Shown here: in pieces, positions 1-64,000 of the stretch | How positions within the stretch are numbered: the stretch's first letter is position 1 | Layout of the letters: every line of letters starts with the position of its first letter | Assembly (NCBI RefSeq): GCF_042453785.1 | Contig: NC_091667.1 | Span: 32,294,001 to 32,358,000 of the forward strand | Source: Malus domestica | Taxonomy: Eukaryota; Streptophyta; Magnoliopsida; Rosales; Rosaceae | DNA: 64,000 nucleotides | Direction: 5' to 3' | Position numbers and translations under genes: made by a program | Notes under the pieces: model-generated | Databases searched by the model: none | What the model was told of the DNA's origin: nothing | What the model saw: only the letters and a program-made list of their open reading frames with translations

Positions 1-2051
1 TAGGTATACATGATTATTAGGGATTTTACATTATAATCCAAAATATTTGGTTTTTTGCGGAAATAGCTGATTTGCCGCTTTGGGCACGTATAGTGGTGGT
101 TTTTGTCGAAGTGCGAAAATCAAAAGGTGGCTATTAGCATTTTGGTGTCTCAAGATTTCACAAAAAAAAAAAAAAAAAGATTATAAAGCTCCTCAAACAA
201 AAAAATCTACAACTAGCTGAAAATAATATAAACAAAATAGCAGAGATAAACTGGTAAATAATCATAACTCAACAAAAAAACTGTATTGGAAAACTAAATA
301 AATAAATACACGGAGAAGGCACAAGGAGAGATAAACGTGAACGTGCAGGGTGAGATTTACTCTTTGTAGATATAACATGAAATGATGGGATTTACCCTTT
401 GTAGATATAACATGAAATTTTACATACGCTTTATGCATGTATAGGTAAAAACTTAAAAAGAAAAATGATCATTTTTCTAGCTTAATGTGGTTGTTCCTAC
501 TTTTTTAGGACAAGTTGCTTCTAATAGACAAGGTTTTAAGTTTTAACAGCTAATGGAGATACCGAGAAGATGTGATCGAACAAAAAGATAAGGTTCCCAA
601 CAATATTGTTGTCTCTTGCCTATCGTTTTGAAGAGAGCACAAGAGTATCTTTCAAATATTGACATATTAGACCCTCAAAACAGAATCATATGTAAGGACA
701 TGCTAATACATGTTTTTTAATCTATCAAGATAGAGAGTAATATTTTTCTTAGTTTTATTCTTGGCGTATGTTAAATGTGACAAATGTGTAAGACGTCCGT
801 TACGCGCATATTTAATAAAGGCTCTCACACACATTATATAGCCAATTAAAAGAGAACTGAATGTATTTATAAATCAAATAAAATCAAAATGGAGAAAAAA
901 GAATATGAAAAAATGAAGGACATGTAGAACAAAGAAAAACCTATATTAAATAAGGCAACATAAATAGTTCATTAGCATACCTTTATAGCTTTTGTTTTAC
1001 ATGTAGAAAACACATTGATAGAGAAATAAAGGAAAACCTCAAATAACACGGATTACGTATTTTTTTCATGGCAAGTTTTTAGAATGTGCATGATAAAGAA
1101 AATGTATTTTCCTTGCACAATACATTAAAAATATATCTGGACAATTACAATAAGAAACAACTAACACAAGCCATCTTTAGGGACGCGCCTGTGATTAAAC
1201 GTGCATGCGGAGAGGCTAGTGTGTAATAAAGGCAATGATATATGGCCTTTTTATTAAATTGGTGAAGTTTTTATCGTTGTGATTCTTGGCGGTCCATAGT
1301 AATTATTTTAATTTTATTAATTGAAAATGAATCGGGTCGTTATCGGATCATACTTTAAGAATTCGTTAATGCGATGGTGTATTGTGTGTTGCAATATTAT
1401 TACTGGTAGGATCCTATGTTTTTTTTTTAAACAATAGTACATTGCGTTGTATTATTATTGAATCCAAATACTATCCTTAAGCTCCTACAATTTATGTGAT
1501 TGAGAATTAGGAGGGAAAATGATTTAAAACTAATTGAAATTAAGAAGCAATTAACCCCAACCAATCTTGTCATTGTGTTAAGATTAAGGAAAGGAAACAA
1601 GAGACTTTCCCGGGTAAGGGCTGGCTAGTGCCTAGTTGAGTTGGCAACTTGGAACTTTGGAAGTGAGTCCAAAAGGATAAGCTCTCTCAACATAGAGTTC
1701 GTTTGGATGTGAGCGTTTTTGGTGAAAATATTAGACACAACAAGAACAGTGGAAACTAAGCTAAGCATCAAATGATCAAGTAACATTGCTTTGCTACAGC
1801 AGAACATTGACCTTAACAAGTCTGAACGTACAGTACAAAGTTTGTTCTTGTCGAATGTTTCCTCATCTTCCCTCCTCGCCTTAACACGCGAGCGGAACAC
1901 ATGATCCAAACTGTTTCAGCACAAACGGGTGCAGAACACATTCAGAATTTGATTGAAGCTGGTGAAGAATGAAAACGTTAGAAACTACAGTACTGATTAG
2001 TCCATTGCAGAAAGATGAAGATGAACCTGGTGCGGGCAAATTGCAGGATGA
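1..2051. other. AT-rich intergenic DNA, no gene recognised
   Basis: No reading frame here has recognisable protein motifs. There is a poly-A tract near 165 and general AT richness. The last part, from about 1880, resembles the 3' flank of the NBS-LRR gene at 4130-4283 and therefore belongs to the duplicated flank of the neighbouring pseudogene. Confidence 0.5.
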
Positions 2052-2190
2052 TTACGACTTTATGATAGAGGGAACATGATGGGTTTTGTGATGGTATTGT
2101 CCTCGCAGACGATCTATGAATCTTCCTGACATCCCTTGGAGCTCCAACACTTGGAGAGCAGTTACATACTTCATCCCTTTATGGAGCTTC

Positions 2191-2609
2191 TGTTGGAAAA
2201 CTAGGAGTATATAATATTAACAAGTATCCCAGATTACATATATTCAACTACGTGCGATACCTGAAGTAGCCATGCTTTTGGTTGGAAATGCAATTCTTCT
2301 ACTTGTTTAAGACCTTATGTTCCAAAGGTGATAGAACCCTCATTCACAGAACAATTCTTCACAAGCAGGGAATTGGATTATATAGACACAGGCCTCATCT
2401 AATTTCCATCTATCGTGGAAATCAGTTACCTGCTGTTACCGGCAGTTTTCACCGAGTAATGGATAAGCAGTTATCATTTGCTGTATGTTATCCATGTATC
2501 CTTGCTTATAGGAAGCAGTTTTTCCACGTATGCAACTTACATCAGATTGTATTGTTACCAAACACATTCCTTCACTAAATGATAGTTTAGTCCAATTAAG
2601 TTTCTAACA
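2191..2609 (+). mobile_element. Solo LTR (419 bp) inside the NBS-LRR pseudogene
   Basis: The element starts TGTTGGAAA and ends TTTCTAACA, giving TG...CA ends with an imperfect 9-bp terminal inverted repeat. It is flanked by the 5-bp direct repeat GCTTC (2186-2190 and 2610-2614). The flanks join into continuous NBS-LRR homology when it is removed. No primer-binding site, polypurine tract or coding region is attached, so it reads as a solo LTR left by LTR-LTR recombination. The superfamily cannot be told from the LTR alone. Confidence 0.8.
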
Positions 2610-2784
2610 GCTTCCGTATCCACTTATGGTTGGTGATATGCAGACTTTTAAAATTTGGCATTGCACTTTCTTCAACTTCTAACTCTTCCAAATTTTCCAA
2701 TAATTCCAGCTCCAAAAGCTCGACTTGGAGCAAACCGTTGGCAGAGAATTTCAGTTTCTTTCCATAGGATTGTTGTTAAGACAA

Positions 2785-3157
2785 GAATATATGATACAAG
2801 ATCGACTGATTGAGATTTGGTGGGAATTAAAACCATTGGAGAGGTCTTGCAGCTATCTGCACAAGAATCTCTGATATTTCCATCAGCCGCGAAGCATATG
2901 GCATTAAAACCATTGGAGAGGGAGCAAATTGATGCAGCAGGAACTCGAAGAAAGAAGATGGAACTTAAGAAACACAAATTACCAAGCTCCGTTTAGTCTA
3001 CGAATACCTGGAACAACGGCAAATGTCTGTTGAATTCTAGGAATGCCCAGACTAAGAGTAAGATTCATGACATCAACTGAGAGACGAGATACAAAACCTA
3101 CCGTTACCACAAGAATTCCCACCAAATCTCAATCAGTCGATCTTGTATCATATATTC
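2785..3157. repeat. Perfect 44-bp inverted repeat bounding an inverted segment
   Basis: Bases 2785-2828 and 3114-3157 are exact reverse complements by my reading. They flank about 285 bp whose coding homology runs opposite to the rest of the pseudogene. The arms correspond to LRR sequence near 4660-4690 of the intact gene. Confidence 0.85.
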
Positions 3158-3463
3158 GCACTTTGAGAGTAAGCGCCTTGAGAATGAACACGTACCTCTT
3201 TACAAATTCCCATCTCTTATAGGCCTCGATCTTGAGAATGTATGTGTCGATGAGGTCTTCAGCGTCATAAGCAGCGTTTCTGATATCAGAAACCCAATTG
3301 TGCACCTGCAGATCTTTGCATCGGCATCTTTTAAGAAGCACTGCATCAGCTTGAGCTTGTATCTCAACTGCTGCATTTGGGGGCGAACATCCTTGGGAAG
3401 TTCGATTTTAGCAAGTACATCAGCTACCCTTTCTAAAACGAAACAAACAGCAGCTTCTGCCGC

Positions 3464-4283
3464 GTTACGTTCAACAGGAAAATCAGAACAAAGATAAAAA
3501 CCAACAACTAATTATTTGGATGATTTTGCTTCAACCCAGTTCCCATTAAGTCATGGCATTGCAGGTGTAGGTTTTTTTTTCCAGGAAGGTTAGAGGAAGC
3601 TTGGTGTAGTCTATCACTGTCAACTTGCTTTCTTCTTTGTCGACATCAAAATATGAACTAATGAAAGAGCAACGAAAGGACACGGAAAGGCCACAAAAAT
3701 AGTTTCACACGGCATCAAGATAATACAGTGAACTTTTCTAGAAAACTGTCACCATCTTTCTTTTGTTACAGTTTCAACATCTTTCTAAGAAAAAAGAGGC
3801 TACTTTGATAAGCATATAAAATTATTGGAAAATTCATCGGCATCTAATTTCTTGACAAACACTATGATATCTTGATATGTGAATTATACAAGGCATATAT
3901 GGATATTCAAATTGAATAAAAATCAGAAAATGAAATTAAGTATGGCTAGAATTACAATCAATCTTGAATGTTTCTTGAGCTTAAAGCAAGCTATACGTGA
4001 CCATCGTTCGACCCCTGCAGCTTCTTGTTGCAGACAGACGCAGTCTGCACTAGTTTATCTTTGGTTGTACACTCACCGCGTCACCCCTCCCCCACCCCGC
4101 CCCAAATCATAGAACGAGTGGAACACATGATCCAAGCTCTTCTGGGAGAAACCTATGCAGAACTTTTTTGAACCTGATGAAAAAATAAAAGTCAGAAAAT
4201 TTGTTCACTAGTCATAAGTTATTAGTCTTCTGCATAAAGATAAAAGATGACGAAGATGAACCTGGTGTAGACAAATTGCACGA
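3464..4283. other. Intergenic gap between pseudogene and intact NBS-LRR
   Basis: Contains the upstream flank of the pseudogene (3464-3560, similar to 6930-7050 upstream of the intact gene) and the 3' flank of the intact gene (about 4130-4283, similar to 1880-2051). Nothing else is recognised. Confidence 0.5.
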
Positions 4284-6929
4284 TTATGACTTTATGATAG
4301 AGGGAACATGCTGGACTTTGTGACGGTCTTCTCCTTGCAGCCTATCTATGAATCTTCTTGGCATCCCTTCGAACACCAACTCTTGGAGAGTAGTTAATGA
4401 CTTAATTTCTTCAGGGAGCATCCATAACTTTTTGCAGTAGGTGATTTGCAAACTCCTCAGCTTCGGCGTTGCACTTTCTTCAACTTCCAACTCTTCCAAA
4501 GAATCCAAGAATTCAAGCTCTAGATACTCGAGTTGAGGAAAGCCGTTGGCAGAAAATTTCAGTTTTTTTCCACGGTAAGAAGAATGTTTTAGTCTAAGAA
4601 CAAATAGATAAGGCAGCTTCTCAAGTATCTCCAAAGGATTGTTTTCAAGACGGGATTGATGCAAGATCAACTGGTTGAGATTTGGAGGGAATTCATGTGT
4701 GTTAGGTAGCTTTCTTATCCCTCCACTCAGATGCAACTTAAAGACAGAGCGAAGACAAGAAAGTGCAGAGAGTGTTGGAAACAAAGTATCTATAGACGTT
4801 AAGGACAAGGAGTGGAGGTTCGGAAGATTGGCTAAGGAACCAAAAATCTCTGCACTGGTTGTGATGATGCTTCCAGTCAAGCTCAACTTCCGAAGACTGA
4901 TTAAATTGGCAGAGTTTATTCCTCTCAAACTATCAACATTTATGCCTGCCAAAGTCTGGAGGTCTTGGAGAGTGTCAATTCGCAACTTGCCAGTGAATGG
5001 AGGAAGATACATGTAGAGATGGCGTAAGCTTTTCATCTTCCACAACACATCAGGAACCCTCATAATCTTGACATTTTCAAGAATATCAAGAGTCTGCAAG
5101 TTGGACAACCATCCTATTTCTTCTGGAAGCGAGCCTATAGAGCAATGCCTTAACCCCAAGTACTTCAAATGGATCATTTCTCCGATTGCTCTTGGAATTC
5201 CCCATGACTTCACATCTTCTAATTCCAGGACTCTAAGGAGTTTAAAACTTCTGCAGACATGAGAAAGCGAAATTTCACTTCCAATTTGTTCAAACTTAAA
5301 GAAGAGGAGTGATCGGAGGTTTGGAGTTGACTCATCCAGGGAGGAAATATAGCCGGAGTAGACAGCATGATGACGGGCTCGAGAGTGAGAGCATTGTAAT
5401 GGCTGAAAGATACTGCACTTCAGATTCGAATGAATATAAAGAAATTCCACTGACTTAGCCTTTGAGATACAGAGGTCTCGCATTAAGTCGTGCAATCGGC
5501 AGTGTTTCACCCTATCATTTGCACTCAACCTCGCTGCTTGAACCATGTTTCTATCAATCAGCTCATTCAGATATTCCTCTGCAAGTTCCTCCATCCTTCC
5601 ATCGTAATATGGGATCAAGCCCTCTGCAATCCATAGCCGAAAAAGTTTACGTGCAGAGAATAAGTAGTCCTCAGGAAATAACCCCAAGTAGAGAAAACAA
5701 AATTTAAGGTAATAAGGCAAGTCATAATAGCTCAAAGCTAGTATTGCCGATACAGCATTCGGACCACGGGCTAACAGTGCGCTGATGGAGTTCAGAACCC
5801 TTTGCCATTCACTCAGCCTTCTTTTCCTTGAAAGCATGCCCCCCAACACAACGATGGCTAGCGGTAGACCAGCACATTTCTCCACAATTTCCTTTCCGAT
5901 TTCCTCCAATTGTGGAGTACACATTCCCTCAATACTTCCAGTGAATGCTTTTCGGCATAACAACTTCCAACTGTCCTCTTTGCTACGAAATCGCAGTTCA
6001 TGGGGAAGGCTCTGGGTATCGGCATGCAAAGCGACATTGTTGTTGCGAGTTGTTAGAAATAATTTACTTCCACTGTGATTGTTCGGGAAGACCTTTGCAA
6101 GACTGTCAAAAGCGCTGGTGCTCCATATATCATCTAAAACAATCAGATAGCGTCTCCCTTCCAAAAGTTTATAGAGCATTTCTTCCAACTCGTCTTCTCC
6201 CAGCTTCGCCATGTCTTTTGTTCTTGTTGAAACTTGTTTTATAATGCTCTGCAGTACGTCTCTTGTTCTGAACTGTTGGGATACATAGACCCAAGCACGG
6301 CGATCGAAACAAGTTTGAATGTCAGCATGATTATAGACTTCCTTAGCACAAGTGGTCTTACCGATACCACCCATGCCTACTATTGAAATTGCACGCCACT
6401 GATCCTCCGAGACAAGTCGTGCAACCAGAGTTGCTATATCTTCCTCCAGACCAACAATATCCTTATCCTGGCCACGAGGAGTTGATCGCCGCAGCTTCAG
6501 TAGTCCTTCATTGGCATGACTTGTTCCTTCACCAATACTTCTTATGTTGTATGCCTCGTGGCTGATGGAAACGTCAGAGATTCTTGTGCGGAGAAATACA
6601 AGGTCTTTCCCAATCTTGGAACGGGCCTTGAGAGTGGAAACATATCTCTTAACAAAGTTCCATTTCTTGAACTTGTAGGATGAAACTTTGAGGATGTATG
6701 TGTCAATGAGGTCTTCAGCATCATAAGCAAGATTTCTGACATCAGAAACCCAATTGCGCACCTGCAGATCGTCTTCTTGCTTTGCATCTGCATCTTTTAA
6801 AAAGCACTGCATCCGCTTCAGCTCATCTCTCAGCCGCAGGATTTCCGGGCGAACATCCTTGGGAAGTTGGATTTCAGCAAGTACATCAGCAACCCTCCCC
6901 AGAACAAAAATAACAACAGCTTCTGCCAT
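4284..6929 (-). CDS. CC-NBS-LRR disease resistance protein (RPP13/RPP8-like)
   Basis: Intracellular immune receptor of the coiled-coil NBS-LRR class. Members sense pathogen effectors directly or through guarded host proteins, and act as ADP/ATP switches. Single exon, 881 residues, a normal length. An Rx-type coiled coil occupies about residues 1-150 with the EDVID-type motif YDAEDLIDTY (69-78). NB-ARC follows: P-loop GMGGIGKTT (185-193), RNBS-A around 208-220, kinase-2 YLIVLDDIW (261-269), RNBS-B GSKLFLTTR (287-295), GLPL (354-357), RNBS-D CFLYLGLFPEDY (411-422) and an MHD-position RLHDLM (478-483, His-Asp kept). LRRs fill about 540-870. The start is the first ATG, immediately before the conserved MAEAVV opening. 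No signal peptide or membrane segment is seen, which fits a cytoplasmic receptor. All catalytic motifs look intact, so it is probably functional. A broken paralogue lies just downstream, typical of R-gene clusters. The pathogen recognised cannot be told from sequence. Confidence 0.95.
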   Translation of the reverse strand: MAEAVVIFVLGRVADVLAEIQLPKDVRPEILRLRDELKRMQCFLKDADAKQEDDLQVRNWVSDVRNLAYDAEDLIDTYILKVSSYKFKKWNFVKRYVSTLKARSKIGKDLVFLRTRISDVSISHEAYNIRSIGEGTSHANEGLLKLRRSTPRGQDKDIVGLEEDIATLVARLVSEDQWRAISIVGMGGIGKTTCAKEVYNHADIQTCFDRRAWVYVSQQFRTRDVLQSIIKQVSTRTKDMAKLGEDELEEMLYKLLEGRRYLIVLDDIWSTSAFDSLAKVFPNNHSGSKLFLTTRNNNVALHADTQSLPHELRFRSKEDSWKLLCRKAFTGSIEGMCTPQLEEIGKEIVEKCAGLPLAIVVLGGMLSRKRRLSEWQRVLNSISALLARGPNAVSAILALSYYDLPYYLKFCFLYLGLFPEDYLFSARKLFRLWIAEGLIPYYDGRMEELAEEYLNELIDRNMVQAARLSANDRVKHCRLHDLMRDLCISKAKSVEFLYIHSNLKCSIFQPLQCSHSRARHHAVYSGYISSLDESTPNLRSLLFFKFEQIGSEISLSHVCRSFKLLRVLELEDVKSWGIPRAIGEMIHLKYLGLRHCSIGSLPEEIGWLSNLQTLDILENVKIMRVPDVLWKMKSLRHLYMYLPPFTGKLRIDTLQDLQTLAGINVDSLRGINSANLISLRKLSLTGSIITTSAEIFGSLANLPNLHSLSLTSIDTLFPTLSALSCLRSVFKLHLSGGIRKLPNTHEFPPNLNQLILHQSRLENNPLEILEKLPYLFVLRLKHSSYRGKKLKFSANGFPQLEYLELEFLDSLEELEVEESATPKLRSLQITYCKKLWMLPEEIKSLTTLQELVFEGMPRRFIDRLQGEDRHKVQHVPSIIKS

Positions 6930-7529
6930 GTTACGTTCGGCAGAAAACCAGAGAAGCTAATAAGAATTGCAGCTTGTTGGGATGGTTTGGCTTCAACCCA
7001 TTTTCCTTTTAAGCTCTTAACATTCTTGGTTGCAAGGCAGGACAATGTTTAGTATTTTCTACGAAGCTTAGGGGAAACTTGGTGTGGTGTCTGTCACTGT
7101 CAACAAACCAAACTATTGGCGACGCGGAGATGAAGACCTAAATGGCGTCCACAAGTCTTCTTCTACCTTTCGTCAACATCGTAACACAAACTCAAATCAT
7201 GCACCTCTACCCCAGTTACCACACAAGGAAGGCCAAGGAGATTAAGTTAAATGGGGTCTTCGTCTTCAAATAACTAGATGGGGAAACCAGCAAGCATATA
7301 CCGACCATTTGACTTGCCGGTCAAGCTAATAAATTATTATAATATTTTTGAACCCTTCCATAACATGCCATATTCAAAGTGTTAGGCATGCAGTGATAGG
7401 CAAAAGCAATAGGCATACAGTGTTAGGCCGAGACCACCAGAAGGGTGCCAGGCCAAACCACTAGAAGAGTGCTATAGTTAAACCACCAGGTTAATAAATC
7501 AAAAAAGCATAAAGAAATGGATTCTTCCC
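6930..7529. other. Upstream region of the NBS-LRR gene
   Basis: Probable promoter and 5' leader of the minus-strand NBS-LRR. The first 120 bp resemble 3464-3580 upstream of the pseudogene, so the duplication included the promoter-proximal flank. Short AGGCA-containing repeats occur at 7380-7490. No other gene is visible. Confidence 0.45.
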
Positions 7530-7692
7530 GGATCCATTTGTCCTAATCCACCAAATTTAGAATTTGGACCATTGAAATTTGATCAACGGTTAAAGTTATT
7601 AAAGCTTTTAAAATATACTTCTATTTGTAGTCGTTAAATCAAATTTTAATAATCCGAATCTTCAAATTTGATGGATTAAGAGGAAGTGATCC
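7530..7692. mobile_element. Fold-back MITE-like element
   Basis: The ends form imperfect inverted repeats: GGATCC...AATCCACCAAATTT at the left against AAATTTGATGGATT...GGATC complement at the right. The interior is AT-rich and non-coding. A related stretch lies at 8617-8781. No clear target duplication was found, so the superfamily is open. Confidence 0.5.
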
Positions 7693-7971
7693 CTTTCCAG
7701 AAAAATAAAAGTCACGACTTGTCTTTGTGTGTCAGAACATATCTGTAAAGGAAAAGAAAAATAAGGTAGTATGTCCTTTTTGACTTTTGAAGGAGCCGAA
7801 AGACAAAAAGCAAATTGGAAAAAGAAAGGAAGCAAAAGGGAAAAGATGCCCTTTGGCCAGGCTGCGGCAAACAAAGAAAATATAAACAAAAATACTACTC
7901 TATTTGTACCAATTTGATGCTCTTGTAGAGCTTACATAAATATCGTATATGCCCAACTTGATAATTGATTC
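7693..7971. other. Intergenic DNA, nothing recognised
   Basis: Short AT-rich stretch between the MITE-like element and the Copia fragment, with purine-rich runs. No motif or gene was recognised. Confidence 0.4.
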
Positions 7972-8190
7972 TTAAAAAACTTTACTAGATATTTTATGAG
8001 AAAAAAAATCAGCTAGCTGCTCCTCTGAATTCACAAACGATATATACGCAACCTTCCTTTCAAGATTTTCCTTGACAAAATATCGATCAACTTTCATGGT
8101 TTGTTCGATTATGTTTACTAGATTATCTGCTATCTTTCTTGCAGATTTATTGTCACAATGTAACTTTATAACCTTCTTTGACAAATTTTT
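7972..8190 (-). pseudogene. Degenerate Copia retrotransposon RNase H fragment
   Basis: A 70-codon minus-strand frame reads like the C-terminal end of Ty1/Copia RNase H. It has a CDN-SA motif (HCDNKSARKIA), a VDRYFVKENLE block like the usual IDRHFIKEKL, and a QLADFFSH block like QLADVLTK. No LTR, integrase or reverse transcriptase was found next to it, so it is an isolated remnant. Confidence 0.75.
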
Positions 8191-8616
8191 AATTGCAACG
8201 AATTCTTTAGTATGGTTCCTCTAAATTATGGTGTTCAGCGTGTGTGTTCGCCCACGCATACTAACAAAAGTAAGACATTAACTATATTTTTGCATCACTT
8301 AAGTCCATCCATGGTCTCACCCTTGTAGAAGAATTTCTCTTGCTTACCTAATGTGTTACTGCGAAAATTTTCGATCCTATTTATTAAGCAATATTGAAAG
8401 CGAGGAACTCGAACATACAATATCGAGTTCATAAGCGAAGATTCTTAATTACTTGAGTTAAAAGTCATTTGTTTGTCAATTTCGTGTTGTACATGAAAAT
8501 TTTTAAATTATTTAGTTATTTTATAATTTTGATTTTAAACTTTTAATTGGATAGGTGTGTATATAAAGTTTATTTTTCAAATAAATATTTATTTAGTTCT
8601 CTAGGAATACAGGAAA
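8191..8616. other. AT-rich intergenic DNA
   Basis: No coding, RNA or clear repeat feature recognised. It is likely the distal upstream region of SF1. Confidence 0.4.
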
Positions 8617-8781
8617 GGGATCCTCTCTGTATCCCTTCCACTAAATCCACCAAATCTACTAATCCGGACATTTGAAATTTGATCCAACAGCTAAAAATAG
8701 GGCTATTTTTAAAAGTTATAATAATTTTAGCCGTTGATCAAAGACCCGAATTGGTGGATTGGATGGATTTGATGGAACTCG
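8617..8781. mobile_element. Second copy of the fold-back MITE-like element
   Basis: Resembles 7530-7692: a GGGATCC start, an AATCCACCAAAT motif near the left and its complement TTGGTGGATTGGATGG near the right end. It lies immediately upstream of the SF1 core promoter. The boundaries are approximate. Confidence 0.4.
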
Positions 8782-8793
8782 ATTTCGCATTTG

Positions 8794-8866
8794 CTTAGTT
8801 GTATTGGGCTGGGCCTAGGTCGTTAGTTTTGCCACCATTTGCTATGGGCCCATTCTCCTATAAATA
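8794..8866 (+). promoter_or_regulatory. SF1 core promoter (site II motifs and TATA box)
   Basis: Two TGGGCC-type site II elements occur (near 8808-8816 and 8844-8852), common in plant housekeeping genes. TATAAATA at 8859-8866 predicts a start near 8890, about 95 bp before the SF1 ATG. No ATG lies between the predicted start and 8986. Confidence 0.65.
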
Positions 8867-8985
8867 TTCAGAGACGAGTCGTCCCGCTCTCATTTCACCA
8901 AACTAAAAATTTTCGTCTTCGGAAGCAAACACACATCTCTCTCTGGACTCCCTCTGGCACTCGAAGCTTCTCCAATCTCAAATCC

Positions 8986-11370
8986 ATGGAGGCTGCTCTT
9001 CCATCAAACCCTAACCCTCCTCCTCCAATCGAATCCCTAGATCCTCATCCCCCTCCTTCCGAAACCCTACCCTCCTACGATTTCAATCCCCCTCCTCCTG
9101 CGGAAACCCTAGCCTCTGATTCGAATGGCCCGCCTCAACCGCCGCACACTGAAACCCTAGCTTCCGATGCTCAAAACCCCTTCCCAAATCCCCAGATCGC
9201 TACTGAGAACGGTACTTCGACCGACGCCTGCAAGAAGCTTGCTATTACGAAGCCGCTGTTGTCGGAAAACGGCTTGACCAACACCAATAGCGGCAACGAA
9301 AGGGATGGCTCGGGCGGGGAGGAGGAGACGACCAGCAGGCGCCGCCGCCGCAGCCGGTGGGATCCTCAGCCCGAGTCGGAGAGTCAGAGTGGTGGTGGCG
9401 AGACGGGCAGTGGGACGAGGAAGAGGAAGTCGCGGTGGGCGGATGAGGAGCCGAAGGCGATTCAGCTGCCGGATTTCATGGGAGGTATTGAGTTCGATCC
9501 AGAAATTCAAGCTTTGAATAGTAGGTTGCTTGAGATTAGTCGAATGCTGTCTTCGGGTTTGCCCTTAGATGATCGTCCCGAAGGGGCTAGGTCTCCTTCG
9601 CCGGAACCTATATATGATAACATGGGAATTAGGATTAATACGAGAGAGTTCCGTGCCCGTGAAAGGTTGAACAAAGAGAGGCAGGAAATTATTGCTCAGA
9701 TTATTAAGAGGAACCCGGCATTTAAGCCCCCGGCTGATTACAGGCCACCCAAGCTTCATAAGAAGCTTTACATACCGATGAAGGAATATCCCGGATACAA
9801 TTTTATTGGACTTATCATTGGGCCGAGGGGTAATACGCAGAAGAGGATGGAGAAAGAAACTGGTGCAAAAATTGTCATTAGGGGTAAAGGTTCGGTGAAA
9901 GAGGGCAGGTCGCAACAGAAGAGGGATTTGAAACCCGACCCTTCAGAGAACGAGGACTTGCATGTTTTGGTTGAGGCAGATACACAAGACGCTCTTGATG
10001 CTGCGGCTGGGATGGTGGAGAAACTCTTGCAGCCTGTTGATGAGGTGTTGAATGAGCATAAGAGGCAGCAACTTAGGGAACTTGCGGCTTTGAATGGGAC
10101 AATAAGGGATGAGGAGTATTGTAGGTTGTGTGGTGAGCCGGGGCACCGTCAGTATGCTTGTCCATCACGTACTTCGACCTTCAAGAGCGATGTTCTTTGT
10201 AAGATATGTGGTGATGGTGGGCATCCAACCATTGATTGCCCAGTGAAGGGTACAACTGGGAAGAAAATGGATGATGAGTATCAGAACTTCTTGGCTGAGT
10301 TGGGGGGGACAGTTCCTGAATCCGCAACTAAGCAGACCGCTACATTGGCACTTGGCCCAGGCAACAGTACATCAAGCAATCCTCCTTGGGCTAACAGTAC
10401 TAGCAGCACTAGCAGTGCATCATCACATCCAGGCTTGGGATCAATTGGAGTCAAACCGGTCAAGGACTATGATGAGACAAACTTGTACATTGGATACTTG
10501 CCGCCTACCCTTGATGACGATGGTTTAATCCGATTGTTTTCAGCGTTTGGTGATATTGTGATGGCCAAAGTTATCAGGGACCGGGTTACCGGAGCGAGTA
10601 AGGGTTATGGTTTTGTGAAGTATGGAGATGTTCAGATGGCTAATAATGCAATTGCAAGCATGAATGGTTATCGCCTAGAGCAGCGAACCATTGCTGTCAG
10701 AGTTGCTGGCAAGCCTCCGCAGCCGGCTGGACCCCCAGCATCGGCAATGCCCACATACCCCGTTCCCCAGCCTGTTGCTTCCTATCCATCCCAGCAGTTT
10801 ACCCCCAGTGGTCCTCTTGGGAATGCACCACCTACTAGCTATGCGGGTGCTCCTGTTCCTTGGGGACCCCCTGTTCCTCCTCCTTATGCTCCTTATGCTC
10901 CGCCGCCTCCACCTCCCCCGGGTTCAACCATGTATCCTCCTCCCATGCCGGGTCAACATATGTCTCCTTATGGTGCACGATACCCTCCTCCCCCTGGTGC
11001 ACCACCTCAACCGATGACTTCAAATGAAGCACAACAGAGTTATCCCCCTCCAGGAGTTCAATCTGAACACAATGTCTCTACCCAATCTCTACAAACTAAT
11101 TTGTATGGTGGCTCCTCAGCACCAATGCCACCAAACGGCCAACACACTTATCCTGCTGCTTCATATGGTTACTCATCTTACTACAATGCAGTTCCACCGC
11201 CTCCACCTCCCCCCGGCCCTGTACCTGGATCAACTGCAGATCAATCTCAGAACATTGGTAACGTTCCATGGGCCACGAGTGCTCCGGTTCCCCCTCCTGC
11301 TTCTTCTGCGGAAAAGACAACTTATGGTGCAGATGCAGAGTATGAGAAGTTCATGGCAGAAATGAAATGA
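8986..11370 (+). CDS. SF1: Splicing factor 1 / branchpoint-binding protein
   Basis: Nuclear pre-mRNA splicing factor that binds the intron branchpoint and pairs with U2AF65 in early spliceosome assembly. It is 794 residues, intronless in the coding region, and of the length usual for plant SF1. The order is: proline-rich N-terminus; two KRKSRW-like U2AF-ligand motifs (RRRRSRWDP and [10 protein letters not shown]); SF1 helix-hairpin region ([15 protein letters not shown]); KH/QUA2 domain with [15 protein letters not shown] near residue 275; two CCHC zinc knuckles ([14 protein letters not shown] and [14 protein letters not shown], about 378-420); an RRM (LYIGYLPP...KGYGFVKY, about 497-575), which is typical of plant SF1 but absent from animal SF1; and a long Pro-rich tail. 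The frame is open upstream to 8839, but that stretch spans the TATA box and begins with TTG, so I choose ATG 8986. Confidence 0.96.
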
Positions 11371-14300
11371 TAATCCGAGCTGATAGGTATGCAGTGCACA
11401 TTTTTGCTTTAGTCCTGGTTATACAAATTATGTTTTGGTATTTTTGGATGTTTAGTTGTTCTGTTGCTTGGATTTTTTTATCCATTTGAAATAGCCGGGG
11501 TATTTCATTTATACAAAAATACTAACCTGTGTCAAAATACAAATAAATATCCAGCACTTCAACGATAGAGTCCATTACTTACAAGGATTTTAACTCACTC
11601 AGTCTCTCTTGCTCCCTCCTGCTCACTCTTTCTCACTTATTATTGGGGTGGGTGAATAATGTGTACTGTTTATTAATTTACTTTATAATTTTCCATTTTT
11701 TATTTTACACCGGGACTTCACTTGGTCTTTTGTATATATGAAGGTTGATTACAGCAACGGATGATCATACCATTGTTGTAAGTATGTGATTCCCCAGGAA
11801 AGTTCTGGATATCGATCATGGCTCTTGTACATTTTTTTTTTCTATGGTTCTCTTTTTCTTGAATTATGGCACTGGTTTATACTAAGGCGTGATGGAAGCT
11901 AACACGAGCCTTCTTTTCCATCCCATCGGGATGGAAATGAAGAAGATTGTGCATTTCTGTGTTTAATTGAATCAACCAAAAAGCTGCTTGTGCAGGGATG
12001 GTCTTCAGAGTTGCATGGCTAGGATTACATATATAATTTTCATTCTTATGCTTGAGGGACACTCATATCTGATTTTTCTATATTGTGCTGCATATGTCAT
12101 TTATATCTGGTTTTGCAGTACTTGACCCTTCTCCATTGCCATTATGTAAAATTTTGACAGGACTGATGTTTCTTGGAGCTCTTGTGAACTGATTTCTTAC
12201 CTCTTGCCATGACTTTGTTGAAGTTTGGGACTCACATCTTTAACCTTGCTGTAATGTTATGACCTTTGCAGAGACGTGGGCTGGAACTTCTGTTGATCGT
12301 TTCATGTTGGAGAAGTCATCTTAACCAGTATTATTCATTTTATTTTGGGTGCTTATGTTGGACGTAATTTTGTTATTTTTCTTGTTATTTATCTCTCCTA
12401 CAAATTCTATTTACTAATTTCTCCTTTTTCAAATTTCTTCTGAACGTACACTAATTGGTACTAATGTTTTGTGATGTTATATTGGGTTGCATAACTAGTT
12501 TTGTTGATTGGCCTAACTGTTTTGCCTTTCTAGTTTTTATTGTAAACAAGTTTTAACCTTAAGGACCCTAAGCTTTTCCGCCTGCCATGGTTCTGACGCT
12601 GCTTCAGTGATGCGTTATCATTCCATTTTAAAAAGGTAATCATGCCTTGCAACTCGAGGCATTCTTGGTAGGTGGAAGATAATGTTGTCATGTTTTTGCT
12701 TATCTGCGTTTCTGTATAATACAGTGGGATATTGATGTCCTTTTCTAGTTTTCCATTGGCAGGTAAAAGAAATCATTCATGTATTGGTTATCTCTTGTTT
12801 TTTTGAATATCCAGAGTTTTGGTGGTGTATTTGGCTACTTCCATAAGTTTTACACTTGTATTGGCATCTTAGTAAAACTAACCCCTGGTCATAACCTAAA
12901 TTATGAAGTCTTAAGTGTTGCAATGATTTGTTGAGGTAGAAAGTGGTCCATTTGGGCGAGTACGAATATGGTACAAATTGTTGCAAGTAGAAGAGAGTTT
13001 CAGGAAAAAATGAAATTGTGTTGGTTTTGGGATGAATGTTGGCGGATAGAATAGTTGATGGTAGTAGCTGTTTGTAAAAACAATCTTATTGAACTATCTC
13101 GATGAGCATTTGGGCGTAAGTTGGATTGTATATTTTGTATTAAGTTTGAATACAAGGGTGCACTGGGGCTGGAGGGAGTTGTTGACCATTGCCTAACGTT
13201 ATAACCCGTGAACATGATTGGCTATTTGCAGGCGTTGGATGAGAAAATAACTCTATTTCGATAGTTGGTTTAGATTCTTAATTATTTCTTTCACTCAGCA
13301 GTTTAAAGCATGAGGGTTTCCTTTAATTTGTGTGTTTTTCGATTGCTAGGTAATTTTTTTTATCGCTTTTGAGGATTTTTCTATACAAGGCTTGCCCTCC
13401 AGATTTAAGTAAAGAGAGTAGTTGCATCTCCATTTTTCTCCCTCTTTCTTCTTTCTTTGCGTCTTTACTTTATATTCTTCTTATGTTTCTTTTTATATTA
13501 TTTATTTGACAAACTATATTTTTGCCCCAAAGTCCTGGTTTTTTCAATAGCTTTTGGAACTCTGAGATGAAGTTTCCGTGAGCAATCGTTCCTTTTCAAA
13601 CGGGTTTTTGGTACATTTCAACTAACTAGCAGCATGCAGAAATTTTGGTCCCCAACTTTTGCCTGGAGTCTTAGTTTGTTGGTTAGAGTGGGAAGGTGGT
13701 TTTATTCTTTCATTGTTTTGAGAGTTGTTTTGTTGGTAATTTGGTATGAGATACTGCTAATCCATTTTGTTGTAGCGACCACATCTCCCGTCAGCGGCGA
13801 ATCACTAACCCTGTCTGCAGATGAGCTCGGACTTGGTTATTTTTCAGGCTAATTTATGCATTGAAGTTCAGTTGTGCTCAATGTGAGCACAGTAGTAGTA
13901 GTAGCAACCTTTCCTTTCACTATATAGTATGTACTCGCAGCACAAGAGAAGTTCTGAGGATCGTGAGCATTTACTTTTTACGACTTACAGAGGTATTTCG
14001 TTATCTAATTTCTTCAAAGTGGTTGGTGTTACTAGGTTTGACGGATCCTCATGGATGAAGCCACTAGATATCGAGTTCAAATCGTCCTAGGTTTGAGCTT
14101 TGATTTGGGAAAGAGGAGAAGAACCTGTGTTCTCTCTTGTTGCTGGTTTAGTGCTGTCACTGAATAGTCCAATTGTGATTGTGTATGCAGACATTTTACA
14201 ATTGCAGCAATTTTAACCAGTTTCCAACAGTTTGTGGCTTTTACTTGTTCGTTCGGACCTCGTTTTGTTATTTCATTGCGTGCTCTGTTGAATTGGCCCT

Positions 14301-14778
14301 CCCATTTTTTACTGATACTATGTTTAGGCCTTCCTATCGGTAATGTAGATAGGTTTTGCAGGAAACGGTACGTGAAGTACCGGTTAGTCGGAAGCGGTAT
14401 ACGCTCTGTTTGAGGTCGGGGTTCGGTTCTTCCCTTGTTTCGTGTTGAGTGTAGGATGCCTCTATCTCGAGCACAAAAATTGAAATCTAAAAACATGAAT
14501 GGTATTGGACTGGCCGTTCAAGAACTAGTTCATTGATATGTGCAAAAACTTGAAAGCTCTCATCGAGATGACGAATGAGATTGGACACGATGTGTTAACG
14601 ATACAGCCGTTAAAACCAAATAGCTACTTGCAATTGGAATTTTAATCAATGCGAGTACCATTGGTATATATGGTTTCATAACATTTGAGAATTGAGACGA
14701 TTTTTGTTACATGGGATATTCTAAAACTATTCTAATTTATGGCGTGAGAGATTTCCGATTAGTATTCGGTGCAGGGGG
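11371..14778 (+). other. SF1 3' region, probably spliced 3' UTR, then intergenic
   Basis: This 3.4-kb stretch has no convincing ORF. Just after the stop a good donor follows (GATAG|GTATGC near 11388), and acceptor-like sites occur later (for example TTTGCAG before 12272 and CTGCAG before 13821). One or more 3' UTR introns are therefore possible but unproven. A hairpin-forming CGGTAC/GTACCG pair lies near 14366-14382. The remainder is T-rich and uninformative. Confidence 0.4.
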
Positions 14779-14824
14779 AAATTGGGGAATTCTAGTATTT
14801 TATGCACTTATTCATTTGGGTGTT

Positions 14825-15035
14825 AATTGAACCTAAGACTTGATGATCATGATATGATTATCTATTTTGGAAGTGTGCAATCGAATTTAAGACCATCTAA
14901 TCGTGATACGCATATCCATTTGGATTTTTGCCTAACTTAAGACCATCTAATCTTAATACGCATATCTAATTGGATGTTTGTTGGATTTGAAACCATCTGA
15001 TCGTAATATGCTTATCCATTTTGGATTAGAACCAA
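14825..15035 (+). repeat. Degenerate tandem repeat of about 55 bp upstream of RPC4
   Basis: About four units share the core AAGACCATCTAATCGTGATA followed by CGCATATCCATTTGGAT with variations. The duplicated locus at 26400-26510 has only about two units, so the array has changed length since duplication. Confidence 0.7.
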
Positions 15036-15210
15036 ACCGAAGATAATTTTTTTTCTCAAAGGTAAGAATTTTATTAAATTCGAGTAGAGATGTTTACCTC
15101 AGAAGCTAATGTATTAAACAACTATTCAGGTGTCGCAAACCCTGTTACTACAGGTGTCTTGGGTTGTCCAATCATTGGGAACGTGATATATATAATTATT
15201 TTAGGGCTCC

Positions 15211-15217
15211 TATAAAC
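15211..15217 (+). promoter_or_regulatory. Putative RPC4 TATA box
   Basis: TATAAAC lies 130 bp before the RPC4 ATG. The matching position of the duplicated locus (about 26945-26975) has no such box. Confidence 0.45.
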
Positions 15218-15226
15218 TCTTCCAGA

Positions 15227-15301
15227 TAGCAGCATTGTAAGCTCCATCTAGCCTCCTCGCAAGCGACCTCGGTTCGACACCAGCTGTCCGCAATTTTTTT
15301 T
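15227..15301 (+). promoter_or_regulatory. tRNA-like Pol III box A / box B unit with T-run in the RPC4 leader
   Basis: An A-box-like TAGCAGCATTG (15227-15237, one mismatch to TRGYNNARNNG), a perfect B box GGTTCGACACC (15271-15281) and a run of eight Ts (15294-15301) span 75 bp, the size of a tRNA gene. The duplicated locus keeps a B box (GGTTCGATACC, about 27013) and the T-run. No cloverleaf was confirmed. It may be a relic of a tRNA-derived SINE. Confidence 0.4.
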
Positions 15302-15346
15302 CCCCAATTTTCATTTTTTCCGTTCTTCTTCTCCGTCGAGAAAGCC

Positions 15347-17889
15347 ATGGATAACGACGATCCCTCCGCCCGTCGCAGAAAGGTAACATCCAGCTCTTTC
15401 TCTCATCAAATTTCTTGTTCAATTTCACCATAACTCTATCCAGATCTGAAATTCTTGCTCTTCTTCTTTCCAGCGTAGGTTCATTCCCAAAGCCCAACCT
15501 CGCAAGAACCGCGAACCAACTGTTCCCACTCCGTAACTCTCATATTTTCACCCTCCAATTCCCTTTTAATTTCGTTTTCCGTCAAAATTCATAAGATTAT
15601 TAGTTTTCATTTGACATTTTTGAGCTGCGAATCGATGCAGCGACGCCGACGCCGACGACGATGACGGTCAAGAAACTCGTCGGGCCCAGACTCTGCTAAG
15701 TGAGTACAAAGTAAATTTCTCTCATCTTTCAACTTTGTTTTCTCTCTTTATTGCAGTCCGTATTTTTTTTTCTTTCATTTTCTTGCTTTAACAATTTCTT
15801 ATTTTTTGTATGTGAATTATTTATTCATTTGTTATTTCTTTCTAATTATCGTGTTTTTTTTAATTAAAAAAAAAACAGATTAAGCCGCTTTTGGCTTTTT
15901 TGAAAAGTTAGGTGAAGTCTTAACAATTTGATCATAGGGTGTGTTTGGTATGGTATTAAATTAGACAAATCCATAACGCGGAAATTTCCTCTTTTGGGGT
16001 TTGCGGTTTTGAGTTTAGACTTGCAAAATTACATTTTTCATTTGTCGGAAAATATGATGGATTGCACATGTGGGTTCGGCAAATTAGCGAAAAAATTGCG
16101 CCCGTCCTCTTTGCATCTTAAGTTCGAATCCTCTTTACTCTCAAGTTTGAGTCACCGTCCCCGTGTATAGAGGTAGTTTAGAAACAAAACATAATTCACG
16201 TTGTCTGCTTTGCCGCTATGTGCAGCTGAAATGTGGTTCTCAAGTGTATAACCTGGAATTACTCTTTCGTATGGTGTCTGTTTTGAAAAGGGTTAAGGGC
16301 TTGGTGTAAGAACACGAGCAGATGATTTATTTCTATCAGTTTTGTATAAGCATTAGCTGCACAGATGATTGATTTCTGTTGTTGCATTCACAGGAGAGAA
16401 GACGGGGGGCTAAACTCGAAAAGAAATGTAATTTCTCGTTAACTTTGCTTGCACGTTACTTGTTTTCTTTAGATTATCCTGGGTTTGCTTTCCGTTCATG
16501 TTTGCTGTTCAATCTGCAGCTTCAGTGCAAGTTGCATTTGGTCCCGGAGGAGCGGATGCATCCTCAACTTCTATCAGAACATTCGGAGCTGTAAAGGATG
16601 CCGATAGTGGCAAAAGCGGCAGCTTAGTTCTCAAAGGCTCTGATGAGGAGCAAAGTCTCCCAACTTTTCCTTCAGCCTCTAAGGAAGCTGAAACGGATGT
16701 AACTATGGAAGATGCTATTGATGCAGAACCACTTCAGATTGTCAAGAAAAATGATAGAGAATGTTGGGTTAGAGCATACGCCATATATCTGTCTCTACGT
16801 CACTCTATCTCTCTGTATTGTTCTCTCACAAACGCGTCTCTGGTGCTTCTACAGGATTATGAGAATACATACTATCCTACTACTCTCCCTCTCAGGCAAC
16901 CCAACTCTGGAGACCCAGGTATTCTTTCTGAAAGCTGGAAAACAGAGGGTTTTCCTTGCGCAATTTGATGGCACTTTTAGTTTATAGTCAGTCTTGTAAT
17001 TCATAGACCTTTTGTTTTGCTTTTAGAAATCCTTAATGCTAACGAATTTGGGGAGGATGCTGAAAAAGAGTATGATGAGAGCACGATAAATCCTGCTTCA
17101 AAACTCGGGCTGCTGGTGCGTATTAGATTAGTAACTTACTTCTGATGCAACAATGTTAAACGCTAAACAGAGTGATATATTTGATGGGATGTTGCAAAAT
17201 TTGCTTGACAGGAGGAAAAAGTGAAAGCGAAGTTGTTATTCGTTCAACTTCCTTCCATTTTGCCATTGACGTCAAAGCCATCAGCTACTGCAAAGGGCAA
17301 AGAGAAAGTTGGAAGCTCAAAATCACTGGAGAGCTCAGGTGCTCCAAAGAAGGAAGGTAGTTTGGAAGAGTTGCCAGCCGGATTTATGGGTAAAATGCTG
17401 GTTTACAAGAGCGGAGCAATCAAGCTGAGGCTAGGAGATACCCTCTATGATGTAAGTCACAGCCATTAACTTTCCTTAAACTGAAAGAAAGCAGGATTAT
17501 AGAAACTTCTTATCATTTTTGTCTGGTTATATATATGTTAAATCATTTCGTTATCAAGTTCAATAACGTTCGGTTTACTTACCACTTACTCTTACTGTTT
17601 CACAATCCATAGAATGATGATTTCGTGTCATCTGTCCGGCACAGAGTAGTTTGTCATCAGATTTCACCTCCTACAGAGTCCAAGCTAGATTCAAGTATTA
17701 TGAGAACATAATGTTCATTTATGTGCTTACGATACGCAGGTTTCACCTGGTTCAGATAGCATGTCTGCTCAAGATGTTGTGGTAGCCAACACTGCAGAGA
17801 AGAAATGCATCGTTCTTGGAGAGCTGCGCCAGCGAGCTGTTGTAACTCCTGATGTGGATTCCCTCCTAAATGTGATTAGCATCGATTGA
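15347..17889 (+). CDS. RPC4: DNA-directed RNA polymerase III subunit RPC4
   Basis: Subunit of RNA polymerase III (Rpc53/POLR3D family). It pairs with RPC5 (Rpc37) in a TFIIF-like subcomplex used in initiation and termination of tRNA and 5S transcription in the nucleus. Nine exons, all GT-AG: 15347-15382, 15474-15532, 15641-15710, 16394-16427, 16520-16767, 16855-16918, 17027-17115, 17212-17451 and 17740-17889. They encode 329 residues in a continuous frame. The N-terminus is basic (SARRRK, KAQPRKNR), then an acidic DDDDG stretch, ETRRAQTLLSEYK and ERRRGAKLEKK. The conserved family pieces are VQVAFGPGG, WDYENTYYPTTLPLR, LPAGFMGKMLVYKSGAIKL and the C-terminal CIVLGELRQRAVVTPDVDSLL. The start is the first ATG after the leader. 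It is convergent with the next gene. Its first part was duplicated into the chimeric gene at 27090-29221. Confidence 0.93.
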
Positions 17890-18741
17890 ATGCAGGGATG
17901 TTACCAAAATCGTGCATATTGAGGTGTAAATGGGGGAATTATGCACATGAGAAAGCTGAAATGGTAGATATGTAGAGGAAAATCTTGAGAGTAAATATGA
18001 TGCTAGAATTACTAATGCGGTTAAACTGTTTTATGTTTGCAATTTTGTTTAGTGAATCCATCTCTTTCAAGGATAACTATTTTTTTTTTACTGAATCCAT
18101 GTGGTTACAACAACAACAACAACAAAGTCTTTAGTATCATTGAGATTCAACGTGAAAATGGAGGGCCGGCTATCGACAACCTAACGCCCTCTCCTCCTCC
18201 TTTATCTTGGCTTGAGACCGGCAGTGTAAAATAAACTTACACAGTTGTTTTGCACTCATCATAAGAGTATATTTTTTAAATATAGAACGTTTGGAGTGCA
18301 CAATTAGATTTGTGAAGTGCGAATAACAATTCTCAAGCGATATTCTAAAATTTTACCGGGTAGGGAATTTGAACTTGGATAAAGAGTGATCAGATGTTCT
18401 TGGCCTTTCAAGTGAAAATTGCATAGTTGGACCTCAACCATTTGGTAATGACCATTCGAGCTGTGTTTTCGGTTGTAATTGTTGCCAAGAGACTGGGGTG
18501 GCAATGGAAAAATTAACAGAATCTCTAAAAAAAAGAAGGTAAATTAACAATATTAAAGAAAAAAAACATAGGTAATATCCATAAATCCCCATATTACAGG
18601 CAACCTGCAAATGTACCAGCACTGGAAGACCCTAACAAGCATAGTTTGAAACATAAACTGCCTAACGATGCAGCGGATTGGAAAACTTCAACAGCAAGTC
18701 ATCCAATGGGGATACACAGCGTGATGTCGTCGGATTTAGGG
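17890..18741. other. Convergent intergenic region between RPC4 and gene X
   Basis: Holds the RPC4 3' UTR, a short (CAA)n run near 18108-18125 and the 3' UTR of the minus-strand gene. From about 18363 upward the sequence is part of the segment copied in inverted orientation to 28221-29658. Confidence 0.6.
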
Positions 18742-20382
18742 TTAAGCCTTGTGGCTTCGAGTAACCACCACTATCAACAGGACCACAACAGAGAGCATGA
18801 ACGATATTTTCAGCTTGTCCTCAAAGCGATTGCTGGCTTCTGCTTTCGCGTTTTCACTGCTTGGAGGTTGAAAGAAGCCGCCCATGACCTTTGTAATTTT
18901 CTCGACTGCTTCCATGACTTTTGCCATGGTATTTTGAAAGATCCACTTCACAATGTTTGTAGCTTTATCGTTGTTATCATCAGAATTCTCTTGTGAACTC
19001 TCGGAGCTATTGTCTTCATCTGCATATATGATGAAAAATTTATGTCGAAACCAGCATTAGTCATGACTGCGTTCATCGAACTTGTGAGCATTGACAAGGT
19101 ATTTCATCTCTCAACTATTACAAGCTATAAATTTCAAGCTTATTGCTCTTAAGCTATAAATTTCACCTTATTTCATCACTGAAACACGCATGAACATACA
19201 TTCACAAGAAACAGAGGCAACTAACGCCAGGAAAACAACACGTAAAAGAGGCTTCTACGATTAACAAATGACGCTCGTGAACACAATATGACACTTGTGA
19301 AATCCTAGTGTAATGTTAGACTGTTATAATTAGAACTCAAAAGTCAATTAATGATACTCCTTACTGAAATTCATATCACACCAACCTGCATAGAAAGACT
19401 CGCGGAGCTCGCGCACCACCTCATTGTTCATCACAGCATCCCAAACCGCTGTATCAGATGACAATGCCATCACCATTCTCTGCACAAGAAAATACACTTG
19501 TGACATAATTCTAAAAATTTCATCCTCTGCAAGACAAAATGTGAAAATAATATATCAAACACAATCAAGGGTCGAAATATTCTTTAAGTTTACATGCAGT
19601 ATTCTGTTGGTATATGGTCCAGCCCATGATGAATGTTCTAGATTATTCTAGTAAGCAAGTGAGGTGGTTGGAGCATGCTAGACAATTCTAGCAAGTTATT
19701 AATTGGTGGAAGAAGCTAGAAAGTACTAGCTTCCTTGGTTGTAAATGGAAACATCTAGAAGCTACAATTTTGTGGCTAGTCTAGAATTATCTAAGTTAGA
19801 GGTTTGTAGAATATACTAGAAACTAGAAACTAGTTCTAGTTTGTAGAAGGAACTAGAAACTAGTAGAATGTCAAGCTCTCACCTATAAATATGGGTGTGA
19901 TGTTGTAGTGATGTAACCAATCAAGAAAGTAGTGAGTAGCAAAGGATCAAGTCCAAAGCTAGAGTTCTGCTCCAAAAGTGAGAGTGAGAGTGAGAGTGTT
20001 CCACTATACATTGTGAGTGAAGTTTAGAGTGATAGAAAGTGTGTGTTATACTTTCTTGTATCCATCAAGCCTTGTCTTTGGCTTGGTAAGACTACTCTTG
20101 TTGTACTCATCTTTTTTCATATAGTGAAAATCGATCCTTGTTTTGTGGACATGGGCATAAATTGCCAAACCACATAAATTCTTAGTGTCCATTTTCTACT
20201 TTACTTTGTACATTCTCTATCTTGTAGTTCCGACAGACATACCGAACATATTCAAACCAAAATTCAGAAATACATTAGAAACAAAAACGAAAGATATTAA
20301 AGAAAGGAACCTGCACAGAAGACTCAGTCTGCAAGAGATGGAAAGCATCATAAACTCTCTCAACACCGTGAGACTGCAACAT
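18363..20382 (-). repeat. Donor of inverted segmental duplication (copy at 28221-29658)
   Basis: The 3' part of gene X (end of exon 2, exons 3 and 4, 3' UTR) appears reverse-complemented at 28221-29658. The donor contains a solo LTR that the copy lacks. The copy contains a SINE fragment that the donor lacks. Confidence 0.92.
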
Positions 20383-21378
20383 TTTTGAATTATTAGAAAG
20401 ATAGGCAGAAGGCTCCATCCAATCTAATTCTGACCCAGCTGAAGGTGCTGGGTGCACAAACCCAGCAGGACTTGTAATTTGATCATCCACATCTCTGTCT
20501 GACTTAGAACCAAACTTATCCCTGATGAAGGGACTGAAAACCCTAATCCATTTCATCAAACAAGGCATGATTAGTTTAAACTACAACACTAGGCAGCTAA
20601 TTAATCATTTTTTTTATTTGACAAGTTGATAAACTAATCTAAATTACGAGGAAGGAATTTAAAGTCGAATGCGATAGGTCATGCACGCCTGCCCTCGCCA
20701 ACAAACCTGACCCATAACTGCCGCTGCCGGCATAAATTTTTTTATGATGCGATGATAAATTAAACTAATTTACAAGCATGGGCAGGAAAATTTGAATTCG
20801 AGTGCACCAGACAATAAAGACTTCTTTAACTAACTGGCCTAACTCGCATCTACAAATACATAAAATAAAATGACAGAAAGGGTTTTATTTATCAGAGACA
20901 AAGAGCATTGAGTTGCTTACTGATGAAGGGCAGAGACAGCATTGTGAACTTCATGCTTGGAAGGAACAGGTCCAAGAACAAAATCATCCATTAACCCATG
21001 TGAAAGTCTCTCATCATCCTCACTGCTAACCCCATTATCCACAGTCACCCAATCAAAATCATCAAAGCGAGGGGAAGAAGGCCAACTGGATGTCCCACAA
21101 TTGGAAGCCAGAGGAATATTGCATGAGGAAAAAGGAGAAGTGGGTGAGGAGAGAGAGAGGTTGTGGGAAGAACTGGGCTTCTGGTTGTGCCTAGAAGTGG
21201 AGGTGGCGGTAGTATTTGTGGTGGTGGTATTAGCAGCAGCAGAACTGGAAGAAGAAGATAGGGGTTCTTGAATCGGTGGACCACCAGCAATAGTTCTGGT
21301 GACTGCTGCCCTACTCACAGCCTTAAACATGCTTCCTCCTCCACCTCCTCCGCCCATGCTTCTCCCACCAAACATCAT
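18742..21378 (-). CDS. Uncharacterised plant tail-anchored protein (gene X)
   Basis: I do not recognise a named family. Four exons read on the minus strand: 21378-20921, 20542-20311, 19479-19386 and 19019-18742, all GT-AG. They give 353 residues with no frame break. Residues 1-110 are low complexity, Gly-rich then Ser/Thr-rich (MMFGGRSMGGGGGGG). A conserved-looking block follows (SWPSSPRFDDFDWV, FVLGPVPSKHEV, SELDWMEPS, ERVYDAFHLLQTE, DTAVWDAVMNNEVVREL), then an acidic stretch and an amphipathic helix (IFQNTMAKVMEAVEKITKVM). It ends in a hydrophobic segment (FMLSVVVLLIVVV) with a short basic tail, the pattern of a tail-anchored membrane protein. ATG 21378 is used because the frame upstream begins only with GTG. 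Convergent with RPC4. Intron 2 carries a solo LTR. Its last 147 residues were duplicated into the chimeric gene. Confidence 0.85.
19605..20248 (+). mobile_element. Solo LTR (644 bp) in intron 2 of gene X
   Basis: Begins TGTTGG and ends CGAACA (TG...CA), flanked by the perfect 5-bp duplication TATTC (19600-19604 and 20249-20253). It has CTATAAATA near 19882, so it is plus oriented, antisense to the host gene. The duplicated copy of this intron (28293-28572) keeps the empty site, which confirms the boundaries. Confidence 0.92.
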
Positions 21379-22381
21379 TGACACAGAACTTTTAGGTTTT
21401 TTTTCTTACTCCTTTTTTAGATCTCAGACTGTGTATCTTTGTCTTCCTTCTACGTTATGTAAACCTAGGAGGAGCCAGGATTCAGTGGATTCCTTTGCTT
21501 GTCTGCCTCTGACTCCTGTTCTGTTGATATTCTCGAGGCCATGATGTGGATAGGTATATAAAATGGTTCAGAGTTTCATTGGCGTCACAAACTTCTTGTT
21601 AACAAAAGAAGGCTCCACGTTTTGGTTCCTTGTGGGAGGTGGCTTCCCCTTATCTTTCTGTTGGTTATTCGTTTGCTTTTATTTTTGGCGAAAGTTTATT
21701 CCTTTGCTTGGATGTATATCATTCATTATTTTCTGTTGTTATGTACATAACGTTAACCCAAATAAAAATACTTTATTTATAACATGTATGATCTTGGCCG
21801 GTTGATTGGGACAGTGAACAGTGAACTCAAAGTTCTAGTCTTTATTATATCGGAACAAATAGGGTCCCTAGAAATATTGAATCAAGTGGTGGATTATCTT
21901 GTTGGTTAAAACATCTTCTTCATTTTACTATATCTTGGTAAGAAGATTCTCTCCGAATTTCTTCCATCCAGATTCCTTACATGATGTACGTTCAACCGAA
22001 AATCAAATAATCATAAATTCATTAACTTTCATCTTCACTGTTCGTCTTCTTTCTCTTCTCACTCTCTCTCCGACTCTATTCTCCATCTCTCTCTCACTCT
22101 CCTCTCTCTTTATCTTCTCTATCCCTATTTTTCTGACTTTTTTTTGGTTGTGAAAACTTTTTGTTCCCAATGGCCCAACCAATTAGAACCCAGAAAATTT
22201 TGCACAAGTTCGGCCTAAAAATCACCACTAGGGAGGCCCAAGTTAGCAATGCATGTACAGAAAACGGGAGAACCAATGGAAAATGTTATAAAACCCTAGC
22301 TAGTTCCGAAAACCTAAATAAACGTCCAAGTTTTAGTATAAGAGACGAGAGAGGACGGAGGAGGTCGGTCCCTCCACAGAC
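21379..22381. other. Divergent upstream region of gene X and the RPL15-like promoter
   Basis: Contains the gene X 5' flank and, near 22165-22380, a housekeeping-type promoter. Site II motifs appear as CCCAATGGCCCAA (22168-22180) and AGGCCCAA near 22233, with a telo-box AAACCCTAG near 22291. TC-rich runs occupy 22050-22120. No further ORF is credible. Confidence 0.5.
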
Positions 22382-23531
22382 CATGGGTACGTTACTTTCT
22401 CTAATCTCAGGATTTTTTCAATCTGAACACGTCTCTTTTTCTCGGTTGCTCCATTTTACTAAGGCTGTACTTGATTGATTAATGATGCTACTGGTTTTTG
22501 CTGATGAGAAAAACTTGGCAAAGTTAAGAAAACATATGAATTTTGTGCTTTCCATTGCATTTCTCCCCAACCCATGAAAGTGGAACCTAAGATTTGCTCG
22601 TGTTCTATGGAATTATTATTTTTTGTTTCGTCGTTGCTTTAGTTTTGAATGTGATGTGTTTTAGTGTTTTGAAATATAATAGGATACTGCCAGTTAACGT
22701 TATGGAAGGGAGGCCATCCAATGTTATGAATACAACCAAAATGAAGATTCAGTCGACAAAGATGACTAGTGTTTGTTCCTTCTTTGGCCCTTCCTAGACA
22801 ATAAGGGGGAGATTTTATTTTAGCTAGGGGGGAGTTTTTATTTGGTTGTATTCATTATGTATGATGGGGCGTTAGTATCCTGCAAAGTTCGAGAAGAAGG
22901 TGATCGACGATCGAGTTAATGTTGTTCCGCTTTCACTTGGAGACTGGAAAAATTGAGTAGCCAAGGCGTGGAGACAAAACTGCCTTCTAGTTATGGATGT
23001 ATTAAGATGAGTTTTGTAAGTTTTTTTTTTTTTGTATTCATTCCTCTTAGTGTATCATGGCTTGGTAGCTTGAAGATTTTCTCATTGGCAGGTTTTGCCT
23101 TGTTAAATTTTACATGTACGTCCACTCTCTATGTTTCTACTAAATATTAATGTGTAGGATTTAGTCTACATAACTGGTAATTTAGACTACATTTTGAATT
23201 AGACTTTAAGCTTGAACATATTCACCCCTAAGTTAGATTGGTACCATCCAAGAACTTTCATTAAGGCAATTGTTTAACCTAGAAAAATGTTTGCATTGAA
23301 TTTGAGTTTTTGGACATCCACATAGTTTTGAGAATTGAGAAGTGTCTCTCATTTATCACCGTTCTAGTGGTTGATGTTATACAATATCTTTTACCAAAGA
23401 ATTTTGTGTGTACCTAAAACGCTATCACGTAGTACTACTAATTTATGTATTATTATATAAGTGAGCGACATAGTTGATATGTCACACTTTTTAAATATAT
23501 TAATAATTTGAGTGAAATAGTAACATCGAGA

Positions 23532-23573
<42 letters not shown>

Positions 23574-23639
23574 GGGAATGTTACCCCTTTTAACTATCTT
23601 CCTTGCAGGATCAACTGGATCTGCTTGAACTGTGAAGGG
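22382..23639 (+). pseudogene. Ribosomal protein L15 pseudogene, copy 1 (partial)
   Basis: Starts with a short first exon ATGG|GT (22382-22385) behind site II and telo-box motifs, as expected for a ribosomal protein gene beginning Met-Gly. The exon encoding most of the N-terminal half is not found. At 23609-23634, after a TTGCAG acceptor, the sequence matches the RPL15 exon block encoding INWIC, then degenerates. The sequence at 23225-23600 (intron) closely matches 32410-32740 next to the clearer L15 copy, which supports the assignment. An LTR element is inserted at 23640. The identity rests mainly on that flank match, so confidence is moderate. Confidence 0.55.
23534..23571 (+). repeat. (AT)n microsatellite
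   Basis: A TA dinucleotide run of about 19 units. The duplicated flank near 32700 has only a few units, so it expanded after duplication. Confidence 0.95.
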
Positions 23640-26287
23640 TGTTGGATTTGTGACCAAGTGGACAACAAGCCAAAATACCTTTCGGCTAATAAAATAGAAT
23701 AAGGAAAAGGGGGACATCATTATGATGTCTAGCCCTTGATTTGTGGCTTTTACAAAGGCAAAGAATATGTAGCCGAAAGAGAGAAGAGGTGAGAGAGAAG
23801 GCGGGGCCTTTTGTTTATATTAAGGCATTTGGTTATGCCTTTAGAAAAGTGAGAGTGGGGGAGCGGCAGATGAGAGAAACCAGGGAGAGCATTCGGCTCT
23901 CCCATTTGAATATGAGCTGCTCCTTCCCACCATTTGTAATAATCCCATTTTGTTAGTAATCACTCAATCAAAGATGTTGGTGCTACTTGTGTAGCTTTTG
24001 GGTGAGAAGGATTTTGATATGTGTTTCTTCTTCTCCATTTATTTCTTAGTTTGAGTGAAAGCTATTGATTGTATGTGAGATTTGGGTTTGAGAGTTAAAA
24101 CTCTATTTGTAATCTCCTTTTGATATTAGTGGAATTTCCTCGCCGTCTCGGAATTGGACGTAGGCTTACGCCGAACCAGTATAAATCCTTGTGTTTTGGA
24201 TTATTTGTCTTGTCATATTTTGCCGTTGTAACTTATTGGTTTCATATTTGACGCTTCCGCACAACAAGTGGTATCAAAGCTCTGGGTTTCGACTTGGGGT
24301 TTTGTATTAGTATGTCTATGAAATCTTCGAATGACGGTGAAATATGTTTTTTTGAAAAAATTGGACAGGAGGAATGACTTTGGCATTTGGTCAATTGGAG
24401 ATGCAGAGTTTGGCTGCAAAATGCATGGCGTTGAAGAAGGATAGTAAGGGACTATGCTGCAGTCACTGAGCTCGCAGATTGGAGAATGGTTTCGGAAACA
24501 ACGTGTCTGCTGCAATGTTGTTGTCGATGTTGTTGAAGTGTTGGTGTTCGACGGCTGCAGGTGTAGTGTACTGCTTTTGGTGGGTTTTCCGTTGGTCATC
24601 GTTGCACCGGAGGTGTTTGTGGGCTGTTGTCGATGAGTTGAGTGGGAAGAAGAAAAAGTAGAAGCTGTTGAAAATTGGAAAGAAAATGTTGGTTCTTTTT
24701 CTTTCGGCATTTGTTTTGGCAGAAGGACATCATGATGACAAATGATGTTGTTGGTTGGAAGAAAAGGGAAAAAGGCTAAGGCTAAGTTTTCTTTTCTTTG
24801 GCATTTTTTCAATGGCAGAAATTGTTTGGTTGTTTTTTCACTCCCATTGGTTGCCTTTGGAGCAAGTTGCTGGAAACATTGGAGGAGTTTGTGAGGGCCA
24901 ATTTGTTAAGTTCTGCAAGTTTGGATAGTGAGACACCACACTATTTTGGATACACCACTTGCACTGCAGAACATTTGTGTGGGACCCTCTTGTAGAAGGC
25001 AAGTTATGCTTTCTAACTTTGTTTGGTTTATGTACATTTGGTTGGATTTGTTTGCCACTGCTATTTGGTTTGTTGGTCTCCATCATCTGCAATTAGCTTT
25101 TTTGAAGACTCCAGTTGAGGTATGGTTTTGGATCTCCTACTGATTATTTGAATTTGAAATTTTGGTTGTCTTGTTGGTGCTCATGTGATGATGGTAAACT
25201 TGAGTGAAGGGCATATTTTTTGTATGTGGTATGTGAGACCTTGTTGCCAAATTTGTAATCAGTTTTGACTTGGAGAATGTGCCATGCTATGTGAATGAGT
25301 CTATTGGTGCAGTTTCAGACCATGGTGTTTATGAGCAGGTGGAGTTCGTTGTATGTCCAACTTTGGTATGGTGTGCTTGATCTTTTGTTGGTGATATTGA
25401 AGAATTTCAGTTCTTTGCTTGAATCACCTTTTGTTTTGATCAAGGCACTTATGGCTTGCAAATTTGGAGAAGACGGTAGAGAAATGGTCTACTTTTGTTG
25501 GCTTTGGTACAATTTGAGTCGAGGTGGAGACCATTATGAGTACCGAAAGTTTGGGAAATTTGATTTAGTTCCCGTTGTCTTTAGTTTGTACTTTGAGTGC
25601 TTATGGTGATTGTTGATTCGATTCTCTATGATGTTTTCGGAACTTGGTCAAGGTGGAGATTGTTGGATTTGTGACCAAGTGGACAACAAGCCAAAATACC
25701 TTTCGGCTAATAAAATAGAATAAGGAAAATGGGGACATCATTATGATGTCTAGCCCTTGATTTGTGGCTTTTACAAAAACAAAGAATATGTAGCCGAAAG
25801 AGAGAAGAGGTGAGAGAGAAGGCGGGGCCTTTTGTTTATATTAAGGCATTTGGTTATGCCTTTAGAAAAGTGAGAGTGGGGGAGCGGCAGATGAGAGAAA
25901 CCAGGGAGAGCATTCGGCTCTCCCATTTGAATATGAGCTGCTCCTTCCCACCATTTGTAATAATCCCATTTTGTTAGTAATCACTCAATCAAAGATGTTG
26001 GTGCTACTTGTGTAGCTTTTGGGAGAGAAGGATTTTGATATGTGTTTCTTCTTCTCCATTTATTTCTTAGTTTGAGTGAGAGCTATTGATTGTATGTGAG
26101 ATTTGGGTTTGAGAGTTAAAACTCTATTTGTAATCTCCTTTTGATATTAGTGGAATTTCCTCGCCGTCTCGGAATTGGACGTAGGCTTACGCCGAACCAG
26201 TATAAATCCTTGTGTTTTGGATTATTTGTCTTGTCATATTTTGCCGTTGTAACTTATTGGTTTCATATTTGACGCTTCCGCACAACA
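23640..26287 (+). mobile_element. Young non-autonomous Copia-like LTR retrotransposon
   Basis: Complete element of 2,648 bp. The LTRs, 23640-24266 and 25661-26287, are each 627 bp with TGTTGG...CAACA ends and differ at about five positions by my reading. The target duplication AAGGG is perfect (23635-23639 and 26288-26292). A primer-binding site complementary to initiator Met-tRNA (TGGTATCAAAGC) begins two or three bases after the 5' LTR. The polypurine tract AAGGTGGAGAT abuts the 3' LTR. The 1.4-kb interior has no protease, integrase or RT. It keeps only a frameshifted gag-like scrap near 24365-24420 (KLDRRNDFGIW, reminiscent of Copia gag). It must rely on proteins supplied by another element. 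Confidence 0.93.
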
Positions 26288-26361
26288 AAGGGTCTGTAAA
26301 ACCAACCCATAAGAGAAGCAGTTGTAATGCTTTCCTTAACGAAAGTGACGGTTTATAAGGA

Positions 26362-28220
26362 ACTTGGGAAATTCTTGTATTTGATGCACTTATTCATTGG
26401 GGTGTTAATTGAACGTAAGACTTAATGATCATGATACGCTTGTTCATTTGGATGTTTGCCGAACTTAAGACCTTCTGATCGTAATATGCTTATCCATTTA
26501 GGATTATAACCAATCCTAAGATTAGTTGATCATTAACAGTGTCACAAAGCTATCACTTTGTAATATGGTCTAGTGGTATTCCTTTCACTTGTAAGTGATA
26601 GGTCTTACTTATTAGGTTTGATTCTCACCAAAATTAAATTGATCACTTTATTGTTAACCCATTGTAAGACTAAGTCCACTCTCTCCCTTAGTATAGATAA
26701 TATCGTTTGTTCAAAAATAAAAAATAATGTCACAAAGCCTGTTATTACAAGTATATTGGGCGAAATTTGACGAATTGAGTAGTATACGTACTGATGCATT
26801 AAGGACTTTTTATTAGCGTTACAAACATAACGCTACAAAGACAGGAACAAAACATGTTCAAGTCTCTTTATCTAATTTTATTAGTGGATTCCTACCAAAT
26901 TTAGTTAAGTTATTCAAGCATTAGGAGCACGTATATATGCAATTATTTATCTCCAGCAACGTTGCCGGATGGCAGGGTGGTAAATTTCGTCTATCCTCTT
27001 CGGAAACGACCTCGGTTCGATACCCGCCTTCTGCATTTTTTTTCCTCCCAATTTTAATTTTTTCGTCCTTCTTCTCCGTCGAAAAAGCCATGGATATCGA
27101 CGACCCTTCCGCCCGTCGCAGAAAGGTAACATCCAGCTCTTTCTCTCTCATCAAATTTCTTGTTCAATTTCACGATGACTCCATCCAGACCTGAAATTCT
27201 TGCTCTTCTTCTTTCCAGCATGGGTTCATTTCCAAAGCCCAACCTCGCAAGAATCGCGAACCAACTGTTCCCACTCCGTAACTCTCATAATTTCACCCTC
27301 CAGTTCCCATTTGATTTCATTTTTCGTCAAAGTTCATATCATTGTTAGTTTTTCATTTGACATTTTTGAGCTGCGAATCGGTGCAGCGACGTCGGCGGCG
27401 ACGACGATGACGGTCAAGAAACTCGTCGGGCGCAGACTCTGCTGAGTGAGTACAATGTAAGCTCTCTCACCTTTCAGCTTTCAATTTTGTTTTCTTTCTT
27501 TATCGCTGTCCGTAATTTTTTTTTTTTTTTTTGCATTTTCTTGCTTAAACAATTTCTTGTTTTTTGTACGTCAGTTATTTATTCATTTGTTATCTTTTTA
27601 ATTATTGGGTTATTTTTTATTTAAAATAAAATAATAAAGAGATTACGCGGCTTTTGGCTTTTGGCTTTTGGCTTTTTTGAAAAGTTAAATAACTCTGGTG
27701 GCAATTTGGTCATAGGGGTGTGTTTGGTATGGTATTAAATTAGACAATCCAAACTAAGGAAATTTCCTCTTTTGGGGTTTACGGTTTAGAGTTTCGACTT
27801 TTAATTTTCATTTTCGATTTGGCAGAAAAGGAGATGGATTGCACATGTGGGTTGGGCAAATTAACAAAAAAATTGTGCCCTTCCTCTTTGCATCCAAGTT
27901 CGAATCTTTCTTACTCTTCCTTACTCTTCCTTACTCTTTTAAGTTTGAGCTACCGTCCCCATATATAGAGTAGTTTAGAAATAGAACATAATTCACACTG
28001 TATGTTTTGCCTATATGTGCAGCTGAAATGTGGTTCTCAAGTGTATAACCTGGAATTACTCTTTCGCATGATGTCTGTTTTGAAAAGGGTTTGGGGTTTA
28101 GGCTAAGAATACGCACAGATGACTGGTTTCTTTCAGTTTTGTATAAGCATTAGCTGCACAGATGATTGATTTCTGTTGTTGCATTCACAGGAGAGAAGAC
28201 GGGGGGATAAAGTCGAAAAG
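26362..28220 (+). repeat. Direct segmental duplicate of RPC4 5' region
   Basis: Copy of 14779-16423 (upstream region, exons 1-3, part of exon 4), with a SINE added. It ends inside the fusion exon, where gene X sequence begins at 28221. Confidence 0.92.
26551..26727 (+). mobile_element. tRNA-derived SINE upstream of the chimeric gene
   Basis: 177 bp flanked by the 11-bp duplication TGTCACAAAGC (26540-26550 and 26728-26738). A box TGGTCTAGTGGT and B-box-like GGTTTGATTC lie at the 5' end, and an A-rich 3' end follows. The corresponding place upstream of RPC4 lacks it, so it inserted after the segmental duplication. Confidence 0.88.
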
Positions 28221-29221
28221 ATGTTGCAGTCTCATGGTTCTGAGAGAGTTTACGATGCTTTCCATCTCTTGCAAACTGAGTCTTCTGTGCAGGTCCCTTT
28301 CTTTAATATCTTTATTTTTGTTTCTTATATCTGAATTTTTTGATTGAATAGTTCATGTACATTTAAAGAAATTAGACCGTTGATTCTGTTCGGTAAATTA
28401 TTGTTACATTTTATCTTGCAGATGATGAAATTTTTAGAATTATAGAATTATGTCATAAAATGGGGTAAGGCTAGCCGACATTCACCTCTCCCAGACCCTG
28501 CGTAAAGTGAGAGCTTTGTGCACTGGGTACGACCTTTATAGAATTATGTCATAAGGGTATTTTCTTGTGCAGAGAATGGTGATGGCATTGTCATCTGATA
28601 CAGCGGTTTGGGATGCTGTGATGAACAATGAGGTGGTGCGGGAGCTCCGGGGGTCTTCCTATGCAGGTTGGTGTGATATGAATTTCAGTAACGAGTATCA
28701 GTAATTGAATTTAGGGTTCTAATTATAACATTCTAACATTGCAATAAGAGTCCACGAGTCTCATATTGTGTTCACGAGCGTCTTTTGTTATTCATAGATG
28801 CCTCTTTTACGTGTTGTTTTCCTGGTGTTAGTTGCATCTGTTGCTTATGTATGTATGTTCATACGTGTTTCACAAGTAAGATGAATGTAGTCATGACTAA
28901 TGCTGGTTTCGACATGAATTTTTCATCATCGACGCAGATGAAGAAAATAGCTCTGATAGTCCACAAGAGAATTCTGATGATAACAACGATAAAGCAACAA
29001 ACATTGTGAAATGGATCTTTCAAAACACTATGGCAAAAGTCATGGAAGCAATCGAGAAAGTTACGAAGGTCATGGGCGATTTATTTCAACCTCCAAGCAG
29101 TGGAAATGCGAAAGCAGAAGCCAGCAATCGCTTTGAGGACAAGCTGAAAACATCGTTCATGCTCTCCGTTGTGGTCCTGTTGATTGTGGTGGTTATTCGA
29201 ACCCACAAGGCTTCACCCTAA
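27090..29221 (+). CDS. Chimeric gene: RPC4 N-terminus fused to gene X tail-anchor region
   Basis: Six exons, all GT-AG: 27090-27125, 27219-27277, 27387-27456, 28191-28292, 28573-28666 and 28938-29221. They encode 214 residues in an unbroken frame. Residues 1-65 derive from RPC4 (MDIDDPSARRRK, KAQPRKNREPTVPTP, GQETRRAQTLLSEYN, ERRRGDKVEK). Residues 66-214 derive from gene X (MLQSHGSERVYDAFHLL onward), ending in the hydrophobic segment FMLSVVVLLIVVV. The junction lies inside exon 4 (28220/28221) at short A-rich microhomology. Relative to the parents, the gene X part is inverted in the genome. It lacks all conserved RPC4 C-terminal domains, so it cannot replace RPC4. Predicted product: a tail-anchored protein with a basic cytosolic N-terminus. 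The RPC4 promoter region was copied too, though the TATAAAC box is not kept. Expression is unknown. Confidence 0.8.
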
Positions 29222-29658
29222 ATCCGACGACATCACATTGTATATCCCCATTGGATGACTTGCTGTTGAAGTTTTCCAATCCTCTGCATTGTTAAGCATT
29301 TTATGTTTCAAACTGTGCTTTGTTATGGTCTTCCAGTGCTGGTACATTTGCAGGATGCCTGCAATATGGGGATTTATGGATACGACCTATGTTTTTTGTT
29401 TGCGAGGGTGGGATGAACAACGTCTATTGTACACAACTTTACATTGTTTTACCTTCTTTTCTTTTTTTTAATATTAGTAATTACATGTTTTTAGATATCA
29501 ATAAATTTTTTTTATTGCCACCAGAATCTTTTGGCAACAAATACAACCGAAAACACAACTCGAACAGTAATTACCAAACAGTTGAGGTTCAACTGTGCAA
29601 TTTTCACTTGAAAGGCCAAGTACATCTCATCACTCTTTATCCGAGTTCAAATTTCCAG
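28221..29658 (+). repeat. Inverted segmental duplicate of gene X 3' half
   Basis: Reverse-complement copy of 18363-20382 without the solo LTR. It includes the 3' UTR beyond the chimeric stop codon, up to about 29658, where the homology ends. Confidence 0.92.
28459..28535 (+). mobile_element. 5'-truncated SINE fragment in chimeric gene intron 4
   Basis: A 77-bp insert flanked by a perfect 19-bp duplication (28440-28458 and 28536-28554, TTATAGAATTATGTCATAA). Its sequence (CACCTCTCCCAGACCCTG ... CACTGGGTACGACC) resembles the common 3' half of plant Au-type SINEs. It is absent from the parental intron. Confidence 0.85.
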
Positions 29659-30180
29659 TAGATTTCAATAGTTTAGAACAGATTTTTTAGGTGTCGTAAT
29701 AGTTTCCTATTGCTTTGTTAAACATATAAGGTTTTTTATGTCAAAATAATCCATGAGATTGACATAACTCTGCAGTTTTGGTCTCTAACATTGAAATTGG
29801 TAGAAGTACTCCCTGAGTTTGTTCAATATCAATCATTTTAGTATTTCCGTAAAAAAATCTCCGTTAAATGAAAAAGTAAGTGGAGCGGTTGATTGACAAA
29901 ATTACCCGTAATTTAATAGAATTTTTTTATGGAATGACCAAAATGATTGACGATTGACAAACTTAACGATTTTCAATTGAAGGTTGTATTTGGTTAATTA
30001 ATGATGTTATTACTGGTTTTGGCTGATGAGAAAAACTTGGCAAAGTTAAGAAAATGGGTGTGTTTTTGCTCACCACCCTCAAGTAGTGGAAATGCTCACC
30101 ACCTTATTTATGAGTATAAATTTTGAGATTTGTATTGTGGATAGACACAAATCTCAAATTTAAACTAATTCAACAGTATT
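29659..30180. other. Junction region with L15-flank scrap and half MITE
   Basis: 29660-29960 holds dispersed-repeat-like sequence of unknown type. 29985-30058 matches 22480-22550 in the first intron of the L15 copy 1. 30066-30180 resembles one half of the fold-back element at 40758-40885 (GCTCACCACC; TTTTGAGATTTGT and its complement). Confidence 0.55.
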
Positions 30181-30184
30181 CAAG

Positions 30185-31556
30185 GTTGGAATCGTGAAAG
30201 AAAATTGGAAAGAGGATCTGAGAAAGACAACAGGTTCAGATCTAGTTCCGGAGGTAAGGGTCCACAGTGTTACGGTGCAAGGCCGGGTGGTAGCAAGTTT
30301 ATAGCATAAGGCTTCGAGTATGCCCTCTAGGTACTCGAAGCAACACTTCTCCTGGTGATGTTTAGTCTCAAGTGTTGCAAGGGTTTTGCAGCAGGTGGAG
30401 CTATAGGATTCACAGGTGATGAGATGGTCCTGAGGTAGGAGGAAGTGTGGGAATTTTGTCTGGCTCAATGGGTTGTTGCTGGAAATAGGCGCACTGACGA
30501 GTTTCCAGGTTGTAAACAATGAAGAGGAGGAAAACCTGCTGGAGGAGACGAGGATGTGTCGAGATCCTGTCTGAAGCTAAATGGTGATTTTTAGCTTGCA
30601 GCATCTGTACATGCATTGGCAGTGACTGAATCGGAACAGGACCAACGAGGTTGATTCAGGGTGTATATGCTGATACGTAAGGCCAATGGAGACTTTGGCA
30701 ATGGATGCAAGGTTTTTTGCATGGTATATTCGCCAAGGTGGAGATTGTTGTGTTTGGCTCATATACTTATGAGTTGGCAACAATTTTGATAGTGTAACTT
30801 TCTGAGTGCTATAGGGAAATGGCAGTAGCCACTGTGTGTTTGGCTTTCGGTTGTGGCATGGAAGTCTTGTTTCAAGAGAAGACATGGTGACTACCACAAA
30901 CAAAGTTGGAAGCAAGACTTGACTTTGTGGTTGCTTGCACACAATTGTGCATGTTTTATTGTGCATGTTTTCTCTTCTATGCATTAAATGACAAATGGAG
31001 AAAAGTTGTACTTTATAGACTAGGTATAGACTTTGGTGCATGCTAGGTAGGCTAGGTAATAATTATGTCATGTGAACTTAAGACTTTTTGGTCTTGGTTG
31101 TTGGCATAGTTTCTAGTGTATGCCTATAATTAGATGCAATATTTGTGCATTTAGTAATGCTTAGAAAATGGGAAGGTAAGCGTCCAAGGTGGAGAGAGCA
31201 TTCGGCTCTCCCATGGGAAAGGTTGAACATGGGTTGAGAGAAAATCAAGAGAGCTAGAGTGAAAAGTATTCAAGTGAAAGAACTCTTGGGGTAGAGTGAG
31301 ACTCTTGGGAAAATTCTATGAGTGGGTGTGCAAGGGATTCGGGATTGAGTTATGTTGATTTAACTCATGTGTACTTGTACTGTTATTCATAGTGAAGAGC
31401 AATATCTCTCCGAGGATGTAGGCATGTTTTTGCCGAACCTCGTAAATTTCTCGGTGTCTTTATTTCTTGTATTTTATTATGTTCAACTAAGTATAATTTG
31501 GTGAGGTTGTAATCTGAATCTCATTTCTGCACTAACGAACGAGCCAAGGCACAACA
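30185..31556 (+). mobile_element. 5'-truncated LTR retroelement with 3' LTR
   Basis: The 3' LTR is 30746-31556 (811 bp, TGTTGTG...GCACAACA). It is preceded by the polypurine tract CAAGGTGGAGAT, as in the element at 23640-26287, and by about 560 bp of non-coding interior. No 5' LTR was found. The LTR has the hairpin GAGAGC-ATTCG-GCTCTC (31194-31210) and a GATGTAGGCA...GCCGAACCTCG block near the 3' end, both shared in kind with the other element. Non-autonomous and Copia-like by these features. Confidence 0.75.
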
Positions 31557-31955
31557 GGAAATAATTAGAGTTTTTGCCCTCGATAATGTTACACTTAAAG
31601 ACGCTTCAAACCTAATATATGCTTTTGAAAAGCACTATTCCTTTTTTTCAATAGACGAAGGGTACCAAAACTATTTCACAGTCAATTATCGAACAAGTGT
31701 TTTTTTATCCAATTAAACTCTCTTAAGTGTTTTGTTTAATTGAACTTATAAGATTGGTTAAGTGTTCTTGAGTATTTAGAGTTTGTTCTTCTGTAAAACA
31801 GACACAGTTATACGAAAAATCAAGAAACAGGATAGATGGTCCATTATCTTTCATGTTAATGGTGGAAGATAATGTTATTCTTTATCCCCAACGACTAGGT
31901 TGGAATTCTACCTGCTGTGCTTCAGATTCTGTGACTAAAGTTTACCTCTTTGCAG

Positions 31956-32991
31956 GGCTATGTTGTTTCGTGTGAGATGCGGTGGACGTAAGTCTTAAGA
32001 GACCAGTTTTTAAGGGTATTGTGTATAGTAAACCCTCAAACCAGGGCGTCACTCAATTGAAATAACAACGGAGCAAGCGCGCGGTTGCAGAGTAACAGGC
32101 TGGCCGGAAACTAGGCGGTCTCAAGGTTCTCAACTCTTACTGGGTTAACGAGGTAATCACAACAAGCTGATTAACATGATTGCATTCATATACATGCTCT
32201 ATTATCTTCTAATTTTAGGGTTTGTCGACAAAATTATGATGGCTTCTTGTGATATATGTGACGGGGGACATTGATGAGTCCCTAAACTGAACGGAGCAGG
32301 CAACCAATGCTTGTACATTTCAAATATTAACATCGCATATCGATTAGTCTTCACATCCTACAGAAAATTAGAAACTTAATGCGAGTACTTGGTACCCTTG
32401 ACTTCCGAATGACATAAGTTAGGGTAATTGTCTAACCTAGAAAATTGTTTGCATTGAATTTGAGTTTTTGGACATGCACATATATAGTTTTGAGAATTGA
32501 GAAGTGTCTCTCGTTTATCACCATCAACCGTTTGATGTTATACGATATCTTTTACTAAAGAATTTTGTGTGTACTTGAAACACTGTCACATGATACTACT
32601 AATTTACGTGTAATTATATAAGTGAGCGACATAGTTGATAAGTCACACTTCTAGAATATATATATCAATAATTTGAGTGAAATAGTAAAACATGGGGATG
32701 ACACATATAAACAGAAAAATTACCCCTTTTAACTGTCTTCCTTGCAGGATTCAACATACAAATATTATGAGGGGTAATCTTGGTTGAAGCTGCCCACAAT
32801 GCAATCCGCAACGACACAAGGATGAACTGGATCTGCAATCGGTTCACAACCACAGGGAGCTTGGCGGACTCACTTCTGCTGGAAAGAAGTGCAGAGGCTT
32901 GAATATCAAGGGACACTTGCACCGCAAGCTACAACGGTCGAGGAGGGCAAATTGGAAGAGGAACAACATGGTATCTCTTCCACGCTATCGA
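31956..32991 (+). pseudogene. Ribosomal protein L15 pseudogene, copy 2
   Basis: Two exons of a 60S ribosomal protein L15 gene are readable. 31956-32152, after a TTTGCAG acceptor, encodes GYVV then GGRK and the remains of the L15 middle in shifting frames. 32748-32991 encodes [36 protein letters not shown] and [10 protein letters not shown] two-base insertion follows TATTATGAG, further frameshifts occur, stops appear in exon 3, and the normal stop after the final RYR is gone. The N-terminal exon is missing, its place being taken by the LTR element upstream. The intron between the exons is intact in form (GTAATC...TTGCAG). Not functional. Confidence 0.85.
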
Positions 32992-33331
32992 ATTGAATGT
33001 ACTGACTTTGCTAGTTTATGTTTGGTTTTAGGCATTGGAAGAGAGAAGCTGTCGAGTGTTGCTATTGGTAAACTAGCTTTGGACTATTTATCATACGAAT
33101 GCTTAAATAAGTTGGTTTTTGCCCCTTCTATAAGTTCCTGCTATTGGTAAATTGCTTTTGTGATTGATTCAATTTTTAAGACATTCTAAGCCGTTTGTGT
33201 GGATGTTAGCATAGAATTCACAAACTCCAAGACCGAAACATGAACTACAACCTAGAGAGAATTAACCAGTTTACATGTATAAAAGACTAGGAAGAAAAGC
33301 ATACCTGCAGCAGTTCCAGAACTCGAAGCCG
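32992..33331. other. L15 3' flank up to the CACTA insertion
   Basis: Former 3' UTR-like sequence of the L15 copy. Just left of the transposon lies an exon-like stretch on the minus strand ending in CTGCTGCAG|GTATGC. It continues across the CACTA element at 38363 onward, so the transposon interrupts it. No family could be assigned. Confidence 0.35.
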
Positions 33332-33719
33332 CACTACAAGAAAAATGAGCTTTGGGTACAAAACAAAGGGCACAATTGAGAAGGTTGTGTCAGTTTGACC
33401 ACCAAAAAGCTTAAACAGTTCCTATTCCATAGAGGGCACCATCTATTGTGCCCAATGTTAAAAAAAGCAGACACAAAACAGTAATGGGCACGGAAACCGT
33501 GCCCAGTGGGGTCATATGACAACTTTTTTTTATTGAAGATGGGCACAAAAAACATTTTGTGTCTATAAAATTATTTGTCAGAGGCACTATATGTTCTATC
33601 TCGTTTGTCTTTACCTCCTCTAGCACACCAATAATTAAAATTTATAAAATTGTGGTAAATAATGGTATGGAGTTATTTATTACTGTACAATATTTTAGCC
33701 TCAAAATAAGTTAGAAATA

Positions 33720-33830
33720 ATGTTGTTCAAATTCATTTTTCGCGAAAGCTGAACCTCATATCTCACATTTACAAGTAAAGAAGAATACCACTAATCGTAG
33801 TACTAAGTGGCGTGTTTTAGATTAACAAAG
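33720..33830 (-). mobile_element. SINE copy inside the CACTA element
   Basis: Read on the minus strand it has TACTACGATTAGTGGTATTC, then TTACTTGTAAATG and GAGGTTCAGC, the same head as the SINEs at 26551 and 45162. The target duplication was not resolved. Confidence 0.5.
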
Positions 33831-34393
33831 GATCATTTCTAGCTGCAATGAATGATTGTTAGATTCATATCTTTTTGAACTGCTTTTTAGATTGTTATCT
33901 TTCTGCAGGTTTGTTTTTTTTTATACTTGGTGATATGGTTTTTGGTTTTATAGTAAGTGTTCATTTTTTTTACTGTATTAAAAGTCCTTGATGCAGTGAC
34001 ACATAACCAACAATTGTGCCCTTAGGGTCGGTAGACAAATGAGTTAATAATTGTAGATTCCTTTTTATGACACTAATGATAGAAATTGTGTCCACTAAAT
34101 ATTAATAAATAATAAATCACTCTACTTCTCATTGGGCCTTCGAATAGATAATATATCTTAATAATTATAAATTCCTTTTTCTGACACAAAGGTTAGAAAT
34201 TGTGTCCAACAAAAATTAATAAATAATAAATCACTCTATAGCAAGTGGAATATGTTGGCACAATTATGGATTTGTGCCTATATTCTAGTATAAAACATCC
34301 ACACTCCCTTACTAATTTGTATATGGAAAATAAGAAGGTTGCTTCATACACTTGTGTTTCTTTTGAATTTGATCAAGTTCTACATCATTGAGA

Positions 34394-34873
34394 ATGGCGG
34401 ACAGGCGACGTCGCGGAGTTAGAATTGGAACCGAATCTCCAACATCACATTCGTCTATTGCTTCCAACATTACAACAACAAATTCCACAACGAATCCTCC
34501 AGCTCAACGTCCACGACAACCTGTTAATGGCGGGCGCATACCTCGTTCTATTGATAATCAGTACATTCTTACTACTGTTGCTGATGGTCGGCTTGGCTAC
34601 ACATTACCCTCCAATAACGGCTACGTACGCGCACCTCAGGGACATGTATTGCCAGCATGGGCAAACCCAGGTAGGATAGAACAATACCCTGTCGATTTGG
34701 TTTCTGATGAAACAACAATTGAAGAGTCTACCAGTTCTGTCGTTATTATTGAAGAACCATGCACTTATCAAGCACAAATTCGTCCTAGAGGCCTGTTTTT
34801 CCCACAGACGAGCTCACAAAATATGCAGAATGTTACCGTTGAAATTTTAAGCAGCGACGACGAGGAAAATTAA
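34394..34873 (+). CDS. Unknown 159-residue protein carried by the CACTA element
   Basis: Intronless frame, 159 residues from ATG 34394 (the frame opens at a TTG two codons earlier). No family recognised. The N-terminus is basic (MADRRRRGVRIG), a Ser/Thr/Asn-rich middle follows, then a more ordered part (YILTTVADGRLGYTLPSNNGYVRAPQGHVLPAWANPG), and it ends acidic (EILSSDDEEN). TATAAAA near 34293 lies about 100 bp upstream, and the 3' flank is AT-rich, so it may be transcribed. The basic start and acidic tail could suit a small nuclear protein, but this is speculation. It could be an element accessory protein, a captured gene or a chance frame. Codon composition looks coding-like. Confidence 0.45.
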   Translation: MADRRRRGVRIGTESPTSHSSIASNITTTNSTTNPPAQRPRQPVNGGRIPRSIDNQYILTTVADGRLGYTLPSNNGYVRAPQGHVLPAWANPGRIEQYPVDLVSDETTIEESTSSVVIIEEPCTYQAQIRPRGLFFPQTSSQNMQNVTVEILSSDDEEN

Positions 34874-35280
34874 TATATTTTGTATTATGTTATATTTCAC
34901 TGGTATGTGAAAATATAATTATCTTATGCTATGCTGGACTGCTCTTGGGTCCTTTTATCAACTTATGTAGTATTAAATATAATAATGTTTTCTTTCTAAT
35001 TGGCCCATGATATAAATACTCCTAGCATTGTATATTTTTTTGTTTATAATTATGTTTCCCGTTTGGTTCGTACCGCACAAATCAGTGAATTCACAACATG
35101 TCAACGCAAGCATTATGACACTTTACCAGTAAAAGAAAAGAAAAAAGAAAATAAATAAAAATGAAAGAACAAATGAAGCCTGACACCAAAATAAAAAACT
35201 TGGGTTTCTAGCACTGCATTACACAATTGTGCCCACTAACCCTTATAATATTAATTAAAAAATAATTATTATAATAATAA

Positions 35281-37130
<1,850 letters not shown>

Positions 37131-38362
37131 TTTTAGGATGTTTGATTATTCACTTTTGTGCAATTGGCTAGAAACACTGGTTTTCTTCTGGTATGCATGA
37201 ACAGTCATGTTAGCTGTCTTGGTGTGGATCTTTAGCCATCTTGGTGTGGATCGATTCTTCATGAGTTGTAATTAGGAGTTGAAAATTTTGAGTTCATTGT
37301 CCTTCTTACAATTATGGAATTGAAGTCCTTCTGATATTATTCATTCACAAAAACTTCGTTTTCGGGATATGACTAATGTCTGCCCTTCCATCACATCTCT
37401 GCCAACCCGTTGCTTACTTGGTTTTGTATGTAATTATCTGAGTATATATGGGACATTACTGTACATGTATTTATCCGGAAAAGAAATGCATTGTAGTATA
37501 TGACCAATATCTGCTTGTTTTATGTTTATAAACTATTTGATATCTGAGAATATTGGTTAGTTGTCATCAAGCAACCCTTGTAGATGTGTATTTTGTTTAT
37601 ATATTATTGGTTTGAATTGGTATACAAGCTTAGATATGTTATCTTTTGTTGTATACAGAGAATCCTGGGTATGTCCAGCATAGGATAACATGTATTTTTT
37701 TGTTTAACATTTGGATGGGTTGTATTGTTAGGTTACATGAATCAGTCTTAGCCAAGAACATGGGTGATAATATATTAACTTCACTATTTTAGTGCTAATG
37801 TTAATGAATCTAATGTTGATTTATGTTTAGTTTGTAATGGATGATTTGTAAGTTCCTCAAATTTGGTGGAAATTAGGTCATGTGAGCAAGCCTGATGATT
37901 TCTATATTTAAATAAAAATATCCAATTTTACCCCAAAAAAAAAAAATTAAAATATCCAATTTTACCAATTTTTTTTATTTATAAATATCCAATTGTGCTG
38001 GAGCGTTATTGTATTTATTCAAATATAATAGAGTGGCACAATTTTAAAGTTGTGGTGCCTTTGCTTTCACATTTATACATCAATCTTAGCCTTTAAAATA
38101 GCAATTGTGCCCATCTTACACCATACATTCAATAGCCTTTATTAGAGGTGAGACACAAAAATGCTTGTATTTGTGCTTAGCCTTTGGGCACAAATCATCA
38201 TATTGTGCGCTTTCTGAAATGGTGACGCCCATAGAGGGCACAGACCCAGAGATAGTAGCTGCGTTGTTGCTATTGGTCTATGGGCACAATTGTTGGTGCT
38301 TTTTGACCTCAAAAGGCACAGATAATTTATTGTGCGCAGTGCTCATTTTTTTTGTAGTGCCG

Positions 38363-40757
38363 TAGCAGCAAGCTTTAGTGAACCTTCTCTTCTCTCGCAG
38401 TTTATCAAGTACTCAACTTACAAATAGGATTAAGTCCAATATGCACATGTGTTCTGTGAGAAGAGAGACCAATATATATACATATAATCTTTACCATAAC
38501 AGATTCATTAGGATTCCCTATCAAAATCCATATAGGAAACAAATACTTGTTTCCTTGTTCTAATCTCAATGCTATACAAAATCCCTCTTTGACAAGGATT
38601 AGTATTCCTTTTATCAACAAGACTTTTCTATCAAATTGAACACCTATAACCGGTCCTAAAACTTCTTTATCTCATACTCATGTTCTTCCAAGCAAATGGT
38701 TTGGGCTCGAATGAATGAATCTGTTCACCAAAAAACAAAAATACATAGAAGTCAAATTCCTTTTGTTTTTGTTCTTTTTGGTGGGTGGCTTTTGCTTTAT
38801 TTCTTTTAGAATTATTTAAGAATGCCGAGTCGATAATCAATTATCAAAAATTCGTTAAGCTAATGAGTTTTATACGGCACCATCTATTAAGATAACGAAT
38901 ATGACACGAAAACAACACAAACACATCCATTTACCAAGTCTAGCTGTATCCCCCATCCAAAAGGCAATCATTCCTTCAGCTCCCCCAACATTGCCACACA
39001 CACAAAATGTCAAAAACCAAACTTTTTTGCTGTTGACCAACATTAACAAGAAAATAATTATCAAATAGTAATTTTTTGCTTGCTTCTAATAGGGATATTT
39101 GATGAATTAAACAAACCCCAAATCATGCAAAAATCTAACTGCAAATCAAGCTGTCTATTAACATAACCGATAGAACAAGGTATAATGGAAATAATAGAAG
39201 TGAACATTTTAACTTTCAACTCAAATGAGCAAAAAGGTTCTCTTACGCGTTTAATCATAATGAAAACTAAACGACTTAAATGCTTTTTTTGGTTAGTGGA
39301 ATTAGGGCGGATAGTGTGTTGGGTAGGAGTACATAGGGTTTAGAGTTCGAAATCCTCTAATGAGCCGAAAAACAAAATTGAACAAATTGCTAGTGTAGTT
39401 AGCTACGTTGATGATTCATAGGACTCCCACGGGTATATTGGTTGTCCTCCAATGTCTCCACAAATGACCAACAATGGTAATTATAAGCTTTGAAAGCTTG
39501 GGCACAAAAGTGTTACTAAAAGAGAAAGATGAAACTTATGATTAAAATGTAGACTAGGGTTGTAGACAAGTATCCAACAAAGGCATATATATGAGTATAA
39601 TCTTCCAAAAGGAAATGATGGTGGTTTTTGAGTTTTTCCTTGGGAGATTGAATTTCCTCCACAGTTTTCGTAGCATTTAGGAGTAATGTTAAGTAAACTA
39701 AATTTGCAAGTTAAATGATGTGTCAACAATAAGAAATAAGTATGTTAATTAGCACTTAATAATAATCAAATCATCAACTTCCATGTCATTTAATTTACAA
39801 AATTTTGTCTACAAATTTAGTCTCCCGAGCATTACTTTAGCATTTAGTCTTTGATTTTCTGTCAAAAGTATGAAACAATGCATTTTAAAGAGAAGCGGGT
39901 GGGCCAACGAGACTTGGTTGGGTTGATAAAGATCATTCTCTTTACTAGAACAAGACCTAAATTTGAGTCCTGTTGTTGACAATCTTCCTTAATGGGCAAT
40001 GTATAAAAACAAAAAAATAGGTTAAAACTCTTTCTATAAGTCCTCCAATAGGCTTTTGGTATTCAGAATACCCGCCCCTCTCCTAAACTTTTGTCAATAA
40101 AAAAAGAGATGGTGGGGTGGGGTGGGTGGGGGAATAAGAAACACTCTATGATCATTTTGCCCATGCATAATATAAAATTTGTTACAAGACAGAAAATGTT
40201 ATCGAACTCAACTATTTTTCTAATATTTTTCCTAACTATCTCACACAAGATGGCATATTATGCGCGGGACTATGTTGGAAAATTGAAAAACTGTTAGCAT
40301 TAAGATAACACGTGTAAGAAAACATTAACAATATCTCTTCGACTGTATATTATATGTACTTATTATATTTTTGTGGCTAAATTACGAATGCAATTTTCGT
40401 TTGATCAACGAATTAAAAGATAGCTTTGAGATCACATTACAATGTGACTGAATTAGCGAAACATGCATGTTCAGGTACATGATTGATGTATGAAAATGAA
40501 GCGGATAGATAACCAGGAAGGCACATACTTCTGGATCAATGAATTTGGATGTGCCTTCATGTAAAGAAGACATGAAAACTAAAAAATATTAGGGCTTTTA
40601 TCATCTTCTCTTGACCTAACAATGTAATTTGGGGCAGCTTCCCAATACCGTCCCCAACACTTTTCTATCCCTTTGCTTTAGAAGGTCTTACAAATCATTT
40701 CCTCGTCGATCTCATTTTTCTAGGTGCATTTTTCTCACGTTCTAAAGTGACTAGTAA
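38363..40757. other. Intergenic DNA, no gene recognised
   Basis: AT-rich. Possible old SINE-like scraps lie at about 39290-39370 and 39895-40010 (GTTCGAAATCC and TTTGAGTCC B-box-like motifs), too decayed to define. The ORFs here are short and unlike known proteins. Confidence 0.4.
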
Positions 40758-40885
40758 TGCTCGTCATCCTACTTATTAACATTGTGTAAATTTAAATTTT
40801 GAGATTTGTGTCTATTCATTACACAGATCTTAAAATTTAAATTCATCAAACAGTAATAAATAGAGTAGTGAGCATCATCGTAACT
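40758..40885. mobile_element. Fold-back MITE-like element
   Basis: The arms are complementary: ATGCTCGTCATCCTACTTATT at the left and the complement of AATAAATAGAGTAGTGAGCAT at the right. AATTTAAATTTTGAGATTTG is mirrored inside. A half copy lies at 30066-30180. Confidence 0.55.
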
Positions 40886-43800
40886 TGAGAATAGTAAACA
40901 TCACCATCACTTACGGATGGGAACAAAAATATCTCCCATTTTTCTACACATACACTCAAAATAACTGGTGGTGCTCTCAATTCTCTCAACCTATCTTAAT
41001 TTTTCAGCATCTTTTTCCTTTTAAACAAAACACCAAATGATAGAGCATGGCATGTAACTGCAATGATTTTTTTTTGTATGTTGTTCAAATTCACTTAGAC
41101 CACAAGGATTCACCTACATATAAAGGTTTCAAATGGTTGATTATTACAAAAAGCTAATCGATCACATGGATCCCTCTTAATTACCTTAACTTTCTAAATT
41201 AATCTTCCCAAAAAGTTGTTTACAAGCTAAACGACAAAAGTTTGCCCCTCTTACAACTAGTTAAACCCGTTTTCCCTTTTATTAATTATATAACTTGCAT
41301 TGGGGATCGAAGTCAATTGACCTTCCTTTGTATATTTAACAAAATGGTAAACCGTAGGCAAGTATGTTTATCTATTTTCTTATGACCAGATAACCCCCAC
41401 ACCAAAGGCAAGTATATACTATATTACTACTCTAAATTAGACCGAGAAAATGGTGATTTAAATCTTGTAGGCGGTAGATTAAAGAAAAATGCTCTATTTA
41501 CCAAGTCAATTCACCACTTACACATATAAAAGTAGGTAAGTTTTTTTCGGCTTCATATACTATATTAGTAAATATTACTATATGTATCAGACCTCTAAAT
41601 ATATAGAGGATGTGGATAAGTTTACAAGATCAGAATTCCATGCATGTGTCTTGCTACTTAGCACTAATTAAGGTGATCTCCATGAATGTACCTAAAAAAG
41701 CCATGCATATATATGTGTCAAATTAACCATCACAAGACGTCATTTAATTAGACACCAACATGGAGAGTAAAATATAATTTAGGGTAATGGGTTTGAAGCA
41801 GTTGTTAATTACTCCTATTATTTCCCCCCCTAAAAGATGAACCACTTTTGGGGTTCATCATATGATTCTGCACAAGCATATTAACGATAAGCATAGGTTT
41901 GGGGCATCTCTATATATCTTGTTTCTAAGAATTTGGGAAAAGGTCAAGAGCTCATCTTCAAAACATAAAACAACAACAATGAATATATAATGAAGTTTAA
42001 TTAAGAGGGCAAAATAATGGTATTAGAACAAGTTAACCTACGTGTAAAACCCAACGGCCACATGTGCTCTACATTACCCAATATGTGTTGTCCACATATT
42101 TGGGTTGAAAAGTCATCACATGTGAAGGGGCGTGTGAGGATGTGAAGGTAAAAGAGTCTCACAATAGTGAAAGAAAAAAAAACTTTGTAAAGACTTGTAA
42201 GAGATTAGGCTACTCCTCATATTCTCAACTGATTCTATGATAGAGCCTCAATTTTCTTAAAATTGCATGTCCATGTCTTAATGGAGCGAGGGCAAAATTG
42301 TATTTGTATATGACTGCTAGATGTACGTTGAGATATATTAGCTTTTAGCTCCAAATCTTGACTTAGTTGATCTCACATGCTGATCATATCACTCAACTTC
42401 AAACCCTAATAATTCTGTTCTCCACTAATTAGAAAGTGCATGCTCTCTTATGTGAAGAAAAACACACACAAAAGAGGATACACCAAAAGGGAAAAATTAA
42501 TTTCAAAGGGCAAGAAAATGACTATATGCCAGAGAAGAGGAGAGGATAGAAATTAGGAGGGGAAAAATTACTCCTTCGGTGATTGACTGAGTGTGAATAG
42601 TCGAACAGTAACACTGGGACCGGAACTCCCACAGTGTTTTATTTTCTGCAGAAAGAATGAAGTGGGGTCCTTCTTTTACTCTCACTCAATCTTATTCTCG
42701 AGTATGTTCAATTTTTTAATCATTATGTTATTTGACCCTACCTAGGGTTTCTATTTCTGCTTTTGTTTGGGCCATGCTGGTTTGTATTGTAAACGTCTAT
42801 TGCGTACAGAGTCTTCGAGCAGAAATGTTTCATGTGAATTTGGTGCCGTCTGTGACATGTGCACAGACGTCAGTCCCTCAGTTTTTCCATTGACTTGCAG
42901 CTTAGTTGTATGAAGATTCTAATTAATCTCGAAACAATGTAAAAGAAGGGAGGTTAGAAACATCAAACTTGTCTGTTTAAGCTTTTATATTGGCGAAAAT
43001 TTAAGTATGTTGACGTGTATTTTATGTGACGAGACCTTAAACTTTAAAATTTTTCTTGACTATGCATCTAACAGCCCAAAGTGTCATTGTATCTTACATA
43101 CTTGTACGAAACTTCTAACAAGATGTACACAAGCAACAGCAGTGCTGTATTCGTCCATGCAGGTACAAATATATATACAGTCAGATTCAGCACAAATATT
43201 TATAGGGGCTATTCAAAGCTAACCATGTGACGATAGTAACGCTGTCAAATGTGTCTGGGTACATGAAAGCAACATGCATCAAGTAAGAACAAAGTTTTTT
43301 ACGTGAAATCTCAGTTTTTCATCGTTGTTTTTCCATAGATACTGTGGCATGGAGCGTTTAGTGATCGAAGAAGGATTTACCTGTCATGACGGTATATTCC
43401 TATGCGAGAGGAGTGAGATAAAGACACATGGGTACCATGCATATATATCCGGGACAAGTAGGTTTTCTCCACCAGTAGGCCTAGAACTAACAGCCAACAG
43501 AAGCAGACAGATTATTACAACCCTTGGTAGCTTGTTATTTTCGAAACTCGTTTTTAGTATGTACGAGTACGACTGCAAGGATTCGAGATTGATCGAAAAT
43601 ACAAAATGGAAGAGTCGCGTTGAACATGCAAATATTGACAAATTCTGAAATCACCTGCTGATCGTAACCGTTCATCAATTTCTTGAATATAACAATTTCC
43701 ACTCAGCTGGCTTTTTCGTCATACAAATATTATCATCCATCCAAATTCCAAAAATAAAGAAGAACAAGAAAACAAAAGAAAGAAATTGAAAAATGGAAAA

Positions 43801-45161
43801 AGCAGAGGGTGAGAGAAGGAAGGGGAAAAGAGAGAAAGCAGCGTCAGAGAAAAAGAAAGTGGGCGGAGCAGGAGGAGCAACCGTTATAGAAACTGAGATG
43901 AAATCACGCGTTGGCGTGGCTGGCAAAAGGAGCCTTCTTGCCCATCATGCCTCTTGATGCCTCATGTCTCTTGTGCCATACCGTGCCCTATCGTGGTGGT
44001 GGTAGGGTCACCTCCGTCACGCCTCATACCTTCCTCTACCCTAATAACGCATGCACATTATACGTTCCGCTCTCTCATATTTACCCTCTTCTTTTTACTT
44101 GATTTGTATTTATAATTTTATTTTTAGGATTACTTGTATTTTGCACCCATGTTTATTATCTAAAAATTTTCCTACAAACTATCGAGGAAGGGGAATTGGA
44201 CCTAGGATTTCGGGTGCAAGAATAATTGTCCCTAAACACTTGAGCTGCAAGTTCTTTGTCGAGAAGAAAAAACCGTTTAAAGTAATTACAAAGCGTTACA
44301 CATCACCAGCCTATATGAAGTTAACTACTATGTTTTTTTTTAATTTCTTATTATTGAGGGAGATTGGAGAATTCGGAACTATTACTATAATTTACGGGAT
44401 GCATGAGTAAAAACTCAACACCCTGCCCACTAGGATATTAGACCACATTCAACTACTATGTATTTTATTTTGCTCTCATTTGGGACGTTTTATGTTTATA
44501 CGAACATTAAATTGATGTTACGTGAACCATTAATTTGATGTTACATGAGGTTATACTGTTTTTTCTTAATAAAAATTCTTATATTTACTGTTTATATAAA
44601 AATGTGAATTAATGTGACACCGATATAATGTTAGTAAAAGTAAAAAATGGACTCCCAAATTGTTAAGCAAAGAATAGCAGTTACCAGTTAACATTAAGTA
44701 TATTTTCTCAAATTTTAAGTAATAAGGATCAAAATGTCATTGACCACAAACAACATGGTGCAAAGTATGATTTGTTCTATTATATTTACAATAAATTTGT
44801 GAACAAGGCGAGGACGTTACAACTCTCCACTAGACAAGACGACAAGTGAAGGGTATGAAGGAGACATCCTGAGGCCCCACCATAGCACTGTCACACATTC
44901 TCTCGTTGTTTGGCCCACCTGGCCACCCCCACCGTTCTCATGGGCCCATCAACCATGACCTGGCCTTCTCTCAGAGTTCCGGAGACTTTTTCGGTACCGT
45001 ATATTCAAGCGGTACTCTAAGTGTCAAAGTATAAATGAAGAAAATAATATATAAGTGACCTGTAACTCACTGTATTTATCTAACATTTGAGGTTTCGTGT
45101 TTAATTTTTTTTCTTTTTGTAGTCTACATGAATTTAGTGTAGATAAACTAGCATTGGTCCA
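40886..45161. other. Intergenic DNA, no gene recognised
   Basis: About 4.3 kb of AT-rich sequence. I searched it for conserved protein motifs and common miRNA sequences and saw none. A purine-rich tract lies at 43790-43880. A 107-codon frame at 43325-43648 has no recognisable motif. Distal regulatory sequence for the TDR gene cannot be excluded. Confidence 0.4.
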
Positions 45162-45324
45162 GTCACTCAGTACTACGATCTGGTGGTATTCTTCTTCACT
45201 TGTAAGTGAGAGGTCTTAAGTTTGAATCTTTTGGATGGAAAATTCGATATGAAATCATGTCCATTATGTGGCTTAACCGAGCTCTCCCCTCCTCTTAATG
45301 TAAAATATATCGTTGTACTAAAAA
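45162..45324 (+). mobile_element. tRNA-derived SINE
   Basis: 163 bp flanked by a 17-bp duplication, AAACTAGCATTGGTCCA (45145-45161 and 45325-45341). The head ATCTGGTGGTATTC, then CACTTGTAAGTGAGAGGTCTT and GTTTGAATC, matches the SINE at 26551. It ends in an A-run. Confidence 0.88.
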
Positions 45325-45697
45325 AAACTAGCATTGGTCCAAAAAGAATAGTGAAAGAAGTTATGTATTTTTCTGTGTCCCTCTATTTATTTCATAACAC
45401 ATCGAGTACCCGCTTGAATACCCGACAGTTAAATTTCTCCAAAGATTGAACATGTGATAATTTTACCTAAATGTGAATGGTTGAATGTAAATTGGTTCCG
45501 ATAAGAAATGCATGGAAAGAATAAGAAGAGCATAAGACGTCCCTTTCAAATTCCTCGTCTCTCTCGTGATAGTACGCAGCATCGTCTGAGGCACTCACTC
45601 AGCACGCGCAGTTGAAAAGCCATGCATAAAGCAAGTATTCTTATAATTTGAAATCTGCATTCTACCCTCATAGAAGGCGACTATACAGAACATGTAA

Positions 45698-46334
45698 GGT
45701 CATCTTCAACCGAATGAGTGTTAAAAGGTTATGTTTAACCCTATAGTTCTACAATAAATTATATTTTAATGAACAGTGTCATACCATATTTTATACCATC
45801 TCCAACCGAGGGGGCTAAAAGATCATAGGTCAAACATAGCCCTTTGACAAAAAATCATCTCTAACCAAGAGGCCAAAGGGTCATAGGCCAAACATAATTT
45901 ATTATTTTAATTGAATTAATATAGTTAATTAAATTAAACTACTATATTAAAATAAGATTTTCGAACATATTGGAAGATTATTGAAAGAGGTGGCCATTTG
46001 AAAATTATTGAAAAAATTAAAAGAAAGATTATTGGAAGACAATAGAATGTGAAGAATGAAAATAAAATGAGGTAAGATAGTATGGAATGGTAAAAAGTAT
46101 GTGAGAAATTATGTAGGAAAAAATTAGAAAATTAAAAAAAAAATCCTCAAAAAAAAAAAACAAAAACAAAAGTGGGCTGGCTGGAAATGGCCAGCATGCT
46201 AGCCTGATTTGGTGGTTTTGGCCCGGTGGGGTCCACAAGCCATTTGGCCTAACTCTCGATTGGAGACGGTTTTTGTATCATTTCGAGCTATTTTAAGCCC
46301 TATGGCCCTTTGGCCGGGTCGGTTGGAGATGGCC
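45698..46334. mobile_element. PIF/Harbinger-like MITE (637 bp)
   Basis: Terminal inverted repeats are GGTCATCTTCAACCGA (left) and the complement of GGCCATCTCCAACCGA (right), with the 3-bp duplication TAA on both sides (45695-45697 and 46335-46337). Internal repeats of the end motif occur near 45800-45890. Non-coding. The superfamily is inferred from the TAA target. Confidence 0.72.
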
Positions 46335-46337
46335 TAA

Positions 46338-48954
46338 GGTTTTCGTCTCCTCCTAAGACTGATAAAATTACCGCTTTAGTTTTTTTTTTTTTTTCTTAAA
46401 AGGGCACTAGCTAGTGTTGCGCTACGATAGTTCACCATTCTGGAGATTGAGAGGACTCACAGAGATATTTAGCCTTTTTATGACTACCATCATGTGATCC
46501 ACCAACTCCAGAAATTGAACACATGACGTAACGAGTAAACTACTGCTTTAATTTAATTTTGTTGTTTTTTCTTTTACTTTATTTTCTGTTGTTTTTTCTT
46601 TTACTTTATTTTCTCGTTTTCTTGAATTGTTTATTTGGTTTCGATTATTTTATGTGACATTCTGTTGGAATTTGGAGAAAAGAGACATCCAAATTGGCAA
46701 CGAAAGGAGGACAGCTCACGAAAGCTCAACTTGTACTTCTTGAACCATGCAATTGTATTGGTTCTCACTGCTGCCTCCCAGTAACCAACTAAAATATATT
46801 CTTTTTATTCTAGTTATCCAACTAATTGTTTTATTTGGATGCTAATAATTTGTGTGATATTGACATATTGTCAGTTTTTATATATTTTTTTAAGTTTTTT
46901 TTAGCTAAAATGGTTTTCGGGATTAGGATGGAAATGTATATTACAAACACTCTTAATCACTTAAGTTACAATGAGTGTTTAAATATCGATATAGGTGGAA
47001 ATGTTTATACGTAAGTTTATGGAAATATTGATGGATAAATTGATATCTGTTGCCTTCAATGAAATCTCTTCTTTAACGCCATTTTAGTACGACAACCTTA
47101 TTTATAACTTGCAATTTTTGGAAATATAAATATTAACAAAATAGAACATTAAACTTTAATTCCTAATGAGCTTTTTTTTGTGACATAAAAGTTTAGGGGG
47201 GAGGGGAGACTACCACATTTTAGGATCAGGGCAGGGCACAAGCTTCTTTGAAAACTTACAGAGAGATTTGTGCCCCTTTTTAATTTTTACATGTTGCCCA
47301 CCAACACAAAACTGCTATAGCGGCGAGACTCAAAACTTGAGGGGACGATATACAAGGCGGGGACCTTTGCCTACTTGTGTTGGCCTTCCAATGACCTTAT
47401 TGTTTACTGTTATCTTATATTTTTTTTAATAAACTAAACATATTGTTCTAAGTTTTGTTAATAGTTTAAGCTACTCTTTAAGCCTTCCGAAGTTCCAATA
47501 ATATCATCGACAATCGTGTAAGCAATCAACAAAAAAGTTGTTGGGTGTAAGTAATAACAAGCCCTGGATCCAGGTGAATAAGAAAATGAGGAGCGATTTT
47601 TTGGTGTCCTAAAAATACGATCATGTAAACTAAATATAATAATATATAGTTGGAACTTGAAAAACAAATTCAATCAAGTGTATTATGATACTAAGTGTAT
47701 TGAGTCGTGTTTCTAACACACTGAAAAATTTCATAATGAAGGAAGATGATTGGGTTGGAAGCTTAATACAATACTTTAAATAAAGCTTAATCATACAAAG
47801 TAATTAATGGCCATCATTAATTTCCTAAACTTCATCTAAATAAAAACAAAACCAGTATATCCCGTATATAATATTAATCCACATTAATCCACAGAGATCT
47901 TCCTAGAATCCCAGTGGGTCGACTTTCTTTTCCCAAAAAAGAAAAAAGAAAAATAATAAGTGGGATTTTTGGGGAATTCTCTTGAATTTCAAAAATCGTC
48001 GCCAACTTGTTTCACATGTTATTATTGTGTATTTGGTAAAACACAATCATAGTGCCACGCCCCAAATCCTGTGTTCGGAGGACACCAAAATGGTGACTAG
48101 CTGATCGACATTTGAGATGTGATACAACACATCCTATCATGCTTATGCTAAGAGGATGTAAACATGCAAGCAAATTTGTGGCGAATATATAATAATCATA
48201 AATAAAATACAAATCTTTAAAGTTTAAAATATGAGAATGGATGGACATTTCAAATTTGTGGCAAATATAAGCATGATGATGACTTGCGGCACCTCATCAG
48301 GTGCAAGCTAACAAGTGACTATCTTGATTTTCTACTCAGGACGTGTCACTACGAGTTTAATTATGTACCAGAAATTATTTATTTCGAATTTAAATCAAAT
48401 AATTAACATGAAAATGTTGGAAATAAGGAAAAAGAAAGGGAAGAAAAGAGAAGGGAATGGGAGCAAAATGTTTAAAAAAATGGGAGGAGAATATGGTGGG
48501 AAATTGGAACCACTTTCTTGGATCCTGTGAGAGGCATTTGCCACACTGCAACTGTACTAGAAAATAATAGTATTTGCCAATTTGCTGGACACAAAGATAA
48601 AGGGTAACCCCAAGGAATGATGAAAAGTAGAACCAAAAGAAAAGGAAAAATAAAATCCCAATAAACCCAAAAGGATTATATCAGACAAAGGTAGAATACT
48701 GTAACCCTAGCAGTAGCACCACTGCAGCTGCAGGAGGTGAGAGAGAGACACAAACAGAAAAAACTAGAGAGAGAAAATCAGCCATTGAAATTGAAATTGA
48801 AATCGAAATCGAAATCCAAAGATTATATTAGTAGAGAGAGAGAGAAGAAGGAAGGGGAAGAAGTACGTATTTCTTTGCTTCTTTCTTTCTCTCTCTAGTT
48901 TCTCACACAAGAATTTGAAGCCCACCAAGAAATCCCATTGGAGCAAAAGACCTA
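46338..48954. other. Upstream region of TDR
   Basis: AT-rich, no gene recognised. The proximal part (48690-48950) looks like a 5' leader: AG-rich runs, a GAAATT/GAAATC hexamer array at 48786-48817, and no long frames. A duplicated TTTTACTTTATTTTCT-type motif lies at 46560-46610. Confidence 0.45.
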
Positions 48955-49116
48955 ATGATGGTGATCATGAAACACCCTCTGCACCCAGCACTCCTGAAAA
49001 GCACTTCTCTCTTGAACAGAAGCAACCATCAAAACCTCTCTTCCCTTAAATTTCCTAACACTCTCTCCCTTTCACTCTCACCCACCACCTCCTTCCCCAC
49101 ACCCCCTAAACCATGA
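48955..49116 (+). CDS. Upstream ORF whose stop overlaps the TDR start (ATGA)
   Basis: 53-codon frame with three in-frame ATGs at its start (48955, 48958 and 48967), ending in TGA at 49114-49116. The TDR start codon is 49113-49115, so the two overlap as ATGA. The peptide is Ser/Thr/Pro-rich with no recognised motif. It matters only if the transcript starts upstream of 48955 and the leader is unspliced here. In that case scanning ribosomes would meet it first, and TDR would need leaky scanning or reinitiation. Confidence 0.5.
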   Translation: MMVIMKHPLHPALLKSTSLLNRSNHQNLSSLKFPNTLSLSLSPTTSFPTPPKP

Positions 49117-52100
49117 AAGTTCCTTCCTTTTCCTCCTCCTTCCCTCTCTCTCTCATCCTCTTCTTCTCTCTCCAGACCTCCATAACTCTCTGCTCTTCTT
49201 CCTCTTCTTCTTCTCTGTCTTTCCAGCTCATTGCTCTGCTCTCCCTCAAATCCTCCCTCAAAGACCCTCTCTCCTCCTTCCACGACTGGGTTCTCCCCAA
49301 TTTCCAACAAAACGGCGGCGTCACCGGTTGGTGTTCGTGGTCCGGCGTTAAATGCCACCCCAACACCTCCCAAGTCGTCGCCCTCGACCTCTCACGCCGC
49401 AACCTCTCCGGCCAAATCCCACCTCAAATCCGCCACCTTTCTTCCCTAATCTACCTCAATTTGAGCGGCAACGCCTTCGACGGCCCTTTCCCTCCCGCCA
49501 TTTTCGAGCTCGGCAACTTAAGGATCCTCGACATCAGCCACAACGACTTCAAGTCGGATTTCCCGCCTGGGATTTCAAAGCTCAAGTTTTTAAGAATCTT
49601 CACGGCTTACAGCAACAGCTTCACCGGCCCATTGCCTCAGGAATTCATCAAACTCCGGTATCTCGAACGGCTCAACCTCGGCGGAAGCTACTTCGACGGC
49701 GAAATCCCGGAAGGGTACGGAAGTTTCCCGAGATTGAAATTCCTTTACCTCGCCGGAAATGCACTTAACGGTTCAATTCCACCGCAATTGGGCTTCTTAT
49801 CGGAGCTGACCCGGATGGAGCTCGGGTACAACGAGTATTCAGGTGGGTTTCCTGCAGAACTCGCAATGCTGTCAAATCTCACGTACTTGGACGTCTCCAA
49901 CGCCCTTCTCTCCGGCGCTCTCCCGCCGGAGCTCGGCAACTTAACCATGCTCGACACACTGCTGCTCTTCAAGAACCGATTTTCGGGATTTATTCCGGCA
50001 AGTCTAGGCCGCTTACAGGGTCTGAAGACGCTCGATTTGTCGGATAATCAGCTCTCCGGCTCAATCCCACCGGAAATGGCAACGTTGAAAAGGCTGACCA
50101 ATATAAGCCTGATGAACAACTTTCTCGTCGGAGAAATCCCGGAAAAAATGGGAGAGCTGCCCAACTTGGAAAACCTCCTCCTCTGGAACAATTCACTGAC
50201 GGGTGTCCTCCCCCAGAGCTTAGGATTCAGTTGGAAGCTCCTGCGAGTCGACGTTTCCTCCAATTCTCTCACCGGACCGATCCCGCCAAATCTCTGCAAC
50301 GGCTACAAGCTCCAAAAGCTCATACTTTTCTCCAACAGGTTCACCGACCCACTTCCCAAAACGTTAGCAAACTGCAATTCTCTTTTACGACTCCGAATCC
50401 AGAATAACCAAATCAATGGGTCGGTTCCGACGGGTTTCGGGTTGTTACCCAATTTGACCTTCGTCGATTTGAGCGGCAACAATTTCACCGGCGCGATACC
50501 TGAAGATCTCGGCAATGCCGAAGAGCTCAGTTACTTGAACATTTCGCTGAACCCACTTCACTCAGTCCTTCCGTCGAACATCTGGCGCGCACCAAATCTC
50601 CAGATCTTCTCCGCCAGTTCATGCCACCTCACCGGTAAAATCCCCGACTTCATCGGCTGCAAAAGCCTGTACAAGATCGAACTCCAACGTAACGACTTTA
50701 ACGGCTCGATCCCGTGGGACATCGGGCACTGCGAGAAGCTTCTCAGCTTGAATCTGAGCCGCAATTCTCTCACAGGCATTATCCCATGGGAAATCTCCGC
50801 TTTGCCCTCCATTACCGACCTCGACCTCTCCCGTAATTTTCTCTCCGGCACGATTCCGTCCAACTTCGAGAACTGTAGCACGCTGGAGAGTTTCAACGTT
50901 TCGTTTAATTTGTTGACCGGTCCGATCCCGTCCGGTTCGATTTTCCTGAATCTCCATCCGACGTCGTTTTTAGGGAATGAAGGATTATGTGGCGGCGTTC
51001 TGGGGAAGCCCTGTGACACGTTGTCAGCCGGAGCCGTGGACGTTCGCGGCCACGAGCAGCCAAGGAAGACGGCAGGCGCGATAGTATGGATTATGGCGGC
51101 TGCTTTCGGTATCGGGCTTTTTGTTCTCGTCGCTGGGACCCGCTGCTTCCACGCGAATTACAGCCGTCAGATGGACGAGAGTCAACAGATCGGACCGTGG
51201 AAATTAACCGCTTTCCAGCGGTTAAATTTCACGGCGGATGACGTGTTGGAGTGCCTGGAAATGAGTAATAAGATTGTAGGGATGGGGTCCACGGGGACGG
51301 TTTATAGAGCTGAGATGCCAGGTGGCGAGATCATAGCGGTGAAGAAACTGTGGGGGAAACAAAAGGAAAACAGTAGTATTGTGATCCGACGGCGGAGAGG
51401 AGTTCTGGCTGAAGTGGAGGTGTTGGGGAACGTGAGGCACAGGAACATTGTGAGATTGTTAGGATGCTGCTGCAACAGGGACATCACCATGCTGCTCTAC
51501 GAGTACATGCCCAATGGCAATTTAGATGATCTGTTGCATGGCAAAAACAAGGCTCAGAATTTGGGGGCGGATTGGGTCACGAGGTACAAGATCGCCCTCG
51601 GCGTGGCGCAGGGAATTTGCTACCTGCACCACGACTGCGACCCGGTGATAGTGCACCGTGATCTTAAACCGAGTAATATTTTATTGGATAGTGAAATGGA
51701 GGCTAGGGTGGCAGATTTCGGGGTGGCCAAGTTGATCCAGAGCGATGAGTCCATGTCTGTCATCGCCGGCTCCTATGGCTACATTGCACCAGGTGCGTTG
51801 ATTCATCGATTTCCATTTCTCATATTGTTTTAATTTGCGGAAGATTATCATGAGTAGAATATTATGCACTTACAGACTGGTTACAAAAAATTAAAATTCG
51901 GTTCTATCTGTGCATATTATGTGTAGTGTAAATGTTTGACCTCTGGCCTAAGTTAGGTGATGCTTGTTTTTGTTTGTTATTTGTGGTTTTGGCTTTGTTG
52001 TTAAAAATCCGTTTTGCTGGATGACGAAATCTAAATTATCTAATGTGTTGGGGTTAATCAACCAAAGGAATGTTTATCCCTAAAAGCAACAGTCACTAAA

Positions 52101-53418
52101 TTCCATTTGTAATATTAGTTACATAATCCAAATGGAAATATTAAGACGGTTGGTCCATTTGGTCAAAAGGTGGTAACAATTTTGTTTTCTCTTTTGGATC
52201 CTTTATCTGCACAACAATGATGAAATTCTTAAGGTGGTCGGATCTCCATGTATAAAAATTACAAATCACTATTACTTGGTTCACATTACATAAACCCACA
52301 AAGAAAAAGGTAAAAAAATAAATAAAATTTGACATTGATTGAAATTGATGTCCACCGCATCCACTTTGGGGCCATGCACTTTATCTTCATTCAAAATGTG
52401 GTTAATTTATCTTTGTTCAAAATGTGGTTAATTAACACTAGTGTCGGATTATTTTGGTGGATCAGAACTTGCTAAAAGGACTTGTGAGATTCCTTTTTAT
52501 ATAAGTTATTAGATTAATCTTATAGTAGATTAATCTATCAACTTAAATAAAAGATTTGATGAAATTGGATGTGTAAAGTAAGTTATCAGGGTTTTATTCA
52601 ATTGGATTTGCTGAGTTTAGACATTCGATGCGGAGAATAGGTTTTGAAGATGGATGGGATTTGACATGATGTGAAACCTTCTTTTTTTTTTTTTTTTTTT
52701 TTTGTTCTTTTGTTTTATCAATTAGTATTTTTTTTCATATAATAGAAATTATTTAAGTTGATAGCTTAATTTACCATAAGATTAATCTGATAGCTCAGAT
52801 GAAAATAGACCTCACTTATCCTCGAAATGAGAACATTAGGAGAGCAGCCCTGCTTGGTGGATATGACGTTTTTATTCAACTTACTGCATTTTGGATTCAA
52901 ATCTTCTCTTTTTCGTTTAGAGTAGAAAAACTTACGTAGCACCATCGTTTGTAATTGACAAAAATTGTAAGTTAACTTTGTTCTTGTTTTTTGCAGAATA
53001 TGCTTATACCCTACAAGTAGATGAAAAGAGTGATATATACAGCTATGGGGTGGTGCTGATGGAGATCTTAAGCGGGAAAAGATCAGTCGACGCCGAGTTT
53101 GGAGACGGGAATAGCATAGTGCATTGGGTTAGGTCCAAGATCAAGACGAAAGACGGGATCAATGACGTTTTGGACAAGAATGCAGGGGCGGGTTGCGAGC
53201 CGGTGAGGGAGGAGATGATGCAGATGCTTAGGATTGCTTTGCTCTGCACGAGCCAGAACCCGGCGGACCGGCCGTCGATGAGGGACGTGGTGTTGATGCT
53301 GCTTGAGGCCAAGCCCAAGAGGAAGTTGCTAGCTAGTGTTGGGCATGGCCACAATGGGAGCGGTTGTGCTGAGTATCATGATATTCCTTTGCCACAAAAG
53401 CCAGCAGCGGAATGTTAA
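49113..53418 (+). CDS. TDR: LRR receptor-like kinase TDR/PXY
   Basis: Plasma-membrane receptor kinase of the LRR-XI class, orthologous by overall match to Arabidopsis TDR/PXY. That receptor binds the CLE41/44 peptide (TDIF), maintains vascular cambium and represses xylem differentiation. Exons 49113-51792 and 52997-53418 (GT-AG, intron 1,204 bp) encode 1,033 residues. It has a signal peptide (1-27), an N-cap with WCSWSGVKC, about 20 LRRs, and a membrane segment near 651-676 (AGAIVWIMAAAFGIGLFVLV). The kinase domain has glycine loop GMGSTGTVY (near 720), catalytic Lys in AVKKLW, HRDLKPSN (RD kinase), DFG and, across the exon junction, APEY. The C-terminal tail is short. The single intron at the APE motif is the usual family position. 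All catalytic residues are present, so it is probably functional. Regulation may involve the overlapping upstream ORF. Confidence 0.95.
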
Positions 53419-54579
53419 TAGGGTTATTAATTTCTTTTAAAAGCCTTAGAGGGGTTTTCAATTTTTTTTTTTTTTTGGGTTTTTTTTGTCTTTTTTTTTT
53501 TGTTTTTCTGTTTTCTTTTCAAATGGTGGGGATTGGTATAGGAGAAGTGATTTCCTATTTTACTTTTATTTTAATGGAAATTTTCTCAAGTGTTACTATT
53601 ATGTTCTTATATATGGTTTTGGGTTTGTGCATGTATGTGTATAAATTAATTAAGTGTTATATATTTTTACTAAAAACGTTTTCAATTATTTATAATATAC
53701 TTTCCAACGAGTCCTAAGTGAGTTCAACTAATATTATCAAGCTTTTTGTATACGGTGAGAAACTTACATGCATCGAAAGCACATGACGTGTATTACAAGC
53801 TTAATGTCACTCAAGAACATTCTGGTGGGAAGTGATGTGGAAGTACTGGACATAAATTCAAGGTCGGGAATGTGAAACTTTGAAGTATCTTTTTACCTTC
53901 TGTTCTAACACTGTGAATTGTTTGTGCTACTCCTGCTTTTCTAGATTAGCAAACTTTTGAAACTTTTCTTGTCCATCATGGCCCTAAGTTACTTCTTGTG
54001 ATATACCGAAAACTTGTATATATGATCGGCAGCCGCAAGCCTGCAACCTAACTATGAATTCACTTAATATGTTTATGATTAGCAATTTAGCATATCATTG
54101 GATCTTTATGCACACAGATTCTTACGTATACACATATACGCATGTATTCATGTACGTGTGTGTAGTTTGCATATGGCGTATATGGGGAAGTAGGATTCAG
54201 TACGTATTTTTCATTTCCTTGTATTGCTTGCCTTAGTTGTTATTGTCTATTGAAATCTAACTCGATCGGGCTGTGAAAGTCGAGCAAGATATTGCACTAT
54301 CTGTTCATTTCAATTGTTACTGAGAATATCATCTTACCGAGAAATGCTAGTGCTGTATAATTTTGCTTGGTAATGTTGGCTGCTATTTGTTTCAAGTATT
54401 TTACTTTTACTATTGTCACATCCGTTAACACAGGTCTGCAAACTTGAGGCTGCGAGGAGAGTCCAAAGCTCTTTTTTTTCTGGATGGAGAAAGTGCGGAG
54501 TTAGCATATGATTTTGTTTCGTCCGGTAATGCTGGTGAATAAGATGAAGAATGAAACAAGCATAATGGCGGGGTGATGG
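53419..54579. other. TDR 3' region and intergenic DNA
   Basis: Begins with T-rich 3' UTR sequence (poly-T runs 53463-53502). After about 53720 no gene or clear repeat is recognised up to the Cassandra LTR. Confidence 0.45.
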
Positions 54580-54882
54580 TGTCACATCCCGGCCCGGGAT
54601 ATGGTGGGGCCCGGGAGATCCCACATCATCCAAGGGAGTAGATCCTGTAAGCTTTATATGTATATTTCCATCTCTACCTAACACGAAGTCTTTTGGAAGC
54701 TCACTGGTTTCGAGTTCCATCGGAACTCAGAAGTTAAGCGAGTTTGAGCGAGAACAATCTCATGATGGGTGACCCACTGGGAAGTTCTCGTGTGAGTTCC
54801 CAAAAACAAAACCGTGAGGGCGTGATCGGGGCCCAAAGCGGACAATATAGTGCTACCGGGGAGTATAGCCCGGGATGTGACA
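54580..54882 (+). mobile_element. Cassandra-type solo LTR with embedded 5S-like sequence
   Basis: 303 bp, TGTCACATCCCGG...GGGATGTGACA, flanked by the perfect 5-bp duplication GATGG (54575-54579 and 54883-54887). The interior at about 54700-54800 matches 5S rRNA, keeping TCCATCGGAACTCAGAAGTT (helix and box A region), AAGCGAGTTTGAGCGAGA, GATGGGTGACC and CTGGGAAGTTCTCGTGT (IE and box C). Carrying a 5S-like Pol III promoter in the LTR defines the Cassandra TRIM family. No second LTR or interior is present. Confidence 0.93.
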
Positions 54883-54887
54883 GATGG

Positions 54888-55486
54888 AGTTACAATGGGG
54901 GAGTGTCAAATGTCCATCTACATCCCGAGAACTGAGTTATGGCGGTAAACTACCATTTTGTTGAAGGGTTTAACTGCCCATAGAATTATATAGCTGGGCA
55001 CCAAAACTTGGATTCTTCTCTGCCTCAGTGACCAACTACTGTTTTTCTTTGAAGTTACTTTGAATTGTTTTGGATCAGAAAATTACTTGCTATTAAGGCT
55101 AATTAGATTATGTAACAAAGGTAAGAACAAGCTCGTTTTATCACTCTTTTCAATATTAGAAGAGGTCTTAAGTTCGAATGATACAGAAAAATGAGAGCAC
55201 TGAATTGGCCGAATTTTCAAGCCTATTGGGCCTATGGATGCATACACTCTTTTTCCCGCGGAGCTTAGGCTATTGAATAATTAAGCATGGCATATATAAC
55301 CTGATAAAATAAAAATAAAACTTCAATCGAAAGGATGAAAGTACCAAATAAGCAATGGGTTCAACTAGGTTCAAGATTTTCATACATGCATGGACCAAGA
55401 TCATCTTATATGTAGTACGGAAAATGTCGGTATGCACACTGGACAACATACGATGTTTGTTATAGGAACAAAAGGATATCCACATC
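54888..55486. other. Intergenic DNA, nothing recognised
   Basis: Short AT-rich stretch between two mobile elements. A B-box-like TCTTAAGTTCGAATGAT near 55167 may be the end of a decayed SINE. Confidence 0.35.
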
Positions 55487-55916
55487 CAGTGGCGGATCTA
55501 GGAAATAATATTAGGGGAGTCAGTAAGAATAGCGCGCGCAGCGCGCAAAATTTTTTTATTCTAGAAATAGCATGCATATTGTGCACAACTTTTTTTATAC
55601 TAGAAATGGCATGCATATCATCATTTCATCAAGTCTTGGTAGACCTGAAGTCATTTGGAAATGCATACTACACACTTGTTAATGTATGCAAGGGGCAGCA
55701 CCCCAAGTATTCATAGACATTCATCGGGTTTTGGTAGGCCTGAAGTTGGCTGGAGGGCATGTATGAAGCCAACTTTAATCTTCAAAAGGGCAGCACTCAA
55801 GGTATCCATGGACATTCATCGAAGTTCGGAGAGTCAGCACCTAATGTATCTATGGACGTTCATCCAAGTTCGGGGGGTCAGCTGACCCCCCTTGCCCCTT
55901 AATGGATCCGCCAGTG
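55487..55916. mobile_element. Non-autonomous hAT-type element (430 bp)
   Basis: Terminal repeats are CAGTGGCGGATC (left) and the complement of CACTGGCGGATC (right), with a perfect 8-bp target duplication TCCACATC (55479-55486 and 55917-55924), diagnostic of hAT. The interior has three related copies of a CATTCATC...GGTAGGCCTGAAG-type unit, a GCGCGC-rich spot near 55530 and a perfect GGGGGTCAGCTGACCCCC palindrome near the right end. No transposase. Confidence 0.9.
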
Positions 55917-55924
55917 TCCACATC

Positions 55925-56842
55925 AGGATAAAACGTGATGTTTGTTACAGGAAAGTGCGGTATGCACGTCGGGACAACTTTTTTTTTTCTCTAGTATGTC
56001 CTACTATTGAACAAGAATTGATGCCATAAAAGATCACATTGGAGGTAAATGAAGATGAGCACAACGATCGAAGGATCATCTAAGTAGAAGATGACCTTTT
56101 CATTGATCATATTTATAAGAATTTGTTGGGGGCAAGAAGTACATTGATTCCAATTGGATGAGATGTGCTCTTAGACTTGCCTCCTCCTCCTGTTAATAGA
56201 AGACAAGATCAATTAGCAACTTCCAATTAATTATTTACCTCTAAAAATATGTTTAATTTGCAAAATTTTATTCAAAATAAATTATCAAATTCAGAAAACT
56301 ATCGTGCATTTCTGGGAGGTACCCTACAAAAGACATGGTCGGAGGTATCTGTGCTTAAGTTTTTTTTCCTTAATTAATTATGTAAATTTGAGTAATAATC
56401 CCTATTTGGAAATTCAGTTACTGAAAATGATTTTGCTACGGTTATATATATATATATGTGGCGCATCCGTGCCATCCTTTTTTATTTTTACATAACTTTT
56501 GGCACATGTTTTTGTGAGGCCCAGTATGTAATTATTTTAACGTTCCAAATTGTCTATCTTTTAGATAGTTCATAGATTATATTTGAAAAAATTAGACAAA
56601 TTTAAGGTGATTAAGATATTTATCTGTAGTGAAGAAAATGAACAAATATTATTCTCTAAAAACACCCTAAACTCTTAAAGCAATGGTCATATGGTTGCAG
56701 ATTTTGGTGATTTTTTGTGGTACATGAATCATGAGGAAAAATCTTAAAAATAGACGGACCAGATTGTTGAAAAACATTACAAAGTAGGCTATAAAAATAT
56801 GTGTAAAAAATTATGTAAAAAAAGTGATGTCATCAATCTATT
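55925..56842. other. Intergenic DNA downstream of the QWRF gene
   Basis: AT-rich, no gene recognised. A short TA run lies at 56440-56456. The right end is probably the 3' UTR of the minus-strand QWRF gene. Confidence 0.4.
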
Positions 56843-58532
56843 TCATATATAACTCATAAAATTGCGTGAGCTTGACAGCAAGATAATACGACTCACCGCA
56901 AGTGCAGAAACCAAGGCTAAATTACTCTCCAAGTCTCTCTGTTGTTTCTGTGAGATTAAAAGCTCCGTAACCATGTAAAGCACTTTTTCCAGCTGAAGAA
57001 AATCATCCGAATTAGAACTCAATTATATACAAATAATGATACAATGGAAGATACCAAACTAAATTACGTTTTTTTCTACTTTAATTAACTGTATAAAGAG
57101 GAACTAACCTCCGGCAGCAGTTTAGAGACCATTCCTAAATTATCTTCCATCGCAGCCATGGCCGAGGTCATGGCTTCATATACAGATGCCACATCTGTCT
57201 GTGATATACGGAAAGAGAGATTCACACCTAAGTGTAACGAGCGGACAAACTATCCCGACTAAAAGAGAGAGTTGAACTTATACCTTAGCATCATTGACCA
57301 AAGGGATTGTGTTTGACATTCCTGACAATTTTCTCACCAACCTGCTGATGGATTCTTGATTTTTTTTATCCAATTTTCCCCATTCATTCAGTAGGAAAAT
57401 TTGTGGGTTCAAAATCTGGTACACCTTAATCTCATGCTTGAGCTTTTGCACTTGTATTCTTTTGTCTAGGATGAACTTTCTCACTTTCAATGTTCTAAGC
57501 CACACACTAAATAATTTATCCTGAAAAATAAAATTTACATGGTGCACCAGTTAACTAGTAGGCCTCATTTACTCTATTACCCCTCAAAAGTGTGTTCGGA
57601 TAATACTTAAGTGTTAGTGTGGCACAAACAAAGCTCGTTACATTCGACTCTCACTTGAAAACAAATAAGCACAATATCGGACTCCGTTCATGCCTCGGAC
57701 AACATTTTGGACGGTATATTTGACGGGAAATTAACGGCATGAAAAAAAGTGGGTAACAACAACAATGTTTAAGGGGTGAACTGGGTCATAGGAACATCAT
57801 GAAGAAAATAGTAATTTACAAACACCTTGGGGGGAATATAGTAATTGAGCATGTACATTTAATTAGTACCTGTGAAATTCTCTGTGCATCAAGCTTGGCA
57901 GCCTCAGCTCTGGCGTTTGCAAACCTCCACTGCAGCAGCCTATTATGCAAAAGGGGAAACCGGTGGAAGTCCTCCTCTTGTACCGGCGGCACTTTCTTCT
58001 GCAGCCTAAAATACTTTAAAACCCCACCAACCCCGCCACCACTAGACTTAACCCTGGCTGCCCTTGTCGAAGGCGCCGCCGCTGGGGGATCCGGTGCCAC
58101 CTTGCGCGGCAAAGACCGTCCCGGGGACAAAGCCCATGCTGAAGGAGACGGCGGAGACGGCATGGACACTGATTTTCTAGGGCGTGGACTTGGACTAGGA
58201 CTAGTACTCCCTCGCTGCAACTTAGCAAAACTCGTATTTATACCTAAATTATTAGTACCTTGTTGTCCAATGATATCTTCTTGGCCACCCTTCTTTTGCT
58301 TGAGTGCATGTACTTTCTCTTCCTCGTGATTCTTATTGGTTCTTGATTTCACGGTGGATTTCGAGCGCTTGGGGCTGGTGAATCTTTGGCTGTTGTTTGG
58401 CGTGGTAGTGCATGAACGTGAAACGTTTTGCGGTAGGGTTAGGGTCGGGGTCGAAGAAGTTCCACTTCTGCTTCTGAGAAGTCGAGGGCTGGATTGCTGC
58501 TGCTGCCTGCGTGACATGTATGTGTTTTCCAT
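56843..58532 (-). CDS. QWRF motif-containing protein (QWRF7-like)
   Basis: Member of the plant-specific QWRF (DUF566) family. Studied members such as EDE1 are microtubule-associated (augmin-related) proteins of dividing or elongating cells. Four exons on the minus strand, all GT-AG and all phase 0: 58532-57870, 57520-57284, 57198-57109 and 56992-56843, giving 379 residues. The N-terminal 195 residues are basic, Ser/Pro-rich and disordered (SPSPSPRPRKSVSMPSPPSPS), as expected for microtubule binding. The signature LLQWRFANARAEAA is at 199-212, followed by helical, probably coiled-coil sequence (VWLRTLKVRKFILDKRIQVQKLKHEIK; LEKVLYMVTELLISQKQQRDLE). Its length suggests the short QWRF7-type branch rather than the 500-650-residue members. 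The start is the first ATG of the frame. Confidence 0.9.
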
Positions 58533-58834
58533 CTCAAGAACTAATTTCTGGGACTAACTGAAGTGATGACTTTGATTAATATTTAAGAAGCATGGATGTT
58601 GAGGGAAGTTGGTCGCACGTTGGGATTCAGCATGCAAAATAGAGTTTAATTAATTCATCAGGTCATGTTGGTCAGTATGTACTCACCAACCTTCAAGAAT
58701 CATTAAATCTTAATTTTTATATTTTAAACAAAAATTTAAAATTTAAAATACTCGAAATATCGGATAGTACTCTTGGAATACATAAGAATGTTCCCACCAA
58801 CCTTATAGGTTACTCTATCTCATTGGTCAACGCC
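58533..58834. other. QWRF gene upstream region
   Basis: Promoter-proximal sequence of the minus-strand QWRF gene, AT-rich. No motif is called with confidence. Confidence 0.4.
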
Positions 58835-60098
58835 AAGGAACAAAATGCCGATAATATCGGCGAAATATCGCCGATATTATCGGTTTTTCACGGTAATGAT
58901 ATTTTAATAGGTATCCAACGGGTTTTCGTCAAAATATCGTGATATTATCGATAATATCGATAATATCGCGATATTTCCGAAACTATCGCGATATTTTGGC
59001 CTGGTTTCGACGGAAAGAGGACGCCGGAGCTTACAAGCTCCGGTCAACCCCAAAACGTGACCAACGCATGTCAAATAAACTACCAAACTGAAGCCCAAGG
59101 GAAGAGGAAGAGATCTATACCATTTTCAAGGCATGCCGTGGTCGGAGCTCGACGGAGTTTCGCCTTGGAACCCACGGTCCACACCGGAAACTGGGTTTTG
59201 GTTTTCTCCAAATTTTTGCACCGGTTTCCATGGTGCTACTATCCTTGTCTGCACTAGCAGAGGGAGAAGAAGAACGAGGGAGATGAGGGAGTGCTGGTGT
59301 GTGTGTATGTGAGTTCGGTGAAGAACCGAAGAACTAGAAGGAATGAGAGTTGCAGAGAGAGGGAGAGCATGGGAAAGTGGAGAGAAAGAGAGGACTGAGA
59401 GAGATGAGAGATGAGAGCCTCGGGGACAAAAATAAGGGGGTGGGCCCCTTGGCTCACTAATTAAGATCCAAAAACAATAATTTAAAAAAAAATAAAAATA
59501 AAAACCTACAAAGTAAAATTATAAACCAAAGGGAGGGGTTTTACATTAAGGCCTTATTCGAAGATGTGACCCTTATAAACTAGAAATATACCAACTGATG
59601 GATTGCTTTATGAAAAATTGGTAGAAGGAGACATAAAGATAAAGCCATCTAACTTGTAAGGCAACTTTCTTGACATAGTATTTTACGTCAATATATAATT
59701 TTGAACCTCATGGGAACTCTATATGGTACTGAGTCACTAATGTATCTTATCATGCAATGTATAAAGTGTAAAATATTGTACTAAATCATTATATATAAAT
59801 GATTATGGTGTGTTTAAACTTATTTCATTAATTACTACATATTTTCTACACTCACAATGTTTGCCAGCTCACTATATAATCAACTTAAATAAGTTAAATT
59901 CATCATGCAATGCATTTCCTTCTAATTTTTTGTGATAAACTAATAGATAATTGACTAAATAAACATCCTGCAAAGTTTCAATAAAAATTTCCAAGTTTTT
60001 CTTACAATTTCCGTGATTTCCATGTAATTTTTATCGATATCGATATTATCCCGATATTTCCATCGATATTACCGATATTACCGATATTTAATACCTTT
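58835..60098. mobile_element. MULE-like element with CGATATTATCG-rich ends (1,264 bp)
   Basis: The ends AAGGAACAAAATGCCGATAA and the complement of the right end AAAGGTATTAAATATCGGTA are related inverted repeats. The flanks carry a 9-bp duplication with one mismatch (GTCAACGCC at 58826-58834, GTCAACGCT at 60099-60107). Both subterminal regions are packed with short ATCGATATTATCG palindromes. The interior includes a GC-richer stretch (58990-59450) that looks like a gene fragment or UTR but has no recognised protein. The superfamily is inferred from the 9-bp target. Confidence 0.6.
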
Positions 60099-60417
60099 GT
60101 CAACGCTTTAGAAAAAAATAAATATATATAACAACTATGCATGATTCTATCGTTTGACCAAAAAATAACAACTATGCATGTATGGATGTGCATGGAAATT
60201 TTCAATTAATCTTGAATTTATGATTACGAATTTACAATTGGGTAACAAGGGGATTTTTACAATGTGATATCCACACTTATTTTTACCTTCCACACACTGC
60301 TCATTAATTTTTGTTCTTTAATTTTTCTTAAATTTATTCGATTATATGGCCAGAAATTAAGAGGATTGTGTGGGACGTAAAAATGTGTGTGTGAATAGAA
60401 CCACCCAAAAATAAAAA

Positions 60418-62390
60418 CTATGCATTATAATGAACTTTGCACAAAATTGTAAAATCAACTAAAAATCGTGTGTGTTAACATAATTTTTAGGAAAAATGCA
60501 ATTTTTTATTTTCACGAAATATTTTTCGTATAAGTTAAGGAAAATTTTATAAGGCACTTGGAATTGGTTTTACCATTTATTGAGCCTCAAATGTATTTTT
60601 AATAGAATATTTAAGACGAAAACTAAACAATAAGCGGAATAAATAGTAGCCAGGTCCAAAACATTGCCAAAATAAGGTTGACTCATTTTGGAAGGGCAAG
60701 GGTGATAAGAACATTCTTTAGACGTTACCAAACACGTAGGACCCTCACTTCGTCAATGGCGTTAAACATTCTCACCACAGTGGAAGGTTCACGGCGGTGT
60801 GCTGAAGTAGAAAGAGGCAAAGTAAGCGCCGAAGCAGATATGTGGTGGGTAACGTGGGTTATGTGCACGTAAAACGAAGTAGGCTCTGCCCATAAAAAAT
60901 GAGGTGGGCGCCATCACAAAAAACAAGGCAGAATAAAGTTGTGCACAAAACGAGGTGGGCGACGTGTGGAAAATGAGGCAGGCAAAAAGAGGCAGGCTCG
61001 GAGCACTGGTCAACTATGGTTGGTCGAACGAAGCATTGGTACTGGGGTGGGGCATTTATAAGTCGCTATCAACCATGATAGAATTCACAGTAAAGTCCCC
61101 ACTTTTAACATTGTAACTTCTTCATTAAAAAAAAATTTATCCGCCGCGCCATGGCAAAGAAAAAAAATTTGAGTGCGCTAGACACTAAATCGCACCGAAC
61201 TCATAATGTTATTTTTATGGCCCACTACTATTCACACGCTCCTAAACTCTAAAACATCAATTTTATTTATTTTATGTTTTTTTTTAATTTTTGTTAAAAT
61301 TTTTCTTTTTTCCCTTACCATAATACCAAACTATCATCTTCATGTTTTACAAAATGTATTTTTAGTGAACTTTTTTTAATAATCCATGTGAGAACACTCA
61401 AAAAACAAGAATATAAATATAAATCTAAAGTTATTTGATTCTAAATAAAGTAACATAGGAAGAAAAAAAATATTTGATGGGAAAAGAAAAAAGTACAAAA
61501 TAAATCAATAAAATATAAAATGTTACGATCGGTACTTCGTTACCGCTTTTAAATGGTGAATGTCGCTAGTGTAGTAGTTACAATTCAGCACAACAATCGC
61601 TAAATTCATACCGATTCTTCCCTTTTAATTTTTTTTTTGTTTTTTATTAATTTGTTTTTTATTGCTTTTACTATTATAACAAATTACCACATTCATGTTC
61701 TTCAAAATATACTTTTCTGTACAAAATCTGTTATATTCATATTTAAAAACTTGAAACCAATGATTTAAAATATAAATTTAAAGATATTTCAATTTAATAG
61801 CGGTTACTCAAATAAAGTAACGTATGAAGAAAAAACAAAAAAGCAAAATAAATAGATAAATTGGAATAGGGAAAGATCTTTACCACGCTATTGATCCTCG
61901 TCCAGTCGTCCGGGGCGACATCTGGTGGTGGCGGGCATCAACTACCGGCTTGTCATTTCCATCTTACATGAATTCTCAAAATCTCACGATGCAGCGAAGG
62001 TGAAAGCAAATGGATATTATGATGAACTTTGGACAAAATTGTAAAACCAACTAAAAACTGTAGAGTTAACACACACGCTTTTTTTGGGAAAAATTGAAAT
62101 TATTTATTTTCATGAAATATTTTGCTATAGCATTAAAGGACACTTTATAAGACACTTGGAATTGGTTTTAACGTTTACGGAGTCTCAAATGTATTTTTAA
62201 TAGAATATTTAAGTCGAAAACTAAACAATAAGTAGAATAAATAATAGCGATGCCCATCACACTCGAGAATATCAATGAAAAGTCTTACATGAATTCTCAG
62301 AACCTCATGGCGAAGAGGAGATGAAAAGCAAATGGATTTTATAACGAACTTTGTACAAAATTGTAAAATCAACTAAAAACCATGAGTGTA
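60418..62390 (+). repeat. Diverged direct repeats in an AT-rich region
   Basis: 60420-60650 matches 62020-62250, sharing for example ACTTGGAATTGGTTTTA, CTCAAATGTATTTTTAATAG and AATATTTAAG-CGAAAACTAA. A third partial copy starts at 62330. 61260-61540 similarly resembles 61620-61860, and 61970-62016 resembles 62288-62338. The family is unknown. Confidence 0.75.
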
Positions 62391-62879
62391 CATGAAAATG
62401 GTTAATTATAATCTTAAATTTGTGATTACGTATTTACAAGGGATTGGTTTTGAATTTCATATTTAATGGAAGCAGATCCACATGAATCGTTCAAATATAA
62501 GCATATTGAGATGAAGATCCACCGAATCTACATTTTTTATCGGCGAGATTGAATCTGATTCACGTATTGTTATATGAGTAAATGTCACACGAAAAAGTGA
62601 CTTTGCGTACTCCAACTGAGGGAAGAAATTCACCAAGAATCTTCAACCTCGTAGTTAAGTTTGCCACTTAATTATAAATTTACAAGCATCCTATGGGTAA
62701 TTTAACCACTAAGCTGTCATCTGTTTCAGGAATACAAACTTAGCAATTTACGATCGAGTTCTTTTTTTGTTTGGTCAAATTCTACAACGAAGTTCATGAC
62801 CTTTTGATTCAATGAATGTACACCAATTTACACTGAAACTCCAACAATTAATCTCTACTGTAGTATCCACGTTAAGGGG

Positions 62880-62995
62880 TAAAATAGTGAGCTAAGTCTC
62901 ACAATGGACTAGCATGTGGTTCAAATTCGTTTTTGGGGAAAATCAAACATAAGACCTCTCACTTACAAGTGAAGATGAATATCACTAGGAACGAA
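62880..62995 (-). mobile_element. SINE copy
   Basis: Read on the minus strand: CTAGTGATATTCATCTTCAC, then TTGTAAGTGAGAGGTCTTA and GTTTGATTTTCC, followed by the body ending near GCTCACTATTTTAC. Same family as 26551 and 45162. The target duplication was not resolved. Confidence 0.6.
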
Positions 62996-64000
62996 ATAGG
63001 AGAAAGTATACAGAAAATACAGTTCTTTTCTATTTTCATTAGTATTAGATCAGCATCTACTAAAATTTAACCATAGTCAATATTTTATTATCATACGAAA
63101 TCCCTAACAAATAGAGAACAACTTACATACATCCTCTGGGACGCTAATGGGGTGGCATCACATGCCAAACAAAATGTCATGTGTTAACTAGAGAAACAGA
63201 TAAAAATGGAGTATGATTCTCTCTTCTCCAAATTATTGTTTCCTTATGTTCCCTCTTATTTGAGTGGTTGCGATTAAGTTATATCAACATGTTGTGTTGA
63301 CTTGTTTATAAAGAGAAAAAGAAGAAGAAAGTGAGAGAGAAGAGGAGGGCAAGGAAGGAAATTTGGAGGTAAGAGAATGCTAACATAAAAATAACATGGA
63401 ACATCTAGGTGAGCAAAAGCTTCTCTGTCAAGTTTCAACTAACCTCTCCGCAGCAAAACAGGCTTTCTGATTGGGATGCTTGTCATCTTCCAACCCACTT
63501 TTATCAAGCAAACATGTGTGAAGTTAAAACAAGAAAAAAAATTTCAGTCCAGTATTCTTCTGTGACCCCTTGCTTCTTTGAGTAGAATTGTTCATTGGCA
63601 TTTCGCTTCCTTGAACTTGTATTTTTGTGAATTTAAAGTTATGATTAATTACTATATTTGATATGACAGTTTCAATTTTTGGCCACGACATTCTTGTAAG
63701 GATGATAATTAATGGTCAATATTTTTCTCTACTATATCCTATTTTTCAATTCGAGAATGACTTATATGTAACAAGTTTACAGTCATAGTAGCATACGTCT
63801 GTTCTAATAAATCAATAACATGTGTACATTTTTCAACACATGACGTTGTATTATTAAATCTAAACACATAACTCGTTTCATGTAAATTGTTCTCCTCCAA
63901 TTTGTACATTCATCTTGATAATTCTTTTAAATCATAAAAAACATGAAAATGTATATAAAACAATATAAATATATAATAACAATGAGATTTGAGATTCTAA

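Follow-up and report, generated by a model that had tools for sequence, protein, structure and literature searches.

How did a gene arise in apple that joins the 5′ end of the Pol III subunit gene RPC4 to the reversed 3′ half of the neighboring gene, here called gene X, and is its reading frame kept because the product has a function? To answer this, we analyzed a window of 64,000 nucleotides from Malus domestica (C7:32294001-32358000), which lies on chromosome 7 if, as it appears, the contig number corresponds to the chromosome number. Other long open frames in the window are located at 4284-6956 (−), presumably an NLR resistance gene, at 8827-11370 (+), which we take to encode a branch-point-binding splicing factor, and at 49110-51833 (+), by our assumption a leucine-rich-repeat receptor kinase.

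Parent genes and anatomy of the chimera

The convergent arrangement of the two parents given in the original prediction was confirmed, and both genes are intact. The parents, the chimera and its parts are:

15347..17889, + strand: parent 1, RPC4 (Pol III subunit), 9 exons, 329 aa
18742..21378, − strand: parent 2, gene X, 4 exons, 353 aa, PF27707 tag in the protein database
27090..27125, + strand: chimera exon 1, from RPC4 exon 1
27219..27277, + strand: chimera exon 2, from RPC4 exon 2
27387..27456, + strand: chimera exon 3, from RPC4 exon 3
28191..28292, + strand: chimera exon 4, the fusion exon, RPC4 exon 4 up to 28220 and X exon 2 from 28221
28217..28223, + strand: fusion junction
28454..28544, + strand: SINE-like short dispersed element inserted in chimera intron 4
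28573..28666, + strand: chimera exon 5, from X exon 3
28938..29221, + strand: chimera exon 6, from X exon 4, with a hydrophobic C-terminal helix and a shifted stop

The RPC4 parent carries Pfam PF05132 at residues 206-319 (E=9.8e-25) and differs from its apple database match at 3 of 329 residues. The gene X protein is identical to ACFX13_042473, the locus tag of which adjoins that of the chimera, ACFX13_042474. No match to X was present in the local Pfam copy, and a literature search on UCP012943, the name of one family database entry, yielded two papers with a single mention each and no described function. Neighboring locus tags for X and RPC4 also occur in several further plants, e.g. Rhamnella (RR24270/RR24271), Jatropha (JCGZ_26274/26275) and Craigia (189200/189100), and the neighborhood that allowed the fusion therefore looks old. 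In intron 2 of the parental X, about 640 bases (19605-20243 of the window) are missing from the chimera and probably represent a parental insertion after the duplication.

The chimera (27090-29221, +) has six exons with 645 nt, i.e. 214 codons plus stop in one frame, composed of RPC4 exons 1-4 (65 codons) and X exons 2-4 in reverse orientation; the latter contribute 149 residues, of which 147 align to X. As predicted, the frame and all ten splice sites are kept despite substitutions; the five introns are bounded by GT and AG throughout. With coding parts of two genes in one frame, the locus is a chimeric (fusion) gene, and a processed (retro)pseudogene or retrocopy is ruled out by the five retained introns. 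The stop had also been predicted to be kept; a single open frame does run to a stop, but its position is displaced by two codons, since X ends with HKA-stop and the chimera with HKASP-stop. The HKASP tail is also found in two M. baccata and two pear proteins. The SINE-like element in intron 4 is bordered by TATAGAATTATGTCATAA on both sides and occurs at 91-98% identity at at least 32 other genomic places.

By BLAST, 26909-28221 matches 15163-16424 in forward orientation (83%) and 28217-29656 matches 20386-18363 reversed in four pieces (83-91%); with E=0, the parental match is not due to chance. Upstream of the chimera, about 180 bp of recognizable RPC4 sequence precede the start. Among the best candidates scored, the full 2132-base chimera query matched end to end at one place only. 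The breakpoint lies within exon 4 (28220/28221), inside an exon and in an A-rich context as proposed, while the claimed microhomology was refined to a perfect overlap of one base (A) with the present-day X of C7 or of five bases (AAAGA) with the C1b form of X.

For the protein, no PF05132 match was obtained at E up to 1, and the one match in the local Pfam copy, Gemin6_C, was far below the cut-off (E=0.16). The PF27707.1 tag on the chimera protein is the protein database's own, the local Pfam copy giving no significant match for either X or the chimera. Identity to X is 91% over 69% of the chimera, which places the C-terminal part in the X family; X residues 1-206, and with them the N-terminal region, are missing. 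The best hydrophobic window (residues 189-207, mean hydropathy 2.32) provides a C-terminal hydrophobic segment as in tail-anchored proteins. In the AF2 model (mean pLDDT 56.4), the leader is mostly under 50, the X half is helical and a C-terminal helix spans residues 183-211; the 65-residue RPC4-derived leader is thus predicted to be mostly disordered. Of the proposed tail-anchored protein with the basic N-terminus of a Pol III subunit, the tail-anchor-like C-terminus stands, but the basic motif is altered by R14G (R/K in 116 of 119 family members) and P17S (P in 115 of 119). Position 13, where the chimera has H instead of R, is variable in the family. As the RPC4 domain is absent, the RPC4 part would supply start and promoter, and a role in Pol III is unlikely. 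Judged by these models, the most likely product would be a membrane-anchored, shortened form of X whose translation starts in RPC4-derived sequence.

Block order and age of the duplication

Alignment of the region around the chimera with the parental block revealed two tandem copies with the following elements:

14777..23615, + strand: tandem copy 1, original order, RPC4 and X convergent
23632..26288, no strand assigned: short element resembling an LTR retrotransposon, located between the tandem copies, with 98.7% identity of its LTRs and flanked by AAGGG on each side
26359..32755, + strand: tandem copy 2, rearranged (deletion-inversion-deletion)
28217..29656, + strand: inverted piece of copy 2, corresponding to 20386-18363 on the minus strand
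29717..29980, no strand assigned: dispersed repeat, MITE-like, with matches in both orientations, bordering the inverted piece on the right

To the left of the inverted piece, 26359-28221 is forward-collinear with 14777-16424, with gaps. To the right, 29969-30075 and 32419-32755 are in forward orientation with 22453-22554 and 23261-23615, respectively, and the right flank of copy 2 is also continued forward by the related C1 locus (31777-32328 and 32706-32799). Copy 2 has no match to parental 16425-18362 or 20387-22452 (E up to 0.01), and each parental segment is found at most once in it. The dispersed repeat makes up most of 29657-29979, and alignment of this interval with the missing parental parts gave nothing better than shuffled sequences. 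The LTR element between the copies is young.

Forward collinearity on both flanks of the flipped piece points to a tandem duplication of the RPC4-X block followed by deletion, inversion and deletion in one copy. From the forward copy joined to a reverse copy, the original prediction had deduced replication template switching (FoSTeS/MMBIR), by which the fusion would have formed in one step, RPC4 being copied forward and then X in reverse. The deletion-inversion-deletion pattern and the 1-5 shared bases at the join fit such an event, as does the presence of a dispersed repeat next to the right end of the inverted piece. The deduction itself was not supported, however, because each flank runs forward in line with copy 1 as well as with C1 and each parental segment was found at most once in copy 2, so that an existing tandem duplicate that was broken and rejoined explains the structure with no extra copying. 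Template switching is therefore possible but not needed, and we regard it as rather unlikely.

The C1 locus carries RPC4 (+) and X (−) without this duplication or inversion in the 16 kb examined. Non-coding divergence is 0.110 between chimera and parent and 0.213-0.216 between either of them and C1; the duplication is accordingly younger than the split of the C1 and C7 loci, which we take to be the whole-genome duplication of the apple tribe. For the RPC4 homoeologue, apple and pear differ by 16 mismatches in 230 columns, and the apple homoeologues differ by 64 in 330. By a rough RPC4 protein clock, about half of the chimera branch would fall after the Malus-Pyrus split.

Gene X has been duplicated again on the C1 chromosome, where a 3.3-kb tandem copy of X with the last RPC4 exon (C1:27797488-27804055, L009/L010) is 98.3% identical and very recent. 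Fragments of X in which exon 2 runs directly into exon 3, with no intron between them, are located at C5:18734236-18734460 (L011) and C2:5151423-5151648 (L012). The C2 fragment recurs in the predicted apple protein P0242 together with a piece of a PfkB kinase, possibly a further X-derived chimera.

The fusion in Malus and Pyrus and constraint on its coding sequence

The chimera protein is identical to 'hypothetical protein ACFX13_042474 [Malus domestica]' (P0001), the representative of a cluster at 90% identity comprising 8 sequences on 30 contigs. The initial protein search covered the best 120 of 238 matches. Related genomes had been proposed as a place to look for the same junction, and the fusion does occur in protein models of M. 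baccata (P0002 and P0004) and of a pear hybrid (P0003). An assembly mis-join or annotation artefact, which would make the fusion spurious, is very improbable given the 30 contigs and the recurrence in M. baccata and pear models; moreover, the non-coding parts of the chimera differ from the parents at 11% of sites and hence do not derive from a misplaced parental read. Outside Malus and Pyrus, no fusion junction was found among 20 proteins from 24 candidates in a search around residues 20-100, in which fusion status was judged by name, length and fetched sequences and only P0001-P0004 qualified. The presence of the fusion in both Malus and pear protein models shows that it predates the Malus-Pyrus split.

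The models differ in their details. In P0003, the RPC4-derived portion of exon 4 is read in a frame other than the one that the X part requires in apple, which implies one extra base, i.e. a frameshift, just after the join. As expected from such a frameshift, a protein from another pear (P0012) begins only with the first methionine encoded in the X exon 3 part. Changes disabling the gene in other accessions, which had been named as a possible objection to it, are thus implied by a pear protein model (P0003), but absent at the junction of the two M. baccata models. In the latter, exons 1-3 are spliced or framed differently from M. domestica, so that the sequence of the RPC4 leader may vary within Malus. 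Among the five chimera-type proteins, the X half differs at 20 positions, two of them at the frame change. The chromosome-7-type RPC4 of Pyrus communis is predicted as a protein of 143 aa (P0241), which departs from the RPC4 sequence at about residue 103.

These models bear on the possibility that the chimera is a decaying by-product, in which case the fusion would never have had a function, and chance together with constraint dating from a stage at which copy 2 still contained whole genes would account for the open frame in apple. The broken junction frame in the pear model and the altered RPC4-half motif speak for it. The same applies to the Malus models, which carry V105A, V111M, L114R and E116G at positions agreeing in 98, 100, 93 and 76% of 55 family members, respectively, and which differ by 4-5 per 149 residues, a pace not below that of the RPC4 homoeologue (9 differences in 291 aligned residues, P0122-P0124). 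On the other hand, the substitution and indel patterns described below argue against a chimera that was unconstrained throughout.

Pairwise comparison of the chimera with its parents, as proposed earlier, gave a dN/dS of 0.58 over the 65 codons of the RPC4 half and of 0.24 over 147 codons of the X half. The RPC4 half is not separable from neutral, although the RPC4 parents themselves differ at 0.57 over this half. In 600 unconstrained simulations per setting, an X-half dN/dS of 0.24 or less was reached in 0-0.8%; with half-strength constraint (dN/dS 0.5) on the chimera, which accounts for the X half about equally well, values that low appeared in 1.7-36.5% of the runs. Of 46 family-conserved columns of the X half, the chimera departs from 2, one of them shared with the parent.

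For assignment of changes to branches, one DNA locus, C1, served as outgroup, with X there in two copies, and 21-28 changes were counted at an assumed transition weight of 2, omitting 32 columns where all three sequences differ. The chimera branch received 3 synonymous and 2 non-synonymous changes in the RPC4 half and 8 of each in the X half; 1 synonymous and 4 non-synonymous changes in the RPC4 half and 1 of each in the X half were not assignable. R13H and R14G could not be polarized at the codon level, because C1 lacks both codons. Over the whole CDS, non-synonymous changes make up 10 of 21 on the chimera branch compared with 15.7 expected (P=0.0074), and 15 of 28 if all ambiguous changes are assigned to the chimera (P=0.013). 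The RPC4 half taken by itself is indistinguishable from neutral (P=0.12-0.26). In the X half, the ratio of non-synonymous to synonymous changes is the same on the chimera branch (8:8) and on the parent branch (6:6), which is a further point against the by-product.

Introns and flanks contain 225 mismatches in 1862 aligned bases and 37 gaps, with a 95-base gap excluded and a 62-base 3′-flank insertion counted as seven, whereas the exons contain 47 mismatches in 643 bases and no gap, with 4 junction bases counted twice and the X stop codon included. With split indels merged, 11 of 12 non-coding indels on the chimera branch are frame-changing, and the absence of indels from the chimera CDS compares with 4.4 frame-changing ones expected (P=0.012). 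For indels shorter than 30 bp, the expectation is 3.6 (P=0.027); with split indels counted apart, the 95-base and 61-base differences being taken as five, it is 5.2 (P=0.0054). In simulations with branch rates, an unconstrained chimera stayed intact with a probability of 0.0008 over the full branch. Over half of the branch this probability is 0.03 and over a quarter 0.18, values that leave more room for the by-product. A cruder rate, taking the chimera branch as half the pairwise divergence, gave 0.00025. Merging of split indels weakens the indel evidence two- to fivefold, and branch rates weaken the intactness evidence about threefold.

Taken as sequence evidence, the counts with C1 as outgroup show purifying selection on the chimera branch over the whole CDS, the signal resting on the X half; part of this constraint may predate the fusion. 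We consider the by-product a serious possibility, falling somewhat short of probable.

Proposed origin of the gene and comparison with known systems

We favor, as on balance the probable course, a tandem duplication followed by deletion, inversion and deletion that produced an in-frame fusion gene functional as a shortened X. After the whole-genome duplication relating apple chromosomes 1 and 7, the 8.8-kb RPC4-X block would have been duplicated in tandem on the chromosome-7 lineage. Before the apple-pear split, exons 5-9 of RPC4 and the 5′ end of X would have been deleted from copy 2, the remaining X piece (18363-20386) would have been flipped, and joining at an A-rich stretch would have let the reading frame of RPC4 exon 4 continue into X exon 2. 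The resulting protein would begin at the RPC4 start codon, continue with a disordered leader of 65 residues and end with the tail-anchored C-terminal part of X, which is helical. Transcribed presumably from the RPC4-derived promoter, it may reside in the membrane as a truncated X without the N-terminal region and act as a modified or competing X. That the gene was born in the apple-pear ancestor by inversion within a tandem duplicate, was selectively kept in Malus, places a shortened tail-anchored X under control of the RPC4 promoter and leader, and lost its junction frame in pear is, as a complete account, unlikely to be right in every part.

The locus is a clean and datable case of antiparallel neighbors becoming one gene via inversion within a tandem duplicate, with both parents beside the fusion and a related locus without the rearrangement serving as outgroup. 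Should the gene have a function in apple but none in pear, the locus would provide a direct test of when the frame of a fusion starts to matter. If the gene is kept by selection in Malus and its frame lost in pear, the two genera would form a natural test of the role of the fusion.

In searches of open-licence literature, no paper on this apple fusion was found among the papers listed, in line with the original view that it had not been described; a gene model of it is, however, already present at NCBI. Fusion genes are common in plants, and 310 of them are given for four Oryza species by Zhou et al. 2022 (PMC9199173). According to the same article, Oryza Type I fusion genes resemble the apple case in that both parents are present and duplication precedes fusion, and 2 of 35 have their parents in the same region, as in apple. 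The Oryza same-region pattern as described there involves splice-site mutation or skipping, whereas in apple an inversion in a tandem duplicate joins antiparallel neighbors within an exon. Rice, with DGS1/DGS2 (PMC5555463), is likewise a plant in which the same Pol III subunit gene has been duplicated; there, loss-of-function alleles of the RPC4 copies lead to hybrid pollen sterility, whereas the apple copy is a fusion without RPC4 domain. For chimeric genes of Drosophila yakuba (PMC5460883, PMC4503668), tandem duplication is described as a source of new gene structures and expression, and in apple, too, the starting point is a tandem duplication. Compared with these, the apple copy is also inverted and trimmed, belongs to a plant, and its fusion is of sufficient age to be shared by two genera.
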